From the NCBI RefSeq assembly GCF_001425785.1, contig NZ_LMDI01000032.1:1-55396 (forward strand): 55,396 nucleotides of DNA, written 5' to 3'. Under the pieces are notes generated by a model. That model was not told where the DNA came from and made no database searches. It saw only the letters and a program-made list of their open reading frames with translations. Each line of letters starts with the position of its first letter. Within the stretch, counting starts at the first letter, position 1. The DNA comes from Rhizobacter sp. Root1221. Lineage in GTDB: Bacteria; Pseudomonadota; Gammaproteobacteria; Burkholderiales; Burkholderiaceae_C. Below are positions 1 through 55,396 of the stretch, in pieces. The position numbers and the translations under genes were made by a program.

Positions 1-1
1 G

Positions 2-142
2 GCCCTATGGGTGGCACCCGAGGTGCCCAAGCGCGGCTGGTACAAGCTCTACGTCGAACACGTTCAACAGGCCCACCTGGGCGCCGACCTGGACTTCCTG
101 GTGGGTGGCAGTGGGGCCGAAGTGCCCAGGGAATCGCACTGA
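2..142 (+). CDS. IlvD/Edd-family sugar-acid dehydratase, C-terminal end (partial)
   Basis: An open frame runs in from the left edge and stops at TGA 140-142, giving the last 46 residues of a protein. The segment RGWYKLYVEHVQQAHLGADL followed by DFLVGG and the ending VPRESH resembles the C-terminus of IlvD/Edd dehydratases that act on sugar acids such as pentonates or galactonate, recalled from family members rather than searched. These enzymes remove water from an aldonic acid to give a 2-keto-3-deoxy acid. The aldehyde dehydrogenase starting 31 bases downstream is the kind of partner expected in the non-phosphorylating pentose (Weimberg-type) pathway, which supports the call. The catalytic and Fe-S regions lie outside the window, so the substrate cannot be judged. 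Confidence 0.6.
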   Translation, partial: ALWVAPEVPKRGWYKLYVEHVQQAHLGADLDFLVGGSGAEVPRESH

Positions 143-173
143 ACATGCCGTCAACACGCCCTGGAGACCTCTG

Positions 174-1592
174 ATGTCCACGAACCTGAACTTGCAAGCG
201 GTCGATGCGGTAGTCGCACGCGCCGTGCTGGCCTTTGACCGATGGAAGCTCGCCTCCGCGCAGTCCCGGGCCGACTTCCTGAACGAGCTGGCCCACGGTC
301 TCGAATGGTCGAGGGACCCGCTCGTCGACATCGCGATGACCGAGACCTCGCTGGGCAAGGACCGCCTGGGCGGGGAGCTGACGCGCACGGTGTTCCAGCT
401 GAAACACTTCGCGGACAAGGTGCTCGCGGGCCGCCTGTCGGCTGATGTGGAGAACGAGGTTGTCGCGGGGCCGCCCCCGGCCGGTCACCCGCACCTGCTG
501 CGCACGCACGTGCCCGTCGGGGTGGTGGCCGTGTTTGCCGCCAGCAATTTTCCGTTCGCCTTTTCCGTGCTGGGTGGCGACACGGTGTCGGCCCTGGCGG
601 TGGGGTGCCCGGTGGTGGTCAAGGTTCACCCGGGCCACCCGCGGCTGTCTCGTGCGGTGCAGGCCATTGCCCAAGGGGTGATGGACTCGCGGCCGGAATG
701 GGAAGGCCTGGTCGGGCTCGTGGAGGGTGCGGGTTTCGAAAGTGGCGTGCACCTCGTCGAGCACCCGCAGGTCGCGGCGGTGTCGTTCACCGGGTCGCTG
801 GCGGGCGGCCGGGCGTTGTGGAAGATCGCCAATGCACGCGAGGTGCCCATCCCGTTCTACGGCGAGTTGGGTTCCATCAATCCGGTGGTGGTGCTGCCAT
901 CTGCGCTGGAACAAGGTGGTGGCGAGCGTGCGGCGGCCCTGGCCGCGTCGATCGCCGGATCGTCCGGCCAGTTCTGCACCAGCCCCGGTGTGCTGATCGG
1001 CCTGAAAGGGCCGGCCATGGACACCTTCGTGCAGTCGCTGGCCGCCGGCCTGTCGCAGCAGGCCACCCACCGGATGCTCACGGAAGGCATCGAGCGCAGC
1101 TTCGCGGCGGGTGTCGAACGCCTCGGGCGGCTCACCGAACGCGGTGTGTCACCCGTGCCGGTGCTGGACCCGAGCGGTGTTCCCAAGCCCGGTCTGTTCG
1201 TGACGGACGCGCAGCGGTTCGTGGACTCGCACGAGTTGCGCGAGGAAGTGTTCGGCCCGTCGTGCGTGGTGGTGCTGGCCGACAGCCCCGCGCAGATCGC
1301 CGAGGTGCTGCTCAGCGTCACCGGCAGCCTGACGGTGACGCTGTGGGGGCTGCACGGCGACGACCCGGCTCACCACCGCATCCTCGACGCGGCGCTGCGC
1401 ATTGGCGGCCGCATCCTGTTCGACGGGGTGCCCACCGGCGTGGCCGTCACCGAAAGCCAGCACCACGGCGGCCCGTGGCCGTCGTCGACCAACGCACTGT
1501 TCACCTCGGTGGGCGATGCCTCGTCGGCGAGGTTCCTGCGGCCGGTGGTGCTGCAGTCGTTCCCTGCGTGGGCTCGCGCCCGGGTTCGCTGA
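174..1592 (+). CDS. Aldehyde dehydrogenase (NADP+), alpha-ketoglutaric semialdehyde dehydrogenase type
   Basis: A 472-residue aldehyde dehydrogenase of the NADP-dependent group that includes alpha-ketoglutaric semialdehyde (2,5-dioxovalerate) dehydrogenase, the last step of oxidative pentose and sugar-acid degradation. Visible landmarks are the cofactor-binding stretch FAASNFPFAFSVLGGDT, the VSFTGS loop, the general base in GELGS (Glu231) and the catalytic cysteine in SSGQFCTSP (Cys268). The ATG at 174 is chosen because GGAGA lies 6-7 bases upstream; an earlier in-frame ATG at 105 would overlap the preceding gene by 38 bases. The dehydratase remnant upstream, same strand, suggests one operon. 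The family assignment is strong; the exact substrate is inferred from context. Confidence 0.88.
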   Translation: MSTNLNLQAVDAVVARAVLAFDRWKLASAQSRADFLNELAHGLEWSRDPLVDIAMTETSLGKDRLGGELTRTVFQLKHFADKVLAGRLSADVENEVVAGPPPAGHPHLLRTHVPVGVVAVFAASNFPFAFSVLGGDTVSALAVGCPVVVKVHPGHPRLSRAVQAIAQGVMDSRPEWEGLVGLVEGAGFESGVHLVEHPQVAAVSFTGSLAGGRALWKIANAREVPIPFYGELGSINPVVVLPSALEQGGGERAAALAASIAGSSGQFCTSPGVLIGLKGPAMDTFVQSLAAGLSQQATHRMLTEGIERSFAAGVERLGRLTERGVSPVPVLDPSGVPKPGLFVTDAQRFVDSHELREEVFGPSCVVVLADSPAQIAEVLLSVTGSLTVTLWGLHGDDPAHHRILDAALRIGGRILFDGVPTGVAVTESQHHGGPWPSSTNALFTSVGDASSARFLRPVVLQSFPAWARARVR

Positions 1593-1604
1593 TCAAGGAT
1601 CGTG

Positions 1605-2885
1605 TCAGAGGCGGCCGCTGTCGCACAGCAGCACCCGCACCCGAAGCAACTTGCGCTCGCGCGCGTTGCGGGTGAGTTCCGCCGCCCGGTTGAACTCCTC
1701 GCGCGCCTCGGCCTTGCGGCCGAGCTTGAACAGCAGGTCGCCCCGCACGCTGGGCAGCAGGTGGTAGCCCTGCAACTGCGGATCGTCGCGCAGCCTGTCC
1801 ACGCGTTGCAGGCCCACCGCCGGGCCGAAGGCCATGGCCTCGGCCACGGCACGGTTGAGCTCCACCACCGGGGACGGCGACTGGTCCGACAGCACGGCGT
1901 ACAGCGCGGCGATGCCGGCCCAGTCGGTGTCCTCGGCGGTGCGCGCGCGCGCGTGGCACGCGGCGATGGCGGCCTGCAGGGTGTAGCGGCCGTGGGCGCC
2001 GCCCAGGGCCTCGGCCTTGGCCAGCGCGGCCAGGCCCCGGCGGATCAGCAAGGCATCCCACCGGGCCCGGTTCTGGTCCAGCAGCAGCACGGGGTCGCCT
2101 TGCGCATCCACCCGTGCGGCGGCACGTGAGGCCTGGATCTCCATCAGTGCCACCAGCCCGTGCACCTCGGGCTCGCCCGGCAGCAGGCCCGCGAGGATGC
2201 GGCCCAGGCGCAGGGCCTCGTCGCACAGGGCCGGGCGCATCCAGTCTTCCCCGGCGGTGGCCGAGTAGCCTTCGTTGAACACCAGGTAGATCACCTCGAG
2301 CACCGACGCGAGCCGCGGCGTGAGTTCGTGCGTGCGCGGGGCCTCGAACTGCACGTTCGCGGCCGCCAGCGTTCGCTTGGCCCGCACGATGCGCTGCGCG
2401 ATGGTGGGCTCGGGCACGAGGAACGACCGGGCGATCTCGTCGGTGGCGAGGCCACCGACCAGCCGCAGCGTCAGTGCCACGCGTGCGTCGGGTGACAGCA
2501 CCGGGTGGCATGCGATGAACATCAGCCGCAGCAGGTCGTCGCCCACGTCATCGTCGAGGGCGGCGTCCACGGCGTCGGCGAAATCGTCCTGCGCCATGGC
2601 GTGCTGCGCGTCGAGTTCGCGGCTGAGTTCACCCTCCTTGCCGGCGTGCACCTTGCGTCGCCGCAGGTGGTCCAGCGCGCGGTGTTTGGCCGTGGTCATC
2701 AGCCAGGCGGCGGGGTTGTCCGGGGTGCCGTCGCGCGGCCACTGTTCGAGCGCGGCCACCAGTGCGTCCTGGGCCAGTTCCTCCGCCACGCCCACGTCGC
2801 GCGTCATGCGCGCCAGTGCGCCGATGATCTTGGCCGACTCGATGCGCCAGACGGCGTTGATGGTGCGGTGCAGGTCGGCCGTCAT
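1605..2885 (-). CDS. ECF RNA polymerase sigma factor with long C-terminal extension (ECF42/DUF6596-like)
   Basis: A 426-residue extracytoplasmic-function sigma factor. The N-terminal half has sigma region 2 (RDVGVAEELAQDALVAALEQ, then PAAWLMTTAKHRALDHLRRR) and region 4 (DEIARSFLVPEPTIAQRIVRAKR). The remaining 200 or so residues form the helical, TPR-like extension typical of the ECF42 group, which is known to be encoded beside DGPF/YCII proteins and to lack a classical anti-sigma factor. The ATG at 2885 overlaps the stop of the upstream DGPF gene in an ATGA junction, so translation is probably coupled. It is the last of four same-strand genes, and both YCII/DGPF proteins in the operon are the expected partners. 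The extension, rather than an anti-sigma protein, is the likely activity control. Confidence 0.9.
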   Translation of the reverse strand: MTADLHRTINAVWRIESAKIIGALARMTRDVGVAEELAQDALVAALEQWPRDGTPDNPAAWLMTTAKHRALDHLRRRKVHAGKEGELSRELDAQHAMAQDDFADAVDAALDDDVGDDLLRLMFIACHPVLSPDARVALTLRLVGGLATDEIARSFLVPEPTIAQRIVRAKRTLAAANVQFEAPRTHELTPRLASVLEVIYLVFNEGYSATAGEDWMRPALCDEALRLGRILAGLLPGEPEVHGLVALMEIQASRAAARVDAQGDPVLLLDQNRARWDALLIRRGLAALAKAEALGGAHGRYTLQAAIAACHARARTAEDTDWAGIAALYAVLSDQSPSPVVELNRAVAEAMAFGPAVGLQRVDRLRDDPQLQGYHLLPSVRGDLLFKLGRKAEAREEFNRAAELTRNARERKLLRVRVLLCDSGRL

Positions 2886-3538
2886 GGGAGGACGGGATGG
2901 ATCTCCACCGCGGGGCGTTGCTGCGCGTACGGGTAGCGGCGCACCCACGCGATGGCGTCGTCGAGCGAGGGCACCTGGATGAGCCAGTAGCCCGCGATCA
3001 GTTCCTTGGTTTCGGCGAACGGCCCGTCCATCACCGTGTGCCGTCCGTCGCGGAACGTCACGCGGGTGCCCTTCGCGGTGCCACGCAGGCCGTCCGCGGC
3101 GAGCAGCATGCCCGATTGAACGGCCTCGTCGTTGCGCCGGGCCATGGCCTCGAGCCGGGGGGCGGGCGGGGTGGTCTCGGCCTCGGTGTCGGCATCGGCT
3201 TTGACGAACACCACGAAACGGGGCAACGTGCTGCCAGCGGTGGGGTCCACCCCGGGCAGGCCACCGGCACAGCCCGCATCGCGGAGTTCGAACTCGCCCT
3301 CGTGGACCGGTTGCGCGCGCAACCACGCCAGGGCGGCCTCGCGCGACGGGGCCTCGATGACACTGAGCCCTTGCGGGCCCGCACCGGGAGGCCGGAGCGG
3401 GCCGGGGCCATCGGCCGTGAAGCCGATCGCGACGGCCGCGGCGCGTGGCCCCAGCTGCACGTTTTCGTGGAGGGTGATGCCGGCAGCCGGCGGTGTGGCG
3501 AGGGCGGTGCCGCCCTGGCGCAGGATCACGAATCTCAT
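2882..3538 (-). CDS. Tandem YCII/DGPF-domain protein
   Basis: A 218-residue protein with two YCII-like (ferredoxin-fold) halves. The C-terminal half (about residues 105-218) carries the family signature MDGPFAETKELIAGYWLIQV. The N-terminal half (residues 1-95) keeps the fold-like pattern, ending in a stretch similar to EAALAWLRAQPVHEGEFELR, but has lost the DGPF motif and is degenerate. The function of DGPF proteins is not established; they are recurrent partners and probable targets of ECF41/ECF42 sigma factors. A GAGGA motif precedes the ATG at 3538. The gene is coupled through ATGA to the sigma gene and lies 47 bases downstream of the DoxX-like gene. The tandem arrangement with one decayed copy is the unusual point. 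Confidence 0.82.
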   Translation of the reverse strand: MRFVILRQGGTALATPPAAGITLHENVQLGPRAAAVAIGFTADGPGPLRPPGAGPQGLSVIEAPSREAALAWLRAQPVHEGEFELRDAGCAGGLPGVDPTAGSTLPRFVVFVKADADTEAETTPPAPRLEAMARRNDEAVQSGMLLAADGLRGTAKGTRVTFRDGRHTVMDGPFAETKELIAGYWLIQVPSLDDAIAWVRRYPYAQQRPAVEIHPVLP

Positions 3539-3585
3539 CCGTTGCGGTCCTCGGAATGGAAGTCGGACCGCAAGGATATCGCCGA

Positions 3586-3996
3586 TCAGCGCCCCAGCAA
3601 CAGTACCCGCAACCGCTGGTCACGCAGCACCAGGCCACCCCACGCGATGACCCCCACGTACACGCCGAACAGCAGGTGGCTGAAGACCGGGCTGCCGGCC
3701 CGCAGGTGCGTGGCGATGGCGCCACCGAGCAGCGCCGTCAGCAGGATGGCCCCGAGCACCGCGGTGCGCGGCACCGCATACAGCACGGCGATGGCGAGCG
3801 TGATCACACCGAGCGTGAGGGTGTGCTGGAGCGGTAGGCCCAGTTGTTCGGAGGTGGTGCGAACCACCTCCAGGTCGAGCACCTTGATGATCCCGTCGAA
3901 CAGCAGGAACAGCACGACAAGACCGGTGAGCACACGGCCGGTCCAGCGGGCCGGGACGGGAAGGGGCGACGGTTGGGGCAAGGCAAGGGTTTGCAT
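3586..3996 (-). CDS. DoxX-like integral membrane protein
   Basis: A 136-residue protein with four predicted membrane helices: roughly residues 22-40 (VLTGLVVLFLLFDGIIKVLD), 60-78, 80-98 and 105-125. Length, topology and the F-D-G-I-I-K-V-L-D stretch in the first helix match the DoxX-like family of small membrane proteins often found in redox or oxidative-stress operons. AGGAG lies 5-6 bases before the ATG at 3996. It sits between the two YCII/DGPF genes and 10 bases after the first, so it is almost certainly part of the sigma-factor operon. No catalytic residues can be named; the role is inferred only from context. Confidence 0.78.
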   Translation of the reverse strand: MQTLALPQPSPLPVPARWTGRVLTGLVVLFLLFDGIIKVLDLEVVRTTSEQLGLPLQHTLTLGVITLAIAVLYAVPRTAVLGAILLTALLGGAIATHLRAGSPVFSHLLFGVYVGVIAWGGLVLRDQRLRVLLLGR

Positions 3997-4006
3997 CGCC
4001 GTCTCC

Positions 4007-4435
4007 TCAGCCGCGGGCCTTGAGTTGCCCGAGCTCGGCGCGCTGCCGCTCCTCCTGCTCGCGCAGCTCGGGGGTCATCGCCGCGCCGAAGTCCTCCATC
4101 TCGAACACCTGCCGCAGCTCCACCTCTTCGCCGTCCACGAAGGGTGCGCGCTTCAGCCATTCGATGGCCTCTTCCTTCGAGCGCACCTGCCACATCCAGA
4201 AGCCTGCGATCAGCTCCTTGGTTTCGCTGAACGGGCCGTCGGTCACCGAACGTGCCTTGCCGTCGAAACGCACACGAACCCCCTTGGCGCTCGGGTGCAG
4301 GCCTTCCCCGTCGAGCATCACGCCGGCCTTGACCAGCGCGTCGTTGTAGGCGCCCATCTCCGTCAGCTGCGCCTCGCTCGGCATCACGCCCGCTTCGGAA
4401 TCCTTGCTGGCTTTCACAATCACCATGAATCGCAT
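4007..4435 (-). CDS. YCII/DGPF-domain protein
   Basis: A 142-residue single-domain YCII-related protein beginning MRFMVIVKASKDSEAG, with the family motif VTDGPFSETKELIAGFWMWQ near residues 64-83 and a charged C-terminal tail. The start at 4435 is preferred over the ATG two codons upstream because AAGGAG at 4442-4447 leaves a 6-base spacer. It is the first gene of the sigma/DGPF/DoxX operon. This paralogue keeps the full DGPF motif, unlike the first half of the neighbouring tandem protein. The biochemical role of the family is unknown; DGPF proteins often accompany ECF sigma factors and may be their outputs. Confidence 0.87.
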   Translation of the reverse strand: MRFMVIVKASKDSEAGVMPSEAQLTEMGAYNDALVKAGVMLDGEGLHPSAKGVRVRFDGKARSVTDGPFSETKELIAGFWMWQVRSKEEAIEWLKRAPFVDGEEVELRQVFEMEDFGAAMTPELREQEERQRAELGQLKARG

Positions 4436-4488
4436 GACCATCTCCTTGAGGTTGGCGGGCCAGCAGAAAGTGCTGGTCTCATGGGGAC

Positions 4489-4515
4489 GTCGCGCGACAA
4501 CACCCCGGATCGACA
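4489..4515 (-). promoter_or_regulatory. Candidate ECF-type promoter for the sigma/DGPF operon
   Basis: On the minus strand TGTCGA (4515-4510) is followed after 17 bases by CGAC (4492-4489), some 55 bases upstream of the first DGPF start codon. TGTCGA-type -35 elements with a short CG-rich -10 are what I recall for ECF42-dependent promoters, so autoregulation is plausible. I did not check it against an alignment. Confidence 0.4.
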
Positions 4516-4557
4516 TCGCTGCCGACCGGGGTTGAAACAAGATGTATCAGGAGGCGA

Positions 4558-5019
4558 TCAGGAGCCGCGCACGCCGCCTTGTGCGATGCCCACGCGGACG
4601 GCTTCGTCGCGCACTTGCGGCAGTTCGTTCAGCTGCACCGTGCGGCCGATGCGAGACATGCGCTCCTTGTAGTTGGCGATCGCTTCGTCCACGTTGCGCG
4701 GAGCGCTGTCGGGTGCGACTGCTGCCGGTGCGGCTTCACCGAACTGCACGGTGCGGCCGGCACGCTCGGCGCGGTCTTCCCAGGCTTGCTGGCGGGCGGC
4801 TGCGTTGCTCGGCACAGCGTCGGGGGAGACGGTGGCGGCTTGTTCGTCGTAGCGGGCGGTGCGGCCGATCAACGCCATGCGTTCGGCATGTTCGGCGCGG
4901 GCCGTGGCGGTGGCTTGGTCAACCGGTGCGGCCGTGGCGGAGAAGGTGGTGACCAGGGCGCTCACCGAGGCGAGGGCGATGGTGGCGGCGACAAGGCGGG
5001 TGCGGAGGAGGGTGTTCAT
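4558..5019 (-). CDS. Small secreted protein with three GRTxxxxE repeats, function unknown
   Basis: A 153-residue protein with an N-terminal signal peptide (MNTLLRTRLVAATIALASVS, cleavage probably after ATAA near residue 31). The mature part contains three spaced copies of one short motif: MALIGRTARYDEQ, RAERAGRTVQFGE and MSRIGRTVQLNE, each preceded by a charged helix-like segment. No enzyme family is recognised. AGGA lies about 6 bases before the ATG. It is transcribed in the same direction as the sigma operon and its stop is 122 bases upstream of that operon's first start, so it could share regulation or have its own promoter in the 5020-5196 gap. The start, signal and repeats are clear; the function is open. 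Confidence 0.72.
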   Translation of the reverse strand: MNTLLRTRLVAATIALASVSALVTTFSATAAPVDQATATARAEHAERMALIGRTARYDEQAATVSPDAVPSNAAARQQAWEDRAERAGRTVQFGEAAPAAVAPDSAPRNVDEAIANYKERMSRIGRTVQLNELPQVRDEAVRVGIAQGGVRGS

Positions 5020-5196
5020 GGGGTGTCCTGTTCAGTTCGTCGTTGGTGTGAATGAACTGTAGGTTTTCAGCCCCAAAGGAAAAAGATGCGCTGAGGGAAT
5101 AGGTTGTTTCACCTAGCGCAACAGCGGCGCCGTGGCTGTCGAACGGCCGCTGGAGGATCAGGCAACGTGCCGCAATGCCTGCGCTACGATGACCCG

Positions 5197-6441
5197 ATGG
5201 CGAAGATCATGTTGGCATGGGAGGCTGGAAGTTTTCTCGGCCATGAAGCTTTGGTGACGGCCTCGGCGGTGATGTTGCATCACGCCGGACACGAGGTTGT
5301 CGTCTGCCCACCCGCCGATGTACCGCCGAACGAGGCTGCCCAGCGCGAGGGAATTGCGTGGCAGCCCGTCAGCCGCGCGCCAGGGCACTTTGCTCCGAGC
5401 GTGCCTGCGCGATGGCGGTCCCGTGCGACGGCGCTGTGGGCCTTTGGCATGCATTCTTCGGCGCACACGGCAGATCGCTTCCACGCTTGGACCGCCCTGT
5501 TGCACCGAGAGCGTCCCGATGTGGCGGTTCTCCAGGCTGCACCGTATGCGCAATTGGCGGTGCGGCATGCCGGCGTGCCGTCCCTGGAGTTCGGCATCGG
5601 GTTCGACGTGCCTCCGCGGGTGTCCCCTTTCCCGGCCTTTCGCCATGGCGGAGCCTTCGACCTCAACGTCGCTCTGGCGCTCGAGCGCACGATGGTCGAG
5701 AACGTTCGGCGGGTTTGCCCGGTTCCAGAAGGAACGCCTCTCCACGCGCTGGTGTCGGGCGACCGCCGGCTGGTGGTGTCCGCGGCCGAACTGGACCACT
5801 ACGGGGGGCACGAGGATTCGACACGCCACTTCTGTGGACCGCTGCCTTTGCTCGACTGGGGGAGTTGTGAGGTCGTGTGGAAAGCAACCAGGCCGCGTGT
5901 GTTGGCCTACGTTCAGGCGAGCGCGATCGATCCGGCGGAGTTCTTGAAGGCGGCAGGTCAGTTGCAAGGTGACGTCGTGGTGATCTGCGCCGACGCAGAC
6001 GGCTTGGTCCGCACGCTCGCTGAGGAATATGGTGTCCGACTCTTCGCGCCACCGATCTCGGTGCGCGAGTTGTTGCCCAGCGCCGATTTGGTGATATGCC
6101 ACGGCGGCGGAATGATCGTCGAGGCCTTGGTGCGGGGCCGACGCTGCCTGGCGCTGCCAATCCACCACGAGCAGGCCATGACGGCGTCCAGGTTGGCCGG
6201 CCTTCGGCTTGCTGGGCACCTCGGCCCGAGGCAGGCGACCCATTACGCGGGTGCCATGCGCCGCCTGCTGGCGGACAGGGCACTGGTTGGCCGCCTGGGT
6301 GAATTCGAGAAGCGACATCGGCACATGGCGACCCGGTCGGTGGAGTCGTTCGTCGCGGCAGTCGCGTCGTTGGTGGCCGGTGCTCGCCCTGGGCCCGAGG
6401 GCGCCCACTGGCAGCGCGGAGGGTCATCCGGAGGCCATTGA
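5197..6441 (+). CDS. Glycosyltransferase, GT-B fold, UGT/MGT (EryCIII-like) family
   Basis: A 414-residue protein resembling UDP-glucuronosyltransferase-type enzymes that move a sugar from a nucleotide donor to a small or lipid acceptor. The N-terminal acceptor domain begins MAKIMLAWEAGSFLGHEALV, the usual Gly-Ser-Gly-H loop region in altered form. The C-terminal donor domain ends with the diagnostic segment VICHGGGMIVEALVRGRRCL and LPIHHEQAMTASRL (about residues 303-340), which contacts the nucleotide-sugar. No signal peptide or membrane segment is visible, so it is probably cytosolic. No recognisable Shine-Dalgarno precedes the ATG at 5197. It stands alone between divergent genes, so the acceptor cannot be inferred. 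The family call is firm, the substrate unknown. Confidence 0.83.
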   Translation: MAKIMLAWEAGSFLGHEALVTASAVMLHHAGHEVVVCPPADVPPNEAAQREGIAWQPVSRAPGHFAPSVPARWRSRATALWAFGMHSSAHTADRFHAWTALLHRERPDVAVLQAAPYAQLAVRHAGVPSLEFGIGFDVPPRVSPFPAFRHGGAFDLNVALALERTMVENVRRVCPVPEGTPLHALVSGDRRLVVSAAELDHYGGHEDSTRHFCGPLPLLDWGSCEVVWKATRPRVLAYVQASAIDPAEFLKAAGQLQGDVVVICADADGLVRTLAEEYGVRLFAPPISVRELLPSADLVICHGGGMIVEALVRGRRCLALPIHHEQAMTASRLAGLRLAGHLGPRQATHYAGAMRRLLADRALVGRLGEFEKRHRHMATRSVESFVAAVASLVAGARPGPEGAHWQRGGSSGGH

Positions 6442-6443
6442 AA

Positions 6444-6590
6444 TCAGCAGTCAGTGGCTTTGGCCAGCGCCGGGGGCGCGAGCACGCGTGACTGAACCTC
6501 TTCCGCCTCAGGTCTTGGTTCGAAGACGAGCACTGATTCGATGAACACCTGGAAGGCCTCGCGCTTTCGGTCTGGATCGGTTGGGTCCAT
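6444..6590 (-). CDS. Possible small or decayed gene, 48 residues
   Basis: A minus-strand frame begins MDPTDPDRKREAFQVFIESV and ends at TGA 6444-6446. Its composition (charged, helix-forming, followed by a Glu/Val-rich tail) looks more protein-like than the other frames here. The same frame stays open a little upstream without an ATG, while a neighbouring frame reads PSFDERIQKAMVFAA, so it may be the tail of a frameshifted older gene. No clear ribosome site and no family recognised. Confidence 0.25.
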   Translation of the reverse strand: MDPTDPDRKREAFQVFIESVLVFEPRPEAEEVQSRVLAPPALAKATDC

Positions 6591-6919
6591 GAATTGGATG
6601 CGGCGAAAACCATGGCCTTTTGAATTCGCTCATCGAAGGACGGGGGCCACGTCATGTGTGACCTCGGCTGACATATGGGGGCACCCATGGGCCGCGTGGA
6701 CCTCGATGCGGCCCCGCCCGACCACGTGCGCCGCGCTCATGCCCCGTTAACCGCCGTTCCTTCCGAATCGTCGAGTCTTTTCCGACTGCGCCGAGGGGTT
6801 TTCCGCTAAACGAATCGCCGATTCTCGGGATGTCTTGGTCGAGGAGGCCGCTTGCAGGCTTCGACGTACAGACAAACCGGCAGCCTCGTGGAGGAGGCTG
6901 CAGACAAGGACACAACGAC
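6591..6919. other. Upstream region of the giant RHS/RTX gene, no recognised gene
   Basis: This stretch before the giant gene holds no convincing gene. The motif GAGGAGGC occurs near 6841 and again near 6892, and AAGGA lies at 6906-6910, 9 bases before the ATG at 6920. The first two look like ribosome sites but lead to no better start. An in-frame ATG exists at 6830, but the 30 residues it would add are Arg/Gly-rich and unlike known homologue starts. I see no clear -35/-10 pair. Confidence 0.4.
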
Positions 6920-9900
6920 ATGGTCGCGATCGTCAGTGGCAACACCCTCGGCGTCAGCCTCACCTCGCTCGCGACTCTGGGCCAGCGGGGGGGGCTCTCC
7001 GGGTCGGCAGGACAAGGGCGCAGCGGGGAGCTCGTCTACGTCAACGCCGCCAGCGGGAACCTGGTGTTGCAGAACAGGGACGATCTGCTGGCCGGGCGGG
7101 GGCGCGATGCGGTCAGCGTACGCACGTACAACAGCCAGGGGCAATCCACCGACGACAACGGCGACAACTGGTCGCACGGCATCTTCCTGCAGCAGTTGCA
7201 ACTCAACGGCACCCGCAACGCCGTCGACAGCACGCTGGTGCGCACGGACCGAGACGGTGCGCAGGCGGTGTACACCTTCGACATGGCGTCGGGGCGCTAT
7301 GTGACCGCTGCGGGCGCGGGGGCCTTCGACACGATCTCGTATGACGAGGCGAGTGGCCAGTACGCGTGGTTGGATGGCAACGCGGGGGACCTCGAGCGAT
7401 ATGAGGCTGCCACGGGTCGGCTATTGCAATTGGTCGACACCAGCGGCAACACCCTCAGCTACGCGTACGACAACGCCGGGCGGCTGGCCAGCGTCACGAC
7501 AGCGAGCGGGGAGGCCACGTACCTCGACTACTCGGGCAACAACCTCGCACAGCTGCGCACGGTGGTCATGACAGACACTGGCAGCCAGACGTTGACACGG
7601 ACGCGCTACACCTACGACACGGCCGATCGGCTGTCCAGCGTCATCGTTGACCTGTCACCCGAGGACAACGGGGTGGCCGACGGCAATGTTTACGTCACCA
7701 CCTACACCTACGACGGCACGAGCAAGCGTGTAGCGACGGTCGGGCAGTCCGACGGCACCAGCCTGTCGATCTGGTATGTCCAGGTGGGCAGCGAATACCG
7801 AGTGGCTTCGCTGACCGATGGATCGAACCAGACCACGCTGTTCGACTACGACACGGTCACCCACCGCACCACCGTGACCGATCCGCTGGGCCTGCTCACC
7901 GTGTACGGGCATGACGCGAACGGCCAGCTGTCCAGCGTGACGGCACCGTCCGTGGGTGGGGTCTCGCAGGTGACAAGCTTCGGCTATGACACCGACGGCA
8001 ACCTCGTGACGATCGAGGATCCTGCGGGCCGTGCGGTAGAGATGGGCTACGACGACCGGGGCAACCAGGTGATGCAGCGCGACGGCGTGGGCAACACGGT
8101 GTCGCGCGTCTATGACTCCCGCAATCAACTGGTCAGCGAGACCGTCTACCTGGTACCGGACGCTGACGGCGATGGTCCGGCCCGGCCGAGTGCCCCGCAA
8201 TCGACGCACTACGTGTATGACGCGGCAGGCCGCAATCGGCTGCGGTTCGTGATCACGGCGGAAGGGCGCGTCACGGAGCATCGCTACGATGGCTTTGGCA
8301 ACCGCATCGAGACGCTGCAGTATTCGGGCGAACGGTACGAGGCCGACGACTTGGCGATCGACGCGGTGCCGGCCGAACTGTCGATGGAATATTGGGCTCG
8401 CGTCCAGGATCCCTCGCGCACGGGTCACGTCGTGCGCACGTTCGACTTCCGCGGGCAGGTCGAGCGGGAGCGTGCATTTGGCGTGGCGGACGAGAATGGT
8501 GTGGTCGACGTGATCGCGCAGACCACCCGTTACGTCTACGACCAGGCGGGTCGGTTGCTGACGTCGATCGGTGCGAACGGTGGCCTGTCGACCTACACCT
8601 ACGACGGGTTGGGGCGCGTGCTGACGTTCACCGATGCCGCCGAAGCGGTCACGCTGAATGCCTACGACGATGCAAACCAGCGCACGTCGACGAGGCTCGA
8701 CAACGGGCTCGTGACCACGTCCACCTTCGATGCCGCCGGTCGACTGACCTCGGTGGTGCAGAGTGGCGACGCTGGGGCGACCCTCGGAGAGACCCGCTAC
8801 CACTACGATGCGGATGGCCGGTTGGTGATGAGCACCGACGCCACCGGCGTTTCTCGATGGTCGCTCCATGACGATGCCGGTCGCAAGGTGGGCGACGTGG
8901 ATGCGGACGGCACGCTGACCGAGTACGTCTACCACGCCAACAACCTGCTTGCGGGCACCATCATCTACGCGACCCGCATGCAGACGGCGCTGCTGGTCGA
9001 TGCGGGGGGAAATCCGGAGGCCGTTTCGCTGGCCGACCTGCGCCCCGCCGGCAGCGCAGCGAACCAGCGTGAATGGCGCATCTACGACGCTGCCAACCGG
9101 CTCGTCCAGACGGTCGACGCGGAAGGATACGTCACCCAGACCACGTACGATGGCGCCTCGCGCGTCATCGCGGTGACGCGATACGACACGCCAGTGGCCG
9201 TGCCAGCGGCGAGCCTGAGCCCGATTCTGGCGGCATTCACCGTGAGTCAGAACGTGGCGAAGGACCGCACCACCCGCACCTTCCACGACGGTGATGGTCG
9301 TGTGGTCGGAGAACTCGACGCGGAGAACTACTACACGCACTACGAGTATGACGGCGCGGGCCGGTTGATCGCCAAGACGAAGTTCGCCTCCCCAATGGTA
9401 GGCGCCCTCGTGGATGCCCATACTCCGCCGGCCATTATCGCGGAGGGCACGACACCTCCCGCCACTGCGTACGTGCGGGAGCGCACCCAGCGTGCCAGCC
9501 CGCTGCCGCCGACGGCCGGAACCGGTTCCGCCGGCGTGGTCGACGCCAAGACGCTGTTGGCCAAGCTGGAAGCGTTCAAGGCTGTTGACCAGATCGGCGC
9601 ATTCACCGATCTCGTTCGCCTGGTGCGCGAAGCAGGCCCGACGCTCAAGGCGGCAGGGTTCGATGCAACGGCGTTGCTTCGTCGCTGGGTGCGGGCGTTG
9701 CCCGCAGGATCCCCTGTGTTCGAGACCCTCGAGTCGCTTCGTGTGCGAGAGACGGGCGAGGGCGCGGATGCTGGCGACATCTTGTTCGGCAGCACCGAAG
9801 GTGACCAGGTGCGGGGATACGAGGGTGATGACGTCATCGCGGGCGGGCTCGGCAGCGACACATTGGGCGGTGGCGCTGGGAACGACACCCTCGACGGTGG

Positions 9901-12900
9901 GGTTGGCAGCAACGACTTCCTCGAAGGGGGCCTCGGAGCCGACACCTACCTGTATGGGTACGGATACGGCGATGACGTGATCACGATCACGCCAGAGGAA
10001 GGGCCCTCTCTTGCGACCAGTGACGTCATCCAGTTGGGCGTGGGTGTGCAGCCTGGCGATGTGGCCTTGTCTCGCAGCTACGGCTACACCGGGATGTATG
10101 ACCTCACTCTGACACTGCTGGCCACAGGCGAGAGATTGACGATCGAGGGCTACTACGGCAACGCCGAATGGATCAGGGAGAGTCGTGGCATCCGGGCCAT
10201 TCGGTTCTCTGATGGCACCGAATGGGATGCGCTCGATGTTGACAACCGCGTGGCGCTGGGCACTGACGAAGAGGACACCCTGGACTCGGTGGCCCCAGGC
10301 ACCCTACAGGGCGGACGGGCGAATGATTCCCTGACGGGCACGTACGACGCCGAGGCGGTCTATGGCGGCCGGGGCAATGACACCCTGCAGGGCTCCGGCG
10401 GCAGCGATGTGGTGGTTGGTGGCAGTGGCAACGACACCCTGCATGGCGACATGCGCGACGACTACTACGGCGGCGACGACACGCTCGACGGCGGTAGCGG
10501 AGATGACTACCTGTTTGGCGCGTCTGGCCGTGATGTCTACGTCTTTGGCATTGGATCCGGGCGAGACACCATTGGCGTCGATGACCGCGGCTGGAACATG
10601 GACCGATACGCCAATGGCGACACCCTTCGCCTGGGTGACGGTATCAAGGAGTCCGACCTGCTGTTCGGCCGCGACAGCCAGGGAGGACTGCTGATCTCGC
10701 TGCGAAACAGCAGCGACAGCATCCTGGTGGAGAACTACTTCGTCGATCTCGAAAATCCTCAGGATTGGTACGGAGGCTTTGCCAAAGGCCTGGAGTACAT
10801 TGAGTTTGCCGATGGCACCGTGTGGAACGCGAGGCAGATCCAGTCGAGGCTGAGGGCCCCCGTGTTGAAGGCAGAGCCCTGGGAAATTGGGCTCGTTGGC
10901 GGCGAGGGCGCAGATTCGATCCTGGCCTTCGGTGGCTATGAAACCCTTGATGGGGCGGCTGGCAATGACACTTTGTCGGGGATGTCCGGCGACGACGTCT
11001 ACGAGTTCGGCCTGGGTTCTGGCCGTGACGTGATCATCGACAGAGCCGAGTGGTCCGGGTATGACACGATCCGGTTCCGTGAACCGATCCTGCCCGCCGA
11101 CGTGACGTTGCGCCGCGTGGGCGACTCCCTGGAAGTGATCTTCTCCAACCGCGACATGGTCACGGTGGAGAAGCACTTCCTCCCTTGGGCCTACCCATCC
11201 AACGACATCGAGGCCATCGAGTTCGCCGACGGCACCGTCTGGGACGCTACAGAGATCGCAAACCGCGCCTCGTACACCACCAACCTGCCTGATGTCGTTC
11301 GGGACGGATCGTACGACGGCGGCGAAGGCGCCGATTCGCTGGCAGGCGGCGACGAGGCCAATCTGCTCGTTGGCGGGGCCGGCCGTGATTCGCTCGATGG
11401 CGAGAATGGCAATGACACGCTCGACGGCGGCATCGGCAGCGACTGGCTGCACGGAGGCGTCGGCGCAGATGCCTACCGGTTCAACCGCGGGGGCGGCCGC
11501 GACACCATCGACAACATCAGTGGGGAGGCCAGCCAGCTGGGGCATCTGACCGGAGACGTCCTGGCCCTTGGCGGCGGTATCGTGGCCTCCGATGTGGTGT
11601 TGTCTCGCGTGGGCGACGACCTGGTGCTGTCGCTCATCGGCACGGACGACAGCGTCACGTTCAGCCGGTATTTCGTGGGCGATCTCTCAGGCGAAGACAT
11701 TCGTGTCGAAACCATCCGCTTCCATGACGGCAGCGAATGGAGCGTCGACGATGTCGAGGCGCGCCTGCTGGTGGATGCCGGCGGCGGCGCTGGCAACGAC
11801 CTGCTCGATGGCGCCACGGGTTCGAACATGTTCGAGTTCGAACGTGGCTGGGGCAACGACACGATTGCCAACTTCCATGGCGCATCGACTGCGTCCAACC
11901 AGATCCGCTTCGCAGCCGATGTCAGCGAAGGTGATGTGCGCGTGAGCCGGGTTGGCGACACGTTGATCATCGTCCGCAAGAACACCAGTGACCGCATCGA
12001 GGTCCGGTCCTTCTTCAGCAACCGCGCCGGTGCAGGCAGCGGTGCGTCCGAAATTCTCTTCGGGAACTCGACGGCTTGGGATTACGAGACCGTGGTGGCT
12101 CGAGTCACGGCCACGACTGACGGGGATGACCGCATCGAAGGTGACGCCGTGCTGGCTGGGGGCAAGGGCGACGATACCCTGGTCGGGCACGCGGGGAGCG
12201 ACGCCATCGACGGCGGATCGGGTGACGACTTGCTCGATGGCGCCAGCGGGAACGACACCTACCGGTTCGGCTGGGGCTCTGGCCGCGACACCATCGTGGC
12301 CGGTGGCGCGGGGCAGGGCGACTTCGACGTGGTCGAGTTTTCCGAAGGCATCGAGCCTGGCGACCTCCGCATCGATGTGCGACAGGGAGCGGTGATCGTG
12401 ACCCTGGGCAATGGTGTCGACCGCCTGACCATCGGAACGGTTCGCGATGGCGTCCAGGGGCCGCTGCAGGTCCGGGAATTCCGCTTCTTCGACGGTAGCG
12501 TCTGGGACGAGGCGAAGATTCGTGCCGTCGCAACGACTGCGACTGCGGACGATGCGGAAGTCGAAGGGTTGGGACTCGACGACACCCTCACCGGCTCGTT
12601 CTGGTCCGATACCCTCGCAGGCCTCGACGGCGACGACGTGTTGCTGGGCGGGCACGGGTTCGACATGTTGCAAGGTGGCGCGGGCGACGACACACTCGAC
12701 GGCGGAACCGGAGACGATTCCCTCGATGGGGGCACTGGTCGCAACACGTACTACTTGGGTCGCGGCTCCGGCCACGACGAAGCCAACTTCATCCACGCCG
12801 ACGGTTCGACATTCCATGTGATCCAGTTGGCCGCCGATGTGCGTCCCTCGGAGGTGCTCGTCGAGTACGACGGGTCTGGCGCCCGGTTCACGATCATCGG

Positions 12901-15900
12901 AACGAACGACTACATCGACGGGTATGACCTGCCCGATGAAGTCCACTTTGCCGACGGAACGATCTGGGATCGCGCGGCCATGGATGAGGCCGCAACCCGA
13001 TCAACCTGGGGGCTCAGTGACCAGGCTTCGGAAGGTGTTGCGTATGACTACGATGCTGGCAACGACGTCTTTGTAGGTTCTCCGGCTTCAGACACCTTCT
13101 TCGCCGGAACGGGCGATGACACCTTCGTGTTCGGGCCTGCGTCGGGCCGCGACTCCATCCAACTTGATCCGTCCGCGTGGGGCAGCGGCGACAGCATCCA
13201 GATCGCGGAGGGTGTGCAGCCCGCAGATCTGATCTTCAGTCGGGATCGGTGGTCTGACAGTGGGCTGGTGATCGCGATCCGCAACGCACCGCGGGCAATC
13301 TTGCAGATCAATTCGTACCTGTCCACCAACGAGAGCGCCGAGCCGCCCGTGATCCGTTTTGCCGACGGTACCGAGTGGACCCGTGCGGACGTGTTGCAGC
13401 GGCTCGTCACCGTCCGGGACGACACCATTGTCTTGAACAACGCGGACGCCCGGGCCTCCGGTCAACTCCTGCTCCGCCAAGTCGGCAATGACCTGGAGAT
13501 CACGGGCCTCGGCTCGCAGCTGTCCAGCCGCCTCGGCGGTTGGTATGCCGCCAACACGACACACGTCGACCAGTACGCAGGCGGCGGCACGGCCATCCTG
13601 GGAACGGCCGGGGATGCTGACCTTGTCGATGCGTCGTTGCAAGGCCGGGACCAGACCACGCGCCTGATCTATGACGCGCTGGGTCAACTGGTGGGCGAAG
13701 TGGATGCCGAAAACTACCTGACCGAGCATGTGTACAACGAAGCAGGCCAGCGCACCAAGTCCATCCGATACAGCCGTCCGCTGACGGTGGTGGTGCAGCC
13801 GGGCATGAAGCTGTTCGACATGCGGCCGTCTTATGATGCGCAGGCCCGTGTGTCGTCGCTGACGTACGACCTGCTCGGTCGTGTGTACGAGGAGGTCGAT
13901 GCCGAGGGCACGATCACCCAGTACACGTACGACAACGTGGGCCACCTCGTGTCGACCAAGCGTGGCATCTACACGGAGGAGTCGCGTACCAACACCGCCC
14001 ACTATGACCAACAGGGCAGGCTCGTGGGTGAACTCTCCGGCGAAGGGAGCCGACGGCTGTACTCGGGCCAGACCCAGGAAGAGATTGACCTGGTGTGGGC
14101 CCAGTTCGGACTCAAACATGCCTACGACGCCGCCGGGCGCCGTACGAGCACGACGGATGCGAACGGCCACCGCACTGTCTTCTACTACGACGTGGACGGT
14201 CGCATTCGCTTCACGGTCAACGCCCTCGGTGAAGTGGAGGAGCGTCGCTACAACGCGCTGAACCAGCTCGAGGCCACGGTGCAGCTGAACAACCGGGTTC
14301 CCGCCGAGACGTTGGCAACGATGACGGGTGGGGTGGCGGACGAGGACGTCGAGCAAGCCATCGCGGGCTTCTACGACCTGGCACGCGACAGTGTCACCGG
14401 CTACACCTACACGGTGCGCGGGCAGGTCGAGTCCACCACGGACGCCCTGCATCATTCGACTGCGGTCAAGTACAACGCGTTCGGGCAAGTCGAGCGCACC
14501 ACATCCGACTCAGACAACCTGGGGGGCGAGCTCGTCCAGGAGTCTTCCTACGATCGCCGCGGCCTGCAAACAGCCAGTGCCACCGACCCCGACGGCATCA
14601 ACGCCACGGCCAGCACGCGCTACGACGCATTCGGCCGCGCCGTGCGCAGCGTGGACGCAAACGGCAACGTCACGCAGCAATCGTTCGACCGGGTGGGCCG
14701 CGTCGTGCAGACCCTCGACGCGACGAACGCTGTCCGATCGAGCACGTGGGACGCCTTCGACCGGGTGCTGTCGACCACCGACGCGCTCGGCCACACCACC
14801 ACCTACGCATATTCCGACCTGGGGCGCAGCGTCATCGTCACCACCCCGGAGGGGGTGAGCGTCAAGACGGTGCACAACCAGCATGGCCAAACCCAGGACA
14901 TCACGGATGCCGACGGCAACGTAACGCAGTTCGTCTACGACGGCGACGGTCGCTTGACCCTCACGGTCGATGCAAAGGGCGCTACGGCCCAAAACATGTA
15001 CGACGTTTCGGGGCGGTTGACCGAGACCAGAGACGCACGTGGGGTGATCACGTCGTACACGTACGACGCCGTCAACCGTGTGCTGACCCGCACGGTGGAT
15101 CCGCAGCAGCTGAACCTGGCGACCACGTACGCCTACGACGCCAAGGGACGGCAGCACAGCGTGACCGACCCTCGCGGCGTGGTCACGACGGTGTCTTATG
15201 ACCTGGCCGGCCATGTGCTCAAACAGGTGGTGGACGCTGAAGGCGCTGCCCTGACCACCGAGTACACCTACGATCCGGCAGGTCGCGTGCTGACGGTGAC
15301 GGACCCGTCGCAGCATGTCACGCAGTACAGCTACGACAAGCTGGGGCGACGCACCGGCAGCGTTGTCGACCTTGGCGGTGAAAACATCGCCACGGGCTAC
15401 GACTACGACAACAACGGCAATCTGCTGTTCAGCACGGATGCGCTCGGCAAGGTGACCCGGTTCGCGTACGACGCGATGGGTCGTCTCGTGTTCACTGTCG
15501 ACCCGGTGGGTGGCCTGACCCATGTCGAGTACGACGCCGAGGGGCGCGCCGTGCGCACCACGGTGTACGCAAAGCCCGTTCCCAACGCTGCCAGCTTGCC
15601 CACCCAGCTGGCGGCGGACACCATCGCAGCGCTGCTGCCGGCGCTGGCCACGCCGGGCCGCGACGCCATCACGGCGCAGCGGTATGACGGAGATGGCCGC
15701 GTGACCTTCACGGTGGACGCAACCGGCGCTGTCGTGGAATTCCGCTACGACGCACGTGGAAACGTCAGTGAACGCATCGCCTACGCGACCGCCATCGATT
15801 TCGCCGCGTGGGACGGCGGCAGTGACCCCTCGCCCGTGGCCGGCGCACTCGACCGGCACGTGTTCACCCGCTATGACCAACTGAACCGTGCTGTCCGCGT

Positions 15901-18900
15901 GATGGATGCCACCGGGGCTGTCACCCGCAGCGAGTACGACGAGGTCGGCAACCTGGTGCGCCAGACGCAGCTCGCCACCCGCGCGGAGAATGGCGCCGAT
16001 CCGGAAGGGCTGGGGCCCAGTGCGGCGGACCGTGTCTCCGTGTTCCTGTACGACATGGCTGGCCGCCTGGCTGCCACGACGGATCCGACCGGCGCGGTCA
16101 CGCAGAACACCTATGACGACAACGGTAACCTGGTGAAGCAGACGCGCTTTGCCACACCGATCGGCGCAGGGACCGACCCACGCATGGCCGTCGGCAACGC
16201 GGCCGATGACCGCGTGACGCAGTTCGAACACGACGGCGCCAACCGCACCATCAAGACGGTGGATGCGGACGGCTACGTGACGACCACCGCGTACGACGCG
16301 ATGGGCCGTGTCACGTCCAACACGCGCTACGCAGAGAAACCGGTGCTTGCAGGCGGTGAGCCACCGGTCACGCCGGGCAGGGATCAGACCACGACGTTCG
16401 CGTACGACGGCGCAGGCCGCTTGACGAGCACGACCGATGCGCTGAACCAAACGGAGCGCTGGACCTACGACGCCCGCGGCAACAAGCTCACCTTCACGAA
16501 CAAGAAGCAAAGCGTCTGGCACTACGAGTACGACGCCCGCGGCCGCATGACGAAGGAGACGTCGCCGCCAGTCACCCTCACGGAGGTGACGCAGAACGCC
16601 CGCGGTGACCTGGTGGAAAGCACCACCACGACCGACCATGCGCTCGTGACCACCATGGCCTATGACGCCCTTGGCAACCTGCTGAGTCGCACGGAAGCGA
16701 AGGACCGGCCGGAGGAGCGGACCACTTCCTACGCGTACGACGCTATGGGCCGCCAGATTCAGGTCACCCACCCGCCTGTGCGGGTCTACAACGAGGCCCT
16801 TGGCGCCGTGCTGGCGAATGGGGTGGGCGGCTCGGCCACGCGGGTGGAGGCAGGTGCGCAGGCCCTCACCACGAAGACCACCTACGACGCCTTCGGCGAC
16901 GCGGTGATCAACGTCGATGTGGCCGGCAGCGTGAGCTTCAAGGTGTACGACAAGGCTGGCCGCGTCCGTTTCGACGTGGATGCGCTGGGACAGGTAACCG
17001 AATACGCCCGGAACGCCTTCGGAGATGCGACCGAGATCATCCGGTACGGTCGGGCCCATGACGTGCCCCGGAATGGGGCAGGGGCGGTCATTGCCGACCA
17101 GCCGCTGACGGCTGTGGCACTGGAGACGGCCATTGCAGGGCCGCTGGGCAGCGGCGTGGTTCGCCGCATCGAGACCGAGTTCGATGCCTTCGGCCGGGCC
17201 CTCGTGGTCCGCGAGCCGGAGGTCTTCACGGTGGATTCGGCCGCGGACACCTCGGCCGAGGATGGCCGCAAGGTCACGCGCAACGAATACGATGCCTTCG
17301 GATCGCTGGTGCGCGTGAGTGCATTGCGGTCGGGCAACGAGTCCGCTGGAACCTGGGCGGACACGTACCAGTACTACGACGTGCTGGGCCGCTTGTCCGA
17401 CAAGGTGGACGCGTTGGGCTACCGCTCGACGAACACCTACGACGCGTTCGGCAATCTGGCATCCACCACCGACTTTGCTACCAAGCAGTTGGGCAGCTGG
17501 GACATTCACTCAGCTGGAACGGTCGTGGCGGACGACGATTTCGACCGCCGGGTCGAGTTCGTCTACGACGGGCTGAACCGCAAAGTCAAGGAGACGCGCA
17601 AGCTCCTGGAGTCGAGCAGCACGACGCAAGCGCTTGCTGGCGTCAGCACCCGGGGGGACGCAACCACCGAGTACGGCTATGACGCGGTGGGCAACCTTAC
17701 TCGAACCACCGACCCGTTGGGGCAGAGCACCTACAGCTACTTCGACGCGCTGGGGCGGGTGACGGCCGTCGCCGCGCCTTCCCGCGCGGGTGGCGATGGC
17801 ACCACGGTGCTCACCCCACTCTCCCTGTTCCGCCGCGACGCGTATGGCAACGTCGTCGTGAAGGTTGACCTGGCCAAGGGCGCGCGCGGCGCGGTCGGGG
17901 AGTTCCAGGGTGTCTCCAACAGGACACAGCTCGGGGCGCTGGTTGGTGATTTCGACGAGGCAGCCGATCGGACCACGCTCTCCGCCTACGACCTGCACGG
18001 CCACGCCGTTCAGTCGACCGATGCAGCCGGGTACAGCACCTTCAATTCGTACAACGCGCGTGGCCAGTTGGCCAAGACGTGGCAAGGTGTCACGTCGGGC
18101 ACGCCCACGCTCGATGCCTTTGGCAAGCTCAAGGCCGACAGCACGGTCTTCAAGGTGTACGAGTACGACGCGCTCGGTCAGTTGACCCACACGTACGACC
18201 CGGGGCCCGCGACCCAACTGGTCTACACAGGTACCCCGTCGGTGAGTGGTCGACTCACTGCGCGGACGATCGAGTCGTCCGCCACGGTGGAGATTGGCGA
18301 GACCCAGAACTATTTCACCCGCGGCAACGCCGTGCGCATCAGTTGGTACGACGTGGTCGACCCGGCGGGCGACAGCATCAGGGTGGAGTTCGACTACCTG
18401 ACCAGTGGCAGCAATGGCTACCTGGTGGCGGGCGAGGGACGCACCTACACGAAGGAATTCGCCGCCGCGGCATCGGTGAACGGCATCTACACCGACTGGT
18501 GGGATGGCGACATGGCCTCGTACGGCGTGTCGGCGATCCAGAGCGTGAGGGTGTGGCAAAAGGTCAACGGCACCTGGACCAAGCTGTGGGACGACGCCAC
18601 CGCCGGCACCGCGAGTGAGACGCCGACGGGGTACCTCACTACCGCCGCGGCGCCGCAGCTGATTGCCACGGACCTCGGCTACAACGCGTTTGGCGAAATG
18701 GTCAGCCGCGGTCTGCAGGGCGGCCAGCAGGAGTACTTCGACTACGATGCCGCCGGCCGCCTGTGGCGCACGAACTCGGGCGACGGCATCGACAAGATCT
18801 ACTTGTACGACCAACTCGGCAATGTCGTCTCGGAACTCCGCAGCGATGGCAGTTCCGGGCAGAACCGCGATCTGAAGCAGTTCGCTAGCGCCGAACAGGC

Positions 18901-21900
18901 CGTGGCATCGGGCACGCTGCGGCGAAGCGCCACGGTGTATGACGCGCTGGGGCGTGTGATCGAGACTCGCGGGGTCGATCGGGGGCCTGCGCGTTCCGGC
19001 GTGACGGGCCAGCCCCAGGCGCCGTCCGTCAACGTCTCGAGTTCGTCTGCACCAACGGTGGTGTACCTCGACGAGTCGGCATCGGTGGTCTGGTCGGGCA
19101 ACAACACCGTCGCGCTGGGTTGGGCGGACCTGAGTCACCTCGGTTCAGGCGACCTGAAGGTCGAGATCATTTACCAGACGGCGGTGTACCAATCCTCCCC
19201 TGGATCGGTGGATGAGTCGGGCAACTACGTGGGCGGCTACACGCCGGCTGAAACGCGCACGTTCGATGCGGTGTTCACCGCCGAGCAGGCCGCCACCGGC
19301 GTCTCGTTGACCTGGGCTGACACCGGCCTGGTGTCGACGGTCAGTGGCACCGATGAAAGTGGGACGCCTGTCATCCATGGTGGTGGGGTGGGCAGCGTCA
19401 GCGTCATCAGGATCTCCAAGCGCGACCCTGAAGGCAACTGGCAGGTGTTGCACGACGCGACGCCGGGGACTGCGGTCAAGGTCCTCGACGTGAGCGCACT
19501 GTTCGATCCGAACACGGAGCTCACGCTCGAGATCCGCGCTGCGGGCTCGCAGGGCGACTGGATCAAGTTCCCGCAGGATCCGGTTCGCTTTACCCAGGCA
19601 CTCCGGTTCAACCTGGCAGCATTGACCGAAGGCGACTACGAGTACCGGGTGCAGTCAAGCGTGGGCGACTCGGCGGCGAAGACCATCAACGCGGGTGTCA
19701 TTCGCCCGGACGGCACGGTCGCTTCGCATTTCAGCGCCAGCAACGCCACACGTCCCACGGTCGAGCAGATTCTCGACCGCTGGGGCAACGTCGTCAGCAT
19801 TTCGGATCCGCGCATGGCGCAGTGGGTCACCACCTATCGCTACAACGCGAACAACCAGGTGGTCTCGGAGTTGAAGCCCGACGGTGCCGAGACCAAGGTC
19901 TACTACGACGCCCTGGGCCATCAGGCGGCCACGCGTGACGGCAACGGAAACCTCAATGGCCAGGTGTTCGACGCCAGTGGCAACCTGGTCGAGGAGCACC
20001 ATGCCGACGGGGGCGTCGTGCGCCATGCGTACAACGCGTTCGGCGACAAGGTGCGCACCACCAACGCGGAAGGCAACCGGTCCGACCTGCAGGGGGCCGC
20101 GGCATCGGACGCCCTGGCGAAGAACACGACCACCTTCGCGTACGACAAGATGGGACGGCTCACCGAGACTCACCATGGGCGGGTGACGGTGGCGCGGGCA
20201 ACCGATGCGCCGGACCCGAGCCATCCCATGCAGATCGCCCTCACGAGCACCGAGCAGACCGACCTCAACGTGTATGACCAGGCCGGTCGCCGGCTGAGCC
20301 AGACCACCGGGAAATACGGCACGGGCACCGGTGAAACGCTGCGCTACCAGTACGACCTGGCCGGCCGTGTGGTGGAGACCATCCAGCCGGGTGGCGAGGC
20401 CTTCAAGATCCGCACCGTCTATGACGCGCAGGGCCACAAGATTGGCGAAGTGGACCAGAACGGCAATGCGTCCCAGTGGACGTACGACTACTTCGGCAAG
20501 ATGACCGCCCGCTCTGACTTGGGCGGGGCCACGTTCGGCTACAGCTACGACAAGGCGGGCCAGCTGGTGGAAACCACCAACAGCCGCTACGGCACCGGGG
20601 TGCAACTCACCAATCAGTACAACGCGGCGGGGGAACTGATCAAGGTCACCGACCACGCTTTGAACCAGGTGACGGAGTTCTCATACGACCTGGCCGGTCG
20701 CCACGTTCGCGAGAAGACGACGCAGGACGGCGTGGTCTACCAGGACAACACGATGGGCTACGACGAGGTGGGCCGGCTGCGCCACGTCAGTGACGGGCGC
20801 ATGAGCATCGACCTGGAGTACGACGACGCCGGCAACCGCACGCGGGTGCGCACCCACGTCAACGTGCCTACCCTGGCCGACCCCACCGTTGATGTGCCCA
20901 AGGACAGCGATCGGTACTTCACCTACGACGCCATGAACCGCCAGACCGGCGTGGAACTGGAGAAACGGGCCGACGGCACGATCGACTACGTGTACCAGTT
21001 CGATGCCAACGGGCACATCGTGGCCGGCACCTCGGGACACAAGGTCAGCTACGACCTCAACGGCAACCGTTCCTTCGACAAGTATCTCGGGACGAAGGTG
21101 AAGTACGTTCCGGCCGTGCCGCCCACCTATGAGGATGGGGGCGAGTCGGGCCCCATCATGGTGGATCCGGGGTCACCAGAGACTTACGTGGTGGATCACG
21201 ACGCGCCGAGCAAGGAGGTCACTGAGGCTTACGCGTACGACGCGTTGAACCGCCTGCTCAGCGTGACGCGCGATGGCATGGAGGTGGACTACCGGCAGTA
21301 CGACGTCGTGGGGCGTGTGATCACCACGGGGCCGCGCAACCTGCCGCCGGCTTACGCGGCGGCGATGAACAGCGGCCTGGCGTCTGGCGAGACCATCGGC
21401 CTCGAGTACCGCATCAACCGCTACGACGCCAACGGACGTCTGGCGCGCCAGCAGGTATTCAACGCCGACCGCAGCAAGTATCTCAACAGCATCGACTACA
21501 CCGGTTATGACGCAGCCGGCAACCTGAAGTCCTACAGCCTCACGAGCCCCAACAATTACACCAACGTCTATACCTACCAGCAGGCGAAGTTCGACGGCTA
21601 CAAGGAAGGTTCCGTTCACGGCGAGAGCGAACAGTTCCACGAAGGGACGACGGACAGCCACTACGACGTCAACGGCAACCTGGTCAGCGTTGACGACCAC
21701 ACGAAAAACGAGAACGACCGCAGCTTCGTCAACGACCTTGCAGGGCACGCGCTGTACGTGAAACAAGGCACGGCGGTGCAGCGCCAGGTGGTAGTCAATG
21801 GTGAGGTGCTGGGGCGTTACGGCGTGGGCATCAACGAGATGAATCCGCGCAACAGCGAGGGCAACCCGGTCTTCACCGAACTCGCGGACTTCAACTTTGG

Positions 21901-24178
21901 CTACCAGCCGATCACCGGGAACTACCCGACGGCGTCGGTGGGGTCGTACCAGGTCAAGGCGGGTGACTCGCTGCGCAGCATTGCGCGCCAGTCCTATGGT
22001 GACGAAGGGCTGTGGTATCGCATTGCCGAGACCAATGGCCTGAGCGGGGACCGTGACCTGCGTGTTGGCCAGACCATCAACATCCCGAGCGTGGTGGGGA
22101 CGGTCCGGAACAACTCGGAGACCTACAAGCCGTACGACCCGAGCAAGATCACCGGGGACACGACACCGAACATGCCGGTCCCGAACGGGGGCGGGGCTGG
22201 GTGTGGTGGCATTGGCATGCTGCTGGTGATCATCGTGGCGGTGGTGGTGACGGTGTTTACGGCAGGAGCGGCGGCTATGGCGATGGCTGGTGGCGTGAGC
22301 GCGTTCTCAACTGCCGCTACCGCTGGGACTTTGATGTCGACGATGGCTGCTGCAGGTACTGCCGCGATGACCGCAGGCACTTTGGTCGGCGCGGTCGCCG
22401 CAGGTATCGGCGCAGCGGTCGGCTCCATTGTCAGTCAAGGCGTTGCGATGGCTGTTGGGCTGCAAGAGGAGTTCAGCTGGAAGCAGGTGGGAATGTCTGC
22501 TCTTGGTGGGGCAGTGTCAGCCGCCCTACCCGGAGCCGCATTCGCTGGAGTGCCTGGAGGTCCAGCGGCACAGATGGCAGTGCGCGCGGCGGTCAGCAAT
22601 GCTGTGACGCAGGGCGTCGGTGTCGCGACTGGCTTGCAGGACAAGTTCAACTGGCGCGGGGTTGCTGCTTCTGCGGCGGCTGCCTTCGTGTCCCAAGGTT
22701 TGACGGACCTGGTAATGGGCGATCCGGTGTCCTGCCTTCCCGACGGGTCTATCGGTCGCGTCGGCGGGCTCGCTGGGGCATTGGGTGGGGGCGAGTTCGG
22801 CAAGATTGCGGGGTCGACCGTGCTGGGGTTGGCGGCGGGTGTGACTGCTGCAGCGGTCCGTGGCGGGAAAGTCGTTGTCCAACAAGTCACGGTCGATGCT
22901 TTTGGCAATGCGTTGGGGGATAGCCTCGCGGGGCAGATGAGTGCACCGGGGCAGACGGCTGAGCCGGACACTGTGGGGCCCATCAGTGCGGAGGAGCGTG
23001 CGTCCATCCTCGCGATGTTCAGCGATGGGCCGGGGGGCGAGGCAGTTCCTCTGCGCAGTTCTGTGTTCGGCAAGACCTTTGCTGAGGACCGTGCGGTTCG
23101 AGAGGTACTGAACAACCCCTACGGGCGTAGCTTTGGCCGCGGGGAGCCGGTAGCAACAGGCCCGGTCGAGTTCAATCCGCTGGATGGCTTCATGAAGTGG
23201 GAGCTGACCGGCGAGAAGCCCATTTATGACTTCGGAGACCCGCTGGAGTCGCTCGGGCGTCCTGGCGAATTGACGGCTAGCAAAGGCGGCGGGAGCACAA
23301 GTCGAACTGGAGGCGGTGGAAGTACCAGATTGCCTGTCCAGATGGCCGTCAATGCACGGGCAGCGACTTTGGCGGATGCTATGGGTGAAGTCAGCGGCCT
23401 CGTGCCAGAGGCAACCCGAGACATCAAGCAAATCGTTGCGATATTGGACGAAGCAAAGAGGCTCGAACTGCTGGAGAAGGTTCAAGGCGCACTGCGCGAG
23501 CGGTTGGGCGTACGGGTTATGCCCTCGCCTGGAGCTCTTGGCGTCTCGCCAAGCCTCTCAGCGGACGCTGATGGTGCGGGGCGTACTCGATATGACACGA
23601 GCGAGTTGATTGACCATTACACTGACGCGTTGCGAAAGGTCGGATTGGCCCAACAAGGGGCCATTGAGCTTGATTACCGGACCTTCGAAATCAAGACCAT
23701 CGGCAATCAGAGACTCACGCCTTCTCAGTACCAGGCAGAGAACGAAGTCCGATACCAGAAGGCGTTCGAGTCGGCGGTGGAGCTTGGTGAGGCGAGGTAT
23801 GAGTCCGGCAAGCTTCCGTATCCGAAAGACATGCCCAAGCAACTGCAGGTGGGACTTTTTGCTGACGGTGTTGCGAGAAATGTGCTGGTTGATTACAACA
23901 AAACGCTCGGTGTTCCTGAAGGACCAGGGCAAGTTATCAGCCTCAATCGCTGGGCGTACGATATGCAAGGCAGTGGCAATTACGTCCGGCCTGACGTTCT
24001 GTTTGATTTCGGTCCTAAGCAGCGGTCATGGTTGGATGGAAAGACGTCGCTAACTGGGTCGCAAACGACTACTCAGTTCGAAAACTTTTACAAGTACACA
24101 GGGGCTACGTCGGGCAAGGTGATAACACGCAATGGCCCGGTACCCATTGCGCACCCCAATACGTGGACTCGGAGATAG
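6920..24178 (+). CDS. Giant RHS/YD-repeat protein with internal RTX block, LysM domain and C-terminal nuclease-like toxin domain
   Basis: One uninterrupted frame of about 5752 residues. Order: N-terminal segment with ASGNLVLQNRDDLLAGRG (about 39-56), first YD-repeat region (60-830), linker, RTX-like calcium-binding block (947-2167), second YD region (2244-4960) with two beta-rich insertions, LysM domain (about 5009-5056), hydrophobic Gly/Ala-rich segment (5100-5175), and a variable C-terminus. YD repeats in RHS proteins form a hollow shell around a toxin; LysM binds peptidoglycan; RTX repeats fold on calcium outside the cell. The tip contains RPDVLFDFG and WLDGKTS (Asp5692, Asp5706, Lys5708), a PD-(D/E)xK-like nuclease signature. 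I read it as a contact or secreted polymorphic toxin with the 109-residue gene 4 bases downstream as immunity. No signal peptide, VgrG, PAAR or type I exporter is visible, so the export route is unknown. Start 6920 is chosen from AAGGA spacing and homologue-like N-terminus. Confidence 0.88.
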   Translation: MVAIVSGNTLGVSLTSLATLGQRGGLSGSAGQGRSGELVYVNAASGNLVLQNRDDLLAGRGRDAVSVRTYNSQGQSTDDNGDNWSHGIFLQQLQLNGTRNAVDSTLVRTDRDGAQAVYTFDMASGRYVTAAGAGAFDTISYDEASGQYAWLDGNAGDLERYEAATGRLLQLVDTSGNTLSYAYDNAGRLASVTTASGEATYLDYSGNNLAQLRTVVMTDTGSQTLTRTRYTYDTADRLSSVIVDLSPEDNGVADGNVYVTTYTYDGTSKRVATVGQSDGTSLSIWYVQVGSEYRVASLTDGSNQTTLFDYDTVTHRTTVTDPLGLLTVYGHDANGQLSSVTAPSVGGVSQVTSFGYDTDGNLVTIEDPAGRAVEMGYDDRGNQVMQRDGVGNTVSRVYDSRNQLVSETVYLVPDADGDGPARPSAPQSTHYVYDAAGRNRLRFVITAEGRVTEHRYDGFGNRIETLQYSGERYEADDLAIDAVPAELSMEYWARVQDPSRTGHVVRTFDFRGQVERERAFGVADENGVVDVIAQTTRYVYDQAGRLLTSIGANGGLSTYTYDGLGRVLTFTDAAEAVTLNAYDDANQRTSTRLDNGLVTTSTFDAAGRLTSVVQSGDAGATLGETRYHYDADGRLVMSTDATGVSRWSLHDDAGRKVGDVDADGTLTEYVYHANNLLAGTIIYATRMQTALLVDAGGNPEAVSLADLRPAGSAANQREWRIYDAANRLVQTVDAEGYVTQTTYDGASRVIAVTRYDTPVAVPAASLSPILAAFTVSQNVAKDRTTRTFHDGDGRVVGELDAENYYTHYEYDGAGRLIAKTKFASPMVGALVDAHTPPAIIAEGTTPPATAYVRERTQRASPLPPTAGTGSAGVVDAKTLLAKLEAFKAVDQIGAFTDLVRLVREAGPTLKAAGFDATALLRRWVRALPAGSPVFETLESLRVRETGEGADAGDILFGSTEGDQVRGYEGDDVIAGGLGSDTLGGGAGNDTLDGGVGSNDFLEGGLGADTYLYGYGYGDDVITITPEEGPSLATSDVIQLGVGVQPGDVALSRSYGYTGMYDLTLTLLATGERLTIEGYYGNAEWIRESRGIRAIRFSDGTEWDALDVDNRVALGTDEEDTLDSVAPGTLQGGRANDSLTGTYDAEAVYGGRGNDTLQGSGGSDVVVGGSGNDTLHGDMRDDYYGGDDTLDGGSGDDYLFGASGRDVYVFGIGSGRDTIGVDDRGWNMDRYANGDTLRLGDGIKESDLLFGRDSQGGLLISLRNSSDSILVENYFVDLENPQDWYGGFAKGLEYIEFADGTVWNARQIQSRLRAPVLKAEPWEIGLVGGEGADSILAFGGYETLDGAAGNDTLSGMSGDDVYEFGLGSGRDVIIDRAEWSGYDTIRFREPILPADVTLRRVGDSLEVIFSNRDMVTVEKHFLPWAYPSNDIEAIEFADGTVWDATEIANRASYTTNLPDVVRDGSYDGGEGADSLAGGDEANLLVGGAGRDSLDGENGNDTLDGGIGSDWLHGGVGADAYRFNRGGGRDTIDNISGEASQLGHLTGDVLALGGGIVASDVVLSRVGDDLVLSLIGTDDSVTFSRYFVGDLSGEDIRVETIRFHDGSEWSVDDVEARLLVDAGGGAGNDLLDGATGSNMFEFERGWGNDTIANFHGASTASNQIRFAADVSEGDVRVSRVGDTLIIVRKNTSDRIEVRSFFSNRAGAGSGASEILFGNSTAWDYETVVARVTATTDGDDRIEGDAVLAGGKGDDTLVGHAGSDAIDGGSGDDLLDGASGNDTYRFGWGSGRDTIVAGGAGQGDFDVVEFSEGIEPGDLRIDVRQGAVIVTLGNGVDRLTIGTVRDGVQGPLQVREFRFFDGSVWDEAKIRAVATTATADDAEVEGLGLDDTLTGSFWSDTLAGLDGDDVLLGGHGFDMLQGGAGDDTLDGGTGDDSLDGGTGRNTYYLGRGSGHDEANFIHADGSTFHVIQLAADVRPSEVLVEYDGSGARFTIIGTNDYIDGYDLPDEVHFADGTIWDRAAMDEAATRSTWGLSDQASEGVAYDYDAGNDVFVGSPASDTFFAGTGDDTFVFGPASGRDSIQLDPSAWGSGDSIQIAEGVQPADLIFSRDRWSDSGLVIAIRNAPRAILQINSYLSTNESAEPPVIRFADGTEWTRADVLQRLVTVRDDTIVLNNADARASGQLLLRQVGNDLEITGLGSQLSSRLGGWYAANTTHVDQYAGGGTAILGTAGDADLVDASLQGRDQTTRLIYDALGQLVGEVDAENYLTEHVYNEAGQRTKSIRYSRPLTVVVQPGMKLFDMRPSYDAQARVSSLTYDLLGRVYEEVDAEGTITQYTYDNVGHLVSTKRGIYTEESRTNTAHYDQQGRLVGELSGEGSRRLYSGQTQEEIDLVWAQFGLKHAYDAAGRRTSTTDANGHRTVFYYDVDGRIRFTVNALGEVEERRYNALNQLEATVQLNNRVPAETLATMTGGVADEDVEQAIAGFYDLARDSVTGYTYTVRGQVESTTDALHHSTAVKYNAFGQVERTTSDSDNLGGELVQESSYDRRGLQTASATDPDGINATASTRYDAFGRAVRSVDANGNVTQQSFDRVGRVVQTLDATNAVRSSTWDAFDRVLSTTDALGHTTTYAYSDLGRSVIVTTPEGVSVKTVHNQHGQTQDITDADGNVTQFVYDGDGRLTLTVDAKGATAQNMYDVSGRLTETRDARGVITSYTYDAVNRVLTRTVDPQQLNLATTYAYDAKGRQHSVTDPRGVVTTVSYDLAGHVLKQVVDAEGAALTTEYTYDPAGRVLTVTDPSQHVTQYSYDKLGRRTGSVVDLGGENIATGYDYDNNGNLLFSTDALGKVTRFAYDAMGRLVFTVDPVGGLTHVEYDAEGRAVRTTVYAKPVPNAASLPTQLAADTIAALLPALATPGRDAITAQRYDGDGRVTFTVDATGAVVEFRYDARGNVSERIAYATAIDFAAWDGGSDPSPVAGALDRHVFTRYDQLNRAVRVMDATGAVTRSEYDEVGNLVRQTQLATRAENGADPEGLGPSAADRVSVFLYDMAGRLAATTDPTGAVTQNTYDDNGNLVKQTRFATPIGAGTDPRMAVGNAADDRVTQFEHDGANRTIKTVDADGYVTTTAYDAMGRVTSNTRYAEKPVLAGGEPPVTPGRDQTTTFAYDGAGRLTSTTDALNQTERWTYDARGNKLTFTNKKQSVWHYEYDARGRMTKETSPPVTLTEVTQNARGDLVESTTTTDHALVTTMAYDALGNLLSRTEAKDRPEERTTSYAYDAMGRQIQVTHPPVRVYNEALGAVLANGVGGSATRVEAGAQALTTKTTYDAFGDAVINVDVAGSVSFKVYDKAGRVRFDVDALGQVTEYARNAFGDATEIIRYGRAHDVPRNGAGAVIADQPLTAVALETAIAGPLGSGVVRRIETEFDAFGRALVVREPEVFTVDSAADTSAEDGRKVTRNEYDAFGSLVRVSALRSGNESAGTWADTYQYYDVLGRLSDKVDALGYRSTNTYDAFGNLASTTDFATKQLGSWDIHSAGTVVADDDFDRRVEFVYDGLNRKVKETRKLLESSSTTQALAGVSTRGDATTEYGYDAVGNLTRTTDPLGQSTYSYFDALGRVTAVAAPSRAGGDGTTVLTPLSLFRRDAYGNVVVKVDLAKGARGAVGEFQGVSNRTQLGALVGDFDEAADRTTLSAYDLHGHAVQSTDAAGYSTFNSYNARGQLAKTWQGVTSGTPTLDAFGKLKADSTVFKVYEYDALGQLTHTYDPGPATQLVYTGTPSVSGRLTARTIESSATVEIGETQNYFTRGNAVRISWYDVVDPAGDSIRVEFDYLTSGSNGYLVAGEGRTYTKEFAAAASVNGIYTDWWDGDMASYGVSAIQSVRVWQKVNGTWTKLWDDATAGTASETPTGYLTTAAAPQLIATDLGYNAFGEMVSRGLQGGQQEYFDYDAAGRLWRTNSGDGIDKIYLYDQLGNVVSELRSDGSSGQNRDLKQFASAEQAVASGTLRRSATVYDALGRVIETRGVDRGPARSGVTGQPQAPSVNVSSSSAPTVVYLDESASVVWSGNNTVALGWADLSHLGSGDLKVEIIYQTAVYQSSPGSVDESGNYVGGYTPAETRTFDAVFTAEQAATGVSLTWADTGLVSTVSGTDESGTPVIHGGGVGSVSVIRISKRDPEGNWQVLHDATPGTAVKVLDVSALFDPNTELTLEIRAAGSQGDWIKFPQDPVRFTQALRFNLAALTEGDYEYRVQSSVGDSAAKTINAGVIRPDGTVASHFSASNATRPTVEQILDRWGNVVSISDPRMAQWVTTYRYNANNQVVSELKPDGAETKVYYDALGHQAATRDGNGNLNGQVFDASGNLVEEHHADGGVVRHAYNAFGDKVRTTNAEGNRSDLQGAAASDALAKNTTTFAYDKMGRLTETHHGRVTVARATDAPDPSHPMQIALTSTEQTDLNVYDQAGRRLSQTTGKYGTGTGETLRYQYDLAGRVVETIQPGGEAFKIRTVYDAQGHKIGEVDQNGNASQWTYDYFGKMTARSDLGGATFGYSYDKAGQLVETTNSRYGTGVQLTNQYNAAGELIKVTDHALNQVTEFSYDLAGRHVREKTTQDGVVYQDNTMGYDEVGRLRHVSDGRMSIDLEYDDAGNRTRVRTHVNVPTLADPTVDVPKDSDRYFTYDAMNRQTGVELEKRADGTIDYVYQFDANGHIVAGTSGHKVSYDLNGNRSFDKYLGTKVKYVPAVPPTYEDGGESGPIMVDPGSPETYVVDHDAPSKEVTEAYAYDALNRLLSVTRDGMEVDYRQYDVVGRVITTGPRNLPPAYAAAMNSGLASGETIGLEYRINRYDANGRLARQQVFNADRSKYLNSIDYTGYDAAGNLKSYSLTSPNNYTNVYTYQQAKFDGYKEGSVHGESEQFHEGTTDSHYDVNGNLVSVDDHTKNENDRSFVNDLAGHALYVKQGTAVQRQVVVNGEVLGRYGVGINEMNPRNSEGNPVFTELADFNFGYQPITGNYPTASVGSYQVKAGDSLRSIARQSYGDEGLWYRIAETNGLSGDRDLRVGQTINIPSVVGTVRNNSETYKPYDPSKITGDTTPNMPVPNGGGAGCGGIGMLLVIIVAVVVTVFTAGAAAMAMAGGVSAFSTAATAGTLMSTMAAAGTAAMTAGTLVGAVAAGIGAAVGSIVSQGVAMAVGLQEEFSWKQVGMSALGGAVSAALPGAAFAGVPGGPAAQMAVRAAVSNAVTQGVGVATGLQDKFNWRGVAASAAAAFVSQGLTDLVMGDPVSCLPDGSIGRVGGLAGALGGGEFGKIAGSTVLGLAAGVTAAAVRGGKVVVQQVTVDAFGNALGDSLAGQMSAPGQTAEPDTVGPISAEERASILAMFSDGPGGEAVPLRSSVFGKTFAEDRAVREVLNNPYGRSFGRGEPVATGPVEFNPLDGFMKWELTGEKPIYDFGDPLESLGRPGELTASKGGGSTSRTGGGGSTRLPVQMAVNARAATLADAMGEVSGLVPEATRDIKQIVAILDEAKRLELLEKVQGALRERLGVRVMPSPGALGVSPSLSADADGAGRTRYDTSELIDHYTDALRKVGLAQQGAIELDYRTFEIKTIGNQRLTPSQYQAENEVRYQKAFESAVELGEARYESGKLPYPKDMPKQLQVGLFADGVARNVLVDYNKTLGVPEGPGQVISLNRWAYDMQGSGNYVRPDVLFDFGPKQRSWLDGKTSLTGSQTTTQFENFYKYTGATSGKVITRNGPVPIAHPNTWTRR
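7100..9399 (+). repeat. First YD/RHS repeat region
   Basis: Protein repeats of the RHS type with the core pattern Y-D-x-x-G-R-L, for example YAYDNAGRLASV, YTYDTADRLSSV, YDDRGNQV and YTYDGLGRVLTF, spaced about 20-25 residues. Such repeats build the beta-sheet shell of RHS/teneurin-type proteins. The last unit before the RTX block reads DRTTRTFHDGDGRVVGELDA and closely matches the first unit after it. Confidence 0.88.
9760..13420 (+). repeat. RTX-like calcium-binding block, eight units, inserted between YD repeats
   Basis: Eight alternating modules. Each starts with nonapeptide-like RTX repeats of the GGxGxDxLxGG type (for example GGAGNDTLDGG, GGSGNDTLHGD, GGAGDDTLDGG) and continues with a domain of the haemolysin calcium-binding-related kind that ends in a phrase such as IRFSDGTEWDALDV, IEFADGTVW, FHDGSEW, FADGTIWD or FADGTEWTRADV. 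The repeats lie near 9760-9950, 10313-10540, 10895-11040, 11311-11480, 11780-11870, 12122-12300, 12568-12785 and 13043-13160. Calcium folding after export is the known behaviour of such repeats. Confidence 0.9.
18220..18650 (+). other. Beta-rich insertion domain A in the second YD region
   Basis: About 140 residues without YD motifs, with alternating hydrophobic strands (VRISWYDVVDPAGDSIRVEF; YGVSAIQSVRVWQ) and the closing phrase WTKLWDDATAGTA. It resembles insertion B at 19020-19670, which has VALGWADLSHLGSGDLKVEI and WQVLHDATPGTA at matching places. The two look like paralogous surface domains grafted into the RHS shell. No named family is recognised. Confidence 0.55.
19020..19670 (+). other. 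Beta-rich insertion domain B in the second YD region
   Basis: About 215 residues lacking YD motifs, with strand-like segments, an acidic loop and the closing phrase WQVLHDATPGTA that parallels WTKLWDDATAGTA in insertion A. A further strand-rich part (LTLEIRAAGSQGDWIKF) follows before the YD repeats resume. Probably a duplicated binding module; ligand unknown. Confidence 0.5.
21944..22090 (+). other. LysM peptidoglycan-binding domain within the giant protein
   Basis: The segment YQVKAGDSLRSIARQSYGDE continues to LRVGQTINIPSV, the classic LysM pattern (Y-x-V-x-x-G-D-S-L at the start, L-x-x-G-Q-x-I-x-I-P at the end). LysM domains bind N-acetylglucosamine-containing glycans such as peptidoglycan. 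It lies between the YD shell and the hydrophobic segment starting near 22217. Confidence 0.9.
23585..24178 (+). other. Variable C-terminal toxin domain, PD-(D/E)xK nuclease-like
   Basis: The last 200 or so residues carry neither YD nor RTX features. A helical start (SELIDHYTDALRKVGL) leads to IELDYRTFEIKTIGN and then to RPDV and WLDGKTS, with Asp5692, Asp5706 and Lys5708 placed as in PD-(D/E)xK nucleases. The coding sequence here and in the next gene is visibly poorer in G/C than the repeat core: rows 24181-24240 and 24361-24420 count 33/60 and 30/60 G+C. This fits exchange of toxin tips. The domain boundaries are approximate. Confidence 0.55.
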
Positions 24179-24182
24179 AGCG

Positions 24183-24512
24183 ATGAAAAACGCAAAGGCG
24201 GTCAAGCAGTTCTTCCACACGCTGGTGGGGCTACAAGGAGGCATTGCACTGTTCCCTGCAGGCATCAACGAGTTCCTCTTTACAGCAGGCTACCCCCGCA
24301 TCTATGAAGAGCTGGAGCACATCCGGAGCGACCTGGCTGAACTCGGACTTTATGATTTGCTCAACGAAGCTGTCACACAGTCTGAAGTGCTGGCTCGTGA
24401 AGGAAAATATGACGATGCGGAGATGCTGATTCTGGAGGCTGGTCGAAAACTATCGACCGCCTCTGGGGTGGAGGACGACCTTCAACGGATGTACAAGTCA
24501 GCGAATGATTAG
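24183..24512 (+). CDS. Probable immunity protein for the RHS/RTX toxin tip
   Basis: A 109-residue cytosolic-looking protein beginning MKNAKAVKQFFHTLVGLQGG and continuing as a mostly helical, acidic chain (YEELEHIRSDLAELGLYDLL). No known domain is recognised. The start lies 4 bases after the stop of the toxin gene, the usual spacing of toxin-immunity pairs, and the gene shares the lower G+C of the toxin tip. The in-frame ATG at 24132 would overlap the toxin gene by 47 bases, so 24183 is preferred. Identification rests on position, size, acidity and composition, not on similarity. Confidence 0.65.
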   Translation: MKNAKAVKQFFHTLVGLQGGIALFPAGINEFLFTAGYPRIYEELEHIRSDLAELGLYDLLNEAVTQSEVLAREGKYDDAEMLILEAGRKLSTASGVEDDLQRMYKSAND

Positions 24513-24551
24513 AGCCTCGGAGGCCGATGCGAAAATCCAGCCGGTGCCGCA

Positions 24552-24624
24552 GGCTGACGGTCAGCCCCGGCCGGCGCCGGGCTGACCCTTCGGTGCACTC
24601 CGCCCCAGCGGGGTCACCGAAGGG
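24552..24624. repeat. Cluster of GC-rich palindromes (REP-like)
   Basis: GGCTGA (24552-24557) pairs with TCAGCC (24561-24566) across a 3-base loop. A perfect 10-base inverted repeat, CCCTTCGGTG (24586-24595) and CACCGAAGGG (24615-24624), encloses a smaller CCCC/GGGG hairpin. There is no T-run after it on either strand, so it is not an obvious intrinsic terminator. It lies just before a transposase-like remnant. Confidence 0.6.
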
Positions 24625-24638
24625 CCGGGGGAACATCG

Positions 24639-24815
24639 CGTGGCGATCGTCGGCCGTTGCTGCTTGATCAATGGATGGCGGGCGGCCTCTCGAGAGATGA
24701 GGCCTTGCTCCGAGCGCATCGTGACGGGGGCGCCAGCATGACGGCCTTGGCAAAGTCCATGAACCTGTCGGTCGCGAGAATCAGCCAGCTGATTCGCCGA
24801 GCAGCCGGGCACTGA
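24639..24815 (+). pseudogene. C-terminal remnant of a transposase-like protein (helix-turn-helix tail)
   Basis: A plus-strand frame without a good start ends at TGA 24813-24815 and reads SRDEALLRAHRDGGASMTAL, then AKSMNLSVARISQLIRRAAGH. This is the pattern of the helix-turn-helix tail of IS200/REP-associated (Y1) transposases, as I recall them: a D-E-A-I-x-x-A helix, then a recognition helix x-S-V-S-R-I-S. The catalytic His-U-His and Tyr region is absent. It is therefore a truncated remnant between the toxin-immunity pair and the peptide cluster. Apart from it and the palindromes, 24513-24867 holds nothing recognisable. Confidence 0.45.
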
Positions 24816-24867
24816 AGTCCAGGGCTGTTGCTGAAAGCCGCAAGCCTCTGCAGCTTTCATCCGTGAA

Positions 24868-25464
24868 TCAATCCACCGGCAACGCCCAGAACTTGAATAC
24901 CAGCACCCGCCGATCGGACGGGCACGTGCGCGACACCGACCGGCCCACATGCAGCGGGTCGCCCGCGATCTTCATGACACGGCCCGGCTTGGGCCTGACG
25001 GCGGCGATGACCTCGTGGTCGTCGTCAAACACGAGGGTTTCGCCCGCCCAGGCGATGTCCCACCGGGCATTGCAGTAGACGAGCACGGTGTGGTGCCGGG
25101 GCCGTGCCGCCGCCGCACCGATGTCGCGGTGCACCCCGCCCTCGGTGCCGAAGGCGTTGGCGCTGAGCAGGCAGTCGTAGAGCCGCAGCGGGTGCGGGTA
25201 GCTGGCCTTGATCAGGTTCCAGCAGCGGGTGATGCACTGCAGGTTGTCGTCCAGCTCGGCCAGCTGCGGTTCCACGTCAGCCCGGTCGCCGTCGTCGGAG
25301 ACGGCGATGGGGTAGTACCAGTGCACGTCCAGGTCGTGAGAGCCGTAGCGTTCCTTGCGGTTGAGGAAGTACATGGGCATCCATGACATCGTCTCGATCA
25401 GCTCGTCCCGCAGTGCGTCGTCGAGCAGGTCGTCGAGCACCTGGACACTTGGCCCGGTCAACAT
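24868..25464 (-). CDS. 2-oxoglutarate/Fe(II)-dependent oxygenase of the peptide cluster
   Basis: A 198-residue protein with the double-stranded beta-helix signature of 2OG/Fe(II) oxygenases: HxD as VHRDIG (His112, Asp114), a distal His in DPLHVGRS (His172) and an Arg in SDRRVLVFKF (Arg185/186) that would bind 2-oxoglutarate. Before it, NAFGTEGG and the strand HHTVLVYCN fit the prolyl-hydroxylase-like fold. Such enzymes hydroxylate, desaturate or epimerise peptides and small molecules using O2 and 2-oxoglutarate. It is the last gene of the minus-strand cluster, 156 bases after the candidate precursor, and is likely a tailoring enzyme acting on the modified peptide. The start is ATG 25464, with GGGTGA about 7 bases upstream as a weak ribosome site. 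Confidence 0.8.
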   Translation of the reverse strand: MLTGPSVQVLDDLLDDALRDELIETMSWMPMYFLNRKERYGSHDLDVHWYYPIAVSDDGDRADVEPQLAELDDNLQCITRCWNLIKASYPHPLRLYDCLLSANAFGTEGGVHRDIGAAAARPRHHTVLVYCNARWDIAWAGETLVFDDDHEVIAAVRPKPGRVMKIAGDPLHVGRSVSRTCPSDRRVLVFKFWALPVD

Positions 25465-25504
25465 GGCAGTCTCACCCTTGGAAAACGTGAATCACCGGGG
25501 CCTT

Positions 25505-25516
25505 GTGCCCGGGCAC
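25505..25516. other. Perfect 12-base palindrome in the precursor-oxygenase gap
   Basis: GTGCCCGGGCAC is self-complementary and lies in the 156-base gap between the precursor and oxygenase genes. It could be an operator or part of a structured RNA that lowers read-through into the oxygenase gene. No T-run follows on the minus strand. Confidence 0.35.
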
Positions 25517-25620
25517 GCCGGCAGGCCGGTTGGCGATCCGGGAACAACGGCACGAGCCGGCCGGGGCAATCCGGGCGGCTCGCGCCATGTCGGAGTCTCG
25601 GTGACCCCGGAAGGGCCCGC

Positions 25621-25827
25621 TCACTCGCTGTCGCGCTCGCGGCCGACGCCGCCGCCGTCATTGATCAGGTCACCGCCGCTGCTGGAGCTGAGCGGCAGGC
25701 CGGGGCGGTGCGGCAGCCGCACGCGCTTGACGGCCGACCACCGGTTATCCGGCGACGGGGATGCCTTGGCGGTGGTGGCACTGGCGTTCGGGCCGATGCC
25801 GGTCATGGAGACTTGGTTGGCTTTCAT
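25621..25827 (-). CDS. Candidate RiPP precursor peptide, 68 residues
   Basis: A 68-residue peptide starting MKANQVSMTGIGPNASATTA and ending GGGVGRERDSE. It has no cysteine. An N-terminal half rich in Ala/Ser/Thr is followed by a basic stretch (WSAVKRVRLPHRPG), then a run of four serines (residues 47-50), two glycines and DLINDGGG. AAAGG ends 5 bases before ATG 25827, a good ribosome site, and the gene starts 18 bases after the YcaO fusion ends. Size, composition and position between two modifying enzymes are what mark it as the substrate. The Ser/Gly segment is the most obvious place for azoline formation, but the core/leader boundary cannot be fixed. It carries no graspetide-type TxKxPSD motif. 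It might instead be an unrelated small protein. Confidence 0.62.
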   Translation of the reverse strand: MKANQVSMTGIGPNASATTAKASPSPDNRWSAVKRVRLPHRPGLPLSSSSGGDLINDGGGVGRERDSE

Positions 25828-25845
25828 GGTCACCTTTCAGGTGGG

Positions 25846-28143
25846 TTAAGGAAACGGGTGAGGGAACAGGGCGTCGGGGTGTACCGCGCCCAACGTGGCG
25901 AGCGGCTCCCGGCCGAGGCCGAACGAAATGGGGATGAGGCCTGGCACAAGGACCCGGGCGACCCGAAGTGGGGTGCGGCCCTGGTCCACGTGATGCTTGT
26001 CCGGCGTGATGTCGACGGCGAACGATGCCAGGCCGGACTGTCCGAAGCGCCGCACCATGTCGTCGAGCGAGCGATTTGCCAGCGGGCGCGGCCAGCGCGT
26101 GGTCCATCTGGGTTCTTCAGGAAAAAGGACGGCATCGGCTCGCCGGAAGTGCGGCGCCAGGCCGTAGATCGAGAAGTGGTCTTCAGGGGTGACGGCGGCA
26201 TCCGGGGTCGCGACCGTGGGTGCGTGGCCGTGCAGCCACGCGTAGACACGGGACTCGGTTTCATCCAGCGCACCATCCACCGCCTGCGTGAAGTCGGTGC
26301 CAGCCGCAGCGCCCAGCGTGGTGAAGTGCCGGGTCTCGTGCTGCACCGACACCAGCGCGACGTGCAACCATGGGCTGTGCAGCCGCTGCAGCAACACCCG
26401 GCAACCGGTGTCCTCGATGGCTTGCACGCGCTCCCTCAGCGCCCGAGGCCATTGCTTCACCGGCACCGCATCGCCCGGCGTCTGCGCCAGCCAATGCCGC
26501 ATGAAGGCGTCCCGTTCGATCACCTCGCGCATCGCCCGGGTGGTTGCGTCCTTGAGGTCGACGCCTGCGGCGCAACCTGAACTGGTTTCCTGCGTGAACG
26601 GGCGATCGGCGGCAACACCGGCCTGGCGCAGGGCCGACCGGGCGAAGACCAGCTCGGCCAGCACGTGCACCTTCTTGCCTGTGGCCAGGTTGCGCGCCTG
26701 CACCCAGGCGTGCGGGCGGGCCGGGTCGAACCGCTCAAACGGGAAACCGGGCCGGTCGTACTGCTCGGCGGTGTAGATGGGGTGGGTGGTCGGGTCGATG
26801 GCCTTGGGGATGTCGGCCAAGGCACCTTCGACGATATTCCGGGGCTGGCAGTAGCCTTCGCGCTCGATGGCCTCGGCGAGTGCCTTGCGCATCGCGAGCA
26901 TCGGGTCGGCATCGCGGCCCCAGGTGTGATGCCGTTCGTCGTGGCCGTCCATGATCTTCGCGCGAGCCAGGTGGAAGCTCATCTTGAAGTACGGGGACGC
27001 AGACTCCACCCAGGCGAAATCGAAGGTGGGTGAATCTGGCACCCGATCCAGCTGGCGCGCCGTGGCGCGGGCACCGAAAAGTGCGGTGCCCAGCATCACG
27101 TGGCGCTCGTCCAGGGCGCACAGCGCCAAGGACGGGCGTTCGTAGTAGCCGCCGAGCGTGGCTTGGCCGATGCCGAGGGCGTTCGCACTCAGCGCCACGT
27201 TGTGCAGGGCGGCGCCAGCTTCCATGAAAAGGTATTGCAACGAGCGGTTGCGGTATCGCATGGCGCCCACCACCGGGTCCGCCGCGACGAAGATCACACC
27301 GGTGGCATACGTGAGTTGCCAGGGCTTCGTGTTCGTGAGCGGCAGGGTGTCGAGGCACTCGTTGACACAAGTCAGTGCCACGAGCCGCTCGCCCGGGTAA
27401 CTGACGCGGTAGACGCCGGGCGTGTACCGGCCCACCGTGCGGCGGAGGGCCACGTAGATCTGCAGCAGGTGCATGGCACCGGCCGAGGCCAACGTGCGCT
27501 GCGGAATCAGCGTACCTGAACGCGGGTGGGTTGCGCTCACCACGCCGGCAGCGGACCACAGCAGTCGATGCAGTGCCTTCTCGGAGACGGGTTTGTCGTC
27601 GTAGGTGTAGAGGCTGGTGCGATCCGCGAAGAACGGGTCCAGCGGCGCGTTCGTGACGCGCACGCTGTGGCGCGGCAACGCCGACGGGGCGTTCTCGTCG
27701 TTCCACAGGAAGCGCGGCGCGATCCGGTCTGTCACCGGCACGGGGGCGGCCAGGCCGAACGGCGAGAACTGGAAGCCGTAACGCACCGCGTGGGCACAGG
27801 CGAGGCTCCCGTCGATCAATGCCCCTTGCTCGAACAGGAAGCCCATGAATGCCGCGAACTCTTCCCGCTGGTCCGTGGGCGTGATGCGGCCCAGGACCTC
27901 GTCGACCGTGAGCGTGCCGTCGCACAAGGAAAACAGCAGGTCCAGCAGCGCGGTGGGCGCCGCCACCTCGACGTCGGCGCCGGGTGTCCTGACCACCAGG
28001 ATGCCATCGTCGCCGTTCTGGCGGATGCAGGTGGCTCCGGCCAGCATCGGGGTGAGCCGGTCGGTGGCGCCTATCGTGTCCAGCACGGATTGTGGTACCG
28101 AGTCGTTGAAGACGGCCAGCGGCAACCGGGTGACCTGCTTCAT
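25846..28143 (-). CDS. Fusion of recognition-like domain, SagB-type dehydrogenase and YcaO cyclodehydratase
   Basis: A 765-residue, three-part enzyme. Residues 55-112 (LLDLLFSLCDGTLTVDEVLG ... FLFEQGALID) look like the PqqD-like winged helix used for leader-peptide recognition. Residues 157-360 are a SagB-type, FMN-dependent nitroreductase (RTSLYTYDDKPVS; MEAGAALHNVALSANALGIG; LGGYYERPSL; VMLGTALFG). Residues 410-765 are YcaO: KALAEAIERE, TSSGCAAGVDLKDATTRAM, REVIERDAF (ATP/Mg ligands) and the Pro-rich end PHPFP. YcaO proteins use ATP to activate the backbone for azoline (or thioamide) formation; SagB oxidises azolines to azoles. The two are usually separate genes. Start ATG 28143 overlaps the ATP-grasp stop (ATGA). 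No E1/ThiF-like partner is present, so the N-terminal domain probably replaces it. Confidence 0.87.
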   Translation of the reverse strand: MKQVTRLPLAVFNDSVPQSVLDTIGATDRLTPMLAGATCIRQNGDDGILVVRTPGADVEVAAPTALLDLLFSLCDGTLTVDEVLGRITPTDQREEFAAFMGFLFEQGALIDGSLACAHAVRYGFQFSPFGLAAPVPVTDRIAPRFLWNDENAPSALPRHSVRVTNAPLDPFFADRTSLYTYDDKPVSEKALHRLLWSAAGVVSATHPRSGTLIPQRTLASAGAMHLLQIYVALRRTVGRYTPGVYRVSYPGERLVALTCVNECLDTLPLTNTKPWQLTYATGVIFVAADPVVGAMRYRNRSLQYLFMEAGAALHNVALSANALGIGQATLGGYYERPSLALCALDERHVMLGTALFGARATARQLDRVPDSPTFDFAWVESASPYFKMSFHLARAKIMDGHDERHHTWGRDADPMLAMRKALAEAIEREGYCQPRNIVEGALADIPKAIDPTTHPIYTAEQYDRPGFPFERFDPARPHAWVQARNLATGKKVHVLAELVFARSALRQAGVAADRPFTQETSSGCAAGVDLKDATTRAMREVIERDAFMRHWLAQTPGDAVPVKQWPRALRERVQAIEDTGCRVLLQRLHSPWLHVALVSVQHETRHFTTLGAAAGTDFTQAVDGALDETESRVYAWLHGHAPTVATPDAAVTPEDHFSIYGLAPHFRRADAVLFPEEPRWTTRWPRPLANRSLDDMVRRFGQSGLASFAVDITPDKHHVDQGRTPLRVARVLVPGLIPISFGLGREPLATLGAVHPDALFPHPFP

Positions 28144-29219
28144 GTGGACTCCGCGGGCGAGGACTCCGTCGGCGCTGCGGCGCGTGCCGCGCGCACCACC
28201 TCCGCGAACGCACCTGGCGGGGTGTTCGCCGGGGTGCCGAACAGCGAAGACAGCATCTCGAAGTAGGCCGTGGGCGGGCAGACCGGGTTCGAGTTCAACT
28301 CGAGCCACCAGACCTTGCCGCTTGCGTCGAGCACACCGTCCATCGCACACAGCACGGGCGCGTTCAGTTCCGCCCGTAGTGCGGCGGCGAGCCAGGCGCC
28401 CGCCTGGAGCAACTGCTCACGCTGCGCGTCAGGCATGCGAGGCCAGACGTTGTCCTGCGACTCGGTGTTGCCTTGCTGTGTGAAGCGCCGACCGTACCGG
28501 TAGTCGATCCAGACCGGGTGCCCCTCGGCAGGAACGGCACCCGGATCCTCGCCTTGGTACGCCAGGCATCCGCTGATCTGGTCCCGCTCGCCATAGCTTT
28601 CCCAGGTTTCCCCGATCTCTGCCAGGCGGCGTGTCACGAGCGTGTGCAGATCGGTGCGACCGTCGCCGACCACCTCTGCGTAGGATTGGCTCTGGACATG
28701 GACGGGCTGAGCGCCCCAGAACCACGCCTTGATGATCTGCCCGGGCGTGAACGCCTCTGCGAACAAGGTACCCCGTGCCCGCCCATCGGACAACGCAGCA
28801 GGTATCTCAGGCAACTGTCCTTGCCGGAACGGCCCCGCCAGCTGGTAGCCGAAGGATCCGACCGAGCGTTTCAGGATGAAGTCCGTCGTGGCATCGCCAC
28901 CCGAGGGCCAGTGGGCCGGCGTGGGCAGGCCGGCCGCCGCGATGGCCTGCTTGAACACGAGTTTGTCCGTGGACATCGCCAGGCGCAACGCCTGGTATGG
29001 ACGCCAGCCGATGAACGAGGTGGATTTGGGCAGCAGCGTGTTCACATGCAGCATCCGCCCATCCGATTCGTGGAGGAATTGGGGTAGGAGCCGGTAGTAG
29101 CGGTTGCGCGCCTTGACCTCCATCTCGAAGCTCGCGATGTCGAGGCGAGCCTCTCCTCCATGGGCGTCCGCCCAGGCTTTGATGGCCCGGAAGTGGTTCA
29201 TGGTGATGAGGCTGAACAT
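28140..29219 (-). CDS. ATP-grasp ligase of the peptide cluster
   Basis: A 359-residue ATP-grasp protein. Seen: MSTDKLVFKQAIAAAGLPTP (84-101, the entry helix), FILKRSVGSFGYQLAGPF (114-131, ATP-binding Lys and Gly loop), AEVVGDGRTDLHTLV (181-195, as in cyanophycin-synthetase-type enzymes) and WWLELNSNP (304-312, metal-binding Glu/Asn). ATP-grasp enzymes form acyl-phosphates and couple them to amines, hydroxyls or thiols; in peptide pathways they add residues or close lactone or lactam rings. It is the first gene of the cluster and is translationally coupled to the YcaO fusion. The start at 29219 has no clear ribosome site; an internal ATG at 29201 is an alternative. Its substrate, probably the precursor peptide or a small partner, is unknown. 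Confidence 0.8.
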   Translation of the reverse strand: MFSLITMNHFRAIKAWADAHGGEARLDIASFEMEVKARNRYYRLLPQFLHESDGRMLHVNTLLPKSTSFIGWRPYQALRLAMSTDKLVFKQAIAAAGLPTPAHWPSGGDATTDFILKRSVGSFGYQLAGPFRQGQLPEIPAALSDGRARGTLFAEAFTPGQIIKAWFWGAQPVHVQSQSYAEVVGDGRTDLHTLVTRRLAEIGETWESYGERDQISGCLAYQGEDPGAVPAEGHPVWIDYRYGRRFTQQGNTESQDNVWPRMPDAQREQLLQAGAWLAAALRAELNAPVLCAMDGVLDASGKVWWLELNSNPVCPPTAYFEMLSSLFGTPANTPPGAFAEVVRAARAAAPTESSPAEST

Positions 29220-29553
29220 GGTGAATTCGTGTACGAGTTGGATGGGGATCCGCCTGGGCGGACATCACGGCTCGGCAGGGTGAGCCGTGCGGCGTGAGCT
29301 CGCTGCACGGTCTTCTCCCGACCATCGCCTCAACCAGTACATCCCAAGGTTCTGCTGGCGGTTAAGCAAATCCCAGTGAGGTAGAGGGTCTTTCCGAACG
29401 CACGGAGTCTAGTGCGCCCTTGAAACGTCTTGTATGTGGGCCGGGATGATTTCTCGACTGGGCATTCGCGGGCTGCGACAAACTGCACGAATTACGCGTC
29501 CAGGCCTTTGCATGACGATCGGCTGCGTTTGAATGCCTTCGTGCTTTGATGGC
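29220..29553. other. Intergenic region between peptide cluster and LysR gene
   Basis: No gene is supported here. It should hold the promoter of the minus-strand peptide cluster, but I can name no convincing -35/-10 pair. Base composition is more mixed than in the flanking genes, with AT-richer stretches near 29340-29420. It also contains the 3' side of the LysR gene, which is transcribed away from the cluster start, so no terminator could be assigned with confidence. Confidence 0.4.
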
Positions 29554-30423
29554 TCACTTCGCCGCTTCCCGCGCGGCCAGGTCCCAGAACGCGCGGGCCA
29601 CCGGCGACAGCTTGGCGATGTCCAGGCAGGCGAGGCCCACGGCGCGGGGCTGCCGAGGCGACAGCGGGCGATACACCACCCCGGCGGGCGGATCGGGCAG
29701 GGCCAGGCGTGCGGCCATCGACACGGCCAGGCCGTGTCGCACGAACGCGAGGATCGACAGGATCTGGGTGAACCGGTACAGCACCTCGGGCCGCGCACCA
29801 TGGCGCGACAGGATCGGTTCGATGACCGGGCCTCCGCCGGCTTCCGACAACACGAAGTCCAGGCCGCTGAATGCAGCGATGGGCACGCTCGCCTTGCGCG
29901 CGAGCGGGTGCCGCGCCGGCAGGATCGCCACGAACTCGTCGTGCACGAGCGGCAGCACGTCGAACCGCTCGTCGGGTGCGATCACGAACCCGAGCTCGAC
30001 GCGCTTCTGGACGAGCCATTCGTCCACGACCTCGTCGCTTTCCTCGTCGATGCGCACCTGCACGCCGGGGTGGCTGCGGCGGAACGCCGCGAGCCACGGG
30101 GGCAGCAGGTTCATCGACGACGTGGGCCCGAACGATCCGATGCGCAAGGTGCCGGTCTTCAGCGCCGAGGCGTCCTGCAGCTCCTGCGTGACGGTGGCGG
30201 CGAGCGCGGTCATTTCGCGGGCGCGCAGCAACAGGCGTTCACCCGCATCGGTCATCGACACGCCGGCCGCATCGCGGTGCACCAGCCGCACGCCGAACCC
30301 GGACTCCAGTGCCCGCAGTGCATGGCTCACCGCGGACTGCGTGGTGCCCAGGCGCATCGCTGCACGCGAGAAGCTGCGCGCTTCCGCCAAGGCAATCAGC
30401 ACCTCCAGCTGCGACAACGTCAT
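29554..30423 (-). CDS. LysR-family transcriptional regulator
   Basis: A 289-residue LysR-type regulator. The N-terminal winged helix-turn-helix reads LSQLEVLIALAEARSFSRAA, followed by LGTTQSAVSHALRALE and LVHRDAAGVSMTDAGERLL; the rest (about residues 90-289) is the two-lobed effector-binding domain (GTLRIGSFGPTSSMNLLPPW at its start). The ATG at 30423 gives the canonical N-terminus; an upstream in-frame ATG would add an atypical 13 residues. It is divergent from the EamA exporter with 75 bases between the start codons, the usual arrangement for a LysR protein controlling its neighbour and itself. The effector is unknown. Confidence 0.9.
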   Translation of the reverse strand: MTLSQLEVLIALAEARSFSRAAMRLGTTQSAVSHALRALESGFGVRLVHRDAAGVSMTDAGERLLLRAREMTALAATVTQELQDASALKTGTLRIGSFGPTSSMNLLPPWLAAFRRSHPGVQVRIDEESDEVVDEWLVQKRVELGFVIAPDERFDVLPLVHDEFVAILPARHPLARKASVPIAAFSGLDFVLSEAGGGPVIEPILSRHGARPEVLYRFTQILSILAFVRHGLAVSMAARLALPDPPAGVVYRPLSPRQPRAVGLACLDIAKLSPVARAFWDLAAREAAK

Positions 30424-30433
30424 GATGAGTATT

Positions 30434-30453
30434 TGCTCATTGGCATGTGAGCA
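30434..30453. promoter_or_regulatory. Candidate LysR operator between divergent genes
   Basis: TGCTCA (30434-30439) and TGAGCA (30448-30453) form an inverted repeat with an 8-base spacer in the 75-base divergent region, 11 bases from the LysR start codon. LysR regulators typically bind such interrupted T-N11-A dyads to repress their own gene and control the divergent one. Confidence 0.55.
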
Positions 30454-30498
30454 TCGTAGCAACGATCCTCATGGCTTTACCACCGCCTGCCTCTGCCC

Positions 30499-31398
30499 AT
30501 GACCACTGCATTGCCATCACTCGCTGCGCTCTATGTGCGCCTGGCCTGTGTGCCGCTGATCTGGGGCGGCACGTTCATCGCGGCCCGGGTGGTGTCCGCC
30601 CACCTGCCCCCCGCCACGGCGGCGGCGCTCCGCTTCGTGTTCGCGGCGTTGGCGCTGCTGGCGGCCGTGCGGCTGTCACGCGGTTGGCGCGCGATGGGGC
30701 AGCTCGGCTGGCGCCAGCTGGCGGCCACCGCCGCGCTCGGCGCCACCGGGGTGCTGGCCTACAACCTGCTGTTCTTTCGGGCGCTCGCGGTGTTGCCCGC
30801 TGGCCGTGCGTCGGTGATCGTGGCGTTGACGCCGGTGGTCACGCTGGTGCTCGCGGCCGTGGTGCTCGGCGATCGCCTGTCGCCCAGGCGGTGGGGCGGG
30901 GTGGTGATGGCGTTGGCCGGCGTGTGGGCCGTGGTGACCCGGGGCGACCTGTCGCAGCTCGCCGTGGCCGCCGGGCGCGGTGAACTCGCGATGTTCGGCG
31001 CCGTGTGTGCGTGGGCGGTGTACACCCTCGTGGGGCGCACGATGCTGCGCGAGGTGCCGCCGCTGGTGGCCACGGCATGGGCAGCGGTGTGGGGGGTGAT
31101 CTTCCTGGTGCCAGTGGCCTGGTTCGAGCGCGCGCAGGTGCGCATGGCCGACGTCACCATCGGGACGTTCGCCGGACTCGTGTTCCTCGGGGTGCTGGGC
31201 ACCGCGGTGGGGTTCGTCTGGTACAGCGAGGGGGTGCAACGGCTCGGCTCTGACCGTGCGGTTGTCTTCAACAACCTGGTGCCGGTGTTCGGCGTGGCCC
31301 TCGGGTGGATGCTGCTGGGCGAGCCGGTGGGGTCGAGTGCGCTGCTCGGCGGGGCGTTGGCCGTGGCGGGGGTGTTCGTGGTGAACCGGGCTGCATGA
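30499..31398 (+). CDS. EamA-family (drug/metabolite superfamily) membrane transporter
   Basis: A 299-residue membrane protein with ten predicted helices in two EamA repeats: residues 12-140 (starting LACVPLIWGGTFIAARVVSA) and 150-295 (GELAMFGAVCAWAVYTLVG; ending GGALAVAGVFVVNRAA). Members of this family export amino acids, metabolites or drugs. Typical features are the N-terminal W-G-G-T-F-I helix and the P-x-x-A-A-x-L-R-F segment (PPATAAALRFVFAAL). It is probably controlled by the divergent LysR regulator. The substrate cannot be read from the sequence. Confidence 0.9.
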   Translation: MTTALPSLAALYVRLACVPLIWGGTFIAARVVSAHLPPATAAALRFVFAALALLAAVRLSRGWRAMGQLGWRQLAATAALGATGVLAYNLLFFRALAVLPAGRASVIVALTPVVTLVLAAVVLGDRLSPRRWGGVVMALAGVWAVVTRGDLSQLAVAAGRGELAMFGAVCAWAVYTLVGRTMLREVPPLVATAWAAVWGVIFLVPVAWFERAQVRMADVTIGTFAGLVFLGVLGTAVGFVWYSEGVQRLGSDRAVVFNNLVPVFGVALGWMLLGEPVGSSALLGGALAVAGVFVVNRAA

Positions 31399-31449
31399 CT
31401 CGCCGGTGGCGATGCGGCTTCACACGCTGCCGTCGACCCTGCGATGGGT

Positions 31450-32244
31450 TCAGGCGGCCGCGTGGACACCGTCGAGTTGCCGGAACGCATGCGGCGGGCA
31501 GCCGAACAGCACACTGAATGCCGTGGCATAGGCCGCCGCGCTGTCGAACTTCATGCGGTGGGCGACGGCCTTGATGGAATGGTTCGACGCCAGCAGGTCG
31601 AGCGATGCGATGAGCCGTGCCCGCTGCCGCCATGTCCGGAAGTTCATCCCCGTCTCGGCGGTGAAGCGGCGCGTGAAGGTGCGTTCGGACAGCGCTATGG
31701 TGGCCGCGAGGTCGGCCATCGGCCGTGACCACAAGCCTTGGTCGATGACCCGTTTGGCGGCAAGGCGCAGGGGTTCCGTGGTGGGCCAGGGCAGTTGGGT
31801 GGGCAGGCACGCCGACTCGCGCAGCGCATGCAGCAGCAAGGCGGCCATCAGGCCTTGCATTGGCACGGTGCGCCCCACCTCGAACAGGCCCAGCACCAGT
31901 TCCCTGACCAGCGGCGAGGCCACCGTGGCATGCACCTCGCCGCGGCGTTCGAAACCGGCGCAGCCGGCCACGAACGAGGGGTCGAAGTACACCGTGCGCA
32001 TCGCGGTGTCGGACAGCATGAGGATGGTGTGGGGGTGGTCCGGCGGCAACCACAGCGCCCGCTGGGGTGGCACGGTCCAACGTCCGCGGTCCGTCTCGAC
32101 CGACATCACCCCCGACAGCGCAAAGACGAGCTGGGCCGTGCGGTGCTGGTGCTGCGGCAAGACGACCCCTTGGCGGTGCTGCCTTGCCAGCACTCGCCAG
32201 GCGGCGGGCAGCGGGGCGGGGAGGATGTGCACGTCGGCGGACAT
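31450..32244 (-). CDS. AraC-family transcriptional regulator with cupin-type N-terminus
   Basis: A 264-residue regulator. Residues 20-110 form a cupin-like sensor domain (QHQHRTAQLVFALSGVMSVE, WTVPPQRALWLPPDHPHTI). Residues 165-258 are the double helix-turn-helix: MADLAATIALSERTFTRRFT and IKAVAHRMKFDSAAAYATAF, ending in FGCPPHAFRQ. It converges on the EamA gene (51-base gap) and is followed upstream by the cyclotransferase-like gene on the same strand, 21 bases away. The target is unknown; the cupin/AraC type often controls efflux or stress genes, which would fit the adjacent exporter, but this is inference. Confidence 0.9.
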   Translation of the reverse strand: MSADVHILPAPLPAAWRVLARQHRQGVVLPQHQHRTAQLVFALSGVMSVETDRGRWTVPPQRALWLPPDHPHTILMLSDTAMRTVYFDPSFVAGCAGFERRGEVHATVASPLVRELVLGLFEVGRTVPMQGLMAALLLHALRESACLPTQLPWPTTEPLRLAAKRVIDQGLWSRPMADLAATIALSERTFTRRFTAETGMNFRTWRQRARLIASLDLLASNHSIKAVAHRMKFDSAAAYATAFSVLFGCPPHAFRQLDGVHAAA

Positions 32245-32265
32245 GCCGCATGGTAGCCCGCGGGT

Positions 32266-32718
32266 TCAGTCGGCCGCGACAGGTGTCCCCAGGGCCACCA
32301 GCCGGTCGAGGTACCACGCTGGAAACCCGTGCTCGCGGCCGGCAGCCACGAGACGGGCCAGGTAATCGAGGTCGGGCGGTTGACCTCCGTGGGCGGGCGA
32401 GATGTAGCACAGCACCGGCAGCAGCCGATGGTCCGCGGTGCTCACCACGACGGCTTCCGGGAGGAACACGCCCACACCGCCTTGTGCATACAAGCGGCCC
32501 AATTCGTCGTGGGAGGCTTGGACCACGATGCCGCAGATGGCGTGTGACGGGCTCCGGCTGATGCTGGCGTGGGGGTCGATGCGGATGTCGAACCCGTCGA
32601 GCCGCGCCACCTCGACCCGGTCGGGGTGGAGACCGCCACGGGCCATCACGTCGGGGCGGATGAAGCTGCCGTAGAAGAATACCGGGATGCGGCGGGCGGG
32701 GGCGGCGGATGCGGTCAT
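32266..32718 (-). CDS. Gamma-glutamylcyclotransferase-like protein (AIG2/GGCT fold)
   Basis: A 150-residue protein with the GGCT-like opening RIPVFFYGSFIRPDVMARGG (the Y-G-S phosphate/glutamate loop), a central FDIRIDPHASISR, GIVVQASHDELGRLYAQGG strand-helix region and VVVSTADHRLLPVLCYISP. Family members cleave gamma-glutamyl or related amide bonds to give 5-oxoproline or a related product. The catalytic Glu cannot be placed with certainty, so activity is unproven. It is upstream of the AraC gene on the same strand and the two may be co-transcribed. No clear ribosome site precedes ATG 32718. The 149-base gap to the kinase gene holds nothing recognisable. Confidence 0.72.
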   Translation of the reverse strand: MTASAAPARRIPVFFYGSFIRPDVMARGGLHPDRVEVARLDGFDIRIDPHASISRSPSHAICGIVVQASHDELGRLYAQGGVGVFLPEAVVVSTADHRLLPVLCYISPAHGGQPPDLDYLARLVAAGREHGFPAWYLDRLVALGTPVAAD

Positions 32719-32867
32719 CGGGTCAAGCGCGGAGTGAAGGGCCGCCCGATGGTGCGGCCGCAGGCCGCGCGCGAGGCGCCAGCGGCTTTCGCCGTGACGC
32801 CAATCCGGCTCGGGTGGTGGGCCGCACGTGCCACCGGCTGGCGGCGCGCTGCTCGATCTGCTCCCTG

Positions 32868-36035
<3,168 letters not shown>

Positions 36036-36114
36036 AACCCGCTCCTGAATTCGAGGAATGCGGTACCGCCGATCGGTGTGCGCACGGCGTGTTCCTCCGC
36101 CCGGGGGGCTGCGG

Positions 36115-37104
36115 TCAGAACTTGAACTGGTCCACGTTGTCCTTCGTGAAAACCAGGACGGGCAGCGCCACCTGCATGTTGATCGCGTCCTTGCGCGGCG
36201 TGAAGTTCCCCAACCTGCCGGCCCGGAACGGTTGCCCCAGCTTCAGTCCCCCGGCCAGCAGCTGGCGTGCGGTGTAGACGGTCAGGTATCCGTGGTCGGG
36301 CGCATTCCAGAGCAGCACGGTCTTGACCGTGCCGTCTTTCAGGAACTCGCGCATCAGGTTCGGAGTCGAGTTGCCCACCACGGCCACCTTGCCCACCAGG
36401 CCGGCGTCCCGGACCGCCCGGGCAACGCCCGGGGGGTTGGGTGCCCCGAGCGCGACGATGCCCTTGAGGTTGGGAATCGACTTCAGGTAGTCCTGGGCGA
36501 TTCGGTACGCCTCTTCGGTGCTTTCGCCAGCAGGGCGAATGTCGACGATGCGCAAGCCTGGGTACTTGGCATAGATCGTCCGCTTCATCGCGTCGATCCA
36601 GCTCGTCTGGTTCGGCGCCGTGAAGCTCGTCGTGACGATGGCGATGTCGCCCTTCGGGCCGATCTCCCCGCTCATCGACTGCACGAGCTGGGCGCCGAAT
36701 TCCTCGAAGTCCACCAGGTTCACGAAGAACTCGCGCTGCTTGCTGTCGCCGTCCCAACTCATGACGTGAATGCCGGCCTGCTGTGCCTTCATCAACACCG
36801 GCACGATGCCCACCGGATCGTTGGCCGCCACGGCGATCAGGTCCGGTTTGGTGGGAATGAGGCGCTCGATCATTTCGATCTGCTTTTCCACCTGGTCTTG
36901 CGTGGGCCCCATCCAGGTCACCGCCACATCGGGCAGCTCCTTGGCGGCCGCGTCGATGCCCGTCTTGACCGCGTCGTAGTACGTGATTCCGACCAGCTTG
37001 GGGATGATGACGACGCGGTACTTGGGCTGCGCCTGCGCCAGCGACACCGCCGCTGCGAGCATCAACGCTGCGCACCAGACGAAAGCCCGGGGGAACTTGA
37101 TCAT
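36115..37104 (-). CDS. Periplasmic sugar-binding protein (type I), probably a ligand sensor for the adjacent kinase
   Basis: A 329-residue periplasmic-binding-protein-like I protein with a Sec signal peptide (MIKFPRAFVWCAALMLAAAV, cleaved near AQA-Q). The two-lobed domain shows the expected segments IPKLVGITYYDAVKTGIDAA, PDLIAVAANDPVGIVPVL, IHVMSWDGDS and LKGIVALGAPNPPGVARA, similar to rhamnose/autoinducer-2-type binding proteins. Start ATG 37104 is chosen because GGAAG lies 6 bases upstream and it yields a clean signal peptide. No ABC permease or ATPase is adjacent; the next gene downstream on the same strand is the hybrid kinase. This matches TorT/TorS- or ChvE/VirA-like sensing pairs more than import. 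The ligand is unknown. Confidence 0.85.
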   Translation of the reverse strand: MIKFPRAFVWCAALMLAAAVSLAQAQPKYRVVIIPKLVGITYYDAVKTGIDAAAKELPDVAVTWMGPTQDQVEKQIEMIERLIPTKPDLIAVAANDPVGIVPVLMKAQQAGIHVMSWDGDSKQREFFVNLVDFEEFGAQLVQSMSGEIGPKGDIAIVTTSFTAPNQTSWIDAMKRTIYAKYPGLRIVDIRPAGESTEEAYRIAQDYLKSIPNLKGIVALGAPNPPGVARAVRDAGLVGKVAVVGNSTPNLMREFLKDGTVKTVLLWNAPDHGYLTVYTARQLLAGGLKLGQPFRAGRLGNFTPRKDAINMQVALPVLVFTKDNVDQFKF

Positions 37105-37374
37105 TGTTCGCTTCCATGTGGGCGGCAATGGCCGTTCGCATGCCCACAAGCGTTCATCGACTGCTGCGCACACACGACTGACGCAAGGTCTCGCACGCTC
37201 GGGAAGCTTGGCCCTGCCATGCCGTTCGAATACCGTCCACCCATGATGTGCCAATGCACCTGATTGTCAAGGGCCCTGGTCCGGTGGATGCAGGCCACGC
37301 CTGGGCTCGCCCGGGCTGCAGCACCGGGTTGTCTCCGACTCCAGTGGCATTGAACACCCCGTCATTCGACCGGC

Positions 37375-38130
37375 TCAGGTGGTGGTCTGCACGTGCAACC
37401 GGCTGGCGGTGCAGCGGTGCAGCGCGCGGTAGTGTTCGATGGGCCGCCCATTGGCACCGTAGGCGATGGACTCGATGCGCAGCAGCGCCTCGGGTGTGGC
37501 CATCTCCAGCAGGTGCGAGGTGTCCGCGTCGGGCAGCACCGCGTCGATCCAGCGTTCGGCGCGCACGATGCGCAGGCCGTACTGGCGGCGCAACACGTCG
37601 TAGAGCGATCGGTTCTCGAGCCGCACGCGGTGCAGGCCCGGCGCCAGGTCGGCGGGCACCACGGTTTCCACGAGCAGCTGCAGCTCCCCGTCGACGCTGC
37701 GCAGGCGCTTCAGGGACACCACGGCGTCACCCTCGGCGATGCCGAGCGACCGGGCTTCCAGTTCGGTGGGTGCGCGCAGTTCCTGCGTGAGCACCTGCGT
37801 GCGCACGGTGCGGCCCTTGCGCTCCATCTCGTCGGAGAACCCGAGCACGGTGGAGACGAAGTCCTCGTCGCGTTCGCGGGCCGACACGAAGGCGCCGCGG
37901 CCCTTGATCTTGTAGATCAGGTTGCTGCGCACGAGGTCGGCCAGCGCCTCGCGCACCACGATGCGCGAGATGCCGAATTGTTCGCCCAGTTCCGCTTCGG
38001 TGGGCAGCTTGTCGCCGATGGCGATCTCGCCCTGCAGGATCTGGCTTCGCAGCGCATCCCGGAACTGGGTCCACAACGGCGACTCCGAGTTCCGGTCCAG
38101 GGGTGGGGGGAGGGTCTGGGTGCTTGTCAC
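37375..38130 (-). CDS. GntR-family regulator with UTRA ligand domain
   Basis: A 251-residue regulator. The winged helix reads WTQFRDALRSQILQGEIAIG, LPTEAELGEQFGISRIVVRE and ALADLVRSNLIYKIKGRGAF (residues 17-85); the UTRA effector domain (about 105-248) includes LKRLRSVDGELQLLVETVVP and ends IESIAYGANGRPIEHYRAL. GTG 38130 overlaps the stop of the GlpD-like gene (GTGA junction); no in-frame ATG gives a better start. It is the third gene of the kinase-dehydrogenase-regulator operon, so it probably represses that operon and the divergent ABC operon, releasing DNA on binding a sugar-phosphate. The 270-base region to the next gene holds no gene. Confidence 0.88.
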   Translation of the reverse strand: MTSTQTLPPPLDRNSESPLWTQFRDALRSQILQGEIAIGDKLPTEAELGEQFGISRIVVREALADLVRSNLIYKIKGRGAFVSARERDEDFVSTVLGFSDEMERKGRTVRTQVLTQELRAPTELEARSLGIAEGDAVVSLKRLRSVDGELQLLVETVVPADLAPGLHRVRLENRSLYDVLRRQYGLRIVRAERWIDAVLPDADTSHLLEMATPEALLRIESIAYGANGRPIEHYRALHRCTASRLHVQTTT

Positions 38131-39890
38131 GTCGGGATTGAACTGTAGATTGGTGCCGCCGGCAATGATGCCTCGGATGGTGAAGGTGGATCCTCCGGCA
38201 CGGCGGCCAGCCCCACGCTGTGCTGGTTCCGCAGCACCTCGGCACAGGCCTGCAGCTCCTGCATGCGCCGGGTGGCATTCCAGCCGAGGGCGTCGCCGGC
38301 GATGGCGGCGAGTTCGGCGAGCGACGCATCGGTCACCTCGCCCCGGATGGCGAGCAGCGTGCGCCGGATCACGAGGTCGGTCAGGTGGACCACCCCGGTC
38401 TCGCGGCACAGATGGCGGATCTCGGCGATGGAGTGGCTGGGCGCGTGCCGCAACGGCACGTCGCCGTAGGTCGCGAACCGGCCGGCGAGGGCCATGGCCG
38501 CGGCCCCGTAGCGTGCCACCAGGTCGGCGGCCCGGTGGCGGTTCACGCCCGACGCCGCCATGATGCGTTGCACGAAGCGGGTCATCGACGGGGTGTCGGC
38601 CGGCAGGTCCGCACCACCACCGATGGGCAGCAGTTCGGTGGACTTGATGCGCGGGCGGCCCAGCTGGGCGAGCACCTCGTCGGTGGCCTGTTCGGCAAGC
38701 GACCGGAACGTCGTCCACTTGCCTCCCACGAGGCAGGTGAGTGGCACGGTGCGGGTGCCGTTCGGCGGCTCCACCACCACCGAGTGGTCGCGCGAGATGC
38801 GCCCGGGCTTGTCCGCGTCGGACCGGGCCAGCGGCCTCACGCCCACGTACGTGTACACCACGTCGTTGCGGCCGAAGGTGAGTTGCGGGAACACCTCGCG
38901 CAACACGTCGAGCAGGTAGTCGATCTCGGCGGGCTCGGTGGCCACGTGGTCCGGGTCGTCGACGGGGATGTCGGTGGAGCCCACCAGCACCCGGTCCAGG
39001 AACGGGTACACGATGCACACACGGCCGTCGGACGCCTCGAAGTACGCCATGCGTTCGTCGAGTGACGCGCGCAGCACCGGATGGTCGAGCACGAGGTGCG
39101 AGCCCTTCGTGCCCATCACGCGGGCACCCGCGCCCCCCAGCGTGGCGGCCGACTGGTCGAGCCACGCGCCCGTGGCGTTCACCACCGTGTCGGCGGTGAC
39201 CTGCACCACGTCGCCGGTGACCTCGTCGCGCAAGGTGACGGTGTTGCCGGTGCAGCCGAGCACGCGGCAATGGTTGGATGCGGCGGAGGCGGGCTGGTCG
39301 CGGCAGGCGTCGGCGATCAGCTCCAGGATGAGCCACTCGGGGTGGCTGATCCAGGCGTCGAAGAAGGTGGCGGTCCAGCGCACCGACGGGCGGAACAGCG
39401 CGCCATCGGCGGACGGCACCCGTGCAATGCGGTGGCCCGGCATGACCCGCTGCCGGCGGCCCAGCAGGTCGTAGAGCCGCAGGCCCAGGGCCACGACGAA
39501 CAGGCCGCGGGCGCCGGGAGACATGGTGATGCCGGTGAACCGCAGCATGCTGCTCAAGAGCCCGCCGAAGCGGCTGGACAGCGGCACCACCGTCTTGAGC
39601 GGGCGCACGAGGTGCGGGGCGTTGCGCAACAGCAGGTTGCGCTCGCGCGTGGCTTCGGCCACCAGTGAGAACGCGCCGTTTTCCAGGTACCGCAGGCCGC
39701 CGTGGATCATGCGCGATGGCGCGCTGCTGGCGCCGGCCGCGAAGTCGCCCTTGTCGACGATGAGACAGTCCACATGTTGCAGCGACAGGTCGCGGAACAC
39801 GCCCACGCCATTGATGCCGGCACCCACGATCACGGTCGAGAAGTGCCGGCCGGCCAGTGCCGCCGGGCGCACGAAGGGTGGCGTGCTCAT
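38127..39890 (-). CDS. FAD-dependent glycerol-3-phosphate dehydrogenase-like enzyme (GlpD/EryB type)
   Basis: A 587-residue flavoprotein of the DAO/GlpD family. The FAD-binding motif VIVGAGINGVGVFRDLSLQ (residues 20-38) is followed by SAPSRMIHGGLRYLENGAFS, the catalytic-domain segments MSPGARGLFVVALGLRLYDL and VRPLARSDADKPGRISRDHS, and the C-terminal helical cap with TCLVGGKWTTFRSLAEQATD. The enzyme oxidises a phosphorylated polyol (glycerol-3-phosphate, erythritol-4-phosphate or similar) to a ketose phosphate, passing electrons to quinone. It is coupled by ATGA to the FGGY kinase upstream and by GTGA to the GntR regulator, so it should act on the kinase product. At 587 residues it is longer than E. 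coli GlpD (about 500). The substrate is unknown. Confidence 0.86.
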   Translation of the reverse strand: MSTPPFVRPAALAGRHFSTVIVGAGINGVGVFRDLSLQHVDCLIVDKGDFAAGASSAPSRMIHGGLRYLENGAFSLVAEATRERNLLLRNAPHLVRPLKTVVPLSSRFGGLLSSMLRFTGITMSPGARGLFVVALGLRLYDLLGRRQRVMPGHRIARVPSADGALFRPSVRWTATFFDAWISHPEWLILELIADACRDQPASAASNHCRVLGCTGNTVTLRDEVTGDVVQVTADTVVNATGAWLDQSAATLGGAGARVMGTKGSHLVLDHPVLRASLDERMAYFEASDGRVCIVYPFLDRVLVGSTDIPVDDPDHVATEPAEIDYLLDVLREVFPQLTFGRNDVVYTYVGVRPLARSDADKPGRISRDHSVVVEPPNGTRTVPLTCLVGGKWTTFRSLAEQATDEVLAQLGRPRIKSTELLPIGGGADLPADTPSMTRFVQRIMAASGVNRHRAADLVARYGAAAMALAGRFATYGDVPLRHAPSHSIAEIRHLCRETGVVHLTDLVIRRTLLAIRGEVTDASLAELAAIAGDALGWNATRRMQELQACAEVLRNQHSVGLAAVPEDPPSPSEASLPAAPIYSSIPT

Positions 39891-41377
39891 GCGGTCTCCT
39901 TGGCCTGCACGGCAAACGCGGGCGACAGGCTTTCCACCAGGTCGTTGAACCCCGCGTAGAAATCGGCATGGGCCCGCGCTTCATGGGCGGCGGGGACCAC
40001 CACGTCGCACGGCGCGGGCAACGCGGCATCATCGGCCGGCGCCTGTGACCGCGCTGCGTACTGCGCCGCCCCCCGTGCACCGGTCTCGTCGTCACCACAC
40101 CGTTCCACCGGGTGCCCGAGGAACGACGCCAGCAGACGGACGAGGCGCACGTCGCGCGCGCCGCCACCCAAGGCGGCCACCAGGCCCGGCACCCCGAGTC
40201 CGAACGAGGCGAGCCGCAAGAGGTGCCGCGCATGCAACGCAGCCACCGCGTCGACCACGGCACGGGCCATGTGCGAGCGGTCGTGGTGGCCTTTCAGCCC
40301 GATGAAACCCGCGGACGCACCGGGCGGCGACCCGCCGCCATTGATGAATGGGAGGAACCGCAGGCCGTCGGCACCCAGCGGCACCGTCATCGCGCAGTCC
40401 ACCACCGCCGCGGCACTCGGGAACTGGAGCGCGCGCGCGAGCCACGCCACGTTGGCCATCGACGACGGGCTGTTCTCCAGGTACAGGCGCCGGCCGGGTT
40501 CGCCAAAGTTGACGATGGCGCCCACCGGGGGTTTCGGCTCGGCCACAGGCCCGATCACGGCGTTCACGCACCACGTGCCGAGCACGGCCACGGCCTGGCC
40601 GCGGTGTTCCGCGCCCACGGCGTTCAGCGACGCGAGCAGGTCGATGGCGCCGACAGTGACGGGCAACCCGGCGGGCAGGCCGCACTCGCGCGCCTGCGTG
40701 GGGGTCAACGTCCCGATCACGGTGCCGGTGGGCACGATGGGGGGCAGGGTGCCGGCGGCGAGGTCGGGCAGGCCCGCGGCGTCGAACGCCAGGCGCGACC
40801 ACGTGCCCGAGGCCAGCGACAGCAGGCCCGCGGTGCTGGCGTCGCTGGCATCGGTGGCGAACTCGCCGGTGAGCAGCCAGGTGAGGTAGTCCTTGGCGAA
40901 CAGCAGGCGGTGGATGTCGCCGCGCTGCACGGCGTCCGCGCCGAACAACTCCGCGGCGATCAACGTGGGTTGGCCGGACCAGGGTTGGCAACCCACCTCC
41001 TCGAAGAGTGCCGGGCCATGCAAGGCGGCCAGTGCCCGTGCCCGTGCGCCAGCCCGCTGGTCGGTGGACGCGACGGCGCAGCCACCGATCAACTGGTGCC
41101 GGGCGTCGAGTGCATACAGGCCGGCGCCGTGCCCCGTGCAGCCGATGGCCCGCACGTCCGCGGTGCGCGGCCCGAGTTGCGCCGCCACGTTGCGCAGGGC
41201 ATGCACGAGCGCCGACCGGATGGCCTGGCCACTGAGCTCGCACCCGCCGCCCGGCAACCGGAAGAAGGGCAGTGCACCCCCCGACGCCGCGAGCGGAGAG
41301 CCGCTCCCTCCCTCGAAGGCAACCGCCTTGAGGCCCGTGGATCCCATGTCGATCCCGATGAAAATGTCTGTTCGCAT
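39887..41377 (-). CDS. FGGY-family carbohydrate/polyol kinase
   Basis: A 496-residue FGGY kinase. Seen: the N-terminal phosphate loop GIDMGSTGLKAVAFE, the sugar-site segments AIGCTGHGAGLYALD and GCAVASTDQRA, GEFATDASDASTAGLLS, the second-domain motif VTVGAIDLLASLNAVGAEH and the C-terminal adenine-site region LASFGLGVPGLVAALGGGAR. FGGY kinases phosphorylate sugars or polyols with ATP. It is the first gene of the minus-strand operon and would produce the substrate of the downstream GlpD-like enzyme, as in erythritol utilisation (eryA, eryB). The ATG at 41377 has GGAGG 10 bases upstream. The sequence does not decide between erythritol, glycerol or another polyol. Confidence 0.88.
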   Translation of the reverse strand: MRTDIFIGIDMGSTGLKAVAFEGGSGSPLAASGGALPFFRLPGGGCELSGQAIRSALVHALRNVAAQLGPRTADVRAIGCTGHGAGLYALDARHQLIGGCAVASTDQRAGARARALAALHGPALFEEVGCQPWSGQPTLIAAELFGADAVQRGDIHRLLFAKDYLTWLLTGEFATDASDASTAGLLSLASGTWSRLAFDAAGLPDLAAGTLPPIVPTGTVIGTLTPTQARECGLPAGLPVTVGAIDLLASLNAVGAEHRGQAVAVLGTWCVNAVIGPVAEPKPPVGAIVNFGEPGRRLYLENSPSSMANVAWLARALQFPSAAAVVDCAMTVPLGADGLRFLPFINGGGSPPGASAGFIGLKGHHDRSHMARAVVDAVAALHARHLLRLASFGLGVPGLVAALGGGARDVRLVRLLASFLGHPVERCGDDETGARGAAQYAARSQAPADDAALPAPCDVVVPAAHEARAHADFYAGFNDLVESLSPAFAVQAKETA

Positions 41378-41387
41378 GTTATGACAT
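41376..41387. promoter_or_regulatory. Candidate GntR operator 1 overlapping the kinase start
   Basis: ATGTTATGACAT is a near-perfect palindrome that contains TGTTATGACA (41377-41386), one base different from TGTCATGACA at 41466-41475. It overlaps the kinase start codon, so binding would block expression of the minus-strand operon. Confidence 0.55.
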
Positions 41388-41465
41388 CCTCCGCTTAATC
41401 CGGGCGCACTGTACCAGCGTTTCCCCTAATCGAACTGGATTGTCGCTGCTCTATATTTCGTTCGC

Positions 41466-41475
41466 TGTCATGACA
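41466..41475. promoter_or_regulatory. Candidate GntR operator 2 in the ABC-operon promoter
   Basis: TGTCATGACA is a perfect palindrome 58 bases before the binding-protein ATG at 41533. A TATATT element (41452-41457) lies 8 bases upstream and could be a -10 box, which would put the palindrome at the transcription start. The second copy 80 bases away supports a shared regulator. Confidence 0.58.
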
Positions 41476-41532
41476 ACTGAAGGCGTCACGACAGCATCAC
41501 CCGTGGGATCAACCCGAGGACAGGAGAGCACG

Positions 41533-42564
41533 ATGAGGCGAGATTTTCTGAAGACCGCAGCCGTGGCCGGTGCAGGTTTGGCCGGCAGCACCGCGTGGGC
41601 GCAAGGCGCCGCGGCAACCGGGCTGCGCGGCAACGCCAGCGACGTGTACGTGATGAACGTGATGGTGTCGGGGGTGGAATACTGGTTCCCCGTCTACGAG
41701 ATGATGAAGCAGCTCGGCCGCACGCTGGGCGTGCGCACGCGTTACACGGGCACCCCCGAATACGACGTCAACAAGCAGCTGGCCTCGTTCGAACAGGAGT
41801 TGGCCCGCAAGCCAGCCGGCATCCTGCTGCACCCGATGAACCCGGACCCGTTCATCGAACCCATCAACCGGGCCGCCGGGATGGGCATCCCCGTCGTCAC
41901 GTTCGCGGCCGATTCGCCGAACTCGAAACGCGTGTCCTTCGTCACGTCCGACAACGACCGCGAAGGGGCCCAGGCGGCCGACGCGATCGCCGCGTCGCTG
42001 AACGGCAAGGGCGAGTACGCCGTGCTCGAGAACCCCGGGCAGGACAACCACGATCGCCGCATCAACGCCTTCATCAACCGCATGAAGACCAAGCACCCGG
42101 GCATGAAACTCGTGGGGCGCGCGGCCAGCAACCAGGACCCGAACAAGGCCTACCAGGCCACGCTCAGCCTGGCGCAGGCCAACCCGAACCTCGGGGCGCT
42201 GTTCATGCCGGAGGCCAATTCGGCCCTCGGCGCGGCGCAGGCCAAGGTCGAGACGAAGAAGAACATCAAGGTGCTGTGCTGCGACGTGAACGCCAAGATC
42301 CTCGACATGATCAAGTCGGGCGAGGTGTTCGGTTCGGTGAACCCGAACCAGGGTGTGCAGGGGTACATGGGCATGATGATGCTGTTCCTCGCCAAGAACG
42401 CCCAGCTCATCGACCCGATGAACGACGCCAAGCGCAACGGCGCCAACCCGATGGCGGTGCCATTCCTCGACAACGGCCTGTCCGTCGTCAGCAAGGCGAA
42501 CGCCGACGACTTCTACTGGGACAAGTACCTCGCGCGCCGCGGCACCAAGGGCATCAACGAATGA
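41533..42564 (+). CDS. ABC transporter periplasmic substrate-binding protein (sugar type, Tat signal)
   Basis: A 343-residue type I periplasmic binding protein. The N-terminus MRRDFLKTAAVAGAGLAGS has the twin-arginine motif RRDFLK followed by a hydrophobic stretch and a cleavage site near AWAQ, so it is probably exported folded through Tat. The mature domain shows VSGVEYWFPVYEMMKQLGRT, the periplasmic-binding core KPAGILLHPMNPDPFIEPIN, TFAADSPNSKRVSFVTSDND and AVLENPGQDNHDRRINAF. It resembles rhamnose/ribose-type proteins. GGAG ends 6 bases before ATG 41533. The stop overlaps the ATPase start in ATGA. It delivers the ligand to the transporter encoded next. Confidence 0.9.
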   Translation: MRRDFLKTAAVAGAGLAGSTAWAQGAAATGLRGNASDVYVMNVMVSGVEYWFPVYEMMKQLGRTLGVRTRYTGTPEYDVNKQLASFEQELARKPAGILLHPMNPDPFIEPINRAAGMGIPVVTFAADSPNSKRVSFVTSDNDREGAQAADAIAASLNGKGEYAVLENPGQDNHDRRINAFINRMKTKHPGMKLVGRAASNQDPNKAYQATLSLAQANPNLGALFMPEANSALGAAQAKVETKKNIKVLCCDVNAKILDMIKSGEVFGSVNPNQGVQGYMGMMMLFLAKNAQLIDPMNDAKRNGANPMAVPFLDNGLSVVSKANADDFYWDKYLARRGTKGINE

Positions 42565-44084
42565 CCCACGCCACCACGCCGCTGCTCGAGCTGCGGGGCA
42601 TCCGCAAGCACTTCGGTGCATCGCGGGCGCTCGCTGGCGTGGATTTTTCGCTGCACGGCGGCGAGATCCACGCGCTGTGTGGCGAAAACGGGGCCGGCAA
42701 GTCCACGTTGATGAACATCATCGACGGCATCCACCAACCCGACGCGGGGGAGATCTTCCTGCGCGGCGAGAAGGTGGTGATCGGCGGCCCGAGCCATGCG
42801 ATGCAGCTCGGCATCGGCCTGGTGCACCAGGAGATCGCGCTGTGCGGCGACGCCACGGTGGCCGAGAACATCTTCATGCCGGAGGTCAACGCGAGCCGGC
42901 GAACCTGGATGGACTACGGCCGCCTGAACGCACGCGCGGCGACGGTGCTTGCGCGGCTCGGGCAGGACATCGCCCCCGACCGCCGCGTCGAGGAACTCAG
43001 CATCTCGAACCAGCAGCTCGTGGAGATCGCCAAGGCCCTGTCGCTCGACTGCAAGGTGCTGATCCTCGACGAACCCACTGCGGCGCTGACCGAGGTGGAG
43101 TCGGCCGCGCTCTTTCGGGTGCTGCACGAGTTGAAGGCGCAGGGCATCGGCATCATCTACATCAGCCACCGCATGGCCGAGATCTTTGCGCACAGCGACC
43201 GGGCCACCGTGTTGCGCGACGGCCGTGACGTGTTCGCCGGCGCCATCGCCGACACCACCCCCGACGGGCTGGTGCGCTGCATGGTGGGCCGCGACCTGGG
43301 CTGCTACTACCCGCCCAAGCAGGCGGAGGGCACGGTGCCCGAACCACTGCTCGAGGTGGACGACCTCGCCGACGGCGACCGCGTGAACGGCATCTCGTTC
43401 ACGTTGCGGCGCGGTGAGATCCTCGGCATCTCGGGCCTCGTGGGGGCGGGCCGCAGTGAACTCGCCGAAACCGTGTGCGGCCTGCGGCGCGCGCGGCGCG
43501 GGTCGGTTCGCCTGCGAGGCAAGCCGCTGGCCATCCGCCGCTACGGCGATGCGCTGCGGCACGGCATCGCCTACCTGAGCGAGGACCGCAAGGGCGCGGG
43601 TGTGTTCCTCGACCTGCCCATCGCGCAGAACGTGTCGTCGATGGCGTTGCGCTGTGTCAGCTCCCGGTGGGGGCTGCTGGAGCGGGGCAAGGAGCGCAAG
43701 CTGGCGTCCGACCTCGGCACGAAGCTCAAGCTCAAGTCAGACGGCGTGGCCATCGCCGCGTCGAGCCTGTCGGGCGGCAACCAGCAGAAGGTGGCCATCG
43801 CCAAGCTGCTGGCCACCAACCCCGCGGTGCTGTTGATGGACGAACCCACGCGCGGCGTGGACGTGGGGGCCAAGTCCGAGATCCACCACATCCTGCGCGA
43901 ACTGGCGAACCAGGGCGTGGGCGTGGTGGTGATCTCGTCCGAATTGCCCGAGATCATCGGCCTGTGCGACCGCGCGCTGGTGATCCACGAGGGCCGGTTG
44001 GCGGGGGAACTCGCCGGCCACCAGATGACCGAGGAAAGCCTGCTTCGGCTGGCCTCGGGCTTCAGTGCACAGGAGAAGTCGTGA
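42561..44084 (+). CDS. Sugar ABC transporter ATP-binding protein (double-domain, RbsA/RhaT-like)
   Basis: A 507-residue duplicated ABC ATPase. Domain 1 has Walker A GENGAGKST, signature LSISNQQLVEIAKAL, Walker B VLILDEPTAALT and the switch SHRM. Domain 2 has the degenerate Walker A GLVGAGRSE, signature LSGGNQQKVAIAKLL and Walker B VLLMDEPTRGVDVGAK. This layout is that of the sugar-import ATPase family (RbsA, XylG, LsrA). The ATG overlaps the upstream stop; the stop TGA shares one base with the permease ATG (TGATG), so the three transporter genes are tightly coupled. Confidence 0.95.
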   Translation: MTHATTPLLELRGIRKHFGASRALAGVDFSLHGGEIHALCGENGAGKSTLMNIIDGIHQPDAGEIFLRGEKVVIGGPSHAMQLGIGLVHQEIALCGDATVAENIFMPEVNASRRTWMDYGRLNARAATVLARLGQDIAPDRRVEELSISNQQLVEIAKALSLDCKVLILDEPTAALTEVESAALFRVLHELKAQGIGIIYISHRMAEIFAHSDRATVLRDGRDVFAGAIADTTPDGLVRCMVGRDLGCYYPPKQAEGTVPEPLLEVDDLADGDRVNGISFTLRRGEILGISGLVGAGRSELAETVCGLRRARRGSVRLRGKPLAIRRYGDALRHGIAYLSEDRKGAGVFLDLPIAQNVSSMALRCVSSRWGLLERGKERKLASDLGTKLKLKSDGVAIAASSLSGGNQQKVAIAKLLATNPAVLLMDEPTRGVDVGAKSEIHHILRELANQGVGVVVISSELPEIIGLCDRALVIHEGRLAGELAGHQMTEESLLRLASGFSAQEKS

Positions 44085-45106
44085 TGTCGAAGATCGAATC
44101 CATGGGAACACTGCCGGCGGGCGGTGCGTTTGCCGTGCCCCGCGCCGCGGGCGCCCCCCGGGTGCGGCTGGCCAGCATGCGCGAGGCCGGCCTGCTGCTC
44201 ATCATCGCGGTGATGTGCGTGGCGATGAGTTTTGCGTCGCCGTACTTCCTCACGTGGGACAACGTGCGCGCGATGCTGCTGTCGTTTTCCATCGAGGGCA
44301 TCGTCGTGGTGGGCATGACCATCCTGCTGATCGTGGGCGGCATCGACCTGTCGGTGGGCTCGGTGGTGTGTTTTGCGATGGTGGTCACCGGCAAGCTGTT
44401 CCTGATGGGGGTGGACCCGTGGACGGCCAGCCTCGTGGCCATCGCGGCCAGCGCGGGCGTGGGGGCGCTGATCGGCGGGTGTGTCACCCGCATCGGCCTG
44501 AACCACTTCATCGCGTCGCTCGCGTTCATGGTGATCGTGCGCGGGCTGTGCCTGGCCCTCACGCAGGGCACGCCGCAGTCGCTCTTCTCGCTGCCACCCG
44601 AGTTCAAGTTCATCGGGCAGGGGGCGGTGGCGGGCATCCCGGCCGTCATCCTGATCTTCGCGGCCATCGTCGCGGTGAGCGACTTCGCGCTGCGCCGTTC
44701 CACGCTGCTGCGCAAGGTGTTCTACACCGGCAGCAACGAAAAAGCCGCCCTGTACTCCGGCATCCGCACCGGCCGCGTGAAGTTCTGGGTCACCGTGTTG
44801 TGCTCGGCCCTCGCCGGCGTGGCCGGCGTGGTCTACACCGCGCGTTTTGGCGCCGCCACCCCGACCTTCGGTGTCGGGATGGAACTCAATGTCATCGCGG
44901 CCGTCGTGATCGGCGGGGCGAGCCTGAAGGGAGGCTCCGGCACCGTCCTCGGTGCGGTGCTCGGGCTCGCCCTGCTGTCCGTCGTCACGAGTTCGCTGAT
45001 CCTGCTCGACGTCTCGCCGTACTGGCAGGACGTCATCAAGGGCCTGATCCTGCTCGTTGCCGTCACCATCGACCACCTCATGAACGTCAGGAAGACCACC
45101 CGATGA
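44084..45106 (+). CDS. Sugar ABC transporter permease (RbsC/XylH family)
   Basis: A 340-residue membrane protein with about ten hydrophobic helices, beginning after a 30-residue cytosolic arm. Family landmarks include GMTILLIVGGIDLSVGSVVC, the loop GLNHFIASLAFMVIVRGLC, GSNEKAALYSGI and the C-terminal ELNVIAAVVIGGASLKGGSG with VLGAVLGLALLSVV. In this type of importer two copies of the permease form the channel. Its stop overlaps the start of the aldo/keto reductase (ATGA), so transport and metabolism are one operon. Only one permease gene is present, as expected for a homodimer. Confidence 0.93.
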   Translation: MSKIESMGTLPAGGAFAVPRAAGAPRVRLASMREAGLLLIIAVMCVAMSFASPYFLTWDNVRAMLLSFSIEGIVVVGMTILLIVGGIDLSVGSVVCFAMVVTGKLFLMGVDPWTASLVAIAASAGVGALIGGCVTRIGLNHFIASLAFMVIVRGLCLALTQGTPQSLFSLPPEFKFIGQGAVAGIPAVILIFAAIVAVSDFALRRSTLLRKVFYTGSNEKAALYSGIRTGRVKFWVTVLCSALAGVAGVVYTARFGAATPTFGVGMELNVIAAVVIGGASLKGGSGTVLGAVLGLALLSVVTSSLILLDVSPYWQDVIKGLILLVAVTIDHLMNVRKTTR

Positions 45107-46083
45107 AAACCACCACACTCGGCCCCTCGGGCATCGGCTGCGAGGCCGTGGGCCTCGGCACGTGGGCAATGGGCGGCTGGATGTGGGGCGGTGGCGACGA
45201 CACCGCCGCCATCGCCGCCATCCGCGCCTCGCTCGATGCCGGCGTGCGCCTGATCGACACGGCGCCCGCCTACGGCCTGGGCCACGCCGAAACGCTGGTG
45301 GGCACGGCGCTCAAGGGGCGCCGCCAGGACGCCATCATCGCCACCAAGTGCGGCCTCGTGTGGCACACGCAGCAGGGCACGCACTTCTTCGACGAAGAGG
45401 GCCAGGCGGTGTATCGCCACCTGGGCCGTGCGTCGATCCTGCACGAGGTGGACGAGAGCCTGAAGCGCCTGCAGACCGACTACATCGACCTCTACATCAC
45501 GCACTGGCAGGACAGCACCACGCCGGTGGCCGAGACGATGGGCACGCTGCTCGACCTGAAGGCGCAGGGCAAGATCCGGGCGATCGGTGTCAGCAACGTC
45601 AGTGCCGAGACCCTCGCCGAGTACCTGCGGCACGGCCCGGTGGATGCGATCCAGGAGCGCTACAGCCTCATCGACCGCGAGATCGAGTCCGACCTGGTGC
45701 CCCTGTGCCGGGCCCACGACGTGGCGGTGCTCGGGTACTCGTCGCTGGCGATGGGGCTGCTGGCCGGCCCCATGGACCCCGATCGCCAGTTCACCGGCGA
45801 CGACCAGCGGGCCACGAACCCGCGTTTCAGCGCGGCCAACCGGGCCCGCCTGAAGGCGTTCTTCCACGACATCGAACCGCTGCGCAAGCGCATCGGCTGC
45901 CCGTTCTCGCAGCTGATGGTGGCGTGGACCATTGCCCACGGTTCGGTGTCGGTGGCGCTGTGTGGTGCCCGCACCGCGGTGCAGGCCATTGAAAACGCCG
46001 GTGCCGCGTCCATCGAGCTGGGCCCCGACGAAGTGGCTGCCATCGACGCCGCCGCGTTGCGGCACCTGACCGCACTGGGCTGA
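45103..46083 (+). CDS. Aldo/keto reductase
   Basis: A 326-residue TIM-barrel reductase. The catalytic tetrad is visible: Asp and Tyr in DTAPAYGLGHAE, Lys in ATKCGL and His in YITHWQDS; GVSNVSAETL and YSSLAMGLLAG match the cofactor region. It reduces or oxidises a carbonyl using NADPH. It is translationally coupled to the permease gene and followed 97 bases later by the aldolase, so it probably acts on the imported compound or on an aldehyde made in its degradation. Its exact place in the route (first oxidation, or reduction of an aldol product) is unclear. Confidence 0.9.
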   Translation: MKTTTLGPSGIGCEAVGLGTWAMGGWMWGGGDDTAAIAAIRASLDAGVRLIDTAPAYGLGHAETLVGTALKGRRQDAIIATKCGLVWHTQQGTHFFDEEGQAVYRHLGRASILHEVDESLKRLQTDYIDLYITHWQDSTTPVAETMGTLLDLKAQGKIRAIGVSNVSAETLAEYLRHGPVDAIQERYSLIDREIESDLVPLCRAHDVAVLGYSSLAMGLLAGPMDPDRQFTGDDQRATNPRFSAANRARLKAFFHDIEPLRKRIGCPFSQLMVAWTIAHGSVSVALCGARTAVQAIENAGAASIELGPDEVAAIDAAALRHLTALG

Positions 46084-46180
46084 CTGCCCGCCCGCCACCC
46101 ATTCCATCCACGGACCGTTTCCGCGGGGCCTCGGGCCTCCGGAGGGGGAACCGTTGTCTTCGTTTCACAAGGAGCTGTGC

Positions 46181-47050
46181 ATGTTGGAGAGAAAAGAGGC
46201 CAGGCTGAACCGCCTGCTGACCGCGGGCCGTTGCCTGGACATCGCGGTGGACCACGGGGTCTGCAACGAACCGACCTTCCTGTCGGGGCTGGAAGACATG
46301 CCGCATGTGATGGACCAGCTGGTGGCCGCAGCGCCCGATGCCATCCAGCTGAACTACGGCCAGGCCGACCTGCTGCAGGGCCGGCCGGGCCGCAACAAGC
46401 CCGCGCTGGTGATGCGGCTCGACATGGGCAACCCGTACAACGCCACGGCCCACCGGGTGATGTGGGCCGTGTTGCAGAACGCCGAGGACCCGGTGCTGCC
46501 GGCCGTGCAGATGGATGCCGCCTGCGTGGTGGTCAACCTCTTCATGCTGCCCGGTGAGCCCGACCTCTTCCGGCAGTGCGTGGCCAACATCGCGCGCGTG
46601 CGCGCCGAATGCGACCGCTACGGCATGCCCCTGATGATCGAGCCGCTCGTGATGGCGCCGCACACCGAACGTGGCGGCTACATGGTGGACGGTGACGCCG
46701 AGAAGATCGTCACGCTGGTGCGCCTGGCGCGCGAGATGGGTGCTGACATCGTCAAGGCCGATCCCACCACGAACGCGGCCGATTTCCACCGCGTGGTGCA
46801 GGCAGCGCGCTGCCCTGTGCTCGTGCGCGGCGGCGGCAAGGAGGACCTGCGCCAGGTGTTCGCGCGGTCCCGCGAGCTGCTGGACCAGGGCGCCGTGGGG
46901 CTCGTCTACGGCCGCAACGTGTACCAGCACCGCGACCCTTCGGCCGTGGTGCGGGCCCTGATGGCGATGATCCACCGCGATGCCAGCGCGGAACTCGCCT
47001 GGCAGGTCTACGAGTCCGGCGACACCGAGCGGGTGCTCGCGGACCGCTGA
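46181..47050 (+). CDS. Class I aldolase of the DhnA/LsrF family
   Basis: A 289-residue class I (Schiff-base) aldolase. CLDIAVDHGVCNEPTFL carries the conserved Asp/His, MGADIVKADPTTN holds the likely Schiff-base Lys, and VLVRGGGKEDL with VGLVYGRNVYQH form the phosphate-binding end of the barrel. DhnA-family enzymes cleave or thiolyse ketose phosphates. ATG 46181 is preferred over the TTG at 46154 because AAGGAG precedes it with a 7-base spacer. It closes the polyol locus: kinase, GlpD-like oxidation to a ketose phosphate, then aldol cleavage here, probably to dihydroxyacetone phosphate plus an aldehyde. Similar to LsrF, but no lsr regulator or LsrK is present. Confidence 0.87.
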   Translation: MLERKEARLNRLLTAGRCLDIAVDHGVCNEPTFLSGLEDMPHVMDQLVAAAPDAIQLNYGQADLLQGRPGRNKPALVMRLDMGNPYNATAHRVMWAVLQNAEDPVLPAVQMDAACVVVNLFMLPGEPDLFRQCVANIARVRAECDRYGMPLMIEPLVMAPHTERGGYMVDGDAEKIVTLVRLAREMGADIVKADPTTNAADFHRVVQAARCPVLVRGGGKEDLRQVFARSRELLDQGAVGLVYGRNVYQHRDPSAVVRALMAMIHRDASAELAWQVYESGDTERVLADR

Positions 47051-47137
47051 TTCACACCGGCACACCCCAAGGCACGCGGCCTCCGATTCGGCCGCACTCA
47101 TGAACCGGATCGGATGAACGGCAAAGAGAGGCGACGA

Positions 47138-50100
47138 ATGAAAATCAAGCGCGTACTGATGGCGATGGCGTTCCTGTGTGCAGCATTCCTGACACACGCA
47201 GCCGTCACAGGGGTGAGCCCCCTCACCACGCTCAACAACGCTGCGTCCGCGTTCGCGGCGCTGGTGGACCCGGCGCCCACCACGGGCCCGGGCCTCGGCA
47301 ACCTGTCGTACACCGAGGCCGAGCTGTTCAAGCCCGTGTCGTGGATCAGGAATGAAACGTCGGCCGGGGCCGGCGATGGCGACATCCCGTTCCGGTACCC
47401 GAACCGCAAGGACTACGGCACCAACGTGGCCCTGATGCTCAACGGCTACTTCCTGACGATGTTCGCGCCCGACAGCGGGCAGTCCACCGGCGGGTTCCTG
47501 CTGTACGACGTGTCCGACCCGCGGAACATCCGGCTCGTGAAGAAGCTCTACGAGCCGGACGGCCGCACGGCCGAGTTCCGCGAGCCCCACGCCATGGGCG
47601 CGGCCGTCATCAACGGGCGGCAGTACGTGGTGATCCCGAGCACCAAGGGCGTGGAGTTCTGGGACTTCACCGACATCAACGACATCCAGCAGGTGAAGAA
47701 GCTCGTGCTGCCCACCGTCAACGCCGGTGACTACTCGAAGGTGAGCTGGCAGCTGTGGTGGCAGGCACCGTACTTGTACGTGGCGTCTGCCGACGACGGC
47801 ATGTACATCGTGGACGCCCGCGACCCGGCCAACGCCTTCATCGCCAACCGCGGCGAGGGCCGACCGAATCCCGTGCCCACCGGTGAACTGGGCAGCTTCC
47901 GCGTGGGCCCCATCTTCACGATGGGCAACCACCTGGTGCTCACGTCCATGGAGACGAACTCCGGCCTCGCAAGCCTCGACCTGTCGGACCCGCTCAACCC
48001 GCGCATGCTCGACGGCGTGGGCAGCCTGCCCTTCTATTACGCCACCTGTTTCGACGGCAAGAAGCTGTACGGCTCGGTGCGCAACACGGGCGCGAAGATG
48101 TTCGCGTACGACCTGAGCGACGCCACGCACTTCGTGGCCGAGGACAACCGCCTGGTGATGGACGACCAGCTCTACTGCGCCACGCAGGACCAGTTCGTGT
48201 TCCAGGGCGCGCAGGAGATGATCCACAAGGTCAACGTCAGCAACCCGCTGAACCACGTGCACGTGGGCAAGGGCGGCCTGTTCCCGGAAGGGTCCGAGGC
48301 AGCGCACCATTCGGACCATGGCCAGGTGATGCCGATGGGCAACCTGATCTACGTGGGCAACGACCACGGCACCGGGAGCGGCTTCATCGTGCACGACCGC
48401 AATCCCGACACCACACCGCCGGCGGTCAAGGAGGTGTCGCCACGCAACGCGGCGGTCAAGCAGGCGGTCACGTCGCGCATCGGCGTGGCGTTCACCGACA
48501 ACATCCTCTCCGGCACGGTGAACGCGAGCACCTTCATCGTGCGGCCGGTGGGCGGCAGTGCGCTCGCGGGCACCTACAGCGCGCAGCTGGGCATCGTGAA
48601 CTTCGCGCCGGCCCAGCCGTTGCAGCCCGACACCTCCTACGAGGTGGTGGTGCCGTCGGGCGGGATGCGGGACTACGCCGGCAACGCCGTCGCCACGGCC
48701 TTCACGTCCACCTTCAAGACGGCGGCACGTGACGCGCTGGGCTCCACGCTCCACAGCTGGCCCCTCGCGTCCAACGTGAACGACGTGGTGGGCACGAACC
48801 ACGGCACGGCGTCGGCCGCCGATGCCTTTGCGGACGGCGCGATGAACTTCGCGCAGCGCACCGGCGGGGTCACCCTCGCCCGTGACGACATCGCCACGGT
48901 GCTGGGCGGATCAGCCACCGTGAGCTTCCACATGAAAACCACCCAGGCCGGCAACGCGAACGCATGGCTCGCACCGGGCATCTTCGGCCGCGACCAGAAC
49001 GGCGGCACGGACGACGTCTTCTGGGGCTGGATCGACAACACCGGCACGCTGCGGTTCACCACGGGCAACCCGTCTGCCAGCAACGTGGGCGCGCGGTCTG
49101 CCAAGGCGGTCAACGACGGGGCGTGGCACCACGTGGTGATGACCCGGGACGCCACCACCGGCGTGCAGGCGATGTACATCGACGGGGTCAAGACGTCGGG
49201 CCCCGGCGCGGTGGGGGTCAAGGGGCTCAACAACAAGTTCCAGCTGCTCGGGCAGATCCAGGGCAGTGCGGACTTCTTCAAGGGCAGCCTGTCGAACGTG
49301 CGGGTCTATGGCCGCGCATTGACCGACGACGAGGTGGCGTCGCTGTCGCACGTGGTGCACAGCTGGCCGCTCGTCAGCACCGTCAACGACGTGGTGGGGG
49401 GCAACAACGGCGCCTCGTCGCCCAGCGACCTCTTCAGCGACGGCGGCCTGAACTTCGGCGCCCGCACGGCCGGCGTCACGCTCGAGCGGGTGGACACGGC
49501 GGTGGTGCTGGCCGCGTCCGCGTCGATGAGCTTCCACATGAAGACCACGCAGGCCGGCAACGCCAACGCGTGGCAGGCGCCCGGCATCTTCGGGCGCGAC
49601 CAGCCGAGCGGGGTGGATGACATCTTCTGGGGCTGGCTCGACAACAACGGCCTGCTGCGCCTGTCCGTGGGCGACCCGTCGGCCACCAACGTGGGCGTGC
49701 GGTCGACGAAGGCAGTGAACGACGGGCAGTGGCACTACGTGGTCCTGACCCGCGACTCGGTCACCGGCGCCCAGGTCATGTACGTGGACGGTGTGAAGAG
49801 CAGCGGCGCCGGCAGCGCCGGCATCAAGGGCCTGACCAACAAGTCGCAGATGCTCGGGCAGATCCAGGGCAACCCGGACTTCTTCAAGGGCACGCTCGCG
49901 AACGTGCGTGTTTACGACCGCACGCTGTCCGACAGCGAGGCGGCCACGCTGTACAGCCAGGCGGTCGTGCGCATCGTGGGCCAGCCGGGCGACGAGACGG
50001 TGAACGTCAACGCGTCGGCCACGTTCAACCCCACCGCGGTCGCCCGGCCGGGCGCGCAGTACAGCTGGAACTTCGGCGACGGCACGCCACGCACCGCGTT

Positions 50101-52048
50101 TTCGGGCACGCTCTCGGCGTCGCACACGTTCACCACCACCGGGCACTTCACCGTGATCCTGACGGTGCGCAACGCGGACGGCTCCGAGTCGTACTACGCG
50201 TTCGCCCGCACGGCGATCAACCCGCGCACCGCGAAGGCGCCCACCCACAGCAGCAACATCGCCGGCAACACCACCCGTGTCTACAGCGTCAATCCGGACA
50301 GCGGTACGGTGACGGCCATCGACGCGGACACCCTCGTGAAGCTGTGGGAGACCCGCGTGGGCAACGAGCCCCGCACGCTGGCCATTGCTCCCGACAACCG
50401 GGTTTGGGTCACGGTGCAGGCCGAGGACAAGCTCGTGGTGCTGAACACCGACGGCACGGTGTCGGCCACCGTCACCCTGCCGTACGGCAGCGGTCCGCAC
50501 GGGGTGGTGTTCTCGCCCGACAAGCTCAACGGGGTGCTGACCCTCGAGAGCAAGTCGCAGCTCGTGACGTTCGACCCGGCATCGGGCGCCACCCGTGGCA
50601 CCATCACGCTCCCGGGCGACGTGCGCGGCATCGCCGTCAGCGCGGACTCCACCGAGGCGTACGTCACCCGATTCCGCTCGCTGATGACGGGCGGCGAGGT
50701 GCACCGCGTGAACCTGGCCACCATGACGCGCACCGAGACCATCGGGCTGCGGGTGGACACCACCACGGTGGATGAGGAGAACCGGGCGCGCGGCGTGCCG
50801 AACTACCTGCACCAGGTGGTGATTTCGCCAGACGGGACCCGGGCGGTGCTGCCGTCGAAGAAGGACAACATCGTGCGCGGCCAGTTCCGCGACGGGCGGC
50901 CGCTCGAACACGACAAGACGGTGCGGTCCATCGTGTCCCAGCTCGACCTGAAGGCCCACGCCACCGAACTGTTCGCCGAACAGCTCGACTTCAACGACCG
51001 GGCGCCGGCCCGTGCGGCCACGTACTCGCCGAACGGCGACTACCTCTTCGTGGCGCAGATGGAAGGCAACCGCGTGGCCATCGTGGATGCGTACAACCGG
51101 TCCATCCGCGGCGAGATCGATGCGGGCCGCGCGCCACACGGGCTGTACCTCGACGAGCAGCGCAAGCGGCTGTATACCAACAACTTCCTCGGGCGGTCGG
51201 TGTCGGTGCACGACGTGGCGTCGGTGCTGTCGTCGGAGTCGTTCGCTGCGCGGCTGCTCAAGACGATCGCCACGGTCACCACCGAACCCCTGGCTCCGGC
51301 CGTGTTGCGTGGCAAGCAGGTGTTCTACAACGCGGCCGATGTGCGCATGAGCAAGGACAGCTACATCTCGTGCGCGAGTTGCCACGTGGACGGCGGTGAC
51401 GACGGCATGGTGTGGGACTTCACCGACCGCCGCGAGGGCTTGCGCAACACGGTGAGCCTGCGCGGGCGTGCCGGGCTCGGCCATGGCCGCGTGCACTGGA
51501 CCGCCAACTTCGACGAGATCCAGGACTTCGAGAACGACATCCGCTCGGGCTTCGGTGGCACCGGGTTCCTGTCGGACGCGGACTTCGCGGCCACGTCGAA
51601 CCCGCTCGGTGCGACCAAGGCTGGCCGCAGCGCGGCGCTGGACGACCTGGCGGCCTTCGTGACGTCGCTGCAGTCGTACCCGCGCAGTCCGGCACGGGCC
51701 GCCGATGGCGCGTTGAGCTCGGCCGCGGCCGCGGGCAAGGTGCTGTTCGACCAGCAGCAGTGCGCCACGTGCCACACCGGCACCACGTTCCGCGACGGCG
51801 TGCGCCACGACGTGGGCACCATCCAGCCGTCGTCGGGCCTGGGCATCGGCGTGAGCCTCGTGGGCGTGGGTTTCGACACCCCCACGCTGCGCGGGATCTG
51901 GGACACGGGCCCGTACTTCCACAACGGCCAGGCCGCCACGCTCGCGGACGTCTTCAACGGCGGCCACGGCAACACCGGCTCGCTGACCGCGGCGCAGAAG
52001 GATGCGCTCGTGCAGTACCTCCGATCGATCGACGCCACCACCCCCTGA
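47138..52048 (+). CDS. Large secreted multidomain protein with beta-propellers, two LamG-like domains, PKD and two c-type haem sites
   Basis: A 1636-residue exported protein with signal peptide MKIKRVLMAMAFLCAAFLTH. N-terminal region (about 60-430) of LVIVD-like repeats (FLLYDVSDPRNIRLVKKLYE, VEFWDFTDINDIQQVKKL); a bacterial Ig-like domain (about 435-530); two LamG-like domains (535-735 and 742-940); a PKD domain (950-1030, YSWNFGDGTPRTAFSGT); a YVTN-type propeller (1040-1375); then a cytochrome-like end with CASCH (1412-1416) and CATCH (1542-1546). GAGAGG ends about 6 bases before ATG 47138. The haem sites imply an electron-transfer role; the LamG and PKD domains suggest glycan or surface binding. 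The GMC oxidoreductase 15 bases downstream is the probable partner. No close family is recognised. Confidence 0.86.
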   Translation: MKIKRVLMAMAFLCAAFLTHAAVTGVSPLTTLNNAASAFAALVDPAPTTGPGLGNLSYTEAELFKPVSWIRNETSAGAGDGDIPFRYPNRKDYGTNVALMLNGYFLTMFAPDSGQSTGGFLLYDVSDPRNIRLVKKLYEPDGRTAEFREPHAMGAAVINGRQYVVIPSTKGVEFWDFTDINDIQQVKKLVLPTVNAGDYSKVSWQLWWQAPYLYVASADDGMYIVDARDPANAFIANRGEGRPNPVPTGELGSFRVGPIFTMGNHLVLTSMETNSGLASLDLSDPLNPRMLDGVGSLPFYYATCFDGKKLYGSVRNTGAKMFAYDLSDATHFVAEDNRLVMDDQLYCATQDQFVFQGAQEMIHKVNVSNPLNHVHVGKGGLFPEGSEAAHHSDHGQVMPMGNLIYVGNDHGTGSGFIVHDRNPDTTPPAVKEVSPRNAAVKQAVTSRIGVAFTDNILSGTVNASTFIVRPVGGSALAGTYSAQLGIVNFAPAQPLQPDTSYEVVVPSGGMRDYAGNAVATAFTSTFKTAARDALGSTLHSWPLASNVNDVVGTNHGTASAADAFADGAMNFAQRTGGVTLARDDIATVLGGSATVSFHMKTTQAGNANAWLAPGIFGRDQNGGTDDVFWGWIDNTGTLRFTTGNPSASNVGARSAKAVNDGAWHHVVMTRDATTGVQAMYIDGVKTSGPGAVGVKGLNNKFQLLGQIQGSADFFKGSLSNVRVYGRALTDDEVASLSHVVHSWPLVSTVNDVVGGNNGASSPSDLFSDGGLNFGARTAGVTLERVDTAVVLAASASMSFHMKTTQAGNANAWQAPGIFGRDQPSGVDDIFWGWLDNNGLLRLSVGDPSATNVGVRSTKAVNDGQWHYVVLTRDSVTGAQVMYVDGVKSSGAGSAGIKGLTNKSQMLGQIQGNPDFFKGTLANVRVYDRTLSDSEAATLYSQAVVRIVGQPGDETVNVNASATFNPTAVARPGAQYSWNFGDGTPRTAFSGTLSASHTFTTTGHFTVILTVRNADGSESYYAFARTAINPRTAKAPTHSSNIAGNTTRVYSVNPDSGTVTAIDADTLVKLWETRVGNEPRTLAIAPDNRVWVTVQAEDKLVVLNTDGTVSATVTLPYGSGPHGVVFSPDKLNGVLTLESKSQLVTFDPASGATRGTITLPGDVRGIAVSADSTEAYVTRFRSLMTGGEVHRVNLATMTRTETIGLRVDTTTVDEENRARGVPNYLHQVVISPDGTRAVLPSKKDNIVRGQFRDGRPLEHDKTVRSIVSQLDLKAHATELFAEQLDFNDRAPARAATYSPNGDYLFVAQMEGNRVAIVDAYNRSIRGEIDAGRAPHGLYLDEQRKRLYTNNFLGRSVSVHDVASVLSSESFAARLLKTIATVTTEPLAPAVLRGKQVFYNAADVRMSKDSYISCASCHVDGGDDGMVWDFTDRREGLRNTVSLRGRAGLGHGRVHWTANFDEIQDFENDIRSGFGGTGFLSDADFAATSNPLGATKAGRSAALDDLAAFVTSLQSYPRSPARAADGALSSAAAAGKVLFDQQQCATCHTGTTFRDGVRHDVGTIQPSSGLGIGVSLVGVGFDTPTLRGIWDTGPYFHNGQAATLADVFNGGHGNTGSLTAAQKDALVQYLRSIDATTP
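48745..49955 (+). repeat. Tandem duplication of the LamG-like domain
   Basis: Two consecutive segments (48745-49345 and 49357-49955) encode very similar domains: HSWPLASNVNDVVG versus HSWPLVSTVNDVVG at the start, SFHMKTTQAGNANAW in both, and LLGQIQGSADFFKGSLSNVR versus MLGQIQGNPDFFKGTLANVR near the end. A recent in-frame duplication of one binding domain is likely. Confidence 0.88.
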
Positions 52049-52063
52049 CAGGAGACGGTTCCC

Positions 52064-53692
52064 TTGGACGAAACGACATTCGACTACATCGTCATCGGCG
52101 GCGGCACCGCCGGTGCACTGATGTGCAACCGCCTCACGGCGGATGCAGGCAAGCGCACGCTGCTGATCGAGGCGGGGCCGAGGGACAACTACCATTGGAT
52201 CCACATCCCGGTCGGCTACCTGTACTGCATCGGCAACCCCCGCACGGACTGGCTTTACCAGACCGAGCCCGACGCGGGCCTGAACGGCCGCTCGCTGCGC
52301 TACCCGCGTGGCAAGACCCTCGGGGGGTGTTCGAGCATCAACGGCATGATCTACATGCGCGGCCAGTCGCGGGACTACGACACGTGGGCCCGCCTCACCG
52401 GCGACGACGCGTGGCGGTGGGACCAGGTGCTGCCCGCGTTCATGCAGCACGAAGACCACTACCTCGGCGCCGACGCGCTGCACGGTGCCGGGGGCGAGTG
52501 GCGCGTGGAGAAGCAGCGCCTGCGCTGGGACATCCTCGACGCGTTCGCCGACGCGGCGGTGCAGGCGGGGGTTCCCCACAGCACCGACTTCAACCGGGGC
52601 AGCAACGAGGGCGTGGGCTACTTCCAGGTCAACCAGCGCAACGGCTGGCGCTGGAACACGGCCAAGGCATTCCTGCGGCCCACCTGCGACGGCCGCGCCA
52701 ACTTCACGTCATGGGTGAAGACCCGCGTGACGAAGCTGATCGTCGAGCCGGGCCAGGACGGCACGTTGCGTTGCACCGGCGTGCGCGCGTGGGACGGCCG
52801 GCAGATGGTGACGGCACGTGCGCGCCACGAGGTGATCCTGTGTGGTGGCAGCATCGGGTCGCCGCAGATGCTGCAGCTGTCGGGCATCGGGCCGGCGGAC
52901 CTGCTGCAGCGCCATGGCATCCCGGTGGTGGCCCACCTGCCCGGCGTGGGCGAGAACCTGCAGGACCACCTGCAGATCCGGGCCGTGTTCAAGATCCAGG
53001 GGGCGCCCACGCTGAACGTGTTGGCGTCGTCGCTGGTGGGCAAGGCCCGGATCGGGCTCGAATACCTCGTGAAGCGCAGCGGGCCGATGAGCATGGCCCC
53101 GTCGCAGCTGGGTGCGTTCACGCGCAGTTCGCCGGCCTACCCGTGGCCCAACCTGCAGTACCACGTGCAGCCGCTGTCGCTGGACGCCTTCGGTGAACCG
53201 CTGCACAAATTCCCGGCCTTCACCGCGAGCGTGTGCAACCTGAATCCCACGAGCCGCGGTACGGTGCACATCCGCAGCCCACGCTACGAAGACGCACCGG
53301 CCATCGCGCCCAACTACCTCAGCACCGGCGAGGACCGCCAGGTGGCGGCGGATTCGCTGCGCGTCACGCGCCGGATCGCGTCGCAGCCCGCGCTGGCGAA
53401 GTACCGGCCGGAGGAATGGAAACCGGGTCCGCAGTACGAGACCGACGAGGAACTCGCCCGGCTGGCGGGTGACATCGCCACCACCATCTTCCACCCGGTG
53501 GGCACCACGAAGATGGGCGCGGCCGACGACCCGATGGCCGTGCTGGACTCGCGCCTGCGTGTGCGGGGCGTGCGCGGCCTGCGCGTGGTGGACGCCGGCG
53601 CCATGCCCACCATCACCAGCGGCAACACCAACAGCCCCACGCTGATGATGGCCGAGATGGCGGCGGGCTGGATCCGGGCGGACGCGAGGTAG
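52064..53692 (+). CDS. GMC-family FAD oxidoreductase (choline/alcohol dehydrogenase-like)
   Basis: A 542-residue GMC flavoprotein. FAD motif DYIVIGGGTAGALMCNRL (residues 6-23), GMC signature 1 PRGKTLGGCSSINGMIYMRG, signature 2 CGGSIGSPQMLQLSGIGP, and the C-terminal catalytic region with His477 in HPVGTTKMG and Asn521/Asn523 in SGNTNSPTLM. Family members oxidise alcohols, choline or sugars. The start is TTG 52064, 9 bases after AGGAG and 15 bases after the upstream stop, with no suitable ATG nearby. No signal peptide is visible, which is odd if the secreted cytochrome-like neighbour is its electron acceptor. The substrate is unknown. Confidence 0.88.
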   Translation: MDETTFDYIVIGGGTAGALMCNRLTADAGKRTLLIEAGPRDNYHWIHIPVGYLYCIGNPRTDWLYQTEPDAGLNGRSLRYPRGKTLGGCSSINGMIYMRGQSRDYDTWARLTGDDAWRWDQVLPAFMQHEDHYLGADALHGAGGEWRVEKQRLRWDILDAFADAAVQAGVPHSTDFNRGSNEGVGYFQVNQRNGWRWNTAKAFLRPTCDGRANFTSWVKTRVTKLIVEPGQDGTLRCTGVRAWDGRQMVTARARHEVILCGGSIGSPQMLQLSGIGPADLLQRHGIPVVAHLPGVGENLQDHLQIRAVFKIQGAPTLNVLASSLVGKARIGLEYLVKRSGPMSMAPSQLGAFTRSSPAYPWPNLQYHVQPLSLDAFGEPLHKFPAFTASVCNLNPTSRGTVHIRSPRYEDAPAIAPNYLSTGEDRQVAADSLRVTRRIASQPALAKYRPEEWKPGPQYETDEELARLAGDIATTIFHPVGTTKMGAADDPMAVLDSRLRVRGVRGLRVVDAGAMPTITSGNTNSPTLMMAEMAAGWIRADAR

Positions 53693-53935
53693 GGCTCGCA
53701 TGCGCCGATGTCCAAGGTGCGCCTCGCGCATCAGCCCATCTCGGCTGTCCGTGCAGCGTCGCGCTCCCGCCCTGCACGCGTGAACTGACGCCGCGGCAGG
53801 CCAGTTCGTCCCCGCAGTGACTGTTGCCTGCGGCCCACTCGGTGCGCTGGCACACAGACGCCGGGCAGGAAGGCGGCCAGGCTCCGGCGACAGGAGTGGC
53901 GATTCCGCCGCTCGACGCAATGCAAGGGAACGAAC

Positions 53936-54319
53936 ATGTACACCACAAGGTTGATCCACCTCCCGGCGGCCCTGCTGGCGGTGAGCGCCGTCGCCTGGCT
54001 CGGCGGCTGCGCCAGCACGCCCGTGCCCACGACGGAAATGGCGGTGGCCGAAGCGGCCGTCAAACGCGCCAGCACCAGCAGCACCAGCGAGAACGCTCCG
54101 GCGGAGCTGCAACTGGCGACCGACAAGCTCGCGAGTGCCAGGCAGGCCATCGCGAGCAAGGACTACGAGCGGGCCCGGCAACTGGCCGACGAAGCGCAGG
54201 TCGATGCGCAGGTGGCCGAATTGCGGGCGCAATCCAGCCGTTCCCGCAAGGCCGCGAAGGAGTCGCAAGACGCGGCTCGTGCGTTGGGCGAGGAACTCAC
54301 GCGCCAGCCGGCGCGATGA
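53936..54319 (+). CDS. DUF4398-type lipoprotein
   Basis: A 127-residue protein with a lipoprotein signal: MYTTRLIHLPAALLAVSAVA, then the lipobox LGGC (Cys about residue 25). The rest is alpha-helical and Ala/Gln-rich (PAELQLATDKLASARQAIAS, RARQLADEAQVDAQVAELRA), matching the DUF4398 family of envelope lipoproteins usually encoded with an OmpA-like protein. AAGGGAA precedes the ATG with a 5-6-base spacer. It overlaps the possible extended start of the OmpA-like gene. A structural role in the cell envelope is likely; no enzyme activity is expected. The 243-base gap upstream contains no gene. Confidence 0.85.
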   Translation: MYTTRLIHLPAALLAVSAVAWLGGCASTPVPTTEMAVAEAAVKRASTSSTSENAPAELQLATDKLASARQAIASKDYERARQLADEAQVDAQVAELRAQSSRSRKAAKESQDAARALGEELTRQPAR

Positions 54320-54336
54320 ACACGAGGAGCACCTTG

Positions 54337-55221
54337 ATGAACAACCAATTCCTGATTTCAGCCACGTTGGTGGCCACACTGGCCGCGTGCAGCGCCACGC
54401 CCGAGCAAAACAGCGCCCTCGATCAAGCGCGCAGCCACCTCGGCGCGGCCAGCGGCGACCCGCAGGTCACGACCCTGGCGCCCGAAGAATTGAAGCGTGC
54501 GACCGAATCGCTGGATGTGGCCGAGCGCAGCTGGCGTGACGGCGGTTCCAAGACCCGCGTCGATCACCTCGCCTACATGACGGCGCAGCGCGTGACCATC
54601 GCGCAGGACACGGCCTCCAGCCGGGCCTCGCAGGCCGTCGTTGCCAGCGCGGCCGCCGAGCGCGACAAGATGCGCCTGGGCCAGCGCACCCAGCAGGCGG
54701 ACAAGGCCGAACAGCAACTGGCCGCTTCCGAACAGCGCAACGCGCTGCAGTCGGCCGACGCCCTGCGCGACAAAGCGCGCGTCGAACGCCGCGATGCCCG
54801 CGTGCGCGAACTGGAAACGCAACTGAAGGGGCTCGACGCCAGGAAGACCGATCGCGGCATGGTGCTGACGCTTGGCGACGTGCTGTTCGACAGCGGCCAG
54901 GCCCGCCTCCTGGACGATGGCTCGCGCAACATGATCAAGGTGGCTGACTTCTTCAAGCGCAACCCCGGGAACACGGCCAGCATCGAGGGGTACACCGACA
55001 GCGTGGGTGGCGCCAGCGCCAACCTCGGCCTGTCCGACCGGCGGGCCCAGGCGGTCATGGCGGCGCTTGTCGGCCTGGGTGTCCAGGCCGATCACCTGAG
55101 CACCAGGGCGCATGGCGAGTCGATGCCCACCGCGAGCAACGACACGGCGGCCGGCCGGCAGATGAACCGCCGGGTGGAGATCGTGTTCGCGCCTCAGGCA
55201 GAGGCGGTGACGCTGAAGTGA
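54337..55221 (+). CDS. DUF4398/OmpA-domain lipoprotein
   Basis: A 294-residue envelope protein. Residues 1-22 are a lipoprotein signal (ISATLVATLAACS, lipidated Cys about residue 18). A DUF4398-like, coiled-coil middle part (ATESLDVAERSWRDGGSKTR; AEQQLAASEQRNALQSADAL) leads to an OmpA-like peptidoglycan-binding domain with LTLGDVLFDSGQARLLDDGS, EGYTDSVGGASANLGLSDRR and the closing NRRVEIVF. Such proteins anchor the outer membrane to the peptidoglycan. The ATG at 54337 has GGAG 7 bases upstream; an in-frame ATG at 54316 overlaps the previous stop (ATGA) but lacks a ribosome site. Co-transcribed with the preceding lipoprotein. Confidence 0.9.
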   Translation: MNNQFLISATLVATLAACSATPEQNSALDQARSHLGAASGDPQVTTLAPEELKRATESLDVAERSWRDGGSKTRVDHLAYMTAQRVTIAQDTASSRASQAVVASAAAERDKMRLGQRTQQADKAEQQLAASEQRNALQSADALRDKARVERRDARVRELETQLKGLDARKTDRGMVLTLGDVLFDSGQARLLDDGSRNMIKVADFFKRNPGNTASIEGYTDSVGGASANLGLSDRRAQAVMAALVGLGVQADHLSTRAHGESMPTASNDTAAGRQMNRRVEIVFAPQAEAVTLK

Positions 55222-55223
55222 TC

Positions 55224-55257
55224 GGATGCCCGGGGCGCCTCGGGGCGTCCCTCTTTT
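55224..55257 (+). terminator. Intrinsic terminator after the OmpA-like gene
   Basis: GGATGCCC (55224-55231) can pair with GGGCGTCC (55243-55250) including one G-T pair, and the stem is followed by CTCTTTTG. It starts 2 bases after the stop codon, as expected for a rho-independent terminator. Confidence 0.72.
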
Positions 55258-55330
55258 GTCATCCCGGCGAAGGCCCATTGCTGTCCGGGGAAAATCTCGG
55301 TCATCCCGGCGAACGCCCACTACTGTCCGG
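55258..55330. repeat. Two direct copies of a 31-base intergenic repeat
   Basis: Copies at 55258-55288 and 55300-55330 share 28 of 31 bases; each begins GTCATCCCGGCGAA and ends CTGTCCGG. The period is 42 bases. GTCATCCCGGCGAA-type elements are common dispersed intergenic repeats in GC-rich proteobacteria. No gene is seen in the remaining bases to the end of the window. Confidence 0.7.
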
Positions 55331-55396
55331 AATAATTTCCCCCTCAGTTGAACAGGGGCGGTTGGGCTGCGGCGAAGGCTTGCGCGGCTTGCCTTC

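Follow-up and report, generated by a model that had tools for sequence, protein, structure and literature searches.

A RiPP-type operon with ATP-grasp, RRE-SagB-YcaO and 2OG oxygenase genes, found with giant Rhs genes and a flagellar-type cluster in Burkholderiales

Sections of PMC8939145 (2022) describe ATP-grasps of a branch 6 that occur with SagB-like enzymes and with YcaO plus TfuA; the YcaO association is called previously unreported there, and the branch 6 loci are considered to lie possibly outside the graspetides. The main text of that paper makes no mention of Rhs, flagell-, Hint, Pandoraea, betaproteobacteria or Burkholderia. On the secretion side, sections of PMC6993521 (2020) discuss whether enterobacterial Flag-2 loci might act in secretion, and mention one strain whose locus includes an Rhs gene. 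No paper on a combined link of Rhs, flagellar and RiPP genes was found among open-licence PMC articles. The first-pass annotation of the locus described here had known of no characterised pathway with its gene set. That statement needs qualifying, as ATP-grasp genes with SagB-like or YcaO genes are noted in the sections of PMC8939145, while a link to Rhs and flagellar genes goes unreported in them.

The window, i.e. the whole stretch of 55,396 nucleotides of Rhizobacter sp. Root1221 that was analysed, carries an operon of four genes on one strand:

28140..29219, minus strand: ATP-grasp ligase, 359 aa, first gene of the operon (alignment, structure model and profile)
25846..28143, minus strand: RRE-SagB-YcaO fusion, 765 aa (recognition-like RRE, nitroreductase/SagB and YcaO domains)
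25621..25827, minus strand: precursor-like peptide, 68 aa, with the conserved half RWSAVKRVRLPHRPGLPLSSSSGGD
24868..25464, minus strand: 2OG-Fe(II) oxygenase, 198 aa (domain match and invariant residues)

All four genes, annotated earlier in the order ATP-grasp, SagB-YcaO, peptide and 2OG oxygenase, are where they had been placed. Their reported coupling was confirmed by re-measurement: the fusion starts on the ATP-grasp stop in an ATGA overlap, and the peptide gene follows 18 bases after the stop of the fusion.

Both enzymatic domains of the fusion match Pfam above its cut-offs (YcaO, PF02624, 2.5e-41; nitroreductase, PF00881, 6.8e-9), with NCBIfam matches under cut-off to TIGR03604 (TOMM_cyclo_SagD) and TIGR03605 (antibiot_sagB, 57.5 bits, cut-off 78.4). 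In an alignment of 16 rows the YcaO ATP-motif residues K420, A423, E424, E427, R428, E540, E543, R544 and E628 are invariant, as is the Pro-containing HPF C-terminus. SagB-type dehydrogenases carry a Lys-Tyr pair. Here Tyr297 of the SagB domain is invariant across the 16 rows, preceded by Arg in the window and eight others, by Lys in six and by Asn in one; Arg-Tyr marks the SagB of the clade with free peptides, and Lys-Tyr most other relatives. Because the PqqD model found nothing in the genome of the window, a structural test was used for the RRE instead; it revealed an RRE-like fold at the N-terminus of the fusion, a feature expected of azol(in)e-type (TOMM) RiPPs. The SagB-YcaO make-up given by the first-pass annotation is thus correct but incomplete, this additional domain having been missed. 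No E1-like or ocin-ThiF partner was noticed when the cassette genes were read.

As a single sequence the ATP-grasp has only a weak Pfam match (PF14398, E 0.011), and phmmer against solved structures gave nothing at E up to 1. A profile of 16 ATP-grasp rows is closest to GshAB (9.7e-8) and cyanophycin synthetase (1.4e-7), and also lies near RimK-like ligases and TTL. The alignment has 31 invariant residues, including K117, E155, D294, E307 and N309, and the predicted structure has a pLDDT of 86.9. No graspetide model in Pfam or NCBIfam, libraries that may not cover this class, matched the ATP-grasp at E up to 1. The oxygenase scores 26.2 bits against 2OG-FeII_Oxy_3, just under the Pfam cut-off of 27, and its residues H112, D114, H172 and R179 are invariant across eight rows. 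An identification as FlmC was rejected, the NCBIfam match being weak (6e-13, 49 bits against a cut-off of 240) and no paper on it having been found. A defence island was also considered and set aside, as the PADLOC search gave no strong match (best 1.9e-5, to a generic 2OG model).

Scanning contigs with the fusion yielded 17 loci: two are records of a single Solirubrobacter strain, and the other 15 belong to Burkholderiales or close relatives. All 15 of the latter have the ATP-grasp at most a few kb from the fusion; neither Solirubrobacter record does. Searches with the ATP-grasp profile found it in two of 399 genomes of an order-level sample and in 12 of 399 of a family-level sample, the window's genome being in both; nine new loci (L035-L043) came from the family sample, bringing the ATP-grasp loci examined to 25, window included. 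A YcaO match stands beside the ATP-grasp in 21 of these (window, L002-L016 and L035-L039), four of them lacking a SagB match (L014, L015, L016 and L038); none was found in L040-L043, of which L040-L042 lie near contig ends. The complete four-gene set occurs in nine loci (window, L002, L003, L004, L005, L007, L013, L035 and L036), so that the oxygenase gene is present in eight loci besides the window. The copy in L013 may be broken or mis-sequenced, since its SagB-YcaO match is spread over two frames and a stop falls within the oxygenase frame. L006 lacks the oxygenase, and L037 has, by eye, a radical-SAM-like gene in its place. Ten other genomes of the window's genus gave no match to the fusion at 1e-30. 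The neighbourhood comparison proposed earlier therefore bears out a recurring association, with ATP-grasp, precursor and oxygenase returning beside the fusion and the full set in eight other loci; a fusion without these partners, named then as the opposing case, is seen only in the two Solirubrobacter records, at about 30% identity.

Free precursor genes stand beside the fusion in the window and nine other loci (L002-L007, L013, L035 and L036), and these nine loci together with the codon pattern rule out a chance open reading frame. Of 24 codons in the conserved half, two of three comparisons differ by 8 and 10 synonymous versus 6 and 6 non-synonymous changes; the closest pair has three of each. 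The N-terminal half of the family is variable and the C-terminal half most conserved, reading W-x-[AV]-x-(3-4)-R-L-P-H-[KR]-x-G-x-P-L, then a Ser/Gly/Cys-rich stretch, then Asp. The end is PLSSSSGGD-like, as in a short Cys/Ser/Thr-rich precursor, and its Ser/Cys/Gly pattern and tail differ among loci. The peptide had been called Cys-free, which is true of the window copy and not of the family, for Cys occurs in this stretch in L003, L004, L005, L013 and L035. A precursor-profile search found no free peptide gene above noise in L008-L011, L014-L016, L038 and L040-L043.

Five proteins of about 250 aa appear to carry a fused version of the peptide. They come from L012 (Herbaspirillum), L039 (G498), L045 (Pandoraea), L050 (Paraburkholderia) and L075 (Trinickia), and begin with a peptide-like N-terminus, R...W-[SE]-[IVL]-x-x-x-P-x-x-[RH]...LG...C, followed by a Hint-like domain. 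A common origin of free and Hint-fused peptides is no more than likely, because only the W and a Pro are common to both (by eye and by alignment). A Pfam scan of three of the proteins gave Vint, Hint_2 and Hint under cut-off in L039 and none in L012 and L050, and an NCBIfam scan of those from L012 and L039 gave no Hint match; a profile match to the intein-type chain 8w20 (7.3e-5) begins at position 58, and C58, D122 and H124 are invariant in the five rows. In L045 and L050 the gene lies directly upstream of rhs. These fusions suggest processing or activation at the C-terminal end of the peptide.

Downstream of the operon and convergent with it, the window encodes a giant Rhs protein with inserted RTX repeats and LysM-like and hydrophobic stretches:

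6920..24178, plus strand: giant Rhs/YD-repeat gene, convergent with the operon; the ORF opens at 6830 and the conserved N-terminus starts at 6920
24183..24512, plus strand: small gene right after rhs, no Pfam match at 1e-5; a candidate immunity gene by position alone

An Rhs or RTX giant is found on the cassette contig in 17 of the 25 loci, most Rhs frames being 4,000-6,300 aa long. It is an Rhs giant within about 20 kb in the window, L002, L005, L006, L007, L015, L016, L036, L039 and L042, the last of which pairs the ATP-grasp with an Rhs gene and has no YcaO match in its stretch. An RTX giant lies within the same distance in L004 and L035: in L035 the RTX gene precedes the full operon on one strand, its end 10 bases from the ATP-grasp, and in L004 the giant is in line with the whole operon across a 22-base gap. 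In L008-L011 the giant is about 25-30 kb off, past the flagellar cluster described below (inferred from contig and frame lengths for L008 and L010), and in L038 it is 11-45 kb away. The orientation of cassette and rhs varies between convergent, divergent and distant. The stretches read for the remaining eight loci (L003, L012, L013, L014, L037, L040, L041 and L043) hold no Rhs or RTX giant; L003 is at a contig edge, L014 is a contig of 4.7 kb, L037 has an Rhs gene on another contig, and L012 includes an adhesin-like fragment that matches RTX over a short length, what looks by eye like a set of type I secretion genes, and an HlyC-type acyltransferase. An Rhs-like tail seen by eye near the ATP-grasp of L040 was not borne out by tblastn and is not counted.

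Two of the arrangements (L009 with L044-L045, and L011 with L049) run from SagB-YcaO and ATP-grasp through a block of flagellar genes to the Hint-peptide gene and then rhs. The block reads fliQ fliR flhB flhA flgF flgG flgA flgH flgI flgB flgC fliE fliF fliG fliH fliI fliJ and, further on, flgD flgE fliM fliN fliO fliP fliA with TPR genes; in L011 fliQ was not seen and a transposase is present. Pfam recognises FliF, FliI, FliP, FliN, FlgE, two rod proteins and the sigma factor in the L049 cluster and leaves the presumed FliG unmatched, the other names resting on position and BLAST within the set. This Rhs-linked cluster (L049) thus has genes for basal body, hook, export gate and ATPase. Its FliF frame is short, at 477-554 aa versus 568-683 aa for canonical FliF (one truncated frame, 379), and a short-FliF cluster was present in 23 of 26 genomes searched. 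No Flagellin_N match lies inside the short-FliF cluster in any of the 23, and G530, G597 and G802 have no such match anywhere. The window's own genome carries a homologous whole cluster on another contig (C31), beside another rhs gene.

At the level of whole genomes the three elements tend to be found together. In the family sample of 399 genomes the ATP-grasp is present in 12, each of a different genus, the Rhs N-terminus in 21 and the short FliF in 19; as these searches score the best few first-look candidates per genome, misses are possible. ATP-grasp carriers have Rhs in 8 of 12 cases versus 13 of 387 other genomes (Fisher 6e-9, ignoring relatedness; 7.6e-8 without the window's genome) and short FliF in 8 of 12 versus 11 of 387 (2e-9, likewise ignoring relatedness; 3.2e-8). 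Genomes with short FliF have Rhs in 17 of 19 cases versus 4 of 380 (3e-24, with the same disregard of relatedness; 5.2e-23). Exceptions are G451, G501 and G512, which have the ATP-grasp with neither Rhs N-terminus nor short FliF, G472 with FliF and no Rhs N-terminus, and G499 with Rhs and no FliF. G501 has an RTX giant yet nothing at all that matches FliF, so it may be the giant, and not the machine, that is the usual companion. Flagellar genes appear in the stretch read for half of 12 non-carriers with the Rhs N-terminus (G001, G541, G597, G623, G687 and G779) and are absent from it in the other half (G437, G468, G585, G653, G782 and G786).

A further connection is a promoter-like motif of the form TAAAC...GGATGTA, of which the first pattern scan gave 10 sites versus 2-5 in shuffles. 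In the window its two best sites are:

6807..6834, plus strand: promoter-like site of the Rhs gene, matrix score 24.9, a training member; 113 bases upstream of the ATG at 6920
29338..29365, minus strand: promoter-like site of the operon, matrix score 17.8; starts 146 bases upstream of the ATP-grasp ATG

At least 9 of 11 matches were found in 11 of 23 Rhs upstream regions versus 2 of 573 of other genes. The matrix was trained on 20 Rhs sites alone, these being the best sites picked in Rhs upstreams. Over both strands of the 55 kb window its top two sites are those of rhs and of the operon, the latter untrained, and the next score 11.6 and 11.5. Upstream regions of 572 other genes reach a maximum of 28.3, in front of the first gene of an apparent ATP-grasp operon in L038, followed by 9.2. 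Above 9.2 are 6 of 20 cassette starts (window, L002, L003 barely, L006, L007 and L036), the window, L002 and L003 being relatives and thus non-independent cases, and 4 of 5 Hint starts, that of L012 failing. The other 14 cassette starts fall below (three in L005; L008-L011, L013, L015 and L016; the ATP-grasp starts of L038 and L039; L042 and L043). The three inner genes of the window operon have no such site, and contig C31, with the flagellar-type cluster and the other rhs, has nothing above 10.2. The motif differs from the common flagellin promoter, because 16 flagellin upstreams score 5.8 or less, although 8 of them have at least 10 of 12 matches to TAAA-N14-16-GCCGATAA, which we take to be the consensus for such upstreams. 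A canonical sigma28 site upstream of the operon was sought and rejected (best 9/13, shuffles 7-9). The motif may be read by the product of the fliA-like gene of the flagellar-type cluster.

We regard it as moderately probable that this RiPP-type operon matures a peptide on behalf of a regulon whose members are giant secreted repeat proteins, Rhs and sometimes RTX. This reading draws on what can be read from the sequences, namely the gene set, the RRE-like fold, the active-site motifs, the conserved peptide, the linkage to Rhs and to flagellin-less clusters, and a promoter-like motif common to part of the loci. As we infer the chemical steps, the RRE would bind the precursor peptide; YcaO would convert Ser, Thr or Cys of the Gly/Ser/Cys-rich end to azolines by cyclodehydration, which SagB might optionally oxidise; the ATP-grasp would activate a carboxylate on either the peptide or its target to form an amide or ester link; and the 2OG oxygenase would hydroxylate a residue. 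The modified peptide would be produced together with the Rhs giant, from a common sigma28-like promoter type, and would act as its partner, either co-delivered or attached. Against this reading stand the eight loci with no giant in the stretch read, the genomes G451, G501 and G512, the 14 cassette starts and contig C31 that lack a clear promoter-like site, the varying orientation to rhs, the Arg in place of Lys in the window's SagB, the lack of a noticed E1-like or ocin-ThiF partner, and p-values that ignore relatedness. A bolder version, which we put forward tentatively as possible and somewhat doubtful, would make the operon the peptide-tailoring arm of a hitherto undescribed secretion system. 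Its core would be an export machine derived from a flagellum and lacking a filament, equipped with a dedicated sigma28-like factor and promoter; its cargo would be giant Rhs proteins accompanied by, or linked to, a peptide that has been heterocyclised, ligated and hydroxylated and that in some genomes is freed from a Hint fusion.

The operon might instead make an ordinary antibacterial or signalling RiPP of azole type, ligated and oxidised, whose nearness to rhs and flagellar genes reflects shared islands of competition genes. RRE, YcaO, SagB, the short peptide and the recurring tailoring genes would all be at home in such a system, L013 and L043 have no Rhs giant nearby, and Rhs loci are hot spots for accessory genes. 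We nevertheless think this unlikely in view of the genome-level co-occurrence with Rhs and short FliF, the common promoter-like motif, which none of 16 flagellin upstreams and almost none of 572 others contain, the Hint-fused peptide right before rhs and the RTX giant in line with the operon. The peptide itself also differs from the usual RiPP precursor, in which the leader is conserved and the core variable, in having its C-terminal half most conserved. The earlier annotation is upheld as to the RiPP type, by the RRE, YcaO ATP motifs, SagB domain, conserved short peptide and recurring ATP-grasp and oxygenase; its oxazole-type product is a putative one, and the locus, seen there as stand-alone, is statistically tied to giant Rhs genes and, in two loci, in line with an RTX giant.

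The same conservation, with a variable N-terminal half, would suit a small conserved cofactor or pigment made for some enzyme in the manner of PQQ; with a Ser/Cys/Gly pattern and tail that differ among loci and no linked candidate enzyme, we hold this to be most improbable. Another role for the ATP-grasp would be to join the peptide as a tag or carrier to the Rhs or RTX protein, with Hint doing so in relatives, the operon thus modifying the giant in a conjugation-like way. Hedgehog and BIL Hint domains are able to activate the C-terminal end of the segment before them, the ATP-grasp profile is closest to the amide-forming GshAB, cyanophycin synthetase, RimK-like and tubulin-tyrosine ligases, and L042 pairs ATP-grasp and Rhs genes with no YcaO match. 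On the other hand, Hint protein and ATP-grasp are present together in L012 and L039, so that one does not simply replace the other, and we give conjugation of the giant little credence. If the regulon reading is true, it would join RiPP biosynthesis, Rhs polymorphic proteins and flagellar-type secretion, which have until now been separate fields, and offer a possible answer to how very large Rhs proteins leave the cell. The promoter motif could predict further members of the regulon, and the new precursor family, with its enzymes at hand, could be used for in vitro chemistry.

Compared with described systems, the operon resembles azol(in)e RiPPs (TOMMs of the SagBCD, McbBCD and TruD type) in its YcaO ATP motifs and Pro-containing C-terminus, its SagB domain and its RRE. 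It differs from them in having RRE, SagB and YcaO in one chain, an ATP-grasp, a 2OG oxygenase, an Arg-Tyr SagB and a conserved core-like peptide half, with no separate partner protein noticed. With graspetides (omega-ester/amide peptides) it shares an ATP-grasp ligase and a short peptide gene, and it departs from them in its YcaO and SagB and in its ATP-grasp, to which GshAB and cyanophycin synthetase are the closest of the solved relatives. By gene content it can be likened to the branch 6 loci in sections of PMC8939145, where an ATP-grasp stands by a SagB-like nitroreductase and elsewhere by YcaO. The cluster linked to Rhs recalls Flag-2, a type of secondary locus with Rhs or other toxin cargo portrayed in parts of PMC6993521, in being a second flagellar locus with a possible secretion role and an Rhs gene (in one Flag-2 strain); Flag-2 has the flagellin LafA there, whereas the Rhs-linked cluster has no flagellin match and is regularly accompanied by an Rhs giant and a RiPP-type operon. 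The composite of RiPP operon, Rhs and filament-less flagellar-type machine may therefore be something new.

The giant Rhs gene of the window, which is convergent with the peptide operon, encodes a YD-repeat protein that combines two kinds of secreted giant, Rhs and RTX, in a single chain. Another giant rhs gene adjoins the second flagellar-type cluster of the same genome (G000).

within 6920-24178 of the window (+ strand): block of about 1,000 residues containing RTX calcium-binding repeats in the Rhs protein, flanked by YD repeats
G000 contig C31, 15481-37946 (loci L072 and L092-L094): second flagellar-type cluster, from fliQ to fliA, with TPR and glycosyltransferase genes

No flagellin match was found on contig C31. 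The compact flagellar-type cluster is also carried by genomes G530, G597 and G802, and since none of these has a match to Flagellin_N, the domain used here as flagellin marker, anywhere in the genome, the cluster can hardly serve them for swimming.

Among relatives, the cassette itself varies. Loci L015, L016 and L038 form a separate branch that has ATP-grasp and YcaO, lacks a fused SagB, and also carries cystathionine-lyase-like PLP enzymes, an FkbM-like methyltransferase and more oxygenase-like genes (assigned partly by eye). Achromobacter sp. UMC71 has a tandem pair of SagB-YcaO genes (L007, 7677-12268), and in G498 a second ATP-grasp-like gene, recognised by eye, adjoins the cassette ATP-grasp (L039, 10441-11193). 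In Ramlibacter montanisoli (L013, 10001-13079), frame breaks interrupt both SagB-YcaO and the oxygenase, although the peptide gene and the ATP-grasp gene keep open frames.

A small TPR gene adjoins the Rhs start at loci L056, L057, L058, L061, L068 and L073, including in genomes that lack the peptide operon. The TPR proteins of the flagellar-type clusters show weak likeness to the type III secretion (T3SS) chaperones SctY and SycD.
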